Source: Trigonopsis variabilis
Lineage: Eukaryota; Ascomycota; Trigonopsidomycetes; Trigonopsidales; Trigonopsidaceae
Direction: 5' to 3'
NCBI GenBank assembly: GCA_003707065.3
Contig: PPXM03000007.1
Span: 558,001-622,000, forward strand
DNA length: 64,000 bases
The notes below the pieces were generated by a model. The model had not been told where the DNA came from, searched no databases, and saw only the letters and a list, made by a program, of their open reading frames with translations. The translations under genes and the position numbers were made by a program. This document shows positions 1-64,000 of the stretch, piece by piece (positions within the stretch are counted from its first letter, which is position 1; each line of letters begins with the position of its first letter).

Positions 1-1
1 G

Positions 2-268
2 ACAGTTCTGAACGACATGGCAGAATCAGGATATAAGCTTAGAGGTCGAGACATCCATGCTGCTATCCAATACATCAACGACACTCTCGAAGTGCCGGTA
101 CCACCTGCCTTAATGCAGCAGCTATTGCGGAATGGCAATAGTATTCCGAAATCATGGATGAAGCGAGCGGGCCTAGATCGTCGGATGGATGAGGGCCTTG
201 GTTTAAGCGATTATGGATTAGCCCAACTAACTAAGAACGAGCGGGCAGAAATAGGAGAACCGGCCTGA
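2..268 (+). CDS. 3' end of an unidentified protein gene, cut by the window edge
   Basis: The frame is open from base 2 to a TGA ending at 268, giving 88 visible residues. The first in-frame ATG is at 17, but the frame stays open to the edge, so this is more likely the C-terminal end of a longer protein than a complete small one. The visible part is polar and mostly helical in character, with a short proline-containing stretch (VPVPPAL) and an acidic tail. I do not recognise the family. It is convergent with the glutaminase gene downstream, with 185 bp between the two stops. That gap holds nothing I can identify beyond ordinary 3' flanking sequence. Confidence 0.5.
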   Translation, partial: TVLNDMAESGYKLRGRDIHAAIQYINDTLEVPVPPALMQQLLRNGNSIPKSWMKRAGLDRRMDEGLGLSDYGLAQLTKNERAEIGEPA

Positions 269-453
269 ACTTTGTACATATAGGGCCGTCTTACTGTGAA
301 TAACTAAAGAAGTATGAAGACGGAACTTTCTACAGAGCTAGAGTGTGCCCACAATAAATCATGCAATTCTATAAAACAATCTCCAAAAGCATTCACCCCG
401 TTCAATACCGCAGTAGACTATCCTTAAATTTTTAAGGAAATGTGACTAACAAG

Positions 454-1182
454 TCATTCTGTAAGGACAAACTCCTCAAGCCACCACTGATGAAGTCGAG
501 TATCGTCTGTAAGTTCGGGATGAAAAGAAGTGCCTAAAGCTCTTCCTTGGCGTACTGCCACAATTGTTCCATCATCAAGGCTGCTGAGGACCTGGACGTC
601 GTCGAGACTGAAGGTCGAGTCGGAGACGGGAACGTCTGGTGCGCCAACAAAATCCCGAGGAACAGTCTCTGACGTGTTCTTATTAGTCTTTGGAAGAATC
701 TCCTGCACAATAGGAGCACGAATAAATACGGCAGGAAGAGGCGTCTCGAAATCTGGAAGGAAGGGCAATGAAAGCGGTGCGATGAAGCTATCAGTCTGGC
801 GTCCAAAGTGGTTTCGAATCACTTTGACATCCAGTCCTCCCAACAATTCTTGGCCACCTTTTCGAACTTTATCAGCTTGCTCAGCGAGCAAGATCAAACC
901 GGCGCAAGTACCCCAGACAGGACGGCGATCCCCTTTAATAAAATGCCGCAAGGGTTCTAGCATACCGGTCCGTTCAGCCACAAGGCTTATTGTAGTACTC
1001 TCACCTCCAGGCAGCACTAAAGCACAGCATTGCTCAAGTTCTTGCGTAGTCCGAACCTCGATAAAGCTCAATCGTCGCGCTTTAGGATTCTTGATGCGAG
1101 AAGCGGCCTGAGACAGATGGTCAATATGTTCCGCAAATGCGCCTTGCAGAGCCAATACTCCCACGACAAGATCTTGGGTCAT
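454..1182 (-). CDS. SNO1: Pyridoxal 5'-phosphate synthase glutaminase subunit (PdxT/Sno family)
   Basis: Complete, intronless, 242 residues. The family releases ammonia from glutamine and passes it to the PdxS/Snz synthase, which builds PLP from ribose 5-phosphate and glyceraldehyde 3-phosphate in the cytosol. The N-terminus (VGVLALQGAFAEH) and the GGEST loop at residues 59-63 are family signatures. The class-I glutamine amidotransferase triad is visible as Cys93 (GTCAG), His221 and Glu223 (HPE). The length is slightly above bacterial PdxT (about 190-200) and close to yeast Sno proteins, the extra coming from an insert near residues 160-190. The Snz partner is not in the window. A TGAGTCA element lies 95 bp upstream of the start. 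In S. cerevisiae the SNZ/SNO genes are known Gcn4 targets, so amino-acid control is plausible but inferred. Confidence 0.95.
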   Translation of the reverse strand: MTQDLVVGVLALQGAFAEHIDHLSQAASRIKNPKARRLSFIEVRTTQELEQCCALVLPGGESTTISLVAERTGMLEPLRHFIKGDRRPVWGTCAGLILLAEQADKVRKGGQELLGGLDVKVIRNHFGRQTDSFIAPLSLPFLPDFETPLPAVFIRAPIVQEILPKTNKNTSETVPRDFVGAPDVPVSDSTFSLDDVQVLSSLDDGTIVAVRQGRALGTSFHPELTDDTRLHQWWLEEFVLTE

Positions 1183-1750
1183 GGTTGAGTTAAGACGTTG
1201 GATTCAGTCATTGGGACACGTCGCCAAAGAGGCACAGCAGATGCTTGGTAACAGCGACGTGGCATGCTACAGCGGATGAGTCACTGGACAAAAGACGCTT
1301 AGACTCGGTGTTCAAGGATGCAAAGAGTCGGTCTTCGGTTCTATTCTGAATAAGTAAGATTCATGACAAGTTGTATCCTTCCCCTGTTGCCGATAAGACG
1401 TGAGACATAGAGTCTCGTTTGAGTTGGACCAGACAATTTAAGAAGTCTGCAAATTGAGCTCTCTTAAGATTCCCTTATATAATTTAAAGATTTTATATTT
1501 TTTAAATGTTTGTCGGACCAATTTAATTAAGGCAGTGAGCTTAAAATGTGGATGATGATCGATGGCGACATCATTCATTCTCCGTAGGCATTTTTAAGTA
1601 ATAGCCCGATAATTTAATACTGCATAGACTCTAGACTCCAGTGATAAAGTAAAAGATTCAAGGAACAGTAAGCAAAGCGTCGAGTTTAAGCTTTAATGCG
1701 TTGTAATAAGATGCAACGATTGCAACTCTTCACGACCGTTGACCGTTACA
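1183..1750. other. Divergent promoter region between SNO1 and SWC5
   Basis: Gene-free 568 bp between two divergent starts. The SNO1 side is mixed in composition and carries one TGAGTCA. Bases 1430-1640 are AT-rich with several T/A runs typical of a nucleosome-poor yeast promoter. No RNA gene or further coding exon was seen. Confidence 0.6.
1277..1283. promoter_or_regulatory. Gcn4-type TGAGTCA element upstream of SNO1
   Basis: An exact TGAGTCA sits 95 bp 5' of the SNO1 start codon, the distance expected for an upstream activating site. The motif is short and is expected several times by chance in 64 kb. The only support beyond the sequence is the known Gcn4 control of SNO/SNZ genes in baker's yeast. 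Confidence 0.35.
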
Positions 1751-2479
1751 ATGGATCGAGCCGAGGAGGACTACAGAGAGAGCGAAGATGAAGATTATGA
1801 CTCTCAAGCTAGCTCCAAAGAAGAAGAGGGAAAGGAAGAAGTCGAAGAAGGGAACGTTGAGGTGAAAGAGCTAGACAGCGGAGATGAGTTTGTCAAGCAA
1901 CCTAGTTCACTGGAGGAAGGAGGATTGATCAAAACTCGATCTCAGCGACGGAAGGAAGCTCAAGAAAAAGAAGAAGAAAAGAGAGAGACAGCTCAGAAAG
2001 CTACAAAAGATGTTACAAGCATATGGGAGGCCATGAAAATGGGAGCGGATCAAGAATTCAAGGCAAAGAAAGAATCGACACCTCTGGAGGAAGAAACGAT
2101 AACTATCACGCGGACATACGAATTCGCAGGAGAGACACACACGTATGTAACATGGATCAATTGATATTAACCTACTAGAGAAGAAAAAGTGGTGAGTAAA
2201 ACATCTGCCGAGGGCCAAGCTTATCTTGCCTCGCTAAACGAGAAAGCTCCAGTCAAACCTGCGTTCAGAAAAATTCCAAAGAAGCGGAAGGCAGGATTAG
2301 AAGATTTGGCTCAGCAGGCAAAAGCCAGTAAAATCAATACACTGGAGAAATCTCGAATGGACTGGGCGTCATTCGTCGATAAGGAAGGGATTCAGGATGA
2401 TCTTAAAAGGCATAATAAAGCAGGCTACCTTGATAAGCAAGACTTTCTTTCAAGGGTCCGGGACCGTCAGTCGAAATGA
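1751..2479 (+). CDS. SWC5: SWR1-complex subunit Swc5 (BCNT-C / Bucentaur protein)
   Basis: Two exons, 1751-2142 and 2179-2479, give 230 residues. The 36-nt intron has donor GTATGT and acceptor CTACTAG. Without splicing the frame stops before the conserved domain. The N-terminal half is strongly acidic and charged (runs of Glu/Asp/Lys), as in the family. The C-terminal BCNT-C domain is clear: AFRKIPKKRKAGLEDLA, then MDWASFVDKEGI and the YLDKQDFLSRV end. Swc5 belongs to the SWR1 remodeller that exchanges H2A for H2A.Z in the nucleus. The start at 1751 is the first ATG; an in-frame TTG at 1739 was not used. It converges on the next gene with 153 bp between the stops. Confidence 0.93.
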
Positions 2480-2632
2480 TTTGTATCCTACGAGTTTCAT
2501 GACTTTTATTATCTAATTCTCTCCTCTCTAACCACTTATATTAAATAATTGTCATCCTTCATTAAATGTCCATCATTTTATGCTTTCCAGTCTGATAACG
2601 ATATTTGGAAGCAACCATCCATACTTCGCTCG

Positions 2633-4403
2633 TTAGCTTGTCTCAATGAGACTAGCAACTGCGCTGCATTCGCCGGCAAAAAATCTCACCAAAGAATCGC
2701 CGGTCAAAGAGCCAATAAGAAACAGGCCTGGGATTAGTTCAAACCCTTTACCGGCCTCGTTCATCTTGTCCAAACCCTGCTGCTCTCGAGCAAAGATGAT
2801 TGGGCGAAGGCTTTTACTTCGTATCCACGGACTTAAGCCGTAATCTTTGAAATTTATTTCATTTAGGATCATTGGTGATAAATATCCCATATATCCTACC
2901 CTTCCGATTCTTTTCTCTAGTTGTACAGCATTTTTGACTCGGACAAGTAGACTGTCCTGGTGAGTCTCGATGTAGATGTCTCGAGTATTTGAATCTTGAG
3001 TATTGATCACTCGGCCGTTTGGAATACCAACATAGAGGCCATTGCTTTTGGGGTCAATCCAGATCGATTTACCGGATAAAGCAGCGTGTCTCATTCGTTG
3101 ATATATTAGCGCATATTCTGGATAAACTTCTCTATGAAATCCCCGTAGTGGGTTGTTATCTGGCCCTGTCCAGCGGAAAACATGAACAACTCTTTCTTTT
3201 CGATCAGGATGAAGAGGCGTCAAGATCTCATCAGCAGCAGAGAAACCAGACCCTATAACAACCCTAGTAGGGAAATCAATATTATCTTCGAGATCTTCAA
3301 TAGAAGAACTAGGGAAAGGAGACGATGAAGTGGGGGTAGGCGGCAAGTGGTCAGCACTAGGTGTGACATTACCATCGGATTCATCATCGAACACCGGATG
3401 AGCATCAGGATTATAAATTCTTTGGTTCTCCACTTTAGCCAGATCACAAGTATAGACGCCACTGGCAAGAATTACTGAACGACACTTGATAGAGAGAATT
3501 TGATTAGTGTTAAGACAGTGAACTTTAAGTGAGAAGCCTTGGTCGTCTCGTTGAACTGACTTCACAGAATGACTGTAGCGGAAATAGTGATCAATGCCAA
3601 CCTGACTCGGATATTGGGCATAATAGGCAGCCACGTCTCCTCGACGAGGGCGACAGGAGGGAGAGGGAGGTTCAGAGTATGAGTGCAAAAAGAAATCATT
3701 AAAAGTAAAGCCTGGTAAGCTCAGGGTTCCAAAATAAGACAGGCAGCGTATTCCGTCGTCTCTTGCCAGGCGATGGCTTGTAAACGATGCACGCCGGAGA
3801 GGTTGAGATATAGAGCAAGAGCGAGTTAAAGGGATATAATAAGAATCTAGGCTGGGCTCAATTGATTCATGCTTTGATTCTGATGAGCTATCCTGACAAG
3901 ATAGCTCAGAGACAGCCCATTGTCCACCAGGAACCGCGGCTTGAGACAAGACAAGATGTTGGTGACGATGGCTTCGATCCTCTAGCCATTTCACTCTCGA
4001 CCCACTGCTATCACCAAAGACTACGATATCATCCTCATCAGGGATATTTAGAATATCAAATAAGTTAGCAATTGGAAGAATATCGGTCGTTCTCCGAGAA
4101 TGGCTTAGAAATTGAGAAACATAACTAGAAATTCGAGGACTTCTTAAAGCACATAGTAATGAATAAACAGGTCCACTAAATTCTTTGCAACCTTCAAGCA
4201 AATATTCGCTATTTGTAAGCAAACCATGAAGATACGAGTCAGGATGAGGGCCTAATGGAGGATTTGGGTCATATACCGGTATATGGCCATCTAATATATA
4301 AGACATAATTAGCGCTGATGGCCCAGAGCCTTCAATTAGCTACCACAATTACTTTATTCTTACCGATTATTATAGCCTCGACTTGATCGCTATTTTCATT
4401 CAT
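2633..4403 (-). CDS. OSGIN-like FAD-dependent oxidoreductase
   Basis: Two exons, 4364-4403 and 2633-4329, separated by a 34-nt intron (4330-4363), give 578 residues. The short first exon matters: splicing creates the N-terminal dinucleotide-binding motif IIIGSGPSAL (GxGxxA). This is missing from the long open frame alone, whose first Met (4306) lies just inside the fold. A second nucleotide-binding motif, VVIGSGFSAADEIL, sits mid-protein, giving the two-Rossmann layout of flavin monooxygenases. The text around it (PLGPHPDSYLHGLL, a C-terminal GLFLIGSLTGDSLVRF) resembles the OSGIN/BDGI group (oxidative-stress induced growth inhibitor), whose substrate is not settled. It could also be a more distant class-B monooxygenase. 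The flavoprotein assignment is firm, the subfamily moderate. Confidence 0.8.
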
Positions 4404-5244
4404 TCTTTCCCTCTTCCCAAGGGCCTCATAGCCCGCTCAGGTTTCCAAAATTGTCCAAGAGTTATAATTAAAGCTAAGGACGCTTCCACCTAGTTTCCTG
4501 ACGTGCTCATCCACAATTTTTTGTGCTAAGCAGGTGTTTGCAGAGATCACCCGCCATGAATTACTCCAAGTCACGTGAGAGGAATATCCGTGAATCGGCA
4601 ATAGACAACATCAGTTACGACCAGGTGATTAAACTAAGTTCTCTATTAGACGGAAGCATTCCCTTACGGTCTGCTATAAGTGTGTTTAACCAATATTCCA
4701 TCACATTGTCTGGAATTTTTTTTTCTGAGTATACCCCGTCGCTGCTGCCTGCTTCTTGGGAACAGTGTGGTAGGTGTCTATTACCATGTAACCAGTTAAA
4801 CATTGTGCTGAGCCAGCTGCGTCGCTGACCCTGTTTGTGAGAGTGCTATGTTGAATGGACCACTATTTAAACCTATATTACGGTTAGGTAGAATTGATAG
4901 TATGTCATGTTCAAGGTTGCCTTGATTATATAATAATATTCCTCTCAATTGACTAATCATCAAACTGCTTTACGTGAAGGTCTTATCATCCTATGCTCGC
5001 CCTAATAGGTCATAAAGATGCTCGAAGGCTTGTTTCATTTTTGCGGTGATGATGTGAACTGATCACAAGTTGGTATAGACGATCTTGTTCGTGTTTATAC
5101 CACGGCGATGCTTATAGTCTATTGACTGTGATATACGCTAGTAGGGAGCTCATTCCACTATTAAAGCTTGCTCATGGCTGAAATAATGAGTCAATGTTTG
5201 CCTGTCAATACTATGGCATACCTAATTCAAAGTCAATGCCCTAT
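4404..5244. other. Intergenic region upstream of the OSGIN-like gene
   Basis: This 841-bp stretch lies between the 5' end of the OSGIN-like gene and the 3' end of ARO3. It has a CACGTG element near 4574 and AT-rich stretches. A 101-codon frame at 4523-4828 on the + strand has no recognisable similarity and overlaps promoter-like sequence, so I do not call it. Confidence 0.5.
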
Positions 5245-6393
<1,149 letters not shown>

Positions 6394-6911
6394 TTCTGAC
6401 GTTAGAAGACACGGGGCTTCCTCGTCTACATACTTGCTTGTGAAGTGTTCCAAAGGAAGTGTAACGGTGTAGAAAATTTTCAACTCACCATTTGAGGCCA
6501 GAACTTGACGATTATCCGACTAGCTTTGCCGAGGAAGAGCAAAGAATCGGGTCCCCCAACATGGTTCTGCCTGGCTCTGGTGGCGATGCTTTAATATGTG
6601 GACTGCTAGCTTTATAGATCTCACTTTGATACGGCTCCTGCGATATATTGCAGCGAAACTAGAGTAAAAGCCAGAGTGATCTTACAAGTCCGGGGTGTTT
6701 GGGAGATGAGTCATTCACTTGGTTACTAGCTTTCTTAGTTTAAACGTGGTCAATCGTTACTAATTTCCATGAGCTGATTCGCCATGGTTTAGAGAGCTCT
6801 TGTTACACCTCGACGACGTAGATTATCGAATGATATGACAACCAATTGTACTGCTCCCACCTCGTGCGCGCGGGACGAAGACTGTACATTACACGCGTCT
6901 CGACCTTGATC
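6394..6911. other. Divergent promoter region ARO3 / MHF2
   Basis: 518 bp between two divergent starts. The clearest element is the perfect 9-bp palindrome ATGAGTCAT at 6706-6714. No additional exon or RNA gene was seen. Confidence 0.6.
6706..6714. promoter_or_regulatory. Palindromic Gcn4-type site (ATGAGTCAT) between ARO3 and MHF2
   Basis: The nonamer ATGAGTCAT is the optimal half-site pair for Gcn4-like bZIP dimers. It lies about 310 bp from the ARO3 start and 198 bp from MHF2. The assignment to ARO3 rests on known general control of aromatic amino acid synthesis. Confidence 0.45.
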
Positions 6912-7193
6912 ATGTCGGATGAAGAGACCAAATTTAAGCCTGGCACGGTTTCCAAATTAATGACGACGTCATTCCAAAATTCCGATACTAAGATATCGAC
7001 TCAGGCTGTTGCGGTTTCATCCGAATATCTTCGCTTACTTACTAGAGAAGCCATCTGGAGAGCACGCAATCATGCAGCCTCCACTAATGTCAATGATCCA
7101 AACTCTAATGACAATAGTTCCAGCGAACCAAAGCTGATAGTCGGAGTTGAAGATCTCGAAGCTATAGCTGGAACGTTGGTTCTAGATTTTTAA
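6912..7193 (+). CDS. MHF2: CENP-X / MHF2 histone-fold protein
   Basis: Complete, intronless, 93 residues, starting at the ATG of MSDEETKF; an upstream in-frame TTG at 6846 was ignored. The pattern FKPGTVSKLM, then a basic-hydrophobic helix (SSEYLRLLTREAIWRAR), then LIVGVEDLEAIAGTLVLDF fits the CENP-X/MHF2 family, including the characteristic LDF C-terminus. MHF2 pairs with MHF1 (CENP-S) as a histone-fold dimer that helps FANCM/Mph1-type translocases at stalled forks and takes part in the inner kinetochore. A low-complexity Asn/Ser insert sits near residues 63-74. The HIS3 start follows only 188 bp downstream on the same strand. Confidence 0.85.
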   Translation: MSDEETKFKPGTVSKLMTTSFQNSDTKISTQAVAVSSEYLRLLTREAIWRARNHAASTNVNDPNSNDNSSSEPKLIVGVEDLEAIAGTLVLDF

Positions 7194-7380
7194 GTCTATT
7201 TTGGTATAGATATCCTCAATTGAGCATCCATGATCTATTTTTGTGATCTTTTTCCTAGGCTTTCCTTTGTCTGTACCATGCGTCTCAGAGTGTACATCTT
7301 TTAGACCCTTATCAGTTGGCGGCGCCGGTTGCTGTACCCTTCCCACCGAAAAGTTTGACTGCTCCGCTACTGTGCCAGCA

Positions 7381-8055
7381 ATGACTCGGTTGGCTACGCT
7401 CGCTCGGAATACAAACGAGACCAAAATCAAGCTGGTATTATCATTAGATGGAGGAGAAATTAAGTCTCTTGCATCGTCGGAAGCTCAAGTCCAGTCGACT
7501 ACCTCCCAGCAAATCTCGGTAGACTCTGGTATTGGTTTCCTCGACCATATGTTGCATGCCCTTGCCAAACATTCGGGCTGGTCCTTGTCTCTGGTATGCA
7601 ACGGAGATCTTCATGGTAAGCGTGTGCGAGATTCTGGATTGTACTGACTAGTAGTCGATGATCATCATACTGCAGAAGATTGTGCGATCGCTCTCGGATG
7701 TGCTTTCAAGGAGGCTCTTGGACAGGTGAAGGGTATCAAGCGATTTGGATCAGCTTTTGCTCCTCTTGATGAGGCCTTATCGAGGGCCGTTGTTGATGTT
7801 TCCGGCCGTCCTTATGCTGTTGTCGACTTGGGTCTCAAACGAGAGAAGATTGGCGACCTCAGCTGTGAAATGATTCCTCATGTATTACATTCCTTTGCTC
7901 AAGGAGCTGGTCTAACCATCCATGTCGACTGTCTTCGTGGGTTCAATGACCACCACAGGGCTGAGTCGGCGTTCAAAGCCCTCGCTCTTGCCATACGGGA
8001 AGCGACATCCCCTTCGGGAACAAATGATGTGCCTTCGACGAAAGGTGTTTTATAG
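7381..8055 (+). CDS. HIS3: Imidazoleglycerol-phosphate dehydratase
   Basis: Two exons, 7381-7615 and 7655-8055, with a 39-nt intron (7616-7654), give 211 residues. It catalyses the dehydration of imidazole glycerol phosphate in histidine biosynthesis (cytosol). The start ATG gives [16 protein letters not shown]. The metal-binding motifs are in order: [17 protein letters not shown], then [11 protein letters not shown] created across the splice junction, and [20 protein letters not shown]. The C-terminus [13 protein letters not shown] is the family end. The protein is single-domain, without the HisB phosphatase part, as in fungi. It shares the 187-bp spacer downstream of MHF2 as promoter and converges on actin, with 110 bp between the stops. 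Confidence 0.97.
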
Positions 8056-8165
8056 ACTACTTGTAAATATATTTAATATCTATGTCGGCAGGTTGAGCAG
8101 AATTTTGTCTACGCTTTTGTACTCTCAGGCAAGTTTTGCTGATACACAACATACCACTGTCTCGC

Positions 8166-9872
8166 TTAAAGACACTTGCGGTGAACAATTGAAGGTCCAG
8201 ACTCATCATACTCTTGCTTGGAGATCCACATTTGTTGGAAGGCACGTAAGGAGGCGAGAATAGAACCACCAATCCAGACGGAGTATTTACGCTCAGGGGG
8301 AGCATAGATCTTGACCTTCATCGAAGAAGGAGCAAAAGCAGTGATCTCCTTTTGCATACGGTCAGCAATACCGGGGAACATGGTGGTACCACCAGACATG
8401 ACGATGTTGGCGTACAAGTCCTTTCGAATATCAACATCACACTTCATGATGGAGTTATAAGTAGTCTCGTGGATACCAGCAGCCTCAAGACCAAGAACAG
8501 AAGGCTGGAAGAGAGCCTCAGGAGTACGGAAACGCTCATTACCAATGGTAATAACTTGACCATCGGGAAGTTCATAGGACTTCTCGAGAGTAGACGATTG
8601 CGAGGCAGTTTGGAGTTCTTGCTCGAAATCAAGGGCAACGTAACAGAGACGCTCCTTAATATCACGGACGATTTCACGTTCACCAGAAGTATTGAAAGAG
8701 TAAGCCCGCTCGGTAAGAATCTTCATCATGTAATCAGTCAAGTCACGGCCAGCCATATCGATACGCATGATGGCGTGAGGAAGAGAGAAACCTTCGTAGA
8801 TAGGGACAACGTGAGTAACACCATCACCGGAATCGACGACAATACCAGTGGTACGACCAGAACCGTAAAGAGAAAGGACGGCTTGAATGGAAACGTAAAA
8901 GGCGGGAACGTTGAAGGTTTCAAACATGACCTGGGTCATCTTTTCTCGATTGGATTTAGGGTTAATAGGAGCTTCAGTCATAAGAACGGGGTGCTCCTCA
9001 GGAGGAACACGGAGTTCATTGTAGAAAGTGTGATGCCAAATCTTCTCCATATCATCCCAGTTGGTGACGATACCGTGCTCGATAGGGTAGCGAAGAGTAA
9101 GAACACCTCTTTTAGATTGAGCATCATCACCAAGATAGCAGTCCTTCTTGCCAAGACCAACCATAAACACTAAAGACTGTTAGACTAATCCAACCTCCGA
9201 GAGAATATCTTACCTTGGTGACGAGGGCGACCAACAATGGAAGGGAAGACAGCAAGGGGGTTTTCGTGTCCGGCGAAACCGGCCTATGTCAGTTAGTTAA
9301 GGAAATCAAACAAAATTGCTCATTAAAAGATCACTTTTAACTCATTTATATTTTAAATAGGGTCGATTAGATCTTTCTTATCATTCATTCCGTAGCATGC
9401 CGCAACCTTTTTATCCCTTGGCAACCGCCTCGGCGGCCGCGTCGGCTAAAGAGAGCGGTGGCAAACGGCCTTCTAAGCCGATCGGAATGGCCAGAAACAA
9501 GAAAATATGAAGCAATTCATCAACCCATTTCGTTTTATTTCATGAGCAAAATCGATCTGAGCCAAGCTACCAAAGCTCTCCGAGACTTACCTTGCACATT
9601 CCAGAACCGTTATCGATGACGAGCTAAACCAAGTTAATAAATAATCCATCAAGATACACAAGGAATATCACATACAGCAACTTCTTCTATAGTCAAGTTA
9701 GTAATTGTTCAACATATCGCGAAATCCATCATTCGGGATACCGCCCACCCGACATTCTCATCCACAGGAGCAAGATCAATCAATCAAATTGATGGTTTGC
9801 GAAGAAACCTCTCGAAGGCTCCCTATTAGATCGGTAACACCCTGTGATGGATCATTCAAACTTACCTTCCAT
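8166..9872 (-). CDS. ACT1: Actin, five coding exons including 7-nt and 11-nt exons
   Basis: Five exons on the minus strand, 9866-9872 (7 nt), 9676-9686 (11 nt), 9591-9623, 9214-9283 and 8166-9169, give 374 residues. Introns are 179, 52, 307 and 44 nt. The joined N-terminus reads [20 protein letters not shown], followed by the DNase-loop region and the actin signature [12 protein letters not shown] near the C-terminus. Nucleotide-binding blocks [13 protein letters not shown] and [16 protein letters not shown] are intact. The protein is rather divergent for actin, with [18 protein letters not shown] where most fungi have HQGxMVGMGQKDSYVGDE. It ends Arg-Lys-Cys-Leu instead of the near-universal Lys-Cys-Phe. 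Strong codon bias in the long exon suggests high expression. Splice sites of the two tiny exons are inferred from the conserved N-terminus. Confidence 0.92.
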
Positions 9873-10319
9873 GATGATTGTCTATAAAGAGTAGGTGACA
9901 AGGAGGAAGAGAGCACGACAACCGGAAGATAGTCCAACGCTCGAGACGCTTACATAATATTACCGATAGCAACATCACAAAAGGCTCCCTATGGGGTGTC
10001 TGTGTTGACAGTCTGATATGTCTGATATCAAATTCCACTTGTGGTTGGAAGGAGACAATACAGTTTTCGTTCTTCCCTTTACTTCCCTTTATTTCCCAGA
10101 TTTTGCTCAATCGCATAGGATCTTATTGAACTCCTGTCTACAAGCATTGAGATCTCACGCTCTTTAAGGTGACTATTTTGCCTTAACGACGTAGCATATA
10201 CTCTTCGCTAGTCTCCAAACTTTGCTTCTCATTGACGGTTCTACTTCATTTGCTCCAGCTATTTAACTGGCTGTACAAGTTACGCATCATTCTCTTACCA
10301 CTTCTCTGTCATATCTGCG
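9873..10319. other. Divergent promoter region ACT1 / F-box gene
   Basis: 447 bp between divergent starts. The actin side is pyrimidine-rich when read on the minus strand, as in strong yeast leaders. No other gene was seen. Confidence 0.5.
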
Positions 10320-11360
10320 ATGGGTTATGATTCAGATTTAGAAGTTTCCTGCTCTCTTTCCAAATCATCCAAGTTGACACTGGTTTCACTTCCACAGGAG
10401 ATACTGACCTGTATTTATCAGTTTCTCGGCTCTCATGATCTCTATTCTCTTAGTTATACCTCAAGGTACCTTTATGAGTCCGTACTTCCGTTTCTTTACT
10501 CGACAGCAGTTGAATTGCCTGAATATGAAAAGCATTCCTTACTTTGGTTCCTTTTCAGATCATCAGAGGAAAAAAGATCAAGTCTCGATACCTTGCAATT
10601 GCTTTTTCGAAGGCTTGATATTTTATCGAACGTTCATACCCTAATGGTCACTAGCCGTCCAAGGTGCCCTCTCTTTTGTTTAAAAGATAAGAAGGACCTT
10701 ACGTTCCCTTGCTTATTGACTAAAGTCCTAGACTCTTCTCGACTCTCATCTCTAACTCTCAGATGCGATCATAGGTTGGCTTCTTGTGTCCTGCTTCATC
10801 TTCCTTTATCGTTATCAAGGCTCTGTCTTGTCTTATCTGGGCCCTTCTCTTGTATTACTCCGAAACTATCACCTAAGCTTGAGAGTCTCACTATTGGCTA
10901 TGACGGACCAACAGGAACGCAGGTTGCACACATAGCTTCCTGTTTGATTACACAATCATGTGAATCTCTGAGAGAAATCATTATTCTAAGATTAGACCCT
11001 TTCCTCATATTCTCGAAAAGGTCACAAGTCGAGCATTCTCCATCTTCCAATATTGATGAAACAGATCCTTCTAGTAGTTTTGACATCTTGACTCTCAGAT
11101 CACTGCAGTTTTTATTGTTTAATCTGTCTGTGCAGAGTAATACTGGTATTTGGCTGCCTCGTTTTCTCCGTCTCCACTCGTCAAATCGATTAGCAATCGT
11201 GGCTTACAAAGCCACCCACAAATACTGTTCATTTATCGACACGGAGGAGTTTGATCAATTCGACGTGGTTTCAAATCGCAGTCTGCGCTGGAGAAAAAGT
11301 TTCAGTGGTATCAAGACTATAGATCGCCTACGTAAAGCGAGAGGATTAGGGAGAGAGTAG
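10320..11360 (+). CDS. F-box protein
   Basis: Complete, intronless, 346 residues. An F-box is visible at about residues 21-62: LVSLPQEILTCIYQFLGSHD followed by LYSLSYTSRYLYESVLPFLY. The rest is rich in Leu and Ser with irregular leucine-rich stretches (SLTLRCDHRL, LESLTIGYDG, LREIIILRLD). F-box proteins link substrates to Skp1-Cullin ubiquitin ligases; the substrate is unknown. The C-terminus is basic (RSLRWRKSF, RLRKARGLGRE). The 3' end is 55 bp from the convergent GABA transaminase. Orthology to a named yeast F-box protein is not recognisable. Confidence 0.75.
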   Translation: MGYDSDLEVSCSLSKSSKLTLVSLPQEILTCIYQFLGSHDLYSLSYTSRYLYESVLPFLYSTAVELPEYEKHSLLWFLFRSSEEKRSSLDTLQLLFRRLDILSNVHTLMVTSRPRCPLFCLKDKKDLTFPCLLTKVLDSSRLSSLTLRCDHRLASCVLLHLPLSLSRLCLVLSGPFSCITPKLSPKLESLTIGYDGPTGTQVAHIASCLITQSCESLREIIILRLDPFLIFSKRSQVEHSPSSNIDETDPSSSFDILTLRSLQFLLFNLSVQSNTGIWLPRFLRLHSSNRLAIVAYKATHKYCSFIDTEEFDQFDVVSNRSLRWRKSFSGIKTIDRLRKARGLGRE

Positions 11361-11414
11361 CAAGATTCAGTTTACAAGCTTTACCGTATACTCATGACAT
11401 GTCTTTTATTCACC

Positions 11415-12890
11415 TTATTTAGACAGAACCTTGTCAATCGTCTCCACAAGAATATCTGCATGCTTCTTCTCAAAAGTGAGAGTGGGGCGTAGACGAACAG
11501 CAGAGGCACCACAGCCTCCAATGTTGACTCCAGCTTGACGCATGTCGCCCAAGAACTTATCACGCTGTTCCCCACTAGGTGCGTTCCAGGCAATGAAAGT
11601 GCCCATATCTTTACCTCGGAGCTGTTGGATCATTTCAGGATACTTCTTGGAAAGAGAATCCAATTCACCGTAAAGGTAGCTGCCTACTTGAGCAGTATGC
11701 GAGACTAAGTCATTCTTCTGGATCTCTTCCACAATAGCTCCAGTAATAATGGCTTTAGTTGGGTCACCACACCAGGTGTTGAATTGACGATAAGGGAGGT
11801 TAGGACGGAGCTGAGCATTATGATAGAAGAACCCGGCAGATTGGTACTTCTTGGAGAATGTGACGATATCAGGAGGGGTTTGCAAGTTCCAGTGTTCATG
11901 AGCCCACATCTTACCAGAAGCACCGACACCAGTTTGGACTTCATCAACAATAAAGAGGGCATTATATTTCTTGCATAGAGCTTGAAGAGATTTGAAGAAT
12001 TCGGGAGAAGCGTGGTTATCACCTCCTTCAGATTGGACAGGCTCCACGATAGCGGCGGCAATAGAGTCGTTATTTTCGATAAAGATTCGCTCAATTTCAG
12101 CAAGAGCGGCCTTTTCGTTCTCCTTGTTTTCGGCAGCATAGACGTCCAAGGGATATTTGAGAGCAGGGAAAGGAGCTTTAGGCCAGTCGAAAGCAGGAAT
12201 ATCGAGTTTGTGAATGGGTTTGGATCGGGTCGCAGACAATGAACCAAACAAGCGACCATGGAAACCGCTGGCGAATGACATGATCTTCAATTCAGGAGCA
12301 CCAGGACTTTGGTTCTCCATAACTGATTTCAACTCCTCTGCAGAGAAGTCTTTACCCCCTCGCTGGACAAAACGCTTATACATAAAAGCAGCCTTGAAAG
12401 CGGTCTCATTGGCATCAGATCCACTCAAGGCAGTCCAAACTTGATCAAGCCCAGGAGGAGCACCAGCTAGAATACCTTTAGAAAGAATCTCACGGTAATC
12501 GGCAGAAGGAAAGTTTCCAAGCGCAGGTCTATCGACAAGGGCTCGGACCATTTCAGGTGACTGACTGGCTTTGATTAAAGCGGGGTGATTGTACCCAAGA
12601 GCAATTGATGCAATCTGAGCGTAAACATCCAATAACTTATTGCCATCGAGGTCAGCAATGTAGTTACCGTATGATTGAGCATAATCAACCAAGAAGTAGG
12701 CAGCTCGAGTATCAAACACCTTATCGAGAGCCTTTAATTGCTCAACCGACTTGGGTCCAGGAAAGTGGCTGGTAATCTGAACGGGCTTCGAGGGCTCATC
12801 AGGAAACGCCGCGGCGGCAGGACTAGCCAGCGATCGTCTTAAAGAAGTACTGAAAGGACGGGAACCACAGGCAACGCGACGAGCAAGCAT
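11415..12890 (-). CDS. UGA1: 4-aminobutyrate (GABA) aminotransferase
   Basis: Complete, intronless, 491 residues. It transfers the amino group of GABA to 2-oxoglutarate, giving succinate semialdehyde. The first 25 residues (MLARRVACGSRPFSTSLRRS) are basic, Ser/Arg-rich and lack acids, like a mitochondrial presequence; S. cerevisiae Uga1 is cytosolic, whereas other fungal and animal enzymes are mitochondrial. Class-III aminotransferase landmarks: SGSDANETAFKAAF (156-169), Asp316 in FIVDEVQTGVGASG for the pyridine nitrogen, and the PLP lysine in TFSKKYQSAG (Lys347 or 348). In A. nidulans the orthologue gatA is controlled by AmdR together with amdS, lamA and lamB, all present in this window. A CCAAT box, a CCGCGCGG palindrome and CACGTG lie 48-73 bp upstream. 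Confidence 0.95.
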   Translation of the reverse strand: MLARRVACGSRPFSTSLRRSLASPAAAAFPDEPSKPVQITSHFPGPKSVEQLKALDKVFDTRAAYFLVDYAQSYGNYIADLDGNKLLDVYAQIASIALGYNHPALIKASQSPEMVRALVDRPALGNFPSADYREILSKGILAGAPPGLDQVWTALSGSDANETAFKAAFMYKRFVQRGGKDFSAEELKSVMENQSPGAPELKIMSFASGFHGRLFGSLSATRSKPIHKLDIPAFDWPKAPFPALKYPLDVYAAENKENEKAALAEIERIFIENNDSIAAAIVEPVQSEGGDNHASPEFFKSLQALCKKYNALFIVDEVQTGVGASGKMWAHEHWNLQTPPDIVTFSKKYQSAGFFYHNAQLRPNLPYRQFNTWCGDPTKAIITGAIVEEIQKNDLVSHTAQVGSYLYGELDSLSKKYPEMIQQLRGKDMGTFIAWNAPSGEQRDKFLGDMRQAGVNIGGCGASAVRLRPTLTFEKKHADILVETIDKVLSK

Positions 12891-13222
12891 GGTCTAGAGT
12901 AAGGGACCTTTTCATCTGTTCATTATATACTTCGTCCCCAATCGTAGCCGCGCGGCTCACGTGAGCAGCCGCAGCTCCCGGCGCGCCTACGTAGGATTGG
13001 CCGGTTGGCGCCGAAGCTTGTGAATCATTCGACATGGGCGGCACAGATTACCTGTTTAGGAAATTAGTTACTGTTTTGCTCCTTATCGAAGGTGCCCGCT
13101 CGGCGTAGACTCCGATACGAGTCATGCCGCGCTGATACAACCGATAGATAGTGACTTTGGAGGCGGCAATAGATACTTATATAATCAATTAACTAAATTG
13201 TAGCCCGAACACAAATGCAAAC
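12891..13222. other. UGA1 promoter region
   Basis: 332 bp, unusually GC-rich between 12940 and 13025. It holds a TATATAATG-like element near 12923, CCAAT at 12938-12942, the palindrome AGCCGCGCGGCT (12946-12957), CACGTG directly after it, and an ATTGGCCGG near 13000. An open frame across this region into the UGA1 start is not called. Confidence 0.5.
12946..12957. promoter_or_regulatory. 12-bp palindrome AGCCGCGCGGCT with adjacent CCAAT box upstream of UGA1
   Basis: A perfect palindrome with CCG/CGG half-sites, the arrangement bound by Zn2Cys6 dimers, 56 bp from the UGA1 start. CCAAT ends 4 bp away and CACGTG begins 2 bp after it. S. cerevisiae Uga3 uses CCG/CGG half-sites at UGA1, and A. nidulans AmdR acts next to CCAAT in gatA. 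Binding here is inferred. Confidence 0.4.
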
Positions 13223-15025
13223 TTAGTGGTCGATATCTTCCCATGCTCGGCCATGGATCGAATCTAGCTCATCCAAGGTAAGAACCTTACCATCAGTGAA
13301 ATATCCAGAATGAACTTTGGCGTCAATTTCTACTCGACTATCTGGAGGGATCAGATCGTCGGGAATGGGAACCCTCTCGTGAATGGGAATACCTTGGCTA
13401 ACAATGGCATCATACTTCATATTGGACATACTCAGCATTCTATCGATCTTTGTGATACCGAGATAATGTAAGATGTCGGGCATCAGTGCTTGGAATCGCA
13501 TATCGCGCACTCCTGCAATGTTCTCTGTCCTCTTGAAGTATTCGGAGGCCTTATCTCCTAGCCTCTTTCTGGCATTATACACCAAGTACTTGGTTACTTC
13601 TCCCAAAGCACGGCCCTCTTTGCGGAAGTAGATCACCACGCCACTTCCGCCCTGTTGAGCTTCCTTCACTGCCTCTGTGATACCAAAGAGCAGGTAAGGA
13701 CGGCAAGTACAGATGTCAGATCCAAATACATCACTCCCATTACATTCGTCATGGATTCGAAGTGCTAGCTTCTTTGATGGATCAGACACTCGCTCCATCG
13801 GTCCAAAGATATACGCAGTCAAGCCGCCAATGGGAGGTAGAAATACCTTAAGATCGGGTCTAGTGATAAGCTCGGGATAGGATCCTCCTGTATCTTCAAA
13901 TAACGCGCGTCTTAGAGTCGTTTCATCAATTCCAAATCGTTTGGCTACTCCCGGAAGGTACCATACTGGTTCGACAGCGACCTTAGTCACAGCTAAATCT
14001 CCTCGCTCATTGAGAACAATTGACCCATCTACTTTCAGATCGCCACAAGCGACGTGCTTTTCGATGTCAGCCAATTGCATGTGAGCTTTGGTCACAGCGA
14101 TAGTAGGACGAATGTCAATGTTCTCTTTGTCAATGAGTTCTCTAAAGATAAACGGAGCTAAATGCCCAAATGGGTCCATTGAGACGATCTTCTCAGCGTC
14201 TCCCCATTGAGGAAAAGGGCCAAACTTTACTGGTGGTTCGGTGTGCGCGAAATCGGGCTTATGCGCGACAGGCAATTGATCAGAAGCTACAGCGAGAGCA
14301 TGGTAAATCGAATAAGAACCGGAATGTGCGCCTATAGCATTGTGACGTCGAATGGATGATGGAGACCGCGAGCAAACGACAGGTCCTCGAAGAAATGGAT
14401 CACTCTGACCCCACGTCAAAGGAATAGGAGAAATGCCAGATTGAGATGGGTATGTGGTGAGTATAACACGATTGCCCCACTTTGAACTATATACCATTAG
14501 ACGTTGGTTCAGACACAAGGACTCACGAAATCTTGGTGTTTGACATCCGCCGCTCAGCTAGAGAAGGAGGCATGTTCGTCTTTACAGGCATAGTGCCATC
14601 AATAATACTCGACGCTGGTGATGAGGAGACTGTCGAACTAGATTGAGACTGTGGTTGCTCAAGGGCGGCTACTCTAGCCATCAACTCCGACTTCTGAGCG
14701 TCATTATTACGTGTAATTTTGTTCAGCTAGATAGGTTAATAGACAGTACAATATAAAGAGATATCAGTATTCCTGAGCAGGTTGAGACCATGATCCCTTT
14801 GTGGGGATGAAATTCAGATAAACATGTCATGACAGAGATCAGGTAAGGTTTTTCTTGAGAAAATATATAAGATCACGATCTGCAGCGAGGCTAGTTCAAC
14901 CGTGAAATGCGGTATAGACCGGGGAAATCGGAATCACATACCTGATTCTGTTGCTCATTGGCAGTGTCTCTGAGTTCAGACAGTTGAGAAAGAATCTCAT
15001 TTAATGTAGATTGCAGTTGTTCCAT
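13223..15025 (-). CDS. URC1: URC1-type GTP cyclohydrolase II homologue with N-terminal coiled coil
   Basis: Three exons, 14942-15025, 14527-14726 and 13223-14486, with introns of 215 and 40 nt, give 515 residues. Residues 1-94 form a heptad-like, Gln/Leu/Glu-rich segment (MEQLQSTLNEILSQLSEL) followed by a Ser-rich linker. The rest is the fungal GTP cyclohydrolase II-like protein. It keeps the zinc cysteines 343, 354 and 356 (HDECNGSDVFGSDICTC) and the EGRALGEVTKY block but departs from bacterial RibA in the following loop. The group includes Lachancea kluyveri Urc1, needed for uracil breakdown to urea and 3-hydroxypropionate, rather than riboflavin synthesis. The neighbouring DUR3-type transporter fits a urea/uracil theme. 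Alternative: exons 1-2 are a separate small gene ending at a TGA at 14521-14523, with URC1 starting at the ATG at 14497. The in-frame 40-nt intron with GTGAGT and CTAAT makes the fusion more likely. Confidence 0.85.
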
Positions 15026-16058
15026 TAGAGGTGGTTAAAAATAGGATGATAACAACAAGTTAAATGAGGGGCGCAAGGTGGTGAGCGGGTAGGTAACCGA
15101 TTATCGCTCATCACACTGGTTGACAACCAAGTGACCTTGGCTTATCCCCGAAATATTTACCATCACCGAACATATCTCGATGTGGAAAGAGAAGGTAACA
15201 AATATCTCTCACTGGTTCATCCTTTGGGTATGACAGCATTGACGACAGCGATGGGTCGTCGATGAGAAGTTCTCTTCCAATCAAGGGAAATCATCCCGAT
15301 GGAAAGATCCAGGGTATACTAATATGATTATTGGACGGTAACTTATCATCGATTGGTAGCTGTTCGATGAAAAACACCAGATATCCAAACCAAGACTGAT
15401 AAAGGCAAACTAAAGTTATGGTAACATAGCATCAAGACTATAACTGATACATGACATGTGAACCGTCCAGAATAGGATCCTGTGGTAACAGAATAATGAT
15501 TCAATTCATAATGCATCTTTAATTGTTCCGCTGTATGTCTCCCACGAGGGAACTAGCCAGCCCGTTTCAAAGAAAACACAAAATAACTCCTAGGCCTGCG
15601 TTACCCCTCACTCGGAATCAGTAATGCCAAAGGAAAGGCAGTTGGTGTAGGAGGAAACAGGCAACATCATTGGCAGAAGAGCATGACACCATAGACATCA
15701 TGAGTTCCCCTAACCTCCTCTCATTCTGAAATATTGATTGAACTATAGCGAAAGCTCATAGGTCATCCATATCGCGACCATCTGTCAGCCAATCATTTCC
15801 ATTGTGAAGAATTTCTGGAGAGGCTCTCGTGAGACATGAGAAAAGTTTGGCGTCACCCAGATGTTTGCGTCGTAACAAGAAGGTCACACTTTGAGACCTG
15901 CCGGTAACTGGGAGGGTGCAAAAATCATCATCACTATCCTCCCAAGAAGAGTGCGGCCTAAATGTAGTTTAATCGATGAACTAGTCATACATTCTACTTA
16001 TAGATATTTCACCAGCATATTGCCTAAAATAGATATTTAACCATACAAATAAAATCAC
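15026..16058. other. Intergenic region between URC1 and DUR3-1
   Basis: 1,033 bp containing the URC1 promoter and the 3' flank of DUR3-1, with CTTATC (GATA-factor type) near 15345. I see no open frame with coding character, no RNA gene and no repeat. Confidence 0.5.
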
Positions 16059-18152
16059 TCAAACAGAAACTGACCGAACAGACCCCTCCTTCCTTTCAGG
16101 AGGAAAATCCAAGGAAGGAGACTCCTCTTTGACCTTATCTTGAGACCCTCCTTCCAAATAGTGAATGGTAGGAATCTCTTCCCGCTTGAGTAGACGTTTG
16201 TAGAGATGATAGATCGAGGACCGGCTTTCCCAGAGAGGATAAAAAGTGATCCAAAAAAAAGCCAGGAAAGTCCAGATAAAGACGACAACAACCCAGCCAC
16301 GGAAAAAGGGTTTTGAAAAGATATATCCACTGCCATACATTGGTAAGGGTACAATGATCATCATACCAAGACAGATAAAGGCAGCGAGAAAATAGGTGAT
16401 GTATTGGGTTTTCTTGAGAGTTTTCATATCCTCTTGATGGAACTGCATGAGGGCCGCTTCTTCCATCGTGGAATCATCTCCAACTCTGAAGAAAGTCCGG
16501 AAGATTCCAAAATCAAAGTCTGCCGGCTTTATGAGACTGATGATAACAATATAAATTACAGTTGAGAAGATACCCAGAAAGTTCCCCACTGCACAAGCCT
16601 TTGCACCATTTAGAGTTGTCTTATTCACCACACCATCGGAGAACTTGTAGCAAGAACAGACCCAACATATAACAGCAGTGACAGAGCCTAATGGTAGAGA
16701 AATCAGCATTGCCAACTTGCTAGCCTTTCTCCAAAAGACGGTGAACGAGATGCCCGCGGCAATGGGACCCAAAGCAATTCCGATAAAAGTAAGAATCCAG
16801 GAGATTGTTATACCAATATAATTAAACATGACACTAAGACCACCCACTGCCACTGCGAAAAATGCAACTGACAAATGAGAGACTTTAATCAACGTTGTGC
16901 CATGAGCGTCAGGTCTTAAATACGTTCGGAAAATATCGTAAGTGACAATAGATGAAAAGGCGACCAACTCGGCAGAAAGGGCAGAAGTACAAGCCATAAA
17001 AAGAATGAGTAGGCCAGCTGCTGCCCCGCTTTTACCCATAAGAGCAGTCAAACCGTAAAGCATCGGCATTCCTTCCGATATTTGATGACTTGGGATGAGA
17101 TTAGGGAACGTAACTGAAACCGGATTTTCAGTCAAAGCCAAAGCAGAGAGAGCTGCCGCACTTCCGAGGGCCCAAGGCACAATGGTCCAGCAGAGGCCTC
17201 CGATCATATAACCAAAGACAACAGCAGACGGTTTAGAAGCGATGGCTTTCTGGCCATAACTGGGATCTCCAAACACGCTAGTAAATCCTCCGATCGCAAT
17301 ATTCCAACATGTGAACATCAAGTCTTGGTTATCAAAGGTAAGATAACTTCCATCTTTTCCTGTGGAGGGAAATTTCTTCGATACGCTGACAAGAAGGTCG
17401 TACATCTTATCCGGTGATCCAATATGGGAGGAGGTCGAGTATGCCACAAATAGACTCACTAGTATAACGACGTAAATGATTACAGTATGGGTCTAGCAAG
17501 TTAGATTCGAGCCCATCAAGACATTTCTTACCCAATCGGAAAGAAAGGTGGCCTTCAGCCCACCAAGCATTGTATAAAGTGCCACGGTCAAAGGGAACAG
17601 AAACGAAGCTGCGATAACATGCATTCCTGTTAACGATGCAAATGCCTGGGCACCGCCTAGAAGCAACATGGAAGAAACTAAAACGTTTGTCCCAAAGGCA
17701 TACGCCATAAAGAGCAAATGCCCTGCTCGACCATATCGAGCTCTGACAATTTCAATGATAGTATGAGCAGCAGGAGCTTTCTATCTTCATTAGATCATTT
17801 CCCATTGTTGTGTTTGACATACCTCTTTAATAGCTAATGCAACCACTGTAAATAAAATTACCTGGATTGTTCCTGCAGCTCCATAACAGTAACTACCAGC
17901 AGCGCCATAGGAGTAAGCCATGACACTTGAAGTGAGTAAAGTTCCTGGCCAAGTCCAAGAGGAAACGACTGCCGAGGAAATCAAACCAGACTTGACCGAT
18001 CTTGAAGCAGTAGAGAAATGTTCAGAATCCTGGACTTCTCCCATATACTTGGATAGCACTTTCGTGACAAAGATCATCAGCATTGCAAAGGCAAAACCGA
18101 TGCCTAGCACGAAGCCATAACCATAACCTTGGTTCAGAACGTAGTCAGTCAT
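16059..18152 (-). CDS. DUR3: DUR3-type urea/polyamine active transporter (SSS family), paralogue 1
   Basis: Three exons, 17823-18152, 17532-17780 and 16059-17492, with introns of 42 and 39 nt, give 670 residues. It is a sodium:solute symporter-like plasma-membrane carrier that imports urea (and polyamines) by proton symport in fungi. Family landmarks: the SxSVKSGLISSAVVSSWTWPGT region after the first helix, KAPAAHTIIEIVRARYG, GGLKATFLSDWTHTVIIYVV made by splicing, and the C-terminal PMYGSGYIFSKPFFRGW with a final pair of helices. The length is a little under S. cerevisiae Dur3 (735), mainly because of a short cytosolic loop. The start is the first ATG before the first membrane helix. It diverges from the acetamidase gene over 391 bp with two TTCCGCGGAA palindromes and two CTTATC sites, consistent with induction plus nitrogen-catabolite control. 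Confidence 0.92.
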
Positions 18153-18257
18153 AAGGGTTGACTGTTTTGTCTCCTTCTTGCCGCGTTTTAAATGAGTTTG
18201 TGATGTCGCTTATCAAACCTTGTTCTTTATCATGGGTCAATTCTCTGTCCTGTGATC

Positions 18258-18267
18258 TTCCGCGGAA
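18258..18267. promoter_or_regulatory. Palindrome TTCCGCGGAA, copy 1
   Basis: An exact 10-bp palindrome 106 bp upstream of the DUR3-1 start. The core TCCGCGGA equals the octamer reported for the Neurospora Zn2Cys6 activator NIT4, so a binuclear zinc-cluster protein is the likely reader. Confidence 0.55.
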
Positions 18268-18394
18268 AAAAACTGATCTGGGACGACCGATGTATCGACT
18301 TAGCCCTTATCTGTGGGTAGAAATGCGCATCGACTCATTGAAATTTCCCCGTTTGGATGTAGCTGTCCTGTTGTCCTATCGTTTTTGTCTGATA

Positions 18395-18404
18395 TTCCGC
18401 GGAA
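18395..18404. promoter_or_regulatory. Palindrome TTCCGCGGAA, copy 2
   Basis: A second exact copy, extended to the 12-bp palindrome ATTCCGCGGAAT, 140 bp upstream of the amdS start codon. Confidence 0.55.
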
Positions 18405-18543
18405 TAACTCGAGTCATTCTCGGCTGAGCAGAACGTTACATCAGTGCCCGATAGTAACCGTCATTATCGCGATGCCATGCCGTGCCTCGTGACAATACAA
18501 ATCACTTCTGAGCCTCCTTTGGGAATCTTATTTAACCTGGGCG

Positions 18544-20298
18544 ATGACTCCAGGGTCAGGCAGCACCCCGAACATGGTCTCTACGCCTTGGCAAGATAAG
18601 GCGATCCAAAAACAAATTTCGGTCTTGAACTCCATTCCCGAGAAATGGCGGCTCTCCAAGATCCCATCTCCTGAGGAGAGTCCGGATGCAGTCCCTTATA
18701 TAGATTCGTTATGTACTGACAAGGAGAATAAGATAACCTCCCTTTCAGCTAAAGAATTGGTCAATGCTATGGCAAAAGGACAACTAACGGCTCTGGAAGT
18801 CTGTGATGCTTTTTGTCACCGTTCTGCTCTGGCTCATCAATTGGTAAGGGTCTTCTTGGCTTCATGCTAATTTCTTAGCTCAATTGCTGTGTGGAGATTT
18901 TCTATGATAAAGCTTTTGAGCGAGCTAAGGAACTGGATGAGTATTATCGGAAAACCGGAAAGCTTGTTGGTCCACTTCACGGTTTGCCTATCTCGCTAAA
19001 GGTAGGTTAGACATCTTCCGATCTAATAGTAGGACCAATTCAATATCGAAGGGATCGAGACTACCATGGGCGTCATAGGTTTTCTAGGACGCACCCCGAA
19101 AAAGGACCAGGAATCTCTTCTTGTTCAACTAATGAGGGACCAAGGAGCCCTATTTTTTGTCAAAACAACTGTTCCTCCAGAATTAATGTCTGGTGAGACT
19201 GTTTCAAATCTCATGGGTGTAACTTGGAACGCTCGTGCACGGAATCTCTCTTGTGGCGGCTCTTCAGGAGGTGAAGGAGCTCTAGTTGCTGCCCGAGGAT
19301 CTGTATTTGGTTTAGGTTCTGACATTGGTGGGTCTATTCGGATTCCTGCTTCATTCCAAGGTCTTTTTGGTCTTCGTCCATCTCGCGCTAGAGTGTCATA
19401 TTTACGAGTGGAGAACTCCATGAAGGGACAGACTGTTATGCCTTCAGTCCTTGGACCTCTCGCCAGAAGCCTTGAAGATGTTGAATTTTTCTTTTCGTCA
19501 TATTTTAGTGCTCAACCCTGGCTCAGGGATAGCCAGGTCATCCCTCTCCCTTGGAGGCCTTACAAAGAGCCAAGTGAAACCAAACCCGTCTTTGGGCTGT
19601 TGAAATTTAATGGAGTAGCTATGCCTCACCCTCCCCTTCTCCGTGGCCTCGCACTCGTCGAGAAGGCACTTAAGCATGCCGGATTTGAAGTAACATCGTG
19701 GAATCCACCAAGTCACGAAAAAATTGCTGAAATCGCGTATAAGATATATAATGCTGATGGCTACAAAGAAATTTACGAAGACTGTGCCCTATCGGGCGAG
19801 CCCCTAATTCCCGAGATCGCTAATAACAAAGGCGATTATGCATGTGAGACAGTCAATGAGTTCTGGGAACTTGCTAATGAACGCTATGATGCTCAGCAGC
19901 GTTATCTTGAATATTGGGAATCTACTAAGGACAATACCACCTCCGGGACAGAAGTTGACTGTTTTATTAGTCCTGTCTTTGTTGCGGCGGCTGCTTATCC
20001 TCACGATTACGAAAAGATGACGCTGTCGTATTCTTGCGTGACCAACTTGTTGGACCTTCCAGGCCTAACATTCCCCGTAACACGAGCCGACAGGAATGTT
20101 GATCTTCCTGATGACTCATACAAACCAATAAGCGAGATAGATCGAAAGAGCTGGGAATTATATGATCCTATCAAGTATGACGGGGCCCCTGTTGCCCTAC
20201 AACTATGCGTCAGACGCTGGGAGGAAGAAAAGGCTTTACGATTGGTTTCGCTTGTAAGCGAGGCTTTATACAAATACAAGCTTGATCAGAGTATTTAG
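18544..20298 (+). CDS. amdS: Acetamidase / fatty-acid-amide-hydrolase type amidase (AmdS family)
   Basis: Three exons, 18544-18843, 18879-19001 and 19033-20298, with introns of 35 and 31 nt, give 562 residues. It hydrolyses small amides to acid and ammonia. The amidase-signature triad is complete: Lys141 (LPISLK, last codon of exon 2), Ser218 ([11 protein letters not shown]) and Ser242 ([12 protein letters not shown]), with spacing nearly as in FAAH. The SSGGEGAL form is typical of eukaryotic AmdS/Amd2/FAAH and unlike allophanate hydrolase. The length matches A. nidulans AmdS (548). The 31-nt second intron is among the shortest here; using its first possible acceptor would insert a stop, so the second TAG is used. 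It is divergent from DUR3-1 and followed by a Zn2Cys6 regulator 280 bp downstream. Confidence 0.93.
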
Positions 20299-20578
20299 GG
20301 CGGAATCTAGATACTAGTGAATGAGATAGGGCATTATCTAAGTCAATGTATAAGTATGACCGGAATGCTTACGTGTAGACCCTCCTCGGAGTGCTAACTG
20401 TAGTGTTTACTTGCGCCTGTTGTCATGTCTTTTGTCCGCCACACGTGATCATTGCCCCTCTTATCTTTGATTTGATTGTAACACCAGATCCTTTCCCGCG
20501 AATAACCTGATACTTGAATACTTGTCACGTAGTAAGCATCACCCGGGTTCCACACATTAGATTATAAACTGTCATCTT

Positions 20579-22827
20579 ATGGATGGGCTATTTTCTGTAA
20601 ATGACAGTCAACCTTATCCTCGGAAACGGGCTTCAAGAGCCTGTAATAACTGTCGTGAAAAGAAGTATAAGTGCAATGGGCTGCACCCCTGCAGTCGGTG
20701 TATAGACTCCGGAATCGAATGTATATTTCGAGAGACTTATAGGGTGAAGAAAGGGACCACTTGGGATGGTCCTAGGGCCAAACGGGCGTGAGTGAAGAGA
20801 TTCGGAAGGTACGAGAAAGAGCTAACATGCGAATAGTCGAACAGATGTAAATCGCTCTAGCGAAGCTCTCCAGGTCGAATTATATAGGATGCCCTCTGCT
20901 AGTTTTATTGATAATTCGGCTATGAGAATCTTAATGGGACCTCTACTGACTCTGACGCGGCAACCGACATCTACCAGTCCATCTTACTATGGTATGAACA
21001 TGTTTGATTCGCATTTTTTAATCTCTAGGTGTTACTAGCAATGCTTCATTTATCCAGAGCATGTACAACTTTATGGCCTCTATATCATCTAAAGCAGCAC
21101 CTGCCATTAATATAGATTACTATGAATTACTTGAAGAGTTATCATACATTGGTAAACATACGATTTTCTTCAACAACCCTCCTGCTATAGGATACGAAGC
21201 CCCTGTGATCTCAAAACAGATAGTACTCCACTTTGCCGAGAATTTCTTTCGACATTTGCATTACCTTATACCCCTATTCATCAAAGAACAATTCATGTCC
21301 AGGCTTTCTTCTCTATGGGATCTTGGCTTCGACAATTTGGAAGAGGACACCAAATATTCCTCTGCTTTAGCTATAACTTATCTCGTCCTGGCCAATGGAG
21401 CCACATGTGAATCCTCTGATGACGCATACCATGGAGCTACTCCGACTCAGTGGGCAGCTAAGTTTTATAAAAAGGGAAAGGATCTAATGGGCGACCCTAT
21501 GTTTGACGTCACTATAGACATGGTTAACTGTTTGATTTTAATCACGTATTACCTAATTTATGAAGGCAGCTCTTCAGGTAAGATACACTCTTCACAAGTC
21601 TTAACACCAAGCTGCCTATATGTACCTAGGAACTGCTCTCCGAGCTGCTTTTTCTATTGGTATGAACAATAAGCCTAATAGTTCATGCCCAAACTCAAAT
21701 CAAATCATCCGCACGTGGACGACTTTATATATTACCGAAAGGTGAATCCTTCTTTTCCCCTGATTTTTCTGACTTCTTTAGCTTCTGGGCTCTTTCTTCT
21801 GGTCGTGTCCATGGACTTAATGGCCATAAACTCTCTATGGAATTTTCCAGATCAAATTTCTCTGATCCTACTACTCCTACAGATGTTCCATATGACTTGA
21901 TCACTCTGAGAGCTAACCTTGGCAGCTTATTGACAACAATCGTGGAGCAGTTGTATAACTGCGAGGTCCTGTCCGATTTGAATATACTTTTCAGGCTGAC
22001 GGGAAATTTTCAGAAAGAACTGGACAAGATTTACTCTCCCTTTCCTCTGTTTAAGTCCAGTTCTAGTCTGCAGACCCACAATATGAATGAGATTCAAGCT
22101 CGAGAATGGTTCTGGGCCCGATTAGAATATCTTCATGTCCAAATTGTTACTTTTCGACCTTTTCTTATTGTATCAGCCTACCTAAAACGATTCAAACGAA
22201 CCTCTATATCTGATGATCGGTCTGTGGAGATATACAAGGGAATGCGCACATGTGTGGATGCCGCCCTTGAGATTCCTCGCTTTATAAGCTACTTGCAAGA
22301 TATTTTGCCCTTTTTGAAGGGATTTTATTTTACCGCACTTTATTTAGAGTGGTCTTGTTTTGTTCTTATGTTTTACATTGTCGGATTCTCCGACCTCTTC
22401 ACAAAAGAACACGTCACTGAAGTGGCTGAAAGCCTAGAGGCAGCTAATTGCTGCTTAAGAGTGACTCCTGGTCCTATTGCGTGCAGCGATCGCAAGCTTG
22501 CCGATGACTGCATGAAGATCCTGCGAGCCTACTCTACGCATTTCTTCCCGGACACTGGGGCCCATGAATCCGAGTCTAATAGGTAAGTCAAGTAGCTGCT
22601 AAGGCTAACGATTCAGTTCCGTGAAAACTTATCTGGCCAATTTACTTGATATTTCTAACTATGAGACCAAGAAGCGCTCCAATACATGCGGCTCGTTCCT
22701 ATCTGAGGAAAATCCTGGGAACTCAGAAAGTTATAGTGGCTCGTTTGGCAGTTCAAACAATACAGATGATCTTTTTTCAGATTTCCAGAGCTTTTGGGAG
22801 TCTAGCCTTAAGTGGATGGGGTCATGA
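20579..22827 (+). CDS. Zn2Cys6 transcription factor (next to the amidase)
   Basis: Six exons, 20579-20787, 20837-20991, 21029-21577, 21612-21741, 21782-22582 and 22617-22827, with introns of 49, 37, 34, 40 and 34 nt, give 684 residues. The N-terminal binuclear zinc cluster is ACNNCREKKYKCNGLHPCSR followed by CIDSGIEC (CX2CX6CX5CX2CX6C), then a basic linker. The middle region (IVLHFAENFFRHLHYLIPLF, later YLGTALRAAFSIGM and RTWTTLYITER) has the shape of the fungal-specific transcription factor domain. The C-terminus is Ser/Asn/Asp-rich and acidic, a possible activation region. Its place directly after amdS, on the same strand, makes it a candidate regulator of the amdS/DUR3-1 pair. I cannot show it is the orthologue of AmdR. 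The gene has the highest intron count in the window. Confidence 0.88.
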
Positions 22828-24263
22828 GCGACTCATCATGCCTTCCTATAAGGGAGTGACTGTTTCGACTATCTAGTGAGCCTGAATCTTGCTAGATGCA
22901 TCGCCTGGTGTAAATTGTCCAGCAGTGATCTATGATTGTCTCGGATATTCCAACGCGACCGGCGAGCTTGCAGCATCGCGACAGGATATCGAGATATGCT
23001 CAGCTTAAAAGAGCTAATCGTGTGTAAACGTCCGGAGTCTGACTTTGGGGATCCCAACTTTATTTCTAGATACCGTGTGTGTAACTAGATTTACTATTCG
23101 ATATCCTTGGAAAGATGATCGTAGAAATAGCGGCAGTTACACAAGTGGCCTTGGTAGCGTTGTTGCGGGCACGTAACCGACTTGAAATGCGACACTAGTT
23201 GCACGAAATGAAGCGTTTAATTACATTCGCAAGCTAATAAATGCACTTGACGGTAAAATGAAAGCGTTCTTAGAGAGTAGAAGGTCTTGAACCGATGCTA
23301 GTGCTAGCTTTAAAAAAAATTACGGTTGACTTATTTCGATTATGTTCTATATTTGAATTTCTACTTTCAATGTACGCCTCATTCCATAAAAGGCCTAATC
23401 TTCTAAATCATCACTTGTGTAATCGAGGATATTCAGCCCTGTGGATCTATGTTATATTCAATAAGACTCTGTGGAAGCCCTCGAATACTCCAAGAACCAC
23501 AGTACCACAATCAAGCTAGAGCATCATAGTTCTACAAGTCTCGGTCGATTACGATGATCAGCTTGAGGTCAGCTTTAGTTTTATGAGAGATTGTTTCTGG
23601 CCGATGGACGAGATTAGAAGACAGAGCATCCTTAGTGCATCTTGGGATGCAGCGACCGAAACGATGATATCTAAATACGGTGACATCACAGGTTTTAAAA
23701 TCTCGGTCAAGTCCTTTTTATTCAGCTTACAATAATCCTTCACGGCTTCCGCACATGCGTTGTCGATTCCTTTTACGCTGACGACTGGCTGAATACATAT
23801 TCTCTGTTAGCTCCAACTAAACGGTACATAAAATACTGGTATTCCCGAATACAATACTGTTAATAACCCTCATTGCGCATCCGATTCAAAGCCCTATTTC
23901 TTCTCGGAAGAAGAGCTGCACATGAGAACGGCTAAATACTCTTGGAGCACGAACAAGCATGGGAAGAGCCCTAATAAGCTAATATTATCATCAGTCATGC
24001 AATGAATTGTCTAGCAGACAAAAGTCTTTAGTGATCGAGTGGATATGAGCACGAGTTCCGAAGGACGACTTCCGAGAAATCGAAGCAACCGTGGCTCTTG
24101 GGACCGCGTAGCCGTTAAAAAAGCACCACCGAATCCGAAGGCGAGATCCGAAAAGGATGAAAATTGTCGATAACACAATTCCCGGTGGAAATTCCGACAA
24201 GAGAATGAGTGTTATCTCTCAAGAGTAGAGAGCAATGGGTTTCATATATAAACGGCCATTAGA
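22828..24263. other. 1.4-kb intergenic region before the UNC93-like gene
   Basis: No gene supported. The only structured part is 24057-24196, with five TCCGA elements just upstream of the UNC93-like gene, followed by a CATATATAAAC TATA element near 24243. Short frames elsewhere look random. Confidence 0.5.
24057..24196. promoter_or_regulatory. Cluster of five TCCGA elements, two pairs 13-14 bp apart
   Basis: TCCGA occurs at 24057, 24071, 24134, 24147 and 24192. The first two pairs both read TCCGAAGG followed 13 or 14 bp later by TCCGA, i.e. imperfect direct repeats. The last ends about 70 bp before the UNC93-like start. This suggests sites for a zinc-cluster protein acting on direct half-sites. 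Confidence 0.35.
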
Positions 24264-25727
24264 ATGTTCGAAAGAAGGATCGACAGCGCAATGAGTGAAA
24301 AAGGCGACGCGGTTGCGAGGACATCGATTGATCATGTCGATAATGAGTCCCATCCTTCGTCTAATAGAATACTTCGTTTCCTACATGATCCTTGGTTCCA
24401 GATTGTCCTGATTAGCTTTATCAGTTTTTGCAACCCTGGAATGTACAATGCTTTGACAGGAATGGGTGGATCTGGTCAAGTTAATTCGACTGTGGCTGCA
24501 AACTCGAATGTCGCTACCCATGCTTGTACGGCAGGTGCAGCTCTCTTTATTGTTGGCGCATTTTATAAATATATTGGAGCTCGATGGGCTCTAGTGATTG
24601 GAGGCTGGACATATGCTTTCTACGCGGGCTCATTATTGAATTATAATCATCGTCAGAATGGAGGATTTGTGATTGGTGCAGGAGCGGTACTAGGTATTGG
24701 CGCTGCATTTTTCTGGGTTGCTCAAGGGACAATCATGGTTTCCTATACTAATGAACATTCAAGAGGCCGGGCGATTTCGATTTTCTGGGTTATCTTCAAC
24801 CTGGGAGGTGCGATTGGTTCATTGGTAAGCTTTGGGCTAAATTATCGTTCTACCTCTGGCACAGTCACCGATTCAACATATATTGCCTATATTGTTATTA
24901 TGCTCTTCGGGTGGTGCCTCTCTATTTTTGTCGTTTCGCCTGAGAAATTGACTGAGAAATATGAAGGCCAAAGATTATCCAGAGATGCTAAGCGGCTTAC
25001 CTGGGTTAATATCAAGGCATCGATTATCGAGACCCTCAAAATTATCAGCGATTGGAGATTAGTATGTTTATACCCTCTTTTCTTTAATGCAAATGTATTT
25101 TATTCTTATCAACAGAATACAGTCAATCAGCTCACCTTTAACTTACGGACGAGATCTCTGAATGGTGCATTATACTGGATTGCTCAAATGGTCGGCGGTT
25201 TAGTGATCGGCTTGGTGCTCGATTGCAAGACTCTAGACACTAAACGACGAGCAATCGTGGCTTGGGTTCTTCTATTTGTTACCGGAATGGTCATCTGGGG
25301 TGGTGGTTATCAGTTCCAGAAATGGAACCAAGCTCGGCTAGCCGAAGGATTAAAGCAAAAGATAGACTACAAGGATGGAAGTATATATCTGGGACCAATG
25401 TTTTTATATTTCTTTTATGGCGCCTATGATTCGTTCTGGCAAGGATTTTGCTACTGGTTGATTGGAGCGCAATCTCGATCTCCCGTTGTCCGTGCAATCA
25501 TTGTCGGCAGTTATTCTGCTCTTAAGCCTGCCGGTGGCGCCATGGCCTGGCGAATCAATGCTGAAAAGGTGAAAGGAATGACAGAATTTGCCATGAACTG
25601 GGGCCTTACTATTGGAAGTCTTGTTTTTGCCATTCCAAACATTATAACGCTGAAGTCTCTTGATAAGGAGGAAGTTGACGATATTGATAGTCAGACATTT
25701 GGTAACGATGACGAGAAAGATGTTTAG
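24264..25727 (+). CDS. UNC93-like major facilitator protein
   Basis: Complete, intronless, 487 residues; Met1 or Met10 (24291) may be the start. A cytosolic N-terminus of about 35 residues is followed by 10-12 hydrophobic helices. The blocks CNPGMYNALTGMGGSGQVN, a VGGFYKYIG-like loop (FIVGAFYKYIGARWALVIGG), AAFFWVAQGTIMVSYTNEHS and IFWVIFNLGGAIGSL are typical of the fungal UNC93/DUF895 branch of the MFS. Substrates of the fungal proteins are mostly unknown; some sit in siderophore or small-molecule clusters. The C-terminal tail is acidic (DKEEVDDIDSQTFGNDDEKD). The next gene is the double-zinc-cluster regulator, and both promoters share a TCCGAA...CGACTTCCG arrangement, so co-regulation is possible. 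Confidence 0.85.
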   Translation: MFERRIDSAMSEKGDAVARTSIDHVDNESHPSSNRILRFLHDPWFQIVLISFISFCNPGMYNALTGMGGSGQVNSTVAANSNVATHACTAGAALFIVGAFYKYIGARWALVIGGWTYAFYAGSLLNYNHRQNGGFVIGAGAVLGIGAAFFWVAQGTIMVSYTNEHSRGRAISIFWVIFNLGGAIGSLVSFGLNYRSTSGTVTDSTYIAYIVIMLFGWCLSIFVVSPEKLTEKYEGQRLSRDAKRLTWVNIKASIIETLKIISDWRLVCLYPLFFNANVFYSYQQNTVNQLTFNLRTRSLNGALYWIAQMVGGLVIGLVLDCKTLDTKRRAIVAWVLLFVTGMVIWGGGYQFQKWNQARLAEGLKQKIDYKDGSIYLGPMFLYFFYGAYDSFWQGFCYWLIGAQSRSPVVRAIIVGSYSALKPAGGAMAWRINAEKVKGMTEFAMNWGLTIGSLVFAIPNIITLKSLDKEEVDDIDSQTFGNDDEKDV

Positions 25728-26418
25728 GTGCGAGTACTTATTATCTTAGGTTAGTACAACATTAATTTACTGCTCTTAATTTGTATTCCTGTAAGTAGCC
25801 GAGTTTGTCTGTCATTTGCTAGAGAAGGCATATCAATGAATCGACGTCATATAATTGCGACTTTCCAACTTTTCGATATTTCTAGGATTTGGCTATTTCC
25901 AAGGTTACGAACATAATTTTATTCATCGCAGTATTGAAGTAAATATCAGTAATATGAAAGTATCTCTAGCAAGTTATCACTGAAATAACTGTCAATCATT
26001 CAGGTATCAGTGCAATGGAGCCAAGTGTAATGCATATTACCAATAGAACCGGAGTCATATATTGACCAACGAAATCCGAACGACTTCCGCCCAAGCAACC
26101 CAAAATGGCGGGAAAGGGGCCTAAACTCTATCTTTTCCGAGGAGCACACCTTGATCGCTGGATCAGAGACTCCTTCAACGATTTACCTTCCAGCCAAAAA
26201 AGAGGAAATAGAGTAGAACAAGTCTCTTCTTGCTTGGAACTACAAGAGGTCTCTTTCTCTGTTTACCATCCATCATAGATTCCACCTATCGCATGTAACG
26301 CCGCGGTGGATTGCGCGATAATTCATGATAACCGAGAAGTCTGAGGGCGAAATAATCAACCGCGACGAGTTCTGGGCATCAAGACGCGGTACTAGAAGAT
26401 CGGGCTGTTCGTCTCCAA
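25728..26418. other. Upstream region of the double zinc-cluster regulator
   Basis: 691 bp. It includes TCCGAACGACTTCCG at 26075-26089, which shares the 9-mer CGACTTCCG with the TCCGA cluster upstream of the UNC93-like gene. No exon or RNA gene was seen. Confidence 0.45.
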
Positions 26419-28564
26419 ATGGAGGGAACAGAATCTCTCAGCTGCGTTACCTGCCGAAAACGAAAAGTAGGATATTAACTTTCTCATACTAACTCAATTT
26501 CAGGTAAAATGTGATCGGACTGTTGGTGGATGTTTGAGATGCAAAAAATACGGTGAAGCATGTCAATATCTATCGTGGAAGAGGGTGAAAAGTCGTGATC
26601 TGGACATCCAGTGTGGAGATGATCTGGTTACTGAGGCAGGAACCAAGCGAAGGCGAGCAAGACGGTCTTGCAATGAATGTAAAAGATCGAAATCGCGATG
26701 CTTTGGAGGGAAGGTATGTCAGAGATGCTTGCTGAAGGATCTCAAATGTGACTATGGAGAGGGAAGTAGAGACAAGGAGCAGGATATCCCCAAATGGATG
26801 ATTAAAAAGGCATTACCAAGTACCTCGATCATCAGAAGTCTGGTTGAATTGTATTTCTCAAGGATCCACTCTGTTCGCTGTATGGGGTTTGTCCATATTC
26901 CCTCTTTCATGCGCGAACTGGAGAAAATACTATCTAGTCATTTGGAACCAAGCGGAATCTTATATATCATGTGTGCATTGGCTGCTCCATTTTATGCTGC
27001 GGAAGTACATGAAGGCGACCTTGAGTCATCCACGGTTCTATACTCTCAAGCGGGCACCGGATGGGCTGCAGTTGCTGAACAGCTGGTTTTTTCTGATTTT
27101 GGGAGCACAAGTCTTAAAACATTAATGGCTGAAGTCCTATTACAGGACTACTATATTCGAAACGGTGATTATGCCCGAGCGTTGTTCATGTCAGGTATAA
27201 TTGCGAGGCATATGCAAGTTTTGCAAATAAATGTTGAATATGACGAGGATATCTTATGCGTCAACAATACTATGAGCTTCGCCAATAAAGAATCAAGAAG
27301 AAGATTGGCCTGGGCTTGCTATTTGTCCGATGCATTTATTGAGTGTGGAATTGATCAACTGAGATTTATAAATGCCGTCGATATTAGAGTTCAACTGCCT
27401 ATAATGGAGGATTTATTCATTAGAGGAACCCCTTCTATAACCGAGCTCCTAGAAGCTGGTAAAACATTGATAGCTACCCAGGGAGTACCAAGGGCCGAGA
27501 ATATGGATATGAGAGCTTACTATATAAGAATAATGGTGATCAGAGCAAAAATATTACGATATGTGAAGCACTTGGAGGGAGAAATACCTTGGGATGCGGA
27601 ACACTCTCAGTTCCGTCAGCTAAATCAAGAGTTGGCTGAATTTGAGAAGTCCTTACCGAAGAGTTTAGAATATTCTGTTGGAAATTCTTATCTGTATAAG
27701 AGCACGGGCCGGCTCAACTTGTTTTATGGCCTGCATATTACGTTAGCCCAAACGTACCACGACCTTTACCGCGTCGGAGTTGACAATCTAGTTTTCCCCA
27801 ATTCTGCTACTGAGTGGATTAGGCAAAATGGCCCTGCTGAGTTTATCAGACAGTGCTACGTTGTTTGCTTGAAGAAATTAGTTGGTGTGGCACTCATGCT
27901 CAAGGACCTATGGTCCGTACAGAAAGTGTCTCTTGTTGATATACCGTTTGCTGGTCACGCTCAAGTCTGTACGAATGCAATTGTCAGTTGCTTAAATACC
28001 TGGCGAGAAGAAGGCCCGATCCTCGAAGAATACTCTTATGACGACTATGAAGCTTTGCTTATATCTAATGTCAAGGTTCTTCAATACCTTAAGCGATTCT
28101 TCAAGGCTGACTCTTATTATGATTCAGCAGTCCAAGGGTTGAGACGATTTCGTGAAATGGTTGCAAAAAAGAGAGGCTTGATAGTGTCGAGCCTCGTGGG
28201 AAGTCTCACTGATAGAGACGTAAGATACCGGTCAAGATTCTCACTGGAGTACATATTGAATCCCCTTGGAACTTATCCGCTGGCTCGAAAAGAAGTTGTA
28301 AGGGAGGAGAAAGAGGATTTTAGTGAAACGGAGCAAGATGGTCAAAAAATGCACTCTCAACCCCAGCATCATGAAGATCAGAATAGTCTGACGGCTGGGA
28401 AGAACCTGGAAGCTTCGGATGATATCGTTGCTTATGATGCCATGTACAATCCAATCCTTGATTGGATGAACGACATTGCTAGTGCAGATTTAGGGATGGG
28501 ATTCAACGAACAATTAGAATTACTAAACGTCGGCAGTCTCTGGAGAGAAGCACCTGACATATAA
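26419..28564 (+). CDS. Transcription factor with two tandem Zn2Cys6 clusters
   Basis: Two exons, 26419-26466 and 26504-28564, with a 37-nt intron inside the first zinc cluster, give 702 residues. Cluster 1: Cys9, 12, 19, 26, 29 and 36 (CX2CX6CX6CX2CX6C). Cluster 2: Cys72, 75, 82, 88, 91 and 98 (CX2CX6CX5CX2CX6C), preceded by the basic stretch TKRRRARRS. The usual family architecture has a single cluster. The middle region resembles the fungal-specific transcription factor domain (SIIRSLVELYFSRIHSV near the start; RRRLAWACYLSDAFIECGID in the middle). The C-terminus is acidic and Gln/Asn-rich. It lies between the UNC93-like and SEO1/DAL5-family transporters on the same strand and may control one or both. 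Both clusters keep all six cysteines, so neither looks decayed. Confidence 0.88.
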
Positions 28565-29468
28565 TTAGCAAGGATAGCATTTGAGAAAGATATCAAACAT
28601 CCCGTACTGACATCGCATTTTCTTTTACGAAATTCATGCAAGATTAAGACATCTGCATGACGGCCTAAAAAGCAGTATCTATTCTAAATTCGTTCTATGA
28701 CCTGAAAATGATGCGAGAGTTAATGAAATGAAAAAGAGCCAAGCCAGATACGAGCTATTCTGGGAAAAGCGCTCTTTCATATCTCGTCGTCTTCGTGAAA
28801 GTGTCCAGTATATTCTTTGTCTGGGCATGGTTGATACGGGGCTTGGTCCTTGGCGAGAACGTCTGCGAGATAGATCTTCGCCAAGAAAGAGATCCCACCT
28901 ATCAGACGCGTCTTGCCCGTTGTTTTCACAATCCGTCAATACAAACCCCTAATGTGGCTCTTCTATTGAGTCCGCCGCACCTTTGATGAGGAACTCAGCC
29001 CTTTTTGTTTCCGTCCAATAGTCGAAGTCGTTGGGAATAACATCTCTTGCGTTAGCGAGACTCTAGTATGACAAGATACAGTCAAGATTCAAGTGTAAAG
29101 GGCGATCCGAGAGTGTCTTTTCCCCATAGTTTCGTGTAATTTTAAAGGACGACTGTGATCACCCTCTTTACGAAAACTTCGGTCTTCTTTCCTCTCGATA
29201 TCCAGCTAATGGGTCTTGGAATTATTGTCCATATACGGCACGTGAAGCTACAATTTCACCTATCAGAATAGATCACAGTGTTACCAGCACGATTATTGCG
29301 ATTGTCATTGCCGATGAGCTGAGGCCGGAGCATTATTATCTCTATTCACGTGACCGACCACAGGTCAACACAAGCGTGCTAACTGAGAGAAAGCCCAGAG
29401 CTCGGGATTTCCGATCTACATATATAATGAACGACTGAAATGCACTGCATACAGCCAGTGCGACCGAG
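28565..29468. other. Promoter region of the first DAL5-family permease
   Basis: 904 bp with CACGTG at 29239-29244 and 29347-29352, and a CTACATATATAATG TATA-like element just before the gene. No further gene was seen. Confidence 0.5.
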
Positions 29469-31100
29469 ATGAGTCATGATTTGGTGAATGATAATGAGAA
29501 AGGCCAGCAGATGGAGGTCGTCACTGAAGATAATGGCAACTACCGTCCTCCAGACACATCGACTGTGGGGTTTCTGAAAAGTTACTTTGATGGTTCTCGG
29601 CCATGGCGCAAGTTCTTCGATGAATATGAGTATAGAGTTGATAAGACCGAAACCAAAGGTCACAAGTGGTACCAGTGGTTTGAAGACACGGATACACCTG
29701 CTGAACGGAAGCTTTTAATTAAGCTGGATCTTTTGATCACCTTGAACTCGGTCGTTTTGTACTTTCTGAAGTATTTGGATCAAGTGAACATCAATAATGC
29801 CTATGTGACCGGGATGAAAGAGGAGATTAATATGGTCGGCTCGGACTTAGCTCACGTCACAGCTGTTTATACGGTTGGTGCTGTTGTCGGTCAGATTCCG
29901 TTCTTCTATATCTTTACCCGTATTCCGATGAGCTACGTTGTTCCTTCGCTGGATGTTCTGTGGGGTGTTTTCACCCTCCTGCAGTACCGTGCTCAGAGTA
30001 CTAGAGAACTGATGGCCTATAGATTCTTTGTCGGCGTCTTTGAAGGTGCTTTCTTTCCTGCAATCCATTACATCTTTGGCGCTTGGTTCAAAGGTCCAGA
30101 ATTAGGCAGACGTGGAGGGTTTTTCTACTGCGGGCAGATGATTGGAACAATGTCAGCTGGTGCAATTCAAGCTGGTATCCATTCCACAATGGATGGCTAT
30201 CGAGGTCTTTCTGGATGGCGGTGGATGTTTATCATAGATGCCATTGTGACCATTCCCATTGGTATCCTCGGTTATATATGGATGCCTGGGACTCCTGACA
30301 AGTGTACGAGTATTTTCTTGACTAAAGAGGAAATTGAGTTAGCTCAGAGCCGAATGAAAGGCTCAGGATGGACACCGCCTTCAGGATTTAAACTTGGACA
30401 TGTGAAGAAGTTTCTCACATCGTGGCATTTCTTCTTCCTTTGCTTCTGGGATATTCTGTTCTGGAATAGTGGTATCTGGGTCACATCTGGCGCGTTTGTC
30501 TTGTGGCTCAAGTCGTTGAATCAATTTAGCGTGACCAAAGTGAACAATCTGTCCATGATCTCCCCTGGTCTCGGTATTATCTTTATCCTCTGGTGGTGTT
30601 TCTCTGCTGACATGTTCCGAAGTCGTTGGGCTGCCCTATGCGGGGCACAGCTACTTAATTTTGTCGGTCTAGTCATAGTATCCGTCTGGACGGTAGCTCA
30701 AGGAGCTAAATGGTTTGCTTTCGCCGTCCAGTATAATAGCTATGCCATGTCTTCAATTCTTTATGGGTGGATGAATGACATCTTACGTTTTGATGACGAA
30801 TTTCGCTCAATCGTTTTGATATGGACCAATCTAATAGCCCAATCTACTACTTCATGGACCCTTATTCTCACTTTTCCCACCGCAGAGTCGCCTTCCTTCC
30901 CAAAAGGTTACGTCTTTTGCGCTGTGATGTCAGCAACTCTTATTTGCTGGACTTTTATCGTCCTCTTCTTTTATAAGCGAGATGAGTACAGACGAGTGGT
31001 ATCTCAGGACTACTCAGATGCGCAGAGTAACCTCTCTGAGCGCGTAGAAGAGATTACAAGCAATGATTCTGGCGATGGTAAAACGTCTGATCGTGATTAG
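29469..31100 (+). CDS. MFS permease of the allantoate (DAL5/SEO1/FEN2) anion:cation symporter family
   Basis: Complete, intronless, 543 residues. After a long hydrophilic N-terminus comes GHKWYQWFEDTDTPAERKLL, then KLDLLITLNSVVLYFLKYLD, QVNINNAYVTGMKEEINM and 12 predicted membrane segments, with RFFVGVFEGAFFPAIHYIFG, GWRWMFIIDAIVTIPIGI and a central loop containing ELAQSRMKGSG. This order is that of the SEO1/FEN2/VHT1 branch, whose members move pantothenate, biotin or other small organic acids and amides at the plasma membrane. The substrate cannot be read from the sequence. The C-terminal tail is charged. It follows the double zinc-cluster regulator on the same strand and converges on a sugar porter. 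Confidence 0.88.
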   Translation: MSHDLVNDNEKGQQMEVVTEDNGNYRPPDTSTVGFLKSYFDGSRPWRKFFDEYEYRVDKTETKGHKWYQWFEDTDTPAERKLLIKLDLLITLNSVVLYFLKYLDQVNINNAYVTGMKEEINMVGSDLAHVTAVYTVGAVVGQIPFFYIFTRIPMSYVVPSLDVLWGVFTLLQYRAQSTRELMAYRFFVGVFEGAFFPAIHYIFGAWFKGPELGRRGGFFYCGQMIGTMSAGAIQAGIHSTMDGYRGLSGWRWMFIIDAIVTIPIGILGYIWMPGTPDKCTSIFLTKEEIELAQSRMKGSGWTPPSGFKLGHVKKFLTSWHFFFLCFWDILFWNSGIWVTSGAFVLWLKSLNQFSVTKVNNLSMISPGLGIIFILWWCFSADMFRSRWAALCGAQLLNFVGLVIVSVWTVAQGAKWFAFAVQYNSYAMSSILYGWMNDILRFDDEFRSIVLIWTNLIAQSTTSWTLILTFPTAESPSFPKGYVFCAVMSATLICWTFIVLFFYKRDEYRRVVSQDYSDAQSNLSERVEEITSNDSGDGKTSDRD

Positions 31101-31840
31101 AGATGCGATTCACTTTTTTCCTAGTGATTGCGTTCCTTTTACTGATGTATCTACTTTGAGTTTAAATATTTTGTTTTAGTATAGTTACTGACCGGTAATT
31201 AGATTTAATGCCAGCTAAATACTAGCGCAGGAACTGTATCTTCGGGCTTCTGTTATGTCAAGCGCTACCCACAAATACAGTCTAGACTCCTGTGATTATT
31301 TTCAAGTGCTATCAGTCTCAGGATATGATGGGCTAATACAATTAGACTCTCTGGTTCTTTACTACTTTGATTGTATCACGTTATTATGTCTGCGCCTGTT
31401 AATGATTATATCCCAGTTGATCTCTTAGTATGAGGTTGTAAACCTTGCTTTACAACTGCGCTGTCGAGAGCACCCCGAATAGCATAGTTTATCATATAAA
31501 TAGCAATTGAATACCAATAAGTTTATTTTAATGGGTAATGCAGGGTGTAGAAACACCTCCAGTCCTAGGTCAACCGTAAAAGACATATATACATATATAT
31601 GTAGCGACGACAGTTTGCTTTCCACCCTTGTACTAGATGATCATAGTCATAACATGAACTAGGAAAATGCATCCAACCATCTTCAGATAGTAGGAGAGAC
31701 ATTGTTATCCGACTATGAAAGGATACTTCATAGAAGATGATCTTATATCGGCATATATGGAATATACGGAGCAAGAAACCCGATCTGTGAGGATTTCATG
31801 CATGACAGACTCTCTCGTATTAGTTCTGAGATTGACTTCT
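31101..31840. other. Convergent 3' region between permease and sugar porter
   Basis: 740 bp, AT-rich, with alternating TA near 31585. It should hold two terminators; no gene-like frame was seen. Confidence 0.45.
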
Positions 31841-33499
31841 TTATTGCCCGGCATCTTGATCATCATGCGATTTTTCGTTAGATGCAGAGACAAGGGAATG
31901 ACTGGAAGTATCGTGAGATTGACTGGGAGAAGGAACCGTAGGATGATCTAGATGATCATTACTGTCCTTGTTAAGTCCAAGAGATGCTAGTAGGTGGCCG
32001 TGTCTTTCTTTAGTCTTTCTATGGACATGCTCCTTAGCCCATTTACCCGAGTTCCAGGGTTTAACCTCATCCATTGATTCGTAAAGAGTATTAATTTGTT
32101 CCAGAGTGAGATTCTTTGTCTCCATGGCGAAAAAGTAGATAATAACAGATCCGGTGATAGAGCAAGCCCCAAACACATAGCCGTACTTGAAGCCAATAGA
32201 GTTAGTAATAAAAGGAGTAAAGAATGAGATGAGAAAGTTCCAGACCCAATTGGAAGCAGTGGCCACAGCTGCACATTTGGGCCGCAAACGAGTAGGATAA
32301 GACTCCCCAATGATCACATAGGCTGCAGGAGCCCAGGTAGTAGCAAATCCAAGGATGAACAGACAAGCAAAAACAATCATTACTACTCCGGCCGAGTGGC
32401 TTGCGATATTGGGATTAGATGGATCTGGATACAGTTTCTGATAACCAATTGTCGCATAGACCATATAACACACAAACATCCATACTCCTCCAATGATCAG
32501 AGGAGTTCGGCGGCCGAAGCGGTCAATCACAATCAGGGCACCAAACGTGCTACCGAAATTGACAGCCGATAAGATAAGCGAGGCGATGTAAGAATTTGAC
32601 ACACCAACACCTTTAAAGACTGTGTTACCGTAATAGAAGAAATAATTAGCTCCCATGAGTTGTTGAAAGGACATGATAACCATGCCTAAGACTGTACGAT
32701 AGGCTACCTTTTTACCAAAGATTTCTCGCCATCTCGCAGGACCGCCTGCCTTTTCCAGTTTAGTTTCGTTATACATGTCTTGAAACTGCCCTTCAAGTAT
32801 CGGATCATCAGGCGGTAAGTCATAACACATACTCATTACTTTCCTGGCAGCATCGTTCTTGCCTTTCGAAAGTAAGTGTCTCGGGCTCTCGGGCAAGAAT
32901 AGCGATCCGATAAAGAGAATGATAGCCCAGATAAAGTTGACTCCAAAAGCTGTGCGCCAACCGCCCGATCCTGAGTAGTTTCTGGTCCCAAGGTCGACAC
33001 AATTACCGATGAAAATGCCCAGCGTAATAAGGAGCTGATAAGTCGCTACAATAGTTCCACGAATACTTGGGGGAGCCAACTCTGACTGATAGCTTGGTGC
33101 AATGACCGACAATGCTCCGATTCCGACACCAACAACGATCCTCCCAACCATAATTTGTACCCAGCTATAATAGGCTGCGATTTGAATGATGTTACCGATA
33201 ATGAAAACCCAGCACCAGATCATAATCGACTTCCGTCGCCCAAGGCGCTCAGCAAAAGGCGATGACATTAGACAGCCGACACTGGTACCGACATTGACCA
33301 TTCCCACCAGAAGACCCTCTCTTGCTGGAGAATAGCTATAGGTATCCGTTGTTGGATCATATCGGTTAGCAAATCGGACCTGGAAATCTCTCATGTTTGT
33401 AATTCCACCAATACTACCAGTATCTGATCCAAAAATCCACCCAGACATTGAAATGAAGACCATCATGGTCACCGAAGTGAAATATGAAGCTTTTCCCAT
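31841..33499 (-). CDS. MFS sugar transporter (hexose transporter family)
   Basis: Complete, intronless, 552 residues, starting MGKASYFTSVTMMVFISMSG. Sugar-porter signatures: GSDTGSIGGI in helix 1, FAERLGRRKSIMIW (GRRxS loop), VGRIVVGVGIGALSVIAPSY with SELAPPSIRGT, PESPRHLLSKGK (PESPR), QQLMGANYFFYYG in helix 7, DRFGRRTPLIIGG and ETKNLTLEQINTLY (PETKG-like) after helix 12. The C-terminal tail is long and Ser/His/Asp-rich without the sensor tail repeats of Rgt2/Snf3. It resembles fungal high-affinity hexose carriers; the exact sugar is open. It stands alone, with a 1.6-kb upstream intergenic region. Confidence 0.92.
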   Translation of the reverse strand: MGKASYFTSVTMMVFISMSGWIFGSDTGSIGGITNMRDFQVRFANRYDPTTDTYSYSPAREGLLVGMVNVGTSVGCLMSSPFAERLGRRKSIMIWCWVFIIGNIIQIAAYYSWVQIMVGRIVVGVGIGALSVIAPSYQSELAPPSIRGTIVATYQLLITLGIFIGNCVDLGTRNYSGSGGWRTAFGVNFIWAIILFIGSLFLPESPRHLLSKGKNDAARKVMSMCYDLPPDDPILEGQFQDMYNETKLEKAGGPARWREIFGKKVAYRTVLGMVIMSFQQLMGANYFFYYGNTVFKGVGVSNSYIASLILSAVNFGSTFGALIVIDRFGRRTPLIIGGVWMFVCYMVYATIGYQKLYPDPSNPNIASHSAGVVMIVFACLFILGFATTWAPAAYVIIGESYPTRLRPKCAAVATASNWVWNFLISFFTPFITNSIGFKYGYVFGACSITGSVIIYFFAMETKNLTLEQINTLYESMDEVKPWNSGKWAKEHVHRKTKERHGHLLASLGLNKDSNDHLDHPTVPSPSQSHDTSSHSLVSASNEKSHDDQDAGQ

Positions 33500-35147
33500 G
33501 ATTTTTCAGCCAAATAGGTGAACGAGAATGAAGTCTTTGAGGATGACGTTTAAGACTAGAGCAGCGGAACAGCAGAATCGATTCTGTGGACTCTTCCGAT
33601 GACGCCGTGCTAGCCCAAACGGGTGACCGGACATCTTGTCACATAGTCTAGAAGTAACAATGACTTATCTGGCGATAAACTCTGTCAACAGAAGTGGAAT
33701 GACATTGGGGAGAGAATACTAGTCTACCTGTCTTGTAAGCTTGTGTCTTTTTAAGTAATTGCATAGAACTATTGCAGCTGGCTAAAAGCTTAAGTCCATG
33801 GTTTGTGGCTGTAAAACTTGCAACGGTTGCCCCGCAAAATGTTAACGCTCTACTACATTGCCTCGATGAGGTCCAGCTTTGAAACTGAAGTGATAGGGAG
33901 GCTATAAATTTGGGTTTTCTTTTCGAGCACAACGGATTTTGTCCATTAAATAGTTGCAGGTGGATGTTTCAGTTCTCTGATGTAATCCAATCGCGGAGAC
34001 TGATAACAGAGTAACGATTCTTTCCCGAAAACTTGCGGCCGTCTTACTGAGTATAATTATTAAGCGTAAGGATCAGAAGGGGCCCCTCCGATCTAGCTCT
34101 ATAATCAGTTTGAACAGTTATGAAGACCGAAAAGCGTCCGATCTTCATGCCATGGGTTAACTTGCTTCGGAAGAGCTAAAGCCGGGCGTTACTTCCGGAT
34201 CGGTGGCTCACGGTGGGGACAAACGGTCCAGGCTAATGGCCTGAAACAAGTCAGCTGACAACGGCTATAGTCAGCTCCGTCCTAGCAACCATATACTGAC
34301 TGCAGTATTTGAAGTCTAAAGTGATAAATATTAGGCTGTCGGCACCAACAAAGTCTCTATTAACTATGCAAAGCGCCTTGTAGATTTGAACAAAAATGAT
34401 ACTACCTCTGTAGAGCCCAGAGTCACTCGTATTTGTAGGTCGTAGTGCATTCTTCGGCGTTTCTTGCATGTTTGTACTCACCTATAACTGTGAGTAATCA
34501 TTTTCGCAATCTACTAGTTCTCAACTATTGATTATCCTATTACGTTTGTTTTTGTTAAGTTTTACAGGCTTATTTCAATAGCCACTGAACTCCATGAAGA
34601 TGGTTATTCGTTGCATCTCTACATATGTGCTCAAGCTAGAATTACTTGGAAGCACCAAATAATAAGGAGGGATATTCCATATTGTTAGGTTGTTGATCCA
34701 CGATATGATCTTAAATCTGTACTGTTATATCCGAGGATCATTTATGTTCTAGACGGGGCAACAGTGCTGAACATAAACCATTATCATCATGAGAAGTCAG
34801 GTCATCCTTGGCGTAAAGAAACCTGTGACTCTATCGTTCATAAGATTAAGCTCACCTAATTTGACGATATGAAAATATAGTATCCAGGGCTCGTTGAAAC
34901 GACTGGGAATAGCTTGAACGACCATACGAGGAGAAAAGAGGCTAGAGAACCACGATAGATGCGATCTTCTAGTTATTTTCTTGAACTAGACGACTGCCCC
35001 CTCATAGCACTTCCAAGTTTTAGTAGATCATGCGTTTTGATTGATACGACAACAAAACGGGATGGCGCAATAGTTAGTGTAGGCCGGTAGCTTGCGAACG
35101 ATGGCGAGCTCACCAATCTGCATCCCTATACAAAAGCGCCCCGATGC
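33500..35147. other. 1.6-kb divergent intergenic region (sugar porter / NtaA-like)
   Basis: Several CGG/CCG-containing elements (CTTCGGAAG near 34162, ACTTCCGGATCGG near 34190, CTCCGATC near 34087) make a Zn2Cys6-controlled promoter plausible. A 94-codon frame at 33648-33932 on the minus strand is not convincing. A TATA-like CCCTATACAAAAG lies about 25 bp before the downstream start. Confidence 0.5.
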
Positions 35148-36707
35148 ATGTCGCATTTCCTATATTCACAGCTGGAACCAATGACTTTGGAAAACGAGAA
35201 CTCGAGATCGACTGAAAAAAAGCAATTGATCATCAATGCGTTTGAAATGTTCGTCCCGAGCCACATTGCGGCCGGTGCATGGAGACAAGAAAATAGTGAA
35301 GTTACTCAGAAATGGTCTGTCAAATACTGGACTAAACTCGCAAAACTTCTCGATGAAGGCGGAGTGACTGGCTTGTTCATTGCCGATTCTTTTGGTGGCT
35401 ACACTGGTTGGAAACACTCGCTTGATGAATGTGTTCGGACTGGTACCCAGTATCCTATTGGAGACCCTTTCACTATCGTTAGTGCCATGGCTGCTGTCAC
35501 CGAGTCTCTTTCATTTGGAATCACTGGATCTACAACATTTGAAAGCCCGTATGTGCTGGCGAAAAGATTAAGCACGCTTGATCACGTTACAGACGGCCGA
35601 GTTGGATGGAATATTGTGACTAGCTGGAAGAGTGCTGCTGCTAAAGCCATTGGTCTAGACCAATTGCCAGAACATGATGAACGTTATCGTGCTGCAGATG
35701 AATATCTCGATGTAGTCACCAAACTTTGGGAAGGCTCTTGGGCAGATGACTCAGTGGTGTTGGATAAAGAAACCGATACTTTTGCAAATACATCGAGAGT
35801 GAGAACTATTCATCATCATGGAAAGTACTTCAAGGTGGACGCTCCTCATATTCTTCACCCTTCTCCTCAACGAACTCCACTTCTTTATCAAGCAGGCCTG
35901 AGTTCGGCCGGAACATCGTTTGCTGCCAAGTGGGCCGAAGCAATTTTTGTCTCTGCACCCACTCCTCATATCCTGGCTCCTCAAGTGAAGGCGATTCGTG
36001 AGAAGGCCGCCAAAGAAGGTCGTGATCCACGATCAGTTAAGATCGTCACTGTCATTGTACCTATCATCGGTCGAACTGATGAGGAAGCTAGAAAAAAATA
36101 TGAACGATATGAAAAGGCGGCATCCACAGTAGGTGGCCTCGTCTTGTTCTCTGGCTGGACGGGTATCGACCTCAGCGACTTCAGCTTGGACGACGAAATT
36201 ACTGCTGATCAGACCAGCCAGACTCAAATTCAAGGCATGTTAAACAACTTAAGAGCTACCGACCCCACTGTCAAGAAATGGACTCCGAGACTTGTGGCAA
36301 AATTGTATAAGACCGGTACACCTCAACCAATCGGTAGTCCTCAGACTGTGGCTGATGAGCTTCAACGATGGGTTGATATTGCTGATGTAGACGGCTTTAA
36401 TATTGCCTACGTGTCTTCTCCAGAGTCTTTCCAAGATGTCGTCGACCTCCTCATTCCAGAGCTGCGAAAACGAGGCATCTTCCCGCAATCAAGGCCTGTG
36501 CCTGGTGGAGGCACTGCTCGGGAGAGCTTATATGGAAAGGGCCAACGACATCTTCGTGATGACCACTTCGGCAGTCGATATCGCTATGATAATTACGGGA
36601 AACTCTTCCCTTCAGAGAGTCTTCACGAAGAAGGTCTACGCATTGCTAAAGAACTGGGTCTTACCAATAAGCTTGAGCGAGAATTGGAAGCAGAACAGGG
36701 AAAATGA
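35148..36707 (+). CDS. NtaA/SnaA/DszA-family FMN-dependent monooxygenase (luciferase-like)
   Basis: Complete, intronless, 519 residues. The family oxidises small substrates such as nitrilotriacetate, sulfur heterocycles or sulfonates with reduced FMN from a separate reductase. Landmarks: the start of the barrel (INAFEMFVPSHIAAGAWRQ), GLFIADSFGGYTG, FGITGSTTFESPYVLAKRLS followed by TLDHVTDGRVGWNIVTSW, the RYRAADEYLDVVTKLWEGSW helix, and HHHGKYFKVDAPHILHPSPQ with RTPLLYQAG. These match the NtaA branch rather than bacterial luciferase proper. Fungal members are often linked to sulfur or nitrogen scavenging. It is followed by a Zn2Cys6 regulator and a DAL5-family permease, a typical enzyme-regulator-transporter triplet. 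Bacterial ancestry of this fungal family is possible but not tested here. Confidence 0.9.
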   Translation: MSHFLYSQLEPMTLENENSRSTEKKQLIINAFEMFVPSHIAAGAWRQENSEVTQKWSVKYWTKLAKLLDEGGVTGLFIADSFGGYTGWKHSLDECVRTGTQYPIGDPFTIVSAMAAVTESLSFGITGSTTFESPYVLAKRLSTLDHVTDGRVGWNIVTSWKSAAAKAIGLDQLPEHDERYRAADEYLDVVTKLWEGSWADDSVVLDKETDTFANTSRVRTIHHHGKYFKVDAPHILHPSPQRTPLLYQAGLSSAGTSFAAKWAEAIFVSAPTPHILAPQVKAIREKAAKEGRDPRSVKIVTVIVPIIGRTDEEARKKYERYEKAASTVGGLVLFSGWTGIDLSDFSLDDEITADQTSQTQIQGMLNNLRATDPTVKKWTPRLVAKLYKTGTPQPIGSPQTVADELQRWVDIADVDGFNIAYVSSPESFQDVVDLLIPELRKRGIFPQSRPVPGGGTARESLYGKGQRHLRDDHFGSRYRYDNYGKLFPSESLHEEGLRIAKELGLTNKLERELEAEQGK

Positions 36708-37055
36708 GTTATGTATTTGATAATGTAGTTGACGATATAAACTAATGCAGATTTCACTTCTTGACCTAGTTGCACACTTCATTAATATATAGTATGACAT
36801 TCGTCTCACACTCTCAGTTTGAAAGGAGAAATGCTATTCCTTCTATGGGAAAGTTCTAGCAAACGATTCAGCAATGATTTATCTTCCGTATAGGATCTGC
36901 AAAAAGGACATATACAGTCTCTATTCGCCTAAACCTTATTCCCGTCTGCTGTTGGTCGATATAGGCGCTGAGTCTGATCAGCACTTGCAAGTGTTTCCCG
37001 GACCAGTCTTATCATCAACTATCCTTCCTGATAAGCAGCAGTAGTGGTACTACGG
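36708..37055. other. Short intergenic region before the PF11951-type regulator
   Basis: 348 bp. It carries the 3' flank of the monooxygenase gene and the promoter of the regulator; no distinct element was recognised. Confidence 0.45.
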
Positions 37056-38597
37056 ATGGCTTATAGAGGCAGACGATGTGAGCAATGCAAAAAGGATAAG
37101 AAGAAATGTTCTGGCTATGAGCCATGTGATCGCTGTCAGAAAAGATCGGTGAGTTGCCGCTATCTTCTGCCACGTTTGATCTGGACATCTGAGATAACGA
37201 CTAAAATTACGAATAACCCCAAATCAGGAAGCCGGGAGGTTTTCTTCATCAATGTGATGGAATCAGATTTCAGAAATTATGATGTAAACTTTGACCCCCA
37301 GGACTCTGATGTTGATAGACACTGGCACTCGGAGCAAAGTCCATATTTTCCTATAATGAAGTCTCTCAATCCTCTTTCTCTTATGACAGCTGTTGATGAT
37401 GGCAGTATGTTCTCCTTCTTCTTGTCTGAAATTGTTCCTAGTCGCGTGTTTCAACGCCTATATTTGAATGAGTTTGAAAGTGTCACTGTGCCAATGTCAT
37501 TCCAAAGCGAGTTGGTTCTTCATTCTGTTCTTGCGTTTTCTTCTCTTGTTCTAAATCGGGTTGAAGATCTTTATCAACATTCAAATCTGGCTATATCGCT
37601 TCTGCAGTCGAATATAAAGGCCATCGGTAATTATCCTACTAAAGTTGATTTAGAGGAGATTTTAGCCGCCATGGTAATCTTGTGTTCCACTGAACTCGCT
37701 AATAATGCTAATCGGAACTGGGTGCTCCACTTGACTGGTGCCCGGTCTGTCTTTGCCCGTATATCAGAGACTCAAATTATGTCATCTTCTACGTTACTAT
37801 TTGTCTATCGGTATTTCATTTATCGTCATATAATGCACTCTACCCTCTTCTCATTTGATAATTTAGATAAGTCCGAGCTCTGCTTGGATTCTGATTGGAT
37901 TTGGCCAGTCGAGTTCTGGTCTCAAACGTCCATCGATAACCATTTCGGCTGCTCCCCGCGGCTTATCTATTTGATCCATCAAATCACCATTCTTCACCGC
38001 CGTCATGCTAGGCTACGGACCACAGAACTCGCCACGGAAGAATCGGAACTTGAGTTTCGGTGTCGGACGGATATTCTAATGTCTGAGATAGTCAACCTGG
38101 AACAGCAACTTGATTTCAAGAAATTCACGTGCCACAGTTCAGCCGATTCACCTTTATCCGATTTAGAGATTTATTTTACTCTTCTGGTGGCTCGCATCTT
38201 CCATACTGCTGCAATTCTTTACATGAACTGGACACTATTCAATTCAAGTCCCGGAAATAGTCCTGTTCTCAAAGCTCATTTTGATGACCTTCTCGCTAAT
38301 ATGGAGGAGATTTTGGAGCTCGAAGGGAACTTTTCAAAGCGTCATCTCCTTCCCATTTGGCCACTATTTGTTGCTGGGCTCATGACAGTCGACGATGATG
38401 ACAGAACCCGTCAGCTTCGAATATTCAAGAAAATCTGCATGTTCTGGCCCGTAGGAACTGCATCAATCACACAGAAATTAGTCGAGGAATTATGGAAAAA
38501 GAGCGATCTTGTTGACGATGGGATTCCCAGACCAGGACCAATGGCTCCTTGGGCTAATATGTTGCGGCGGAAAGGTTTATACTTGTCTATGACGTGA
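37056..38597 (+). CDS. Zn2Cys6 transcription factor of the fungal_trans_2 type
   Basis: Intronless, 513 residues, starting at the ATG of MAYRGRRCEQC; an in-frame GTG at 37044 was not used. The zinc cluster at the extreme N-terminus is CEQCKKDKKKCSGYEPCDRC followed by QKRSVSC (CX2CX6CX5CX2CX6C). The body has the helical pattern of the PF11951 (UGA3/LYS14-like) regulators: a FFLSEIVPSRVFQRLYLNEF block, SVLAFSSLVLNR, NRNWVLHLTGARSVFARI, and a C-terminal LFVAGLMTVDDDDR segment ending in APWANMLRR. It sits between the NtaA-like gene (same strand) and a convergent permease, so it probably controls one or both. The target compound is unknown. Confidence 0.88.
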   Translation: MAYRGRRCEQCKKDKKKCSGYEPCDRCQKRSVSCRYLLPRLIWTSEITTKITNNPKSGSREVFFINVMESDFRNYDVNFDPQDSDVDRHWHSEQSPYFPIMKSLNPLSLMTAVDDGSMFSFFLSEIVPSRVFQRLYLNEFESVTVPMSFQSELVLHSVLAFSSLVLNRVEDLYQHSNLAISLLQSNIKAIGNYPTKVDLEEILAAMVILCSTELANNANRNWVLHLTGARSVFARISETQIMSSSTLLFVYRYFIYRHIMHSTLFSFDNLDKSELCLDSDWIWPVEFWSQTSIDNHFGCSPRLIYLIHQITILHRRHARLRTTELATEESELEFRCRTDILMSEIVNLEQQLDFKKFTCHSSADSPLSDLEIYFTLLVARIFHTAAILYMNWTLFNSSPGNSPVLKAHFDDLLANMEEILELEGNFSKRHLLPIWPLFVAGLMTVDDDDRTRQLRIFKKICMFWPVGTASITQKLVEELWKKSDLVDDGIPRPGPMAPWANMLRRKGLYLSMT

Positions 38598-38759
38598 AGA
38601 AATCTCTATAAAGTTACGAGGGGCCTAAAGAAAATGGCTAATGCAGATAATTGGTATGGATACTATAAATTGAACGAATAAGTAATGTTGCTGCCTACCG
38701 GATATCGTTCATTGAATTCAGCAGGAATTATACCTATGTCCTGTACATAACATGTCATA

Positions 38760-40346
38760 CTAAAGCACATAACGGAACTCCTTATTATTGAAATCAGTCG
38801 TATCGGCAAAGCCAAGAAGGATCTCTTCTCTGTCGTGCTCGCCGTAACCTTTTCTGTCGCGATACCTATTGGACATCCACATATAGGTCACAAGAATAAG
38901 AGCAAATACGATAATAAGGCAGTAAGCGACAGTAAGTCCCTTGAATGCCGGCATGAATCTTGGCGAATCTTTTGTGTTGAAGAAATGAGGCGAGGTGACA
39001 TTGCCTGCTGCAAAGAGTATGAAGGATATTCCAACAGTCACAGAGCGCTTAGTATGTCCTGTAATGTCTGTATTGGGGATGGACCAAGCAAGAATGATGG
39101 AGGATCCAAACCAATATTGCAGCCATGTACAGGCGGCAAGAGACCATTTGTGGTCAAGGGGAAATGTATGAATACCAATAATGCCAACAAGTCCGGGAAC
39201 AGCGCCGAGGGCCATGAGAATGCAAACACTGTTAGGAACAAGGTACGTAACGATACCTGACATCACACATGAAAAAAATTCAAGAGATCCGCCAACCATA
39301 TTAAGTAAAGTGGATCTGATGCCCGTAAAACCAAACGCTTTGAAGAGAGTCGAAGTGAAGTTGGAAGCACCGCCATTTACTAGACCTAGAGCAAATTGAA
39401 TGATGAAGAAGCAATAACACTTCGGATCGTAGAAGATTTCCTTGACTTGTTCTAATTTGAAATGTTTATTTTTGACTCCAGTCTTATTATGAGAAACTCG
39501 CCAAACAGCAACAATCTTCTGTTCTTGACTGAGCATCCTTGCATTGACAGGGGTATCTGGCATCAAGAAGAAGATGACAAAAGACCAAGCGATCGTGATG
39601 GTACCGATGATCAAGTAGACAAGCTGCCATGACTGCAAAGACGTATTTGCCATGCCAGAGCCCCAGCCTATCAGTCCTCCAAGAACAATTGAAGGACCAT
39701 TAGTCCCCATCCATAGACACATTCGCAGCGGCTGTTCCCTCCTAGTATAAAACATCTGCGTGAGAGCCATGAAGGCAGGAGCAATTCCTGCTTCAGTTGC
39801 TCCAAGGAAGAAACGAGCCGCAAACAATCCGCCAAAAGACTTCACGCCTGTCGTTGCCATACATATGACACCCCAGATGAATACGAGAATAGACACAGTC
39901 CGGCCAACCGGATACCGATGAAGAATAATATTCATTGGGAGAGCTGAAGCTAGAGTTCCGAAATAGGCGGCCGAAGCAACCCAAGAATAGTCATCGCTTG
40001 TCATACCTAGATCAGTTTGTAGGCCATATGCATTCGAATAGTTCAGCGTCTGTTTGTCGAGGTATTGGATAACATAAGTAAATAACATCTATCGGATTAG
40101 CCTTCTTAGCTGGGCTACACTTACCATAGGAAGCATTAGCAGATCCAACCTCCAGCGAACAACAGAAGAGCAGGAGTGCAGATACTCTTCGGACATATTC
40201 AAACTCTCTGTGTATAGATTCCATGCTTCATCTGTCATCCCAAGGTCTTCCTTGCTAGTTCCAACAGCACCTCCATGAACATCAAGCGCTGTTTCGATCG
40301 AATGGATCTCTGTAGAATTGTCAACAGTCCCCTTTTCTTCCGACAT
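38760..40346 (-). CDS. MFS permease of the allantoate (DAL5) family, second copy
   Basis: Two exons, 40125-40346 and 38760-40088, with a 36-nt intron (40089-40124), give 516 residues. Splicing joins RLDLLMLPM to MLFTYVIQYLDKQTLNYSNA, restoring helix 1. Further landmarks: SAAYFGTLASALPMNIILHR, ARFFLGATEAGIAPAFMALT, QMFYTRREQPLRMCLWMGTN and the central loop with LSQEQKIVAVWRVSHNKTG. This is the Dal5/Tna1 style of anion:cation symporter used for allantoate, ureidosuccinate, nicotinate and related carboxylates in fungi. It converges on the PF11951-type regulator (162 bp between the stops) and diverges from the amadoriase-like oxidase, so it could supply either enzyme. Confidence 0.9.
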
Positions 40347-41301
40347 GGTCTCGTTTCGGAAGCTGGCCAGACAGGCGAGAAATTTCCTCTGCTTTATAAC
40401 TCAAACTTTGATAGTCAACGTTATCAGATGCCTGATTTGTCCACATCGTTGTCGGACTCCATCTGCGAGGTTGTGGGAGTCATACTTTTGACTCTTGTCG
40501 ACAGTCCCCACTTCGTAATGTTACGTAAGATACGATTACCATCATAATCATACATCAAATGACTAGCTGGACAAACCCAACGAATGCAGATATCATTCTT
40601 GTGCAGTATAGATTTCTCGTAAAGGAAATAAAATATTCTCTTCATTATGATCTAAAACGACATATTTTTGTTTTCTAGTCTCGCTTACCCCAGTTATTAC
40701 GATAACTAATGTGATGTTGGATTTTCGTCTCTGGTGTCGTTCCTCTCACAGATCAGGGTCGGAAAAAGCGACGATGAGGCTCACTCAATCAGTGAGTCAA
40801 CGTACAAGCCTAGAGGAGCTAGAAGTTGACGAAGACAGGATGACATTACCCAATCTCGCATGATGAGATCTCAATAATACCTTAGAAGCTTCGCTTTTTG
40901 GCAGCAGAATCGATAACCAAATATGGAGGGGAGATCAGTTTTGGTGTAGCATAGGATGGTACTGAATTAGGAAATAGTACGCTTGAGAAAACGAGTGCTT
41001 GGGAAAAAGCTTGACAACGGTAACGGGATAAGATAAAACTAGTCAAAGGGCGCGACGACGGACATAATCAAAGAGGCTGATAGCTTGGATTTTGCCTGTT
41101 TTGCCTATTTTGCCAGAATCTTGATTCCAGATCGGGTGTGATGATGTATTCGACCGTATGATGTGGGTATTTACTAGATACATATAATGTATATTATGTC
41201 TAGTTAAGAGATCTAGAAGCTAGGTATAGCACCCCTCACGCTATACTTGTCCCCATTAACCTAAATTAGTATTGCTCATCGTCCTTGAGTATTAAGCAAT
41301 A
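40347..41301. other. Divergent promoter region DAL5-2 / amadoriase-like gene
   Basis: 955 bp. It contains the dyad CTCACT-N5-AGTGAG at 40780-40796 overlapping a TGAGTCA (40793-40799). The part near 41160-41300 is AT-rich with a TACATATAATGTATATTA stretch near the FAD-oxidase start. No other gene was seen. Confidence 0.5.
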
Positions 41302-42564
41302 ATGAAAAAAGATTCTACAATTATTATTGTCGGAGGAGGTACTTTTGGAACCTCAACTGCTTATCATTTGGCAGCTAATGGGTATAACAATATCACAGTA
41401 CTTGACCGTTCTCCCTTCCCCTGTGATGACAGCGCCGGGAATGACATTAATAAGATCCTTAGAACTGACTACTCAAATACTATATACACGAAACTTGCCT
41501 TGGAGGCTATGAAAGAATGGACTTCTCCGGATTTACAAGATCTATATCATCAGACTGGTTGGATTATAGGAGCTCATGAGAAAACGAAGCTTTATCTGGA
41601 AGCATCAAGAGAGAATAACATTGCCCTCAGTGCAGATCCCGGTGAAGTGCTTACTCGTGACGAAGTGCGAGCCAGGTGGCCTGGTCTATCTGGAGATATG
41701 CCAGGTTGGACGATAGTATTCAACAAAAATGCTGGGTGGCTTGAGGCTGCGGTTGCGCAGAAAAGATTAGCAGACAAGGCTCTCGCGTTGGGAGTGAAAT
41801 CGTTTTCAGGAGACCAGGGCACCGTTACGTGTCTTCTGTACGACCAAAGCTTCAACTGCATTGGAGTTCGTACTGCAGATGGAAAAGCTATATTTGCTGA
41901 TGCGATAATTGTCGCTGCGGGAGCAAACTCGGCTTCTTTAGTCGACCTTGGCGGCCATCTCACAGCCAAGGGTCACTGTGTTGGCTTCGTTCAATTGACC
42001 GCCGAAGAGGCTGAAAAATATAGGAATCAGCCGATTATCGATGATCTTGAACAGGGTATTATATTTCCGCCTAATAAGGACAACATTGTTAAAGTTGCAT
42101 CAGTCAGGTTTCTGCATAATATCTCCCGCTCTCCAATTGCCGGAGTATCCTTGCCTAGATATAGAAGAGAATATTCGCAGGACATAATTCCTCCTGCTGT
42201 TGAATTTGAGATAAGAGAGTTTGCTCGAGAAATCATGCCGGAAATAGCAGATCGTCCATGGTTCGAAAAGAAGGTCTGTTGGGATGGTGACACTGCTGAC
42301 TTCAACTTTTTCATCTGCCCTTACCCAAACAGACAAGGTCTGTTCCTGGCTACTGGAGGATCGGCTCATGGATTCAAGTTCCTGCCAATTGTTGGAAAAT
42401 ACGTTACGCAAATGCTTGAGAACAGTCTTTCAAATGATTTGAAGAGTATATGGCAGTACAAAGGTTCTGATTACATCTATCCTAAATATGATAAGCCACT
42501 GGCACATCCAGTGCCTACACGAGACTTTGACGACTTTTTTGGATGGAGAAAGTCTCATCTATAA
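41302..42564 (+). CDS. Fructosyl-amine oxidase / sarcosine-oxidase family flavoprotein
   Basis: Complete, intronless, 420 residues. The N-terminal FAD site is IIIVGGGTFGTSTAYHLA with acidic LDR at the end of strand 2. SAGNDINKILRTDYS after it is typical of fungal amadoriases and related enzymes. KKVCWDGDTADFNFFI carries the cysteine that usually binds FAD covalently, and ATGGSAHGFKFLPIVGKYV closes the FAD domain. These enzymes oxidise fructosyl amino acids, saccharopine or N-methyl amino acids with release of hydrogen peroxide. The protein ends in Ser-His-Leu, a PTS1-like tripeptide, consistent with a peroxisomal oxidase. Substrate choice between amadori products and sarcosine or pipecolate cannot be decided here. 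It is divergent from the DAL5-family permease. Confidence 0.88.
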   Translation: MKKDSTIIIVGGGTFGTSTAYHLAANGYNNITVLDRSPFPCDDSAGNDINKILRTDYSNTIYTKLALEAMKEWTSPDLQDLYHQTGWIIGAHEKTKLYLEASRENNIALSADPGEVLTRDEVRARWPGLSGDMPGWTIVFNKNAGWLEAAVAQKRLADKALALGVKSFSGDQGTVTCLLYDQSFNCIGVRTADGKAIFADAIIVAAGANSASLVDLGGHLTAKGHCVGFVQLTAEEAEKYRNQPIIDDLEQGIIFPPNKDNIVKVASVRFLHNISRSPIAGVSLPRYRREYSQDIIPPAVEFEIREFAREIMPEIADRPWFEKKVCWDGDTADFNFFICPYPNRQGLFLATGGSAHGFKFLPIVGKYVTQMLENSLSNDLKSIWQYKGSDYIYPKYDKPLAHPVPTRDFDDFFGWRKSHL

Positions 42565-43638
42565 AGCTATTTCCTTTCGTCATTATCACCAAACTAACTT
42601 TACATTTCTATTAATTTCAAACTGTAAGCGGGGTGCCGGCTAAAAAGTCCAGATAGAATACGCTGGTAACATCAAACCAGATTATTCCCACGAAACGTCC
42701 AAATCATTTGAATCATATATGAGCCACTCCTACTCTGATACAGAACTTCATAGACTTATCTAGATTGTCCAATGATGAGGAACATATAGAACGAAAAAGA
42801 AAGTAGATTTCGTTGACATTGAGGGATCCCATTTTGTCGAAAGCTATAATCCGTATTCCGTAGTCGATCCACTATTGCTAGTGTCATTTATCTAATATGT
42901 GTTCCAGGCTTCGCATTGGTAATCGAGAAGTCCGACGATGAGCAAACTCTGTGATCATGGCACAAGGTCTCTGCCTTTGCTACCTATTAGGCGAGGACTA
43001 CAACCACTCTGCTTAAGAGTCATTGAATAACTTTCAATTGGGTGGCTGGCATGATCCCATAGTATTTGACTCCACGTCTTCTTACTCCGAGGTCATTAGA
43101 TAACGACAGGGAAAAACTAATTAGGTATAGTTCCAACAGGCCACAAATGTCCATGCAACAATCAAACTGTGAAGCGGATAGACAATGGAGTATAATGATG
43201 GCCTCTCGGGAACGGAGGAACAATATCAGAAGAGAAAAGAAGATATAGATTAGATTCTTATAGAAACCAACCTCATTGACCTCAAAAGTCTATTCGGAAG
43301 ACTGTTCTATTCAATGGCCTCCCCTCTCGTGCTGGTAATTGATCTCAAAAACTTTAATAAGAAACTTGGTTAGTGCCATTATGGACAAATAGACCACGAG
43401 AAATAAGATCGGAAGATTGAGTGAGAGCATTTCATCCATTGATAAGAATTTTACTCTTTATCTCTAAGATAACGTTGAGGTACTCTTAGTTGAAAGGCCG
43501 CTTATTATGCTATTTATGCGTACACTAGATTCATGACTTTTCTGGTTGGGCTACAATAAAATCAGGACAACGAGCTCTACACCATTAACATGTATAAAGG
43601 AAACCAACCAAAGAGAAGTTGTTATTAGACGCTCAGGT
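42565..43638. other. Intergenic region downstream of the amadoriase-like gene
   Basis: 1,074 bp between the convergent 3' ends of the FAD oxidase and DUR3-2. Frames of about 60 codons on both strands near 43020-43250 look random. I see no RNA gene or repeat. Confidence 0.45.
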
Positions 43639-45783
43639 TCAGGTTTTTTCTGTTGTTTCAATAGTCTCATAAATGGCCCCATCATTCTCATCAGTCTCGT
43701 TTGAGAGATTGATTCCATCGAAACTCATTCTTTTCTTCTTACCGAGCAGGAAAAGGAAGAACATAGCCAGAGTTTTACGACCCTGGATAATCGGAAGAAG
43801 TGTAATTACCGACCCAGCAAAAAAAGCCCAAAGGAAGGCCACTACAATCCAACCCGTAAAGAATCCTTTTGAAAATATGTAATTGGAACCGTAGAGAGGG
43901 AGTGGGAACAGAACAAGGTAGAAGAGGACAAAAAAAGCACTGATACCGATTCCAATGTTCCTAGCACGTTTCATATGTTTATCTTCCGCAGCTTCTTTTG
44001 CAAGCTGACTCTGTGTATTTTCCTCAGCACTGCTGATATTCTTAACATTATGGGCAATATCGTAGACAGAATCATCCACCTGCTTGATAGACTTGAAATT
44101 TTCAAAATCAAAGTTGTCTGGTCTTAAGAATGTGATGATAGGCACGAATAATAGAGGAATGCCAATAGCACTAATATTACCGGCTGCCAGAGCTTCATTG
44201 GTGGACAATGTTGTCAAGTTAACAGGGCCGCCCGACTGATTATGAGCATAGCCAATCCAGATTCCAAGAGCAGCACAGGTACTTAAAGTGGTACCAAAAA
44301 TAAAAGCCCACTTTGATTGCTTTTTCCAAAAGAGAGTACATGCCATAGGAACTATACAAACGTCAACGACGATACCGGAAACTGTGGTGATAAAAGAAAC
44401 ATCAAAGCCAGCGTGAGCCAAGCCAATGCCAAGACCTATAGTGAAAACTGCGAAACCGATGACTGAAGCATGCCCAAACCAGACCAGTCTTTTTCCATCA
44501 GCGTTGGGGTTGATATAACTCTTGTAGATATCATAAGTCATCAAGGCGGAGACAGCCACCGTCTCGGACGAAAACGCAGCTGTGACCGCCATAAAAATGA
44601 TCGTAAGGATGGCTCCTGCCCCTCCTTTGCCCATTAGAGTGTAGGCACCAAATGGCATTACCAAACCGGCTCCCACCTCTTCAGTACTCATTCGATTGGG
44701 ATAGGTTGGAAAGACAGATAAATGTTCCAATCCAGCTGTCGCGAGACCCAAGGTTGTAGCTAGACAAAATGGGATGGTGAACCAACATATTCCACCGAGG
44801 ACGTAGCCTCCTAGAGCAGACGCGGGGTTGGCTGCGATTGCCTTCTGGAACAGCTGTGAATCGACCGATGCAGCCCATCCTGCGCCGAAAAGGACTAAAC
44901 CGAAAAGCCCTCCTTGATGAGAAGTCATGGTTGTATATGAGCCTTTATGATTTCCAGCAATCGGGTGCATCTCCGCGGCGACTTGAAGTAACTCCCACAG
45001 TTTACCGGGCGATCCAAGGACGTCACTTGTCGCATAAGCAACGAAAAGAAACATCAACATGATGACATAAATGATTACTGTATGCGTCCAATCAGTCAGA
45101 ATGGTTGCCTTAATACCTCCCATGAGTGTGTAGGCTGTAACACCGATCGGAAAAAGAACGATAGCAGCATCCCTATTCATCCCAGTAAGAGCAGAAAAGA
45201 TTGAACTGCCATTAATAAGGAGATTTGCCGAATAGGTGATTTGTTGAATCAAACTGTACGCGCACATGAGAAGATGAGTGGTCTTGCCGTAGCGTACTTT
45301 GACGACTTCCTGAAACGTATGGGCATTAGGAGCCAGTCTTTTGAGCTCGATTGCAGCAGTTGCAAATAAGATGATTTGAACACAGGCACCTGCACCATAC
45401 CACCATGGACCACTTAGAATGATTAGTATTGTGGAACAAGAAGAACAAACCTAACCCCCCACCAGTAGGCGGACGTCGAGGAGAGCAGTAAAGTTGATCC
45501 AATTGTCCAAGAGGAGACGACAGCCTATACTGTGAGTCTCATCTTTTTAACGTAGATCTTACCGACGCAATCAGTCCGGTGTTGATACTCCTTTTTGCGG
45601 TCATCATCATCTCTGAGTCTTGAACCTTGAAATCAGCTTTTTTTCTCTGTATATCTTTACCTCTGCCTTGTACTTGGATAAGAACCAGGATGTAAAAGCC
45701 ATGATTACAGCAAAAGCGGCTCCGACGCCCACGACTATTCCATAGCCGACTCCTTGAGAGAACAAGGGAAGTGTGGTCGTCAT
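43639..45783 (-). CDS. DUR3: DUR3-type urea/polyamine transporter, paralogue 2
   Basis: Four exons, 45661-45783, 45563-45625, 45451-45524 and 43639-45412, with introns of 35, 38 and 38 nt, give 677 residues. The joined N-terminus runs SQGVGYGIVVGVGAAFAVIM, then VQDSEMMMTAKRSINTGLIA, SAVVSSWTIGSTLL and GVSGPWWYGAGACVQIILF. The last splice uses a GTTTGT donor and a TACTAAT branch. Later blocks match Dur3: APNAHTFQEVVKVRYGKTTH, GGIKATILTDWTHTVIIYVI, YATSDVLGSPGKLWELL, MGKGGAGAILTIIFMAVTAA and PLPLYGSNYIFSKGFFTGW. It is closer to the canonical Dur3 pattern than paralogue 1. It diverges from lamA, which suggests its cargo may be urea or, as speculation, a lactam or omega-amino acid. Confidence 0.92.
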
Positions 45784-46963
45784 CTTTCAAATCTAATTCT
45801 TCCTGAGTGATCTTGCCCGGATTTCAGACATCTTTTAAGATTGCCTCCAAAGATAGTCTTTTGTGAATCAATATTGGCCTCTCTATCAGTAAATCTCCTT
45901 TTCGACATCAACCAAGGCTGTTATGCAAATTTGGCGCAGTATTGGAACACTCATTTCTCACGGAGAGTACTTGATGCACACATCTCACATGCATTTCATA
46001 CAGACTTACGTACAATTGCTGCTTATCTAATAGCTACACTGCACATTAGCCCATTCTGTCTTTCATGCCATAAATAAAAGACTGTTTTTTTCCGCGGAAT
46101 AATTGGCCAATCAATAACCGAAACCTGATGAAGACACACAATACCAGGTTCAATATCCAAATTCGCTTATCAGCTTCAGGTGGGAGCTTATCTCACTGCC
46201 TATACCGCGAGTTGAGATTTATGTAAGCAAATAAAGGATCTTCTCCGTTTTGATATCCAGCGCTTGGGTACTTTTATGACTTCCGTTCGGCGGCTATCAT
46301 GCCCAAAGTCAGAAAGAGTTTCTCCGGCTAGAAATATCGTGCTGCTGGAACCGGTCTTGTTACCTGAAACGACAAGAACATGATCACCCTTTGATAGAAA
46401 TTCGGCCTCGATGTCTACGCGGAACAATGGATGTTGTCTTGTTAGGTCGGTATTCTGGATTGATAGTGTTTTATTCCATTGAATGTTCACCTCAAACGCT
46501 CTTTCGTAAAAATTTGAAGGCGAGAACATTAACCAAAATAAGTGGCATTCTCGTTGTTTCCTGTTGGACATGAACATTTCTTATTGTTTAGTAGTTGTAA
46601 GGAATACAATACGGAGATTCCCAGATGAATATATTGCTTTGCGTGGAGAGCTCATTAATATCGGCGAATATGCCCGATTGGATCTTCGATACCTCATCTA
46701 TTATTAACATTACCCTAAGCTACGGGCTATGTTATATAATCATGCTTTTCTTAACTTGGACGGTATACGTGCCGTGAGTATTCTTATCTGTTGTCGGTGA
46801 GGAAGCTTTATGTCCCTGGAAAAAGATGTTTGATCAATCGGGTAAGTTACGCTGCTTCTGGATTGGACCGCGTGTACTTTCATATTCCATCATTGGACCC
46901 CGCAAATGAACATGATCATTCTTAAGTCACGTACTCGCTCATCTCATGTTAACGCCCAATCTA
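45784..46963. promoter_or_regulatory. Divergent DUR3-2 / lamA intergenic region
   Basis: 1,180 bp. It contains TTCCGCGGAA at 46090-46099 followed 2 bp later by ATTGGCCAAT (two back-to-back CCAAT boxes, 46102-46111). This mirrors the activator-plus-CCAAT layout known for A. nidulans AmdR promoters. A 125-codon minus frame near 46200-46577 and shorter + frames are unconvincing. Confidence 0.5.
46090..46111. promoter_or_regulatory. Palindrome TTCCGCGGAA (copy 3) with inverted CCAAT pair
   Basis: An exact third copy of the 10-bp palindrome, 307 bp from the DUR3-2 start and 865 bp from lamA. ATTGGCCAAT, itself a palindrome of two CCAAT boxes, follows after two bases. Confidence 0.55.
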
Positions 46964-49900
46964 ATGACCGACATTAAAACCTTAAGGAGAGTTCTAATCG
47001 CCAATCGTGGTGAAATTGCTTGCCGGATCATAAAAACATGTAAAGAGGTAATTCCTCCTGTGGCTTATTGTCTAATAAATTAGAATGGGATAAAAACTAT
47101 TGCAATCTACTCAATGGATGATTCAGATTCTAATCATGTGTATGAGGCTGATGAATCTATCCTTCTCGAGGGCTCAGGATCTTCACCTTACTTGGACATT
47201 ACGGCCATCTTAGAGGCTGCTGAATCTACGAGAGCACAGGCTGTCATTCCTGGCTATGGTAAGCAGCAGTATGTGGATCAGAAGGCTAATACAATCTTAA
47301 AGGGTTCTTGAGCGAAAACTCTGAGTTTGCGGAAGCCCTTGCGAAACGGAATATCATATTCGTAGGACCTTCTCCCAGCTCTGTTGAATCTTTTGGCTTG
47401 AAGCACTACGCTCGTGATTTAGCTTGCAAATCAAAGGTAATAATTATGACACGAAGAAGATTCAAGCTAATTATAAAGGTGCCAGTTGTTCCAGGAACAG
47501 ATCTGATCACTGATTTACAAACTGCCACTATTGCTGCCGAGGATATTGGATACCCGGTTATGCTAAAGGCAACTGCTGGTGGTGGAGGGATGGGTCTGAA
47601 AGTATGTCGTTCCTCTGCAGAGCTAGAGGTCAACCTCAAACAAGTGAGAAGCCGAGGTACGACTCTTTTTAAAAATGATGGTGTCTTTATAGAGAAATAT
47701 ATTGAGAGAGGTCGTCACGTCGAAGTCCAGGTATTTGGAAATGGGCTGGGAAATGTTGTCGCTTTCGGTGAAAGAGAGTGTTCTGTTCAACGACGACACC
47801 AGAAAGTTGTGGAAGAAACTCCTAGTCCTTTCATAGCCCTTCCCCATTATGCAAATCGGGCTTTGAGGGAGGCACTATGTAATTGCGCTGTCAGTCTTAC
47901 ATCTTCCATCAAATATAAATCAGCCGGGACGGTTGAATTTCTTGTGGATGATGACAACGGATCATTCTACTTTCTCGAAGTAAATACCAGACTCCAAGTT
48001 GAGCATGGTATTACAGAGCTATGCTATGGAATTGATCTTGTATACCTTATGCTTCTTCAAGCTGATTACGAGCTCCAGGGCAAAGAAGGTATTCCTGAAA
48101 AAGTACTATCTTCCTTTATTGCCCCCAGGTTGGGTGCCGATGGGCTTCTTAATCCAGTTGGCCATTCAATTGAAGTCAGAGTCTACGCTGAAAATCCTGT
48201 AAAAGACTTTGCACCTTCTCCTGGTATTTTACACCATGTCTCCTTCCCTCGAACTGTAGCGGATCCTAAAGCAATAGTAAGAATTGATCACTGGATTGGT
48301 GATGGTACCAAGGTTTCTCCTTACTTCGATCCTCTTTTGGCTAAAGTAATGGTTTGGGCAGATGACAGGGAGAGAGCCTGTCAAGCCATGATAGAGGTCT
48401 TGGAGAACACTGAATTACAAGGGCCACCGACTAATCTTGATTATCTTCTCCAAATTATCAAGTCCCCTCAGTTCTTCAAAGGAGATACTCTTACAAACTT
48501 TTTGAGCTTGAACTTCGGCTATACCCCTAATGTTATTGAGTTTGTGGCCCCTGGAGCATATACCACTGTTCAAGACTTGCCTGGCCGCCCTACTTATAAT
48601 GGCGGCATTCCTTTAGGAGGTCCCATGGATCGTGTCTCCTTTTCTGTTGCTAATGTTCTTGTTGGAAATCCCAAAGATACAGAGGCCCTTGAGATAACAT
48701 TTTCAGGTCCAACGCTACGTTTTTTCACTTCTGCTACGATAGCTCTATGTGGTGGGGATTTCACTTTTACAATGAATGGAGAGCCAGCTGCTCGCTGGGC
48801 TGCAATTACCATACCAGAAGGATCCTTAGTTGTGATTGGATCTAGCCAGACAACTGGCTGTAGAGCTTATTTAGCAGTCAAAGGTGGTTTTCCTGGAGTT
48901 GCTAGGTATTTAGGTTCAAAGAGTTGCATCCCAACTCTGAAGCTTGGAGGCCACCAAGGAAGAACATTTTTACCTGGTGATTGTTTGGACATTGTACCCT
49001 CGACTGATAAGGTCCTAGATATCCATACTATATACGAGCTTCCTTCTGTTTGTGTCCCTCAATTTGAAAAAGATGATGGAATTTGGACCGTCAGAGTTAT
49101 TCCAGGACCTCACGATACACCAGACATTCTTTCAGACAAAGGGGTCGACATTATTTATGATAGCATTTGGAAAGTGAACCACCAGTCGAACAGAGGCGCC
49201 TTACGTCTCGATGGTCCCAAACCAGACTTCTCTCGGCCTTCAGGGAAGGATGGGGGAAGGCATCCCTCGAATATCCTTGAATATGGGTACCCAACATGTG
49301 GTCTAAGTTTCACGGGAGATAGTACAGTGCTCTTTGCTGTTGACGGTGCCACATTATCTGGATTTGTGTGCGTTGCCACTGCCATTGAAGCCGATTGGTG
49401 GAAATTTGGCCAAGCTAAGCCAGGGGATTCTATTCGCTTTCTGCAGACATCATGGGCAGAGGCCGTTGAAGCTCAAAAGAAACAGGATGAGTTCATAACC
49501 TCTCTTGGATGTCTTCCTTCAAACAAGGGTACAATTCCATTTGACAATTTTATCCAACAATCGTTTGGTTCTCGAAGAAGCAGTCTACTTTACTCTAGAA
49601 GAGAGACAGATACGCTTCCTTATGTGGAGTTTAGACAAGCTGGTGAGCGAATGATCGTGATTGATTTCGGGGTTGAAACGTTTGACATAGCCAAATGTGG
49701 ACGACAGTTTTATCTTTCACAGGAAATAGCCGCAATCAAATCTCAGAGGGTGAAAGACGCAATCATCCGCGTCGAGTCTACGAGCGGATCCGTTGTTATT
49801 GTGTTTGATCCTCTATTGGCTACGCAAGAGGAAGTACTGCAATCGCTTGTTACTCTTGAGTCCTCTATTCCTCCTACTAATCAACTCACGATTCCATCTC

Positions 49901-50905
49901 GGCTCTTCAAGTTTCCAATCGCGTTTAAACATTCAGCACTGGATGCTTGTATACAACGCTATACGAAATCGCAGCGCCCTTATGCTGCTTATTTACCAGA
50001 TAATACCAAATTTTTGATGGAAGCGAGTGCTTTAGGTAGCTTTGATGACTTCAAGCACTGCGTTTTTGGCAGCGCTCATGTTGTCATAGCCGTTTCCTTT
50101 CTATGCGCCCTTCCGATATTTGTTCAAGTAGACCCCCGTCTCAGATTCATGTGCCCAAAATATAATCCTGCGAGATCTTTTACACCAGCTGGTGGTATAG
50201 GCACGGGCAGCGTAGGACAAAGTATTTACTCAGTTGATTCACCAGGCGGTTATATGATGTGGGGAATGACTTTGCCTGATTCGTGCTGGGATACATTTGG
50301 CCAAAGAGATGGATTCTCTCCCGACAAGCCTTGGCTTTTCAACCTTTTTGACCAAATCCAGTTCTATGAAGTTGATGAGCCAACTCTTACTGAGGTAAGT
50401 TTAGAGAGTTTAGCTTTCTAACAAAAAGATGAACCAGAAGCTACTGAACAGAAAACTCATACTCTCCTTCGAGGATACTTCTTTTGATATCGGTGCTTAC
50501 ATTGATCTTACCGAAAAGTACAAAGACCAGATTACTGCTCATAAGATGAAACAGATTGAAGCCAATAATAAGCTGATGGCAGAGGAAGTGAAACTATTAA
50601 AACAATGGGAGGAAGAAAAAGCAAACGCAAAAGGGCCAGTCAGAGACGCTATTGATACATACATGACAGACCCTCAGGTGACAAAGATTCTGTCATCTAT
50701 GAATGCCAGTGTTTGGAAGATTACCGGTTCAAAGGGTGATACTGTCAAGGCAGATCATGTTGTCGTCATTTTAGAGGCAATGAAAATGGAAGTGCCTGTA
50801 CGAGTACCTTCGACTTCCAATCCAATGAAAATATTAGAGATAGTCGCCGAAGAGGGTGATGTTGTCTCTGCAGGAGACGTACTGATGTTCTTGGGTCCTG
50901 TTTAA
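46964..50905 (+). CDS. lamA: LamA-type biotin carboxylase / carboxyltransferase (urea-carboxylase-like, no allophanate hydrolase)
   Basis: Five exons, 46964-47047, 47084-47258, 47303-47436, 47479-50394 and 50429-50905, with introns of 36, 44, 42 and 34 nt, give 1,261 residues. The order is biotin carboxylase (VLIANRGEIACRIIKTC, GYGFLSEN, KATAGGGGMGLKV, EVNTRLQVEH), then CT_A_B (KipA/AHS2-like: PGAYTTVQDLPGRPTYNGG), CT_C_D (KipI/AHS1-like: NPARSFTPAGGIGTGSVGQ) and a biotinyl domain with Lys1222 in EAMKM. The third intron is in frame without a stop and would go unnoticed; removing it restores KSKVPVVPGT. The amidase half of S. cerevisiae Dur1,2 is absent. Together with the adjacent lamB this fits the A. 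nidulans lamA/lamB lactam-utilisation locus better than plain urea carboxylase, which remains the main alternative. BC catalytic Glu, Asn and Arg look present; QVEHG replaces the usual QVEHP. Confidence 0.88.
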
Positions 50906-51096
50906 GCTTTCTACTTCAACTTAAGATGAATATGCAGAACGTACTTTGAAAATATTGAGTACCGATTCAGGAATTTCAGTGGCTGGTAAGCTTCTGTCTC
51001 TATGCTTAAAAAGACATTACGCTAAATCCTTCTCAAAATCACAGTAGCTACGCGATATTTCGAACTTAGAATCCATTGATATTTATTGTAGTAGAG

Positions 51097-51923
51097 CTAG
51101 AAAGTATTCTTTGCATCGATAATACCTTTTAAAATGGTTGCCTTCTCTACAGCCCCAGGCAGATCACTGTGAACACATACAGTGAATGATGTGGTCTTCA
51201 AGCCGAGAGGAATCTTCTTCCCATTGACAGAAGTAATACAGTCATTTTCAATCATGTCCTCAAGTGCCTTTGGAACGTTGTCTAGGGCTTGGCCTCCATA
51301 TTTGCTTTGATTAGTAATAGTCAGTGCTTTTTCAAACTCACGCCAGAGACATAAGAGCTCCTTCATCGTCATAGAGAACGTCCGGAAATACTTCGGGAAT
51401 GAGTTCAATATTATATTTATTGGCATATTTCTCATGAAAGGTGCCTTTAAGGCCATAAAGAGGAACGTTAAATTCTGCAATGGCCGACATCACGGCGTCG
51501 CAGTACTCCTCATTCTTAGCCATATCATTATACAAACTTCCATGCGGCTTGACATGATTGAGCTTCATTCCTTGGCTATTAAGAATAGCAACTAAGGCTC
51601 CGATTTGATACAACACAGCAGCCCTAAGCGCTTCTCCACTCATATCTAAAGTACGACGTCCGAATCCATCCCTGTCAGGATACGATGGATGAGCACCAAC
51701 AGAAACGTTATATTTCTTAGCCAAAGCAACTGTCTTTGCCATGATTGTAGGGTCAGAGGCATGAAATCCACAAGCCACATTAGCCGACTTAATCAACGGC
51801 ATCAGTTCATCATCCGGGCCCTAATATTAATAATGTTCTTTCAAGTAAAAAAGAACGGCTTACAAGTTTCCAATGGCCATAGCCTTCTCCCATGTCGCAG
51901 TTAAGTGTTATCACTCTGGCCAT
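51097..51923 (-). CDS. lamB: LamB/YcsF-family protein (lactam utilisation; PxpA homologue)
   Basis: Three exons, 51864-51923, 51342-51820 and 51097-51304, with introns of 43 and 37 nt, give 248 residues, near the bacterial length (about 250). The N-terminus MARVITLNCDMGEGYGHW continues across the splice as KLGPDDELMPLIKSANVACG and FHASDP, the core of the family. GAHPSYPDRDGFGRR, LNHVKPHGSLYNDMA and EVFPDVLYDDEGALM follow. LamB of A. nidulans is needed for 2-pyrrolidinone use, and bacterial PxpA is one part of the PxpABC 5-oxoprolinase. PxpB and PxpC are homologous to the CT domains found in the neighbouring LamA. It is convergent with lamA (191 bp between the stops), whereas in A. nidulans the pair is divergent. 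Confidence 0.93.
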
Positions 51924-54900
51924 GATTGCTCAAAAAAAGATCAAGGTTGATGAACGGGTATAATAGAACTCTTCGAGCTAATAAGGTCCTCGCTTTTCAG
52001 ATACTTATCCCCCCATAACCCCGACCCGACCGGACAATGGTGCGTCAGTGATCTGTTATGGCCCTGATATTACAATCAATTGTATAGTTCTGACCCTGAT
52101 GATGAGCCACCAAGGCATTTGCATACTTGTATATTTTTACCGCCAGATCCAAGTTAGGGCCTACATTTGAACGTTGAGATAGCATAAAATTACTAAATGT
52201 GGCCATTTTGGCGGTAAATGATAAGCAGAGTCACTAGGATTGCCATTCTAGGTATATTGAACTATTCCTGGGACAAGCCAAGGATTCACAAAAGCCTCAT
52301 TGGCTATTCTATCAGTACTAGCGTTGCTTCACTTAATGTTTTCTGATTTATTAGCACTTGATTTCCTTTTCATGACCTGTCTCGTAACAAGCGAACTGGC
52401 GCGGCGTCAGTGACTGACAATAACGATGAGAGAAGACACATGTGTCTTCCATTGTCTAAACAGACAAGAGCAGACACTAAGATCAACCAGCGCGGCTACC
52501 GCTCATCTGTCTGTCATTTTACAAATCTTCGAAAGATGACAGTCAATACAGTAGGACTTTTTTGTTTCAATTGTTTTCAATGTCTGAGCATCGTCGTACA
52601 TTGATTCTCTGGGTGCACCGGACTATTAGGCCTGCTTTGATCCGCAACGTGCAATCTGATATTGAAAGTGACGATGGTGTCATTGCTATGGCCAGGGGTA
52701 AAACTACCGGGTTTGAGATGGCGGGGCGCGCACAACGTCGGGATACGCGTGAGCCGCACATTCTTTGAAATGGAAACCTCATCGGGATACGTCCTTATCT
52801 CTGAACTGCTTATCTTATGTTACTCGTTCCTTCATTCGCTTTCGGTTTACCGCTGGAGTAGGCCAGTTGACATCTCCCTTCTTTGTTTCTTTTTGGCTTG
52901 GATGTCCTGGACGTAAAAGCTCATTATTGGAAGCGACCAGATTAGTAGCTTTTTACAGCGAGCCAATCTAATTTGTGTGCATAACTTTATCAACCATTAT
53001 TGCTCGTGCCGTTTAGGCCTTTTTTTCTATTTTTTTACATCTTGTTCAGGTGCAGGAATGTTAGAACCTTCATTATAGACTTATCCTAAATGATTCATGA
53101 AAATATCATTAAAGTACCCGAATAGAATAACTTGTTGGGATAGATGACTTTCAGAAATGATGACTAAAGCCCAACGCTATTGATCCCGCTTGAATGGGTG
53201 GGACTCCAATGCCTCATATAATTGCTTCCTCCACAGTATATTTGCTCTAATATTTATAGAAGGACTCTGATATGGGAGAGGGGTTAGCTTATAATTACAT
53301 TTTTGTGCCTTTGTGGGTCAGATGGGCGTTTGTAATGACGGGTGCCTTGTTAGAATAAGGTCTAAGATGCAGTCTTGAACGACTTTTTAATTTGGCAGTC
53401 TGATTGATGAATGTTGGTCCCTGTAATATGATATAAGTTTTTGCAGCTCCTATGACTAGCAATCCTGCCACTATGATTATTGGTGGAACAGTGCTGTGTC
53501 AGACAATGATAAGGCTCCTGAGGAAACATATCTTTTTAACACGAGCCAACGCTATGTTTTGCTTGATGAGAAAACGATAGAGAACAATTGAAGTACCTAG
53601 CGCCCTAGCTCTATATTGTGTGGGATACCTCTTGGACTCCTCTATGTCAGTTCAACGAGCCATCACAGTTTCCATTACTAAGAGTCAATAACGTGGTCAT
53701 ATTGATAGCTAAATATATATCAAGTTTTTCTTTTGAACAGAGTTCCTCAGTTATCTGATATCGCCATCGCAAGTAACTTTTCGTGTACACACTATTAGCA
53801 CATACTTTAATGACGACGATACACTGAATACACTCCACCGCGGCTGTTAGATATTCTCCTTCATTTGCTTCATGTAGTCGACTTGAATCAAGAGATTGCA
53901 GAGGAGAAAAAGTCAAGATTTTTTATAATTCTTTCCCTATGAAAAGTGTGCTGCTACGGTTAACTGCCAAAGAAAGGTCCAAGAAGTATCCCACTCAACA
54001 AACACTCTATCGACGTACCATCTTCAAACCGTTATCATGAGAAACACTAACCAAAAAGACGTCTTGATATGCTAGAGTATCAGCAGAATGTGATAGAGTA
54101 TTCTGTTCTCCTTAACGTAAATTGCACAGTCATGGCATCAAACTGAGGCTTGACCCTTTATTATGATATTCTATTTTCGCGTTATTGAATTATTCGTTTG
54201 CTGCGACAAACTGTTGCACGATGTTCTTTCGAGATTGATCACTCTCGCTTATATGCGTACATTTACGCTTTATGGCACTATACCCAAATTGTGTTTTTTT
54301 GATGCTGTGTATTGGCCCTCATAAAAAGTGCCGAAGGGTTTATGGTCCGGAACAGAAATGCATCTGCAGTCAATGCAAAAATACGCATGGGACATTGGCA
54401 TTATTTAGGCAAGAAAAAAAAATGATATATCCACTGATGGAAAATCTTATACCTTATCAGATTAAACTCCGGAAGAACATGTTCAAAAAAAAAGTCAACC
54501 AAGCAATAAATATTACAAGACTAAAGAAGCAAGAAGATAAATTCCAGGTGATGGAAATCTTCTCCATGTTTGTCTGGTGCGTGCTACACTTACCTGCCTA
54601 GCTTATAAACGATCCTTATTGGACTGACCATGGCTGGCCATCTATGTAAGGCAGATATCTAGAGGCTCTATGACTTGATTGTGAGGTGCTAAAGGGCTAA
54701 TCGAATATCGACCTTTGTTTATGTATATATGAAATTGATGTACAAATATGGTAGACCACTTCAAAACGTCCGTACATAAACTGTAGCTCACCATTTGGAC
54801 TGTCATCACTATGAGTCGTGTGCTTTATTGAGCTTCGAATCGGAGCTACTCTTTTGGCAGAAAACGAACAACACAAATAAAAGCCATGCAGCTAAGATTT

Positions 54901-57016
54901 TGGTGATGAGTTTTGCGTAAAAAGCAAAAAAAGGTATCAAAGATGCCTGTGAGCTCCGATCATATGCTTTTGATTGGGCTTTGAGTATATAGCTTCCGTT
55001 TTAGTCAAGAATATAGAAGAACGCATAATTGAATATTAGCTATTCAAGCAGAAGAACTACGCTAGTTAAATTTATAGAAGAGGCACTTGATCCATTGAGA
55101 AGTCGTCTGTCACGTGTCTTCCTGAAAGGATTGTGAGTCTGCAAAGTGATCGGAGGAGCCGTCATCTTTAAGCACTCAGGATTTTTGTGGACCCCATGAA
55201 TCGTGAGGTATTGCCAAGAAGAAAGATCTAATGATTGATAGTCTGAAAAGGAATATTGTGAGAAGGTGTATTGCCTCAGGAGGTATACAATCAGGTGATA
55301 TTGTTCAATTGTCGAATAATTGAAGAAGTTAAAGCATTAGGAAAATATTATATTTAATACTATAACTTAATTTTATTAAGCGCTCCGAGGCGAGAGTAGC
55401 TGCGTTAAAGAGCATCTGTACATACCTGTGTTGCAAAGCTAGGAGGGGGCCCTTTCCACGTAGGCGCCGCGGCTCTCTGGTAGGAAGTGGTGTGTTACGG
55501 CACGTGACTCAGCTAGCGTGGTGGGTAAACATACCACTTGATCGCTCCATCCTCGCCGTTGGTCTGCAATAGCATGAGTTCGCATTTGACTAGTCAAAAC
55601 GACAGAGAATGAGAACATAAATCCGTATAGCATTAAATAACGCAGCAAGACAGTATTAGGCATTTCCGACAGCCCAATATGTTTCAGAAAAGCCTTATTT
55701 TTTCAAGCTGAATCAATTCGGGCGACAGATCTATGAAAGCACACCTCTTCCAAAATGCCAAAACCATCACCCTGCCCCAGGGAAAGCTACAGTTAGGTAT
55801 TTGTCTACTGTATTATATCAATGTTTTGCAAAGTGTGGGAAGCATGAGATTGTGTGAAAACAACCTAAACCACATCATGAGGGCAAGCGTACGTTTGGAA
55901 TTAGGTTACAGGAGCACACGAATCTTGAGGGAAATCCATCATGCCTTTGTCAGCATGAAAATTTCATAAAATAGCTCAACTATGGAAAATCTGTCCAGCC
56001 GCACCTCCCAGACACAGTGAGTTCAAGCTCAAAGAGACTGGAGGTCTTTCTGCGATAGTAGGCGTCGGAGCTACGGAAATCACGGAAAGCTTGTTTTGAT
56101 CTTCAATATCACATTTTCAGGTAATTCATCTGGCTGTTTTGGAGTCTGATCAGTTGTCAAGCGCATTTTAATTATGAGAACTGCGCGACGTCTCACTGCT
56201 TCGTAACAACAACTTGTCAACATTAACTCATGTGAGCAACAAGATGTTTTATCTGTTGTTTTCTAGTAAGCACCCTTACGGGCAATTCAATCCTAGATGG
56301 GAAAATTCATATTGCTGCCTCTTTTCACGATATGACGTTTTGGCCCGTCTCACTTTGTGACTAGTGATGAGAATACTTTGTTGACTGTTTGCTCTTGACA
56401 AGAAAAATTACTCAATTGGGTCAAGGAACACCACATCAGTAATATATTTCAGACATTTTTAGGTTTACAGCTGCGGAGCAGTTTTATTATTTATTCTCCA
56501 CTTTGTCAGTACTTGACCGAGGCCACGCAAGCAATTCAAATCATCAAGGACCTCAGGCCAATTCGTTTTATGTTTGTTGTTACTCAGTGCATTTAGTCGA
56601 AGAAGATTGCGATGTCTATGGGACCAATGGCCAATGTGGCATGATATGGGGACCTGGCTGTAAATTCTTGGATGTAACCGTAGGAGGCAGGAAAACAAAT
56701 ACAAATGAGAACACCAAGGCCAGCGACAAAAGACAATTCATACGAGAAAGGCATTCCCGAATTACCGGTAACCTAAATCTCTTTGTCGTGCGGCTCGTCT
56801 TACTCTTTTGGGAAGTCGGTCCCCAAAAAACTTCCGGAAATAGGCCCCCAGAGAACCAAAAAATGAATTGAAGATCCTAAATTGGCGAAATGCCCCAAAC
56901 AGAAGAACGATTGAGTGATTGTTGTACCGAAAAGTCAATATCACTCACTGCCCAGCCATCGTACTATATAGTCCTGCACCGGCTATACATCTCTTCTCAT
57001 CCTCCAACTGCTCATC
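51924..57016. other. 5.1-kb region without a supported gene
   Basis: No frame here has a recognisable domain, good start context and sensible splicing. Short frames noted: 52574-52768 (+), 54272-54604 (+, cysteine-rich), 54809-55000 (-, a 63-codon hydrophobic stretch with charged tail but no start), 55733-55972 (+) and 56503-56874 (+). The DNA alternates between AT-rich blocks and a GC-richer patch at 52600-52780. CACGTG occurs near 55107 and 55500. It may hold decayed genes, untranslated RNAs or long regulatory sequence for lamB and the wall-protein gene. A TATA-like CTATATAG lies near 56973 upstream of the latter. Confidence 0.45.
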
Positions 57017-58663
57017 ATGTTTTCTAATGGACTCTCGCTTGCTACAATTGTTGCTTTTGCTGGGCTCGCTCAGGCAGCTTTACCATTTCCTGGGACAAGC
57101 GCTTTCAATGTCTCTGGAGTATTTGACTACACAATTGGTCCATCTAGTAATGTATATATTTACCCTTATTATGGTGTTCAGCCATCGTTTAGGTACCTTG
57201 TCCTTTCTCCGGATCCCAATCTTGATACGAGCACAAATATAGCCCAAGGGCAGCTCTATTCGTTTTATTACGAGGACAGCGAGAACTCCGAAGTGCAAAC
57301 ATGTTCAGATAGCGCGTGTTCTTTGACTGACGGCTACTGGGTTTTTGACACTGCAACAGGCTTGCTTGAGGTGAATGCAGCGCAACCTGATGGCTCAGCT
57401 TCGATCACAAAAAGAGCCAACACAAATTATATAGCATACGACGGTTCTATTGGTCTTACGATTTGTTATCTTGCTCGGTACAATGTATATGTTCCCGCGA
57501 TTGAGGGAACCAGTTGTACTGCATTATGGGGAGCTGCCTATACTAACGATGACTTGCCTAATATTTTTGTTGAATATTATACTACCCCCGTTTCATCTTC
57601 TTTTGCTTCCTCTAGCACTCCTGCTTCTTCTAGTACTGTTGCCTCGTCCAGTGCTCTCGTCTCGTCTAGTGCTGTTGCCTCGTCCAGTGCTGTTGTTTCG
57701 TCTAGTGCTGTTGCCTCGTCCAGTGCTGTTGTTTCGTCTAGTGCTGCTGTTTCGTCTAGTGCTGTTGTTTCGTCTAGTGCTGCTGTATCGTCTAGTGCTG
57801 CTGTATCATCTAGTGCTGTTGCTTCATCTAGTACTGTGGTTTCATCTAACGCTGTCGTTTCGTCTAGCGGCCTTCCTTCTTCAAGTGCTATCGTCTCGTC
57901 TAATGCTGCTGTCTCCTCCAGTGCTGGTCTCTTTTCTAGTCCTGCATCATCTAGAGTTGCTACTTCCTCTAGTGCTGCTGTTTCATCAAGTAGTGCTCTC
58001 TTCTCTAGCGTCTTCGCTTCATCCAGCGTCGCTACTTCATCTAGTGCTCTTTCTTTCTCCGGTGCCCCTTCATCAAGCGCTACACTCTCCAGCAATGGGT
58101 TCTCCCTTAGCACAGGCGGTTCAGTTGTCTCGTCTTCTTCAGCTCTTTCCTCCGTTCATTCCAACTCCACTGAAGTTCTCAGCACTGGTTCACCCACGGA
58201 AACCGTTATATCTGGTTCTACTTACACAGTTCCTTGTGAAGAATGTGAGACCGCAACTGCTCTTCCTTCAGGATATACTGTGACTGTCGTTAATGGAGTT
58301 ACCGTGACAGTTCCTTGCTCAACTGTCGAGACAGCCGTTCCTTCAGGATATACTGTGACTGTCGTTAATGGAATAACAGTAACAATTCCTTGCTCAACTG
58401 CCGCTATTAGCACTGGTGCCATCACTACTTCTCCTTCCGGTGAGGAAGGAGCTAAAGGTTCAACTGCTACTCATACTGCTGCCAATGAGGCCAGTGCGAC
58501 TGTCAACTCTGGACTTGGCGCTGCTGCCTCAGGAACAACTCTTAGCCAGCCTAAGGAGACGTCGACATCTTCTACTGAATCTGGCGAATACTTAGGTTCA
58601 GCTTCTCGAAGTTCTGTTTCTTTGTTATCCTTAGCGATTCTCCCATTGCTCGCTTTCTTTTGA
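57017..58663 (+). CDS. GPI-anchored serine-rich cell-wall protein
   Basis: Complete, intronless, 548 residues. Residues 1-20 (MFSNGLSLATIVAFAGLAQA) form a secretion signal. Residues 21-195 form a globular, Tyr-rich domain with four cysteines (96, 101, 150, 167) and a possible Kex2-type Lys-Arg at 132-133. Residues 197-304 are 18 tandem six-residue units of the ASSSAV/VSSSAV type, followed by more irregular Ser-rich sequence. Residues 417-466 hold two 25-residue repeats with PSGYTVTVVNG and a conserved Cys. The C-terminus ends in a hydrophobic stretch (SVSLLSLAILPLLAFF) after small residues, a GPI signal. The protein is expected to be heavily O-mannosylated and wall-linked, possibly an adhesin. 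The N-terminal domain is not one I can name. Confidence 0.88.
   Translation: MFSNGLSLATIVAFAGLAQAALPFPGTSAFNVSGVFDYTIGPSSNVYIYPYYGVQPSFRYLVLSPDPNLDTSTNIAQGQLYSFYYEDSENSEVQTCSDSACSLTDGYWVFDTATGLLEVNAAQPDGSASITKRANTNYIAYDGSIGLTICYLARYNVYVPAIEGTSCTALWGAAYTNDDLPNIFVEYYTTPVSSSFASSSTPASSSTVASSSALVSSSAVASSSAVVSSSAVASSSAVVSSSAAVSSSAVVSSSAAVSSSAAVSSSAVASSSTVVSSNAVVSSSGLPSSSAIVSSNAAVSSSAGLFSSPASSRVATSSSAAVSSSSALFSSVFASSSVATSSSALSFSGAPSSSATLSSNGFSLSTGGSVVSSSSALSSVHSNSTEVLSTGSPTETVISGSTYTVPCEECETATALPSGYTVTVVNGVTVTVPCSTVETAVPSGYTVTVVNGITVTIPCSTAAISTGAITTSPSGEEGAKGSTATHTAANEASATVNSGLGAAASGTTLSQPKETSTSSTESGEYLGSASRSSVSLLSLAILPLLAFF
57605..57928 (+). repeat. Coding minisatellite, 18-bp units (18 copies)
   Basis: About 18 head-to-tail units of 18 bp encoding (A/V)SSSAV variants. 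The copies between 57640 and 57830 are nearly identical and the outer ones are diverged, as expected for slippage or unequal exchange. Long antisense and out-of-frame open frames here are by-products of the repeat. Confidence 0.95.
58265..58414 (+). repeat. Two 75-bp direct repeats in the wall-protein gene
   Basis: Units start at 58265 and 58340. The first 33 bp are identical, and both encode PSGYTVTVVNG then TVT(V/I)PCST. This is a recent in-frame duplication adding one cysteine per unit. Confidence 0.9.
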
Positions 58664-60150
58664 GTATCGCCTTAGACTCTAATCATACGGCTCTCTTTTC
58701 GTATCTACTTTAATGAATTGAATTCTTGTTATTTAAAGAAACTTCGCCCGCAAGTCTAAATTCTTGCATGATTGAAGTGCTATGACTATATTTTGAGGAT
58801 TTTTCACAAGTTGCGCTTTTTAATATTTATGCTAATTAAAGGCAATCTCTGAGCTTTTCTCTAGTTGACTCTGAATTCTAGATAACCACCCGCAAGGGGC
58901 TTTTTTTTTTACTAGTGCGAGTGTGTGCCCATCTAGCTGGTCTCGCACAATATTATTGTGATTCAGCCTGGTATCGCTTTTTTTTTATCTGTCCTATTCG
59001 GTAATAATAGTATAAAGGGAGCTTAGGGTTTCCTGTCGTAAACTCTGTCACTTTTCGCTAGTGCAATCAATCTCACAACAAGAAGAGTACTATTGTTACC
59101 ACGCGCTGTCGGTTCAAAAGCTTCAACCGTAACAGGATCAAGACTAACGGCAATAGTCGCTAAAATATATGAAGCAAAGACTATGGGCCAAATCTGAAAC
59201 GATTAAGTATACGTAAATCAGATTATATCCATAAGAGGATATGAGGATAAGACGGTGGGCAGCCCTTGCAAGTGCGTTAAATGGCAGAGTTTGGATTGTT
59301 CAGGAAGTGTGAAGACAAGAATAGTTCAGTCACGCTTGTCAAATACTATAACTAATACTGCGTGCTTCTTAAATATAACGTGTTTACAGCGATATTTATC
59401 GATTTACTTGAACTTCGTTCCGCTCATCCCCGCTGTGCGTTGCCTAGTTCTAACAGACTAGAAGTCAGATCGCAATTGAGGGTATATCGTAACCTACTCG
59501 ATCAATGACTGAGGACACCGGTTTCAAGCCTCTGTCTACGTAGCCCTTATAATAAGAATTAATACTAGCACTTGATAAATTAGCTTTTATTGACCTGAAT
59601 ACCATCTTGTTCCACCGTCGGAACTATCCGGGCAGGCATCCGGTAAAAGTCATCTCATTGGGCACTGCAAATCCACAGCAACGGTGCGGATAGGAGTACG
59701 AGCGCGCCATTTAGCCTGTCTAATTCTAGAAAGGTGCCTTTAGGGAAAAGAGCCGCAAGGCTGAGATCTAAGCACGCCATAAACAATGGGGAGCAGACGC
59801 GGCACGTGTCCCACATGTGCCGCTTCTGGCAGCGCTGTTCGGTAGAATTACCAAATCGAGATTAGAAGAAATGCTGAATATTAGGGTAAACTTCATTGGA
59901 ATAACATTCAGTCAGAAAAACTATTTATAAGGCAACGAGAGGCAATACATGCATTTCTGTAAACGTTTCAGAGCAGACATTCAGAAGTAGGGGCTCAGGG
60001 CAGGCCAAGAAAGGGGGATCGTAGATATAGTGACGTAGAAATATGCGTACCCTATCAGAAAACCTATCTATCTGATAGGAAGAAAGCTTAGCCTCACATG
60101 ACCAAGCCGTAAACGTGTTTCCCCGGCTTTACTGGCAATGCTTCCATTAT
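58664..60150. other. 1.5-kb intergenic region between wall-protein and CFA synthase genes
   Basis: It contains two T-runs of 9-10 bases (near 58903 and 58979) each after a possible hairpin, a near-perfect 25-bp dyad at 59799-59823, and a TATTTATAAGG TATA element near 59930 upstream of the CFA gene. No supported protein gene or tRNA. Confidence 0.5.
59799..59823. promoter_or_regulatory. 25-bp inverted repeat containing CACGTG, upstream of CFA synthase
   Basis: Arms of 11 bases (GCGGCACGTGT and ACATGTGCCGC) match at 10 of 11 positions around a 3-bp spacer. It lies about 330 bp before the CFA start and 110 bp before a TATA-like element. A dimeric bHLH or zinc-cluster site is likely. Confidence 0.4.
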
Positions 60151-61440
60151 ATGTTTTCACAGCAGAGACAGCTAGATAGCTTGTTGGATCAGTTGGCTGT
60201 TCCAAGCGCTGTCATTCTACCTGACAAGCGACGACTGGGATGTGCAGAGGAGGATGCTCATGTGGTGGTTCGTATCCACAAGTACAAAGTTCTCGCTGAT
60301 ATCGCCTTCGGTAACATTGGTAGCATCGCTGGTGACTATGTTGAAGGTGAAGTCGATATCGATGGTAATATGAGGGATTTGATGCGCGTTGGTGCATCTC
60401 TTCTTCAGGTCACGGCCAACGATCCAGTCGGTGAGTCTCCTTCATGGATTACGAGGCTCGTTATACGATTTGGGATATTCAATTGCCTGAGATATGTCTA
60501 TTCTTGGTATAATCACTCCATCCTTCGTGGCACTAGACATGTTCAGTTTCATTATGATATCTCGGACGATTTTTTCTCCCTCTGGCTGGATCCTAAAAAA
60601 TTATACTCTTGTGCGTATTTCTTCAAGAAAGAATATTCTCTAGCTCAAGCACAAAACGCAAAGCTGGATTTGATCTGCCGTAAGCTTCTCCTCAAGCCCG
60701 GCGAACACTTTCTCGACGTTGGCGCCGGCTGGGGAGCACTGATAATGTGGGCAGCCGAAAAATACAAGGTCTTTGCTACGGGTATAACTGTATCCAAGTC
60801 TCAATTCAAGCACATGACTAATTTAATCGAAGAAAAGGGCCTACAGGGTCGCGTCGAGGTCTTTTTATGTGACTATCGCGAGCTTGGTGACAGAAGATAT
60901 GATAAGATTGCCTCCGTCGGCATGTTTGAGCACGTCGGTTTAGCTATGATGGATATTTATTTCAGCACTTTATACTCACTTCTAAAGCCAGGCGGTATGC
61001 TTCTGAATCATGGCATCACGAGCTCAAAACTCACCAACGAGTCACTAGGGGCCAATATGGGGTCATTTATTGACAAATATATATTTCCAGGGGGTGAACT
61101 TATTCATCTCTCTCTTGCTCTCAGGTTTATGGCCGAATGTGGTTTTGAGGTGGTCGATGTGGAGGATCTCCGTCCTCATTATGGCAGAACTCTGTGGGAG
61201 TGGTCGGATCGTCTGGAAAATAATTTAGAAAAAGCACGTGAAATGGTCGGAGATAAGGTCCTTCGTGCTTATAGAGTGTATCTGGCTGGCTGTGCGTTGG
61301 GTTTTGAGGAAAGGTGGATTTATCTTTACCAAATACTGGCGACGAGGCCTAATGGAAATCTCGAGACAGGAGAAAAAACTACTGGTCTGAGAGGATGTCA
61401 GTCTCAATATCCATTTAATAGAGTATATATCTACTCTTGA
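60151..61440 (+). CDS. Cyclopropane-fatty-acyl-phospholipid synthase, bacterial type
   Basis: Intronless, 429 residues from the ATG of MFSQQRQLDS; an in-frame GTG at 60115 was not used. It transfers a methylene from S-adenosylmethionine to a double bond of a phospholipid acyl chain. The N-terminal CFA domain has VVVRIHKYKVLADIAFGNIG and GDYVEGEVDIDGNMRDLM. The catalytic half has the HYDISDDFFSLWLD and YSCAYF signatures, the SAM motif HFLDVGAGWGAL (usually VGCGWG), GMFEHVG and NHGI. There are no transmembrane segments, as in E. coli Cfa, and the length is about 45 residues greater. Lack of introns in an intron-rich neighbourhood and closeness to bacterial Cfa motifs suggest horizontal origin, though fungal CFA enzymes are known in several lineages. 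Confidence 0.92.
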   Translation: MFSQQRQLDSLLDQLAVPSAVILPDKRRLGCAEEDAHVVVRIHKYKVLADIAFGNIGSIAGDYVEGEVDIDGNMRDLMRVGASLLQVTANDPVGESPSWITRLVIRFGIFNCLRYVYSWYNHSILRGTRHVQFHYDISDDFFSLWLDPKKLYSCAYFFKKEYSLAQAQNAKLDLICRKLLLKPGEHFLDVGAGWGALIMWAAEKYKVFATGITVSKSQFKHMTNLIEEKGLQGRVEVFLCDYRELGDRRYDKIASVGMFEHVGLAMMDIYFSTLYSLLKPGGMLLNHGITSSKLTNESLGANMGSFIDKYIFPGGELIHLSLALRFMAECGFEVVDVEDLRPHYGRTLWEWSDRLENNLEKAREMVGDKVLRAYRVYLAGCALGFEERWIYLYQILATRPNGNLETGEKTTGLRGCQSQYPFNRVYIYS

Positions 61441-62402
61441 GTGGCCTAATCTACATAATGGCTTGGCTCAATGTTCGCCGTCATAGAACGGACGGACTAA
61501 TCGAAGCCATCAAAGAACGCGCCACATATAAAGAATGCAATCAACAATTTACCTATATACTTTTTCTTTCATGCAGAGTGTTAGAGTCGAGTCATTAGAA
61601 TGAGTTGTCATTGCTATTAATCTGGGGAAGTCTACAGAGTGTACGTAATCTGAAAGCGAAGCGTCTCTGTCTCTTTGAACAACACCTAATTATAGAAAAC
61701 AATCGGTTGGATTGAATGATTATTTTGTTCTTTTCTCCTATCAATTATTTTCTGCCCAGCGGTGTTGTCACGGTCTCTGGGTAGCTAGCAGCAGGCAGAC
61801 CCCAGTAGTGGCTGCTGCACAGCTACGGTTGCTTACCGCAAGATTCTCCTCAGGTCGCTTGCTCAGTCAACCATGCGTCCGATAGTCATGATAATACGTT
61901 GAGAGCCGCATTTGCTGACCTAATGCAATACCGCTCCTTCTTTAAACGTCCTTACAAGACATGTCAAGACTTGGTTTGGGATCTGGAAGGCTCATTTGTT
62001 TACGGCGTTCGGTTTACTACGAATCTCGGAGTGTGTCCACCAGGATTTGCTATGTTATAGAACGAAACTATTTCCAAAGATAGCATGGAATGGATGGCCA
62101 GAAATGCGGCGATAGACAAAACAGTTGATGAGAGCAAGATGATGCAAAGCTATAGTGACCTAGAGCTTGTCGAGATCTGTGTAAACGATAGTTCTTATCC
62201 AGTAATGGTAACTGGACTAACAGTAAGCAGTGTCTTTAACCAGCTCGGGATAGTTGTTTGTTGATGGTCAGTTTCAGTACGGTGGACAAACTGACAAATT
62301 TCTTTGCAGGATCCTTTCAGGCTCATCAGGTCAGCTCATGTAGACGTAAAATTCTTTCAGTCAACAGAAGCATCTTTATTTAATACTCTATCTATCTATT
62401 TT
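61441..62402. other. Convergent intergenic region CFA synthase / DUR3-3
   Basis: 962 bp with an imperfect AGCAGC/GCTGCT inverted region near 61785-61830. I see no gene, tRNA or clear regulatory element. It should hold both terminators. Confidence 0.45.
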
Positions 62403-64000
62403 CTATAAATCTCGTCGGCCTTCTGGATAATCTGTATCAGAATCGACTTCTTGCTGGAACCCGGACTGCCTGCGTCGTGAAACCCAGCTTGAAAGACCCC
62501 GAAAGACGGTCAACAAGACAAAGCGTCCATCATAGATGGGGAAAATTAGTACAGCCCAGAGAGTGAAGAATTGCCAGATAATCCCAACAGTGACCCATCC
62601 CGAAAAGAACGATTTTGTGAAAATGTAATCTCTATAGAGAGGCATAGGGAAGGCAACAAACGTCACTAAGACAATAAACACTGTAAAGTAAAGTGCAATG
62701 CGAAGATACTTACGCATCTCGTATACCTGCTCATCGGTGTATGGAAGCTTGACTTCTATGGAGCTTGGAGTAAGACCTAGATAGGAAAGAAGTCTGTATT
62801 TGCGGCTAGAGGGTCCAGGCTGAGCTTCGGTATCTGAATCTGCATATCTTCCCTCGGCGACGGTACTTATAACAACATCCTCCTTCTTCTCAATGTCATG
62901 TTCCTCTTCGATCTCGCCATGCTCACTTTCAATCGCATGATCAGCAGGCCTGGGAGCCAAAAGATGGCCAAAATGATGATGGTGTTCCTTTTCCTTGGCA
63001 ACCTGAATGTCAATGTCGGTGGGATCGCCGTTAAAAGGATTCTTATTCTCATCATCAAGTAATTTAATGTCCAGAAATGTATTCCAATCGAAATCATCGG
63101 GTTTGACTAGGCTAATAATGACAGAAAACAGGAATGGACATCCTAAAGCAGCTATGGCGGCATAGAGACCAGGAAGAGTTGATGATAAGGAAGTCAGGCT
63201 AAGCTCTTTTTCGAACTTGTATGTGGTGCCAAGCCAAGTAGCCAGAGAAGCTCCAAAGCCGAGCAAGGGAGATAATATAGCAGCAATTTTCGACTGTCGA
63301 CGCCAAAAGATAGTTAAGATTAGGGGAGCCACTCCGGGACAGATAAGGACTCCAGAAAGGGAAACCATGAAGTTGAAATCTGCTCCGCCATAATTAAGAG
63401 CTAAGGTAAAACCGATAATGAATGCCCCATAGAGCAAAACGCCAAGATGGGTTATTATCATGGCCTTGCGATCAGATATATCAGGCTCAATATAAGTTCG
63501 CCAAACATCAAAAGACAGAATACTGCTAACAGCGATAAGCGACGATGAAATGGTACTTGTCGATGTCATGAAAACTAAAACCACAAAAGACAAGACCCCA
63601 GTATCTCCTAACACGGCTTTAAGAACGTAAGGCATTACTAGAGTTCTGTTGAGAACGTTCGTAGTGACACCATCTGTGGGAAAAAAAGGAGTATGTTCCA
63701 ATTTGACAGCCGAAAACCCCAGCACTGTGCCAAGGGCCCAAGGAACAGAGAAAATTGCAACAGAAGCTAAAAGGTACCCAGGAACGGTGGAACTTGTGTT
63801 TGAAGCAAAGGATTTTTGCCAAAAGGCGGTATCCATGATGGAAAGACCAATATTGCTGAAACGAATCAAAAGACACCAAATCATGGCATTTTTGGATTTA
63901 AAAGTCAGTAGTGAGTTTTTATAATTACCGGGAATGGCTCGCAGACCGTCAACGGCCTGAATACTATCATAGAGATTACCCAAGCCGCCTACTTTTGAGG
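62403..64000 (-). CDS. DUR3: DUR3-type transporter, paralogue 3 (5' end beyond the window)
   Basis: The frame is open from the right edge to a stop at 62403, giving 532 visible residues; the N-terminal part lies outside. SSS/Dur3 landmarks: SKVGGLGNLYDSI at the edge, FWQKSFASNTSSTVPGYLLA, VLGDTGVLSFVVLVFMTSTS, TISSSLIAVSSILSFDVWRT, VKPDDFDWNTFLDIKLLDDE and PMPLYRDYIFTKSFFSGW. It is the most divergent of the three. Where the others have a short loop before the last two helices, it carries about 100 extra hydrophilic residues with a His run (KEKEHHHHFGHLL) and acidic clusters (HGEIEEEHDIEKKED). Substrate may differ from urea. No intron was seen in the visible part. Confidence 0.88.
   Translation of the reverse strand, partial: SKVGGLGNLYDSIQAVDGLRAIPGNYKNSLLTFKSKNAMIWCLLIRFSNIGLSIMDTAFWQKSFASNTSSTVPGYLLASVAIFSVPWALGTVLGFSAVKLEHTPFFPTDGVTTNVLNRTLVMPYVLKAVLGDTGVLSFVVLVFMTSTSTISSSLIAVSSILSFDVWRTYIEPDISDRKAMIITHLGVLLYGAFIIGFTLALNYGGADFNFMVSLSGVLICPGVAPLILTIFWRRQSKIAAILSPLLGFGASLATWLGTTYKFEKELSLTSLSSTLPGLYAAIAALGCPFLFSVIISLVKPDDFDWNTFLDIKLLDDENKNPFNGDPTDIDIQVAKEKEHHHHFGHLLAPRPADHAIESEHGEIEEEHDIEKKEDVVISTVAEGRYADSDTEAQPGPSSRKYRLLSYLGLTPSSIEVKLPYTDEQVYEMRKYLRIALYFTVFIVLVTFVAFPMPLYRDYIFTKSFFSGWVTVGIIWQFFTLWAVLIFPIYDGRFVLLTVFRGLSSWVSRRRQSGFQQEVDSDTDYPEGRRDL

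Follow-up and report, generated by a model that had tools for sequence, protein, structure and literature searches.

The closest described counterparts of the gene pair analysed here are lamA and lamB of A. nidulans, named lactam-catabolic genes that are controlled by AmdR and grouped with omega-amino-acid genes (PMC8016842, excerpt). For the same fungus, a 'urea carboxylase' of 1,241 aa was described, and Table 2 of that paper contains four fungi with the carboxylase but without an allophanate-type amidase, two Dothideomycetes that possess the amidase as well, and three Hypocreales in which the carboxylase accompanies a urea amidolyase; stand-alone fungal carboxylases are called urea carboxylases even in species without such an amidase (PMC3073912). 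Green-algal urea carboxylases cluster with the fungal ones and have an amidase gene nearby in three of four cases (PMC3073912). In Trichoderma, a 'urea carboxylase' and LamB share one conserved segment, the function of which was left open by the authors (PMC8675399, excerpt). PxpABC opens 5-oxoproline, with phosphorylation, not carboxylation, as the assumed activation, and eukaryotes possess a different 5-oxoprolinase (PMC13274462, excerpt).

The window, as we call the whole analysed stretch of 64,000 nucleotides from Trigonopsis variabilis, contains a comparable pair (Table 1). Gene models for LamA and LamB confirmed the location from 46964 to 51923 that the initial annotation had given for it. 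All four LamA introns are short (36, 44, 42 and 34 nt) and bordered by GT..AG, and the two genes are convergent, tail to tail, with 191 bp between them. From the literature, we liken this locus to the A. nidulans pair, in that a LamB/YcsF protein and an amidase-free fused carboxylase are encoded side by side; the 1,241-aa protein of A. nidulans we take to be LamA, and its gene is presumably transcribed divergently from lamB, unlike the convergent arrangement found here. The Trichoderma segment likewise combines carboxylase and LamB, but next to these lie genes for an MFS transporter, a Cys2His2 factor and an NADPH dehydrogenase (PMC8675399, excerpt).

Table 1. Coordinates of the features discussed (positions within the window).
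Feature	Position	Strand	Basis
LamA, fused biotin carboxylase gene, 1,261 aa	46964..50905	+	five-exon gene model, Pfam
LamA exons	46964-47047, 47084-47258, 47303-47436, 47479-50394, 50429-50905	+	
Ser741 codon, selectivity position 1330 of K. lactis (Asn for urea, Asp for guanidine)	49306..49308	+	alignments
Phe1005 codon, at or beside the site of the obligatory Asp1584 (K. lactis)	50098..50100	+	alignments
Lys1222 codon, biotin attachment site in EAMKME	50783..50785	+	codon arithmetic
LamB, LamB/YcsF (PxpA-type) protein, 248 aa	51097..51923	-	three-exon gene model; PF03746
LamB exons	51923-51864, 51820-51342, 51304-51097	-	
Sodium/solute symporter-family transporter	43639..45783	-	PF00474 75.6 bits, 3' exon; proposed ATG 45783
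Amidase	19033-20298		Pfam

In LamA, Pfam recognised Biotin_carb_N, CPSase_L_D2, Biotin_carb_C, CT_A_B (250 bits), CT_C_D (49 bits) and Biotin_lipoyl but no Amidase domain, which bears out the description of a carboxylase with BC, CT_A_B, CT_C_D and biotinyl domains and no fused allophanate hydrolase. A single chain thus follows the order BC - CT_A_B - CT_C_D - biotinyl, the domain layout of a urea carboxylase. TIGR02712 (urea_carbox) is the best-matching named family, and the closest solved relative in the PDB is the urea amidolyase of K. lactis (3va7, 5i8i), which is likewise one chain with the same domain order and aligns throughout CT_A_B and CT_C_D, but differs from LamA in having an allophanate hydrolase, Asn1330, Asp1584 and the Arg of a GRT motif, and in that LamB adjoins LamA. 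These relationships would suit a urea carboxylase that makes allophanate for a hydrolase encoded elsewhere in the genome, with LamB as a chance neighbour, and the amidase genes near the related green-algal enzymes point in the same direction. We nevertheless consider this explanation unlikely: LamA scored 1226.2 bits against TIGR02712, below the curated cut-off of 1303.85, whereas the bacterial urea carboxylase L081, used as control, reached 1971.6; four fungi carry the carboxylase without the amidase, as cited above; and LamB adjoins the carboxylase both here and in Trichoderma.

The part of LamA that has diverged most is CT_C_D, in which 112 of 171 conserved columns differ, as compared to 66 of 233 in BC (columns defined from 79 bacterial proteins). 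Of 158 conserved CT_C_D columns, LamA retains 56 and the K. lactis urea carboxylase 86. In an AlphaFold model of the part encoded by exon 4 (972 aa), mean pLDDT was 61, with values below 50 from residue 858 onward. The divergence would be expected if CT_C_D were decaying and LamA inactive, but the intact reading frames and consistent short introns argue against this, as do the conserved BC motifs (QRRHQK and FLEVNTRLQVEH), the biotin-accepting Lys, the retained CT Lys (K. lactis 1605) and the full set of conserved columns in LamB described below, so that we regard decay as very improbable.

No LamB gene was present in the loci of 100 bacterial fused carboxylases, 80 of which had at least 5 kb on both flanks, the absence being less firm in the other 20 because their flanks fall short of 5 kb; 73 of the 100 loci contained an allophanate hydrolase, and LamB was encoded elsewhere in eight of the 12 genomes with a fused carboxylase that were tested. 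A BC gene lay within 5 kb in 14 of 41 PxpA loci. In Agrobacterium sp. T29 (L160), genes for pxpA, BCCP, BC, pxpB and pxpC are followed by genes for GABA transaminase and succinate-semialdehyde dehydrogenase (SSADH). All five functions were found together in 30 of the 34 loci of the L160 subfamily, made up of 26 of 30 genome loci chosen by PxpC similarity and four loci on plasmids, two of them (L192 and L193) selected with the operon already in view; among the 34, the operon is truncated by a contig end in L165 and L178 and BC and BCCP are missing in L170 and L171, and L178-L191 were scored on the presence of genes and not on their order. None of the 34 loci contained an allophanate hydrolase. 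Such loci (L153, L160, L192, L193 and others) resemble the fungal pair in encoding the same five functions together, but do so as five separate proteins, and the CT domains of LamA are not nested among theirs. In PDB entry 9yx5, 'allophanate hydrolase subunits 1 and 2' occur together with the alpha3 subunit of an acyl-CoA carboxylase. GABA transaminase and SSADH as general neighbours of BC-containing loci had to be discarded, as any match occurred in 2 of 16 loci with BC versus 3 of 29 without. Across the 34 loci of the subfamily, SSADH was matched in four and GABA transaminase in three, with strong matches to both in L160 only, which had itself supplied the query and is a single example; a strong SSADH match was also present at L185 and L192.

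Guanidine carboxylases require Asp at the position of K. lactis 1584, and an Asp at 1330 sets them apart from urea carboxylases (PMC11410670, excerpt), in which this residue is Asn (PMC12186494, excerpt). In our alignments, Asp1584 and Asn1330 are both present in the urea carboxylase of K. lactis, and the 100 bacterial fused carboxylases have D at 1584 without exception and at 1330 D in 99 cases and N in one. Both signature residues are absent from LamA. Position 1330 is occupied by Ser, and Asp was found at the 1584 site in none of 12 realignments, eight of which placed F and four S there; the first alignments had given Ser1004 or a gap, and Phe1005 appeared once PxpB rows joined, so that the Phe/Ser reading varies with the rows aligned, whereas the absence of Asp does not. 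By these residues LamA qualifies neither as a urea nor as a guanidine carboxylase, and with no amidase domain either, its identification as a urea amidolyase was rejected. That LamA is a guanidine carboxylase appears extremely improbable, since despite the prevalence of the guanidine-type Asp among the bacterial homologues found, neither site in LamA carries it and grouping with 14 guanidine-type rows gave a poorer fit (AU test, p 0.027). In the alignment that includes the PxpB rows, Phe together with a one-residue deletion at 1584 is common to LamA and all 34 of these rows (33 loci, L093 and L177 being one and the same) and occurs in none of 17 fused carboxylases and not in K. lactis, and a Pro preceding Lys1605 is present in LamA, in 32 of the 34 PxpB rows and in 0 of 17 fused carboxylases. 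The L160-type rows have the Phe with the deletion, the Pro-Lys and no GRT Arg (15/15 each). At 1330, the Ser of LamA contrasts with Gln in 34 of 34 PxpC-type rows. The LamA side of these residue comparisons is this one fungal sequence.

In the tree of concatenated CT domains, the urea and guanidine carboxylases sampled formed the sister group of LamA (99/95), which lay barely outside them on a long branch. The rows of this tree (17 fused, 15 L160-type, 6 fused-CT and 13 other loci) were hand-chosen among those fetched, with very long branches (L099, L128, L129) and several others omitted, and the 13 'noBC' rows include L125, which has a BC gene. The urea type was represented by three bacterial loci and K. 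lactis only, because nearly all of the bacterial fused set is of the guanidine type. Grouping of LamA with the urea type was not rejected by the AU test (p 0.149), which favours the urea carboxylase explanation, whereas descent straight from the L160-type operon class was rejected (p 0.0003). For the two CT halves, LamA scored 304.5 and 188.2 bits with a urea/guanidine model, as compared to 173.3 and 64.7 bits with a model of the L160-type operon. Judged from these comparisons, LamA is by descent on the urea-carboxylase side and closer in sequence to urea carboxylases than to PxpB/PxpC. The order of branching, with the L160-type pxp operon first, then LamA and then urea and guanidine carboxylases, depends on manual rooting with other PxpB/PxpC genes. 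For the separate CT_A_B tree, 24 fused bacterial rows were picked at random; L123 is labelled as lacking BC in this tree and in the LamB tree although a BC gene is nearby, and is scored with BC in the locus counts.

The homology of the CT domains to PxpC/PxpB and of LamB to PxpA, both proposed at the outset, was substantiated by matches of LamA to YbgK/YbgJ-type (PxpC/PxpB) chains in the PDB and by the score of LamB with PF03746 (LamB_YcsF; 279 bits, cut-off 22), together with conservation of 37 out of 37 PxpA columns. LamB exceeded the cut-offs of two PxpA subfamilies (255 vs 226 and 245 vs 213 bits) but stayed below those of the PxpA equivalogs (221 vs 392, 196 vs 337 and 170 vs 378), just as LamA reached 126 bits with the PxpC equivalog model, which has a cut-off of 500. 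In the LamB tree, the protein of the window grouped with L126, L127 and L153, in which BC is present, and with the orphan L154 (support 93/94). Overall LamB identity was dropped as a pointer to BC-linked PxpA, as the mean was 0.377 both with and without BC (p 0.68). The subfamily scores and the activity of PxpABC raise the question whether the pair could be a 5-oxoprolinase that converts 5-oxoproline to glutamate, which would be a special case of lactam opening and overlaps with our preferred reading. LamB is of the PxpA type and the CT domains of LamA are PxpC- and PxpB-like, but LamA differs from PxpABC in carrying BC and biotin domains within its chain. We hold this assignment to be rather doubtful in view of the equivalog scores, the separate eukaryotic 5-oxoprolinase, the grouping of the A. 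nidulans lam genes with omega-amino-acid genes under AmdR, and the GABA transaminase and SSADH of L160, which fit GABA and not glutamate.

The computed observations are the intact pair, its domain content, the missing urea and guanidine residues, and the bacterial loci with five unfused functions. It appears likely from these sequence features that LamA and LamB together make up an enzyme of two proteins that depends on ATP and biotin to open lactams. We favour a lactam over a urea system because LamA lacks the residues typical of urea enzymes and its partner is a predicted lactam-ring opener. To our knowledge, LamA/LamB has so far been a genetic unit without known chemistry. As the conserved motifs suggest, BC would load biotin on Lys1222 with bicarbonate at the expense of ATP, and at the CT domains a small lactam would receive the carboxyl group, most likely on the ring N of 2-pyrrolidinone, which is probably the substrate, although 5-oxoproline or another cyclic amide may take its place. 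LamB would then hydrolyse the carboxylated, activated lactam to an N-carboxy amino acid, which would shed CO2 to give GABA (or glutamate). The proposal of the initial annotation that the pair acts on a lactam and not on urea was thus strengthened by the missing residues, the LamB partner and the five-function bacterial loci, and weakened by the closer relationship of LamA to urea carboxylases; the CT phylogeny it had suggested placed LamA outside the sampled urea/guanidine clade while leaving a urea-type grouping unrejected. Its statement that such a system is not established for fungi holds for the mechanism but not for lactam use, which is already known for lamA/lamB from A. nidulans genetics (PMC8016842, excerpt); new are the proposed biotin mechanism and the residue signature.

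Whether stand-alone fungal 'urea carboxylases' without Asp1584 are misnamed, being LamB-partnered lactam N-carboxylases, and whether urea and guanidine enzymes arose from lactam-opening ancestors, is a joint reading that we consider evenly balanced between right and wrong. Its second part follows from the branching order in the hand-rooted CT tree, and if the joint reading is true, the ancestors of the urea and guanidine enzymes lost a PxpA partner and acquired both Asp1584 and Asn/Asp1330. The short residue signature and adjacency of LamB would provide a simple test for the substrate class. If the carboxylation mechanism is true, it bears also on the unfused bacterial PxpA-BC systems and on the origin of urea and guanidine carboxylases.

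The symporter-family gene, to which the initial annotation of the pair made no reference, is divergent from LamA, with a predicted start 1,180 bp upstream of it; its 5' introns are incompletely modelled, and its 3' exon scored 163.7 bits with TIGR00813, below the cut-off of 184. The sodium/solute symporter family includes urea transporters, and the gene of the window is presumably Dur3-like, which would suit a urea carboxylase as neighbour. Speculatively, the transporter may instead belong to the LamA/LamB system and import its substrate. Against a urea system, no allophanate hydrolase was detected among the 25 window proteins scanned, a subset of its ORFs; the lone amidase found in this set by Pfam reached 49.6 bits with the allophanate hydrolase model TIGR02713, which has a cut-off of 511. 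GATA-type motifs between transporter and LamA were set aside as evidence; there were 9 in 1,180 bp, the window as a whole having 4.7 per kb. A GABA transaminase gene located approximately 34 kb from the LamA/LamB pair was given no weight.

LamA, a fused biotin carboxylase, and its LamB/PxpA-type neighbour LamB form a real and intact gene pair whose 3' ends are separated by 191 bp, and judging from sequence they most likely open lactams and do not act on urea. The initial annotation had described the pair with its domains, and this observation is confirmed by the gene models, the Pfam domains (three biotin-carboxylase (BC) domains, CT_A_B, CT_C_D and Biotin_lipoyl in LamA, LamB_YcsF in LamB), the motifs and the LamB columns. 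LamA kept the BC motifs and the biotin-carrying Lys1222. In an alignment with 43 bacterial PxpA proteins, 37 columns reach a conservation of 93% or more, and LamB kept every one of them.

The best solved relative of LamA is the urea amidolyase of K. lactis. Among curated families it matches urea carboxylase best, with a score (1226 bits) below the cut-off of 1303.85; a bacterial urea carboxylase reaches 1971.6 bits on the same model. For comparison, 100 bacterial fused carboxylases were collected, and trees were calculated from CT_A_B alone (63 rows) and from both CT halves (53 rows). LamA, a long branch, joined the urea/guanidine carboxylases in both trees (CT_A_B, 99/89; both halves, 99/95) but split off before all sampled members, the yeast enzyme included. 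Grouping with the urea type was not rejected by the AU test (p 0.149); p was 0.027 for the guanidine type and 0.0003 for the L160-type operons, a bacterial subfamily with the genes pxpA-BCCP-BC-pxpB-pxpC. Profile scores likewise place LamA on the urea-carboxylase side. PMC3073912 likewise reports that the stand-alone carboxylases of fungi are separate from urea amidolyase.

Our check of the K. lactis numbering confirmed Asn1330, Asp1584 and Lys1605. According to a 2024 Nature paper (PMC11410670), guanidine carboxylases require Asp at 1584, and Asp at 1330 discriminates them from urea carboxylases, which carry Asn at 1330 according to the review PMC12186494. All 100 bacterial fused carboxylases have Asp at 1584, and 99 have Asp and one has Asn at 1330. 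The LamA residue at 1330 is Ser741, and Asp was absent at 1584 in all 12 realignments, with Phe in the eight that contained PxpB rows and Ser in the four restricted to urea/guanidine-type rows; a larger alignment of fused proteins places a gap there. Aligned with PxpB rows, LamA shares their Phe and one-residue deletion at 1584, which occur in 34/34 PxpB rows (33 distinct loci) and 0/17 fused carboxylases. A Pro preceding Lys1605 is likewise present in LamA and 32 of the 34 PxpB rows and in none of the 17 fused carboxylases. The Arg of the GRT motif, invariant in these 17 proteins, is replaced by Met in LamA and by Ile or Val in all 15 L160-type rows, and is found in 9/13 and 1/6 rows of the other PxpB groups. 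Lys1605 itself is common to LamA, fused carboxylases and L160-type operons, and Arg takes its place in all 19 rows of the other two PxpB groups, loci with BC included. Thus, LamA is related to the urea carboxylases but has a PxpB-like CT_C_D site. Two points call for caution: Ser at 1330 differs from the Gln of the 34 PxpC rows, and no part of LamA has diverged as far as CT_C_D, where losing a residue is less unexpected than it would be in BC.

The loci of the 100 bacterial fused carboxylases, 80 of which extend at least 5 kb on either side, all lack LamB, and therefore the fungal pairing is distinctive in this sample. An allophanate hydrolase is present in 73 of these loci, and LamB was detected elsewhere in 8 of 12 tested genomes holding a fused carboxylase. 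The pairing is not unique to the window among fungi: a predicted urea carboxylase and LamB share one segment in several lineages of Trichoderma, and the authors were undecided whether it serves urea (PMC8675399). Genetics has already revealed a system of this kind: lamA and lamB of A. nidulans are named as lactam genes controlled, together with GABA genes, by AmdR, the common regulator of amdS, gatA, gabA and the lam genes (PMC8016842). Table 2 of PMC3073912 lists a carboxylase without amidase in A. nidulans, A. fumigatus, A. terreus and C. neoformans, carboxylase plus amidase in two Dothideomycetes, and carboxylase plus urea amidolyase in three Hypocreales. Owing to the latter two groups, the carboxylase-without-amidase pattern is not universal in fungi. 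The A. nidulans carboxylase listed there is presumably LamA.

Unfused bacterial counterparts were sought around 41 PxpA loci, 11 from 12 genomes picked for holding a fused carboxylase and 30 from 120 genomes sampled evenly across a single phylum. A BC gene lies within 5 kb of PxpA in 14 of the 41, and a biotin-attachment motif near 13 of these 14; the annotated order in L153 is LamB, BCCP (biotin carrier), BC, PxpB, PxpC. With the PxpC of L160 (Agrobacterium sp. T29 plasmid) as query, 16/398 genomes matched at 55-77% identity, a clear subfamily below which identity falls to at most 42%, with many such matches in frames of more than 1,100 aa, as long as a fused carboxylase. A second PxpC search matched 16/289 genomes, two of them already seen. 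All five genes occur in 30 of 34 L160-subfamily loci, namely 26/30 genome loci plus four on plasmids, two of them (L192 and L193) selected when their operon could already be seen; allophanate hydrolase was found in 0/34. In L160, the five genes are followed by a GABA transaminase above its family cut-offs and an SSADH above the TIGR01780 cut-off, an order that fits lactam to GABA to succinate, and L192 carries SSADH and carbonic anhydrase farther along. This linkage is not general, with any match in 2/16 loci with BC versus 3/29 without.

In a tree of LamB proteins, that of the window groups with L126, L127 and L153, all with BC, and the orphan L154 (93/94); its mean identity to PxpA did not differ between loci with and without BC. 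The L154 protein (7001-7720, Aureimonas sp. AU20) is the closest to it of 43 aligned PxpA (44.6% identity). Its gene adjoins an aminotransferase and one of xanthine-dehydrogenase type, and the annotation shows neither PxpB/PxpC nor BC within 7 kb. In the bacterial PxpA loci L102, L103, L104 and L107, PxpB and PxpC matches share one ORF and BC and biotin motif another, so that the genes are fused part of the way to the layout of LamA. In L100, BC and biotin motif likewise share an ORF, but PxpB and PxpC are separate. PDB 9yx5 contains the alpha3 subunit of a biotin-dependent acyl-CoA carboxylase along with chains that bear the names allophanate hydrolase subunit 1 and subunit 2. Thus, a biotin-carboxylase subunit and PxpB/PxpC-type subunits co-occur in one solved entry. 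We take the alpha3 subunit to be mycobacterial AccA3.

In the proposed mechanism, BC would form carboxybiotin from ATP and bicarbonate, CT would move the carboxyl group onto the lactam, LamB would hydrolyze the activated ring, and the N-carboxy product would release CO2. The analysis shows which parts are present and how the residues are distributed; every chemical step is inferred. PMC13274462 assumes phosphorylation of 5-oxoproline by PxpB/PxpC, and PMC8453981 raises a carboxylated lactim as one of three options for caprolactamase, an enzyme described there as not similar to PxpABC. In the open-licence literature searched, exclusive of the 1989 lamA/lamB and 2017 PxpABC papers, we found no published proposal that LamA/LamB or PxpA works through biotin. 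The residue signature, tree order and bacterial five-gene counterpart make the mechanism directly testable.

Genes of the LamA/LamB pair and other features of the window
Feature	Position	Strand	Remarks
GABA transaminase, eukaryotic	11415-12893	-	TIGR00699, 724 vs 567 bits
Sodium/solute symporter family	16059-17492	-	TIGR00813 match below cut-off, no Pfam match
General amidase	19033-20298	+	PF01425
Fungal_trans-type regulator	21022-22586	+	after amidase; frame split in two, Pfam match in first part only
Luciferase-like monooxygenase	35091-36707	+	PF00296, 159 bits
FAD-dependent amine/sarcosine oxidase-like	41302-42564	+	PF01266; adjoins LamA-neighbouring transporter
Sodium/solute symporter family	43639-45783	-	LamA's neighbour
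LamA	46964-50905	+	five exons, 1,261 aa
LamB	51923-51097	-	three exons, 248 aa
Ser/Ala/Val-rich repeat protein	56972-58663	+	no Pfam match; by eye, a secreted protein of cell-wall type
Cyclopropane-synthase-type methyltransferase	60079-61440	+	PF02353, 308 bits
Sodium/solute symporter family	62403-63998	-	cut by window end

Introns in the window are short (GT..AG), regulators of Zn2Cys6 and Fungal_trans type are present, and the GABA transaminase is of eukaryotic type; on these grounds the window is taken to be fungal. A tRNA search of the window found none. The GABA transaminase would use GABA from 2-pyrrolidinone; it lies about 34 kb from LamA, and its presence is possibly mere chance. The amidase is presumably AmdS-like. 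The three symporter-family genes within 64 kb are mutually 28-36% identical over aligned parts, and we take them to be Dur3-like. The luciferase-like monooxygenase is flanked by transporter and Zn2Cys6 regulator genes in a region rich in nutrient-use genes.
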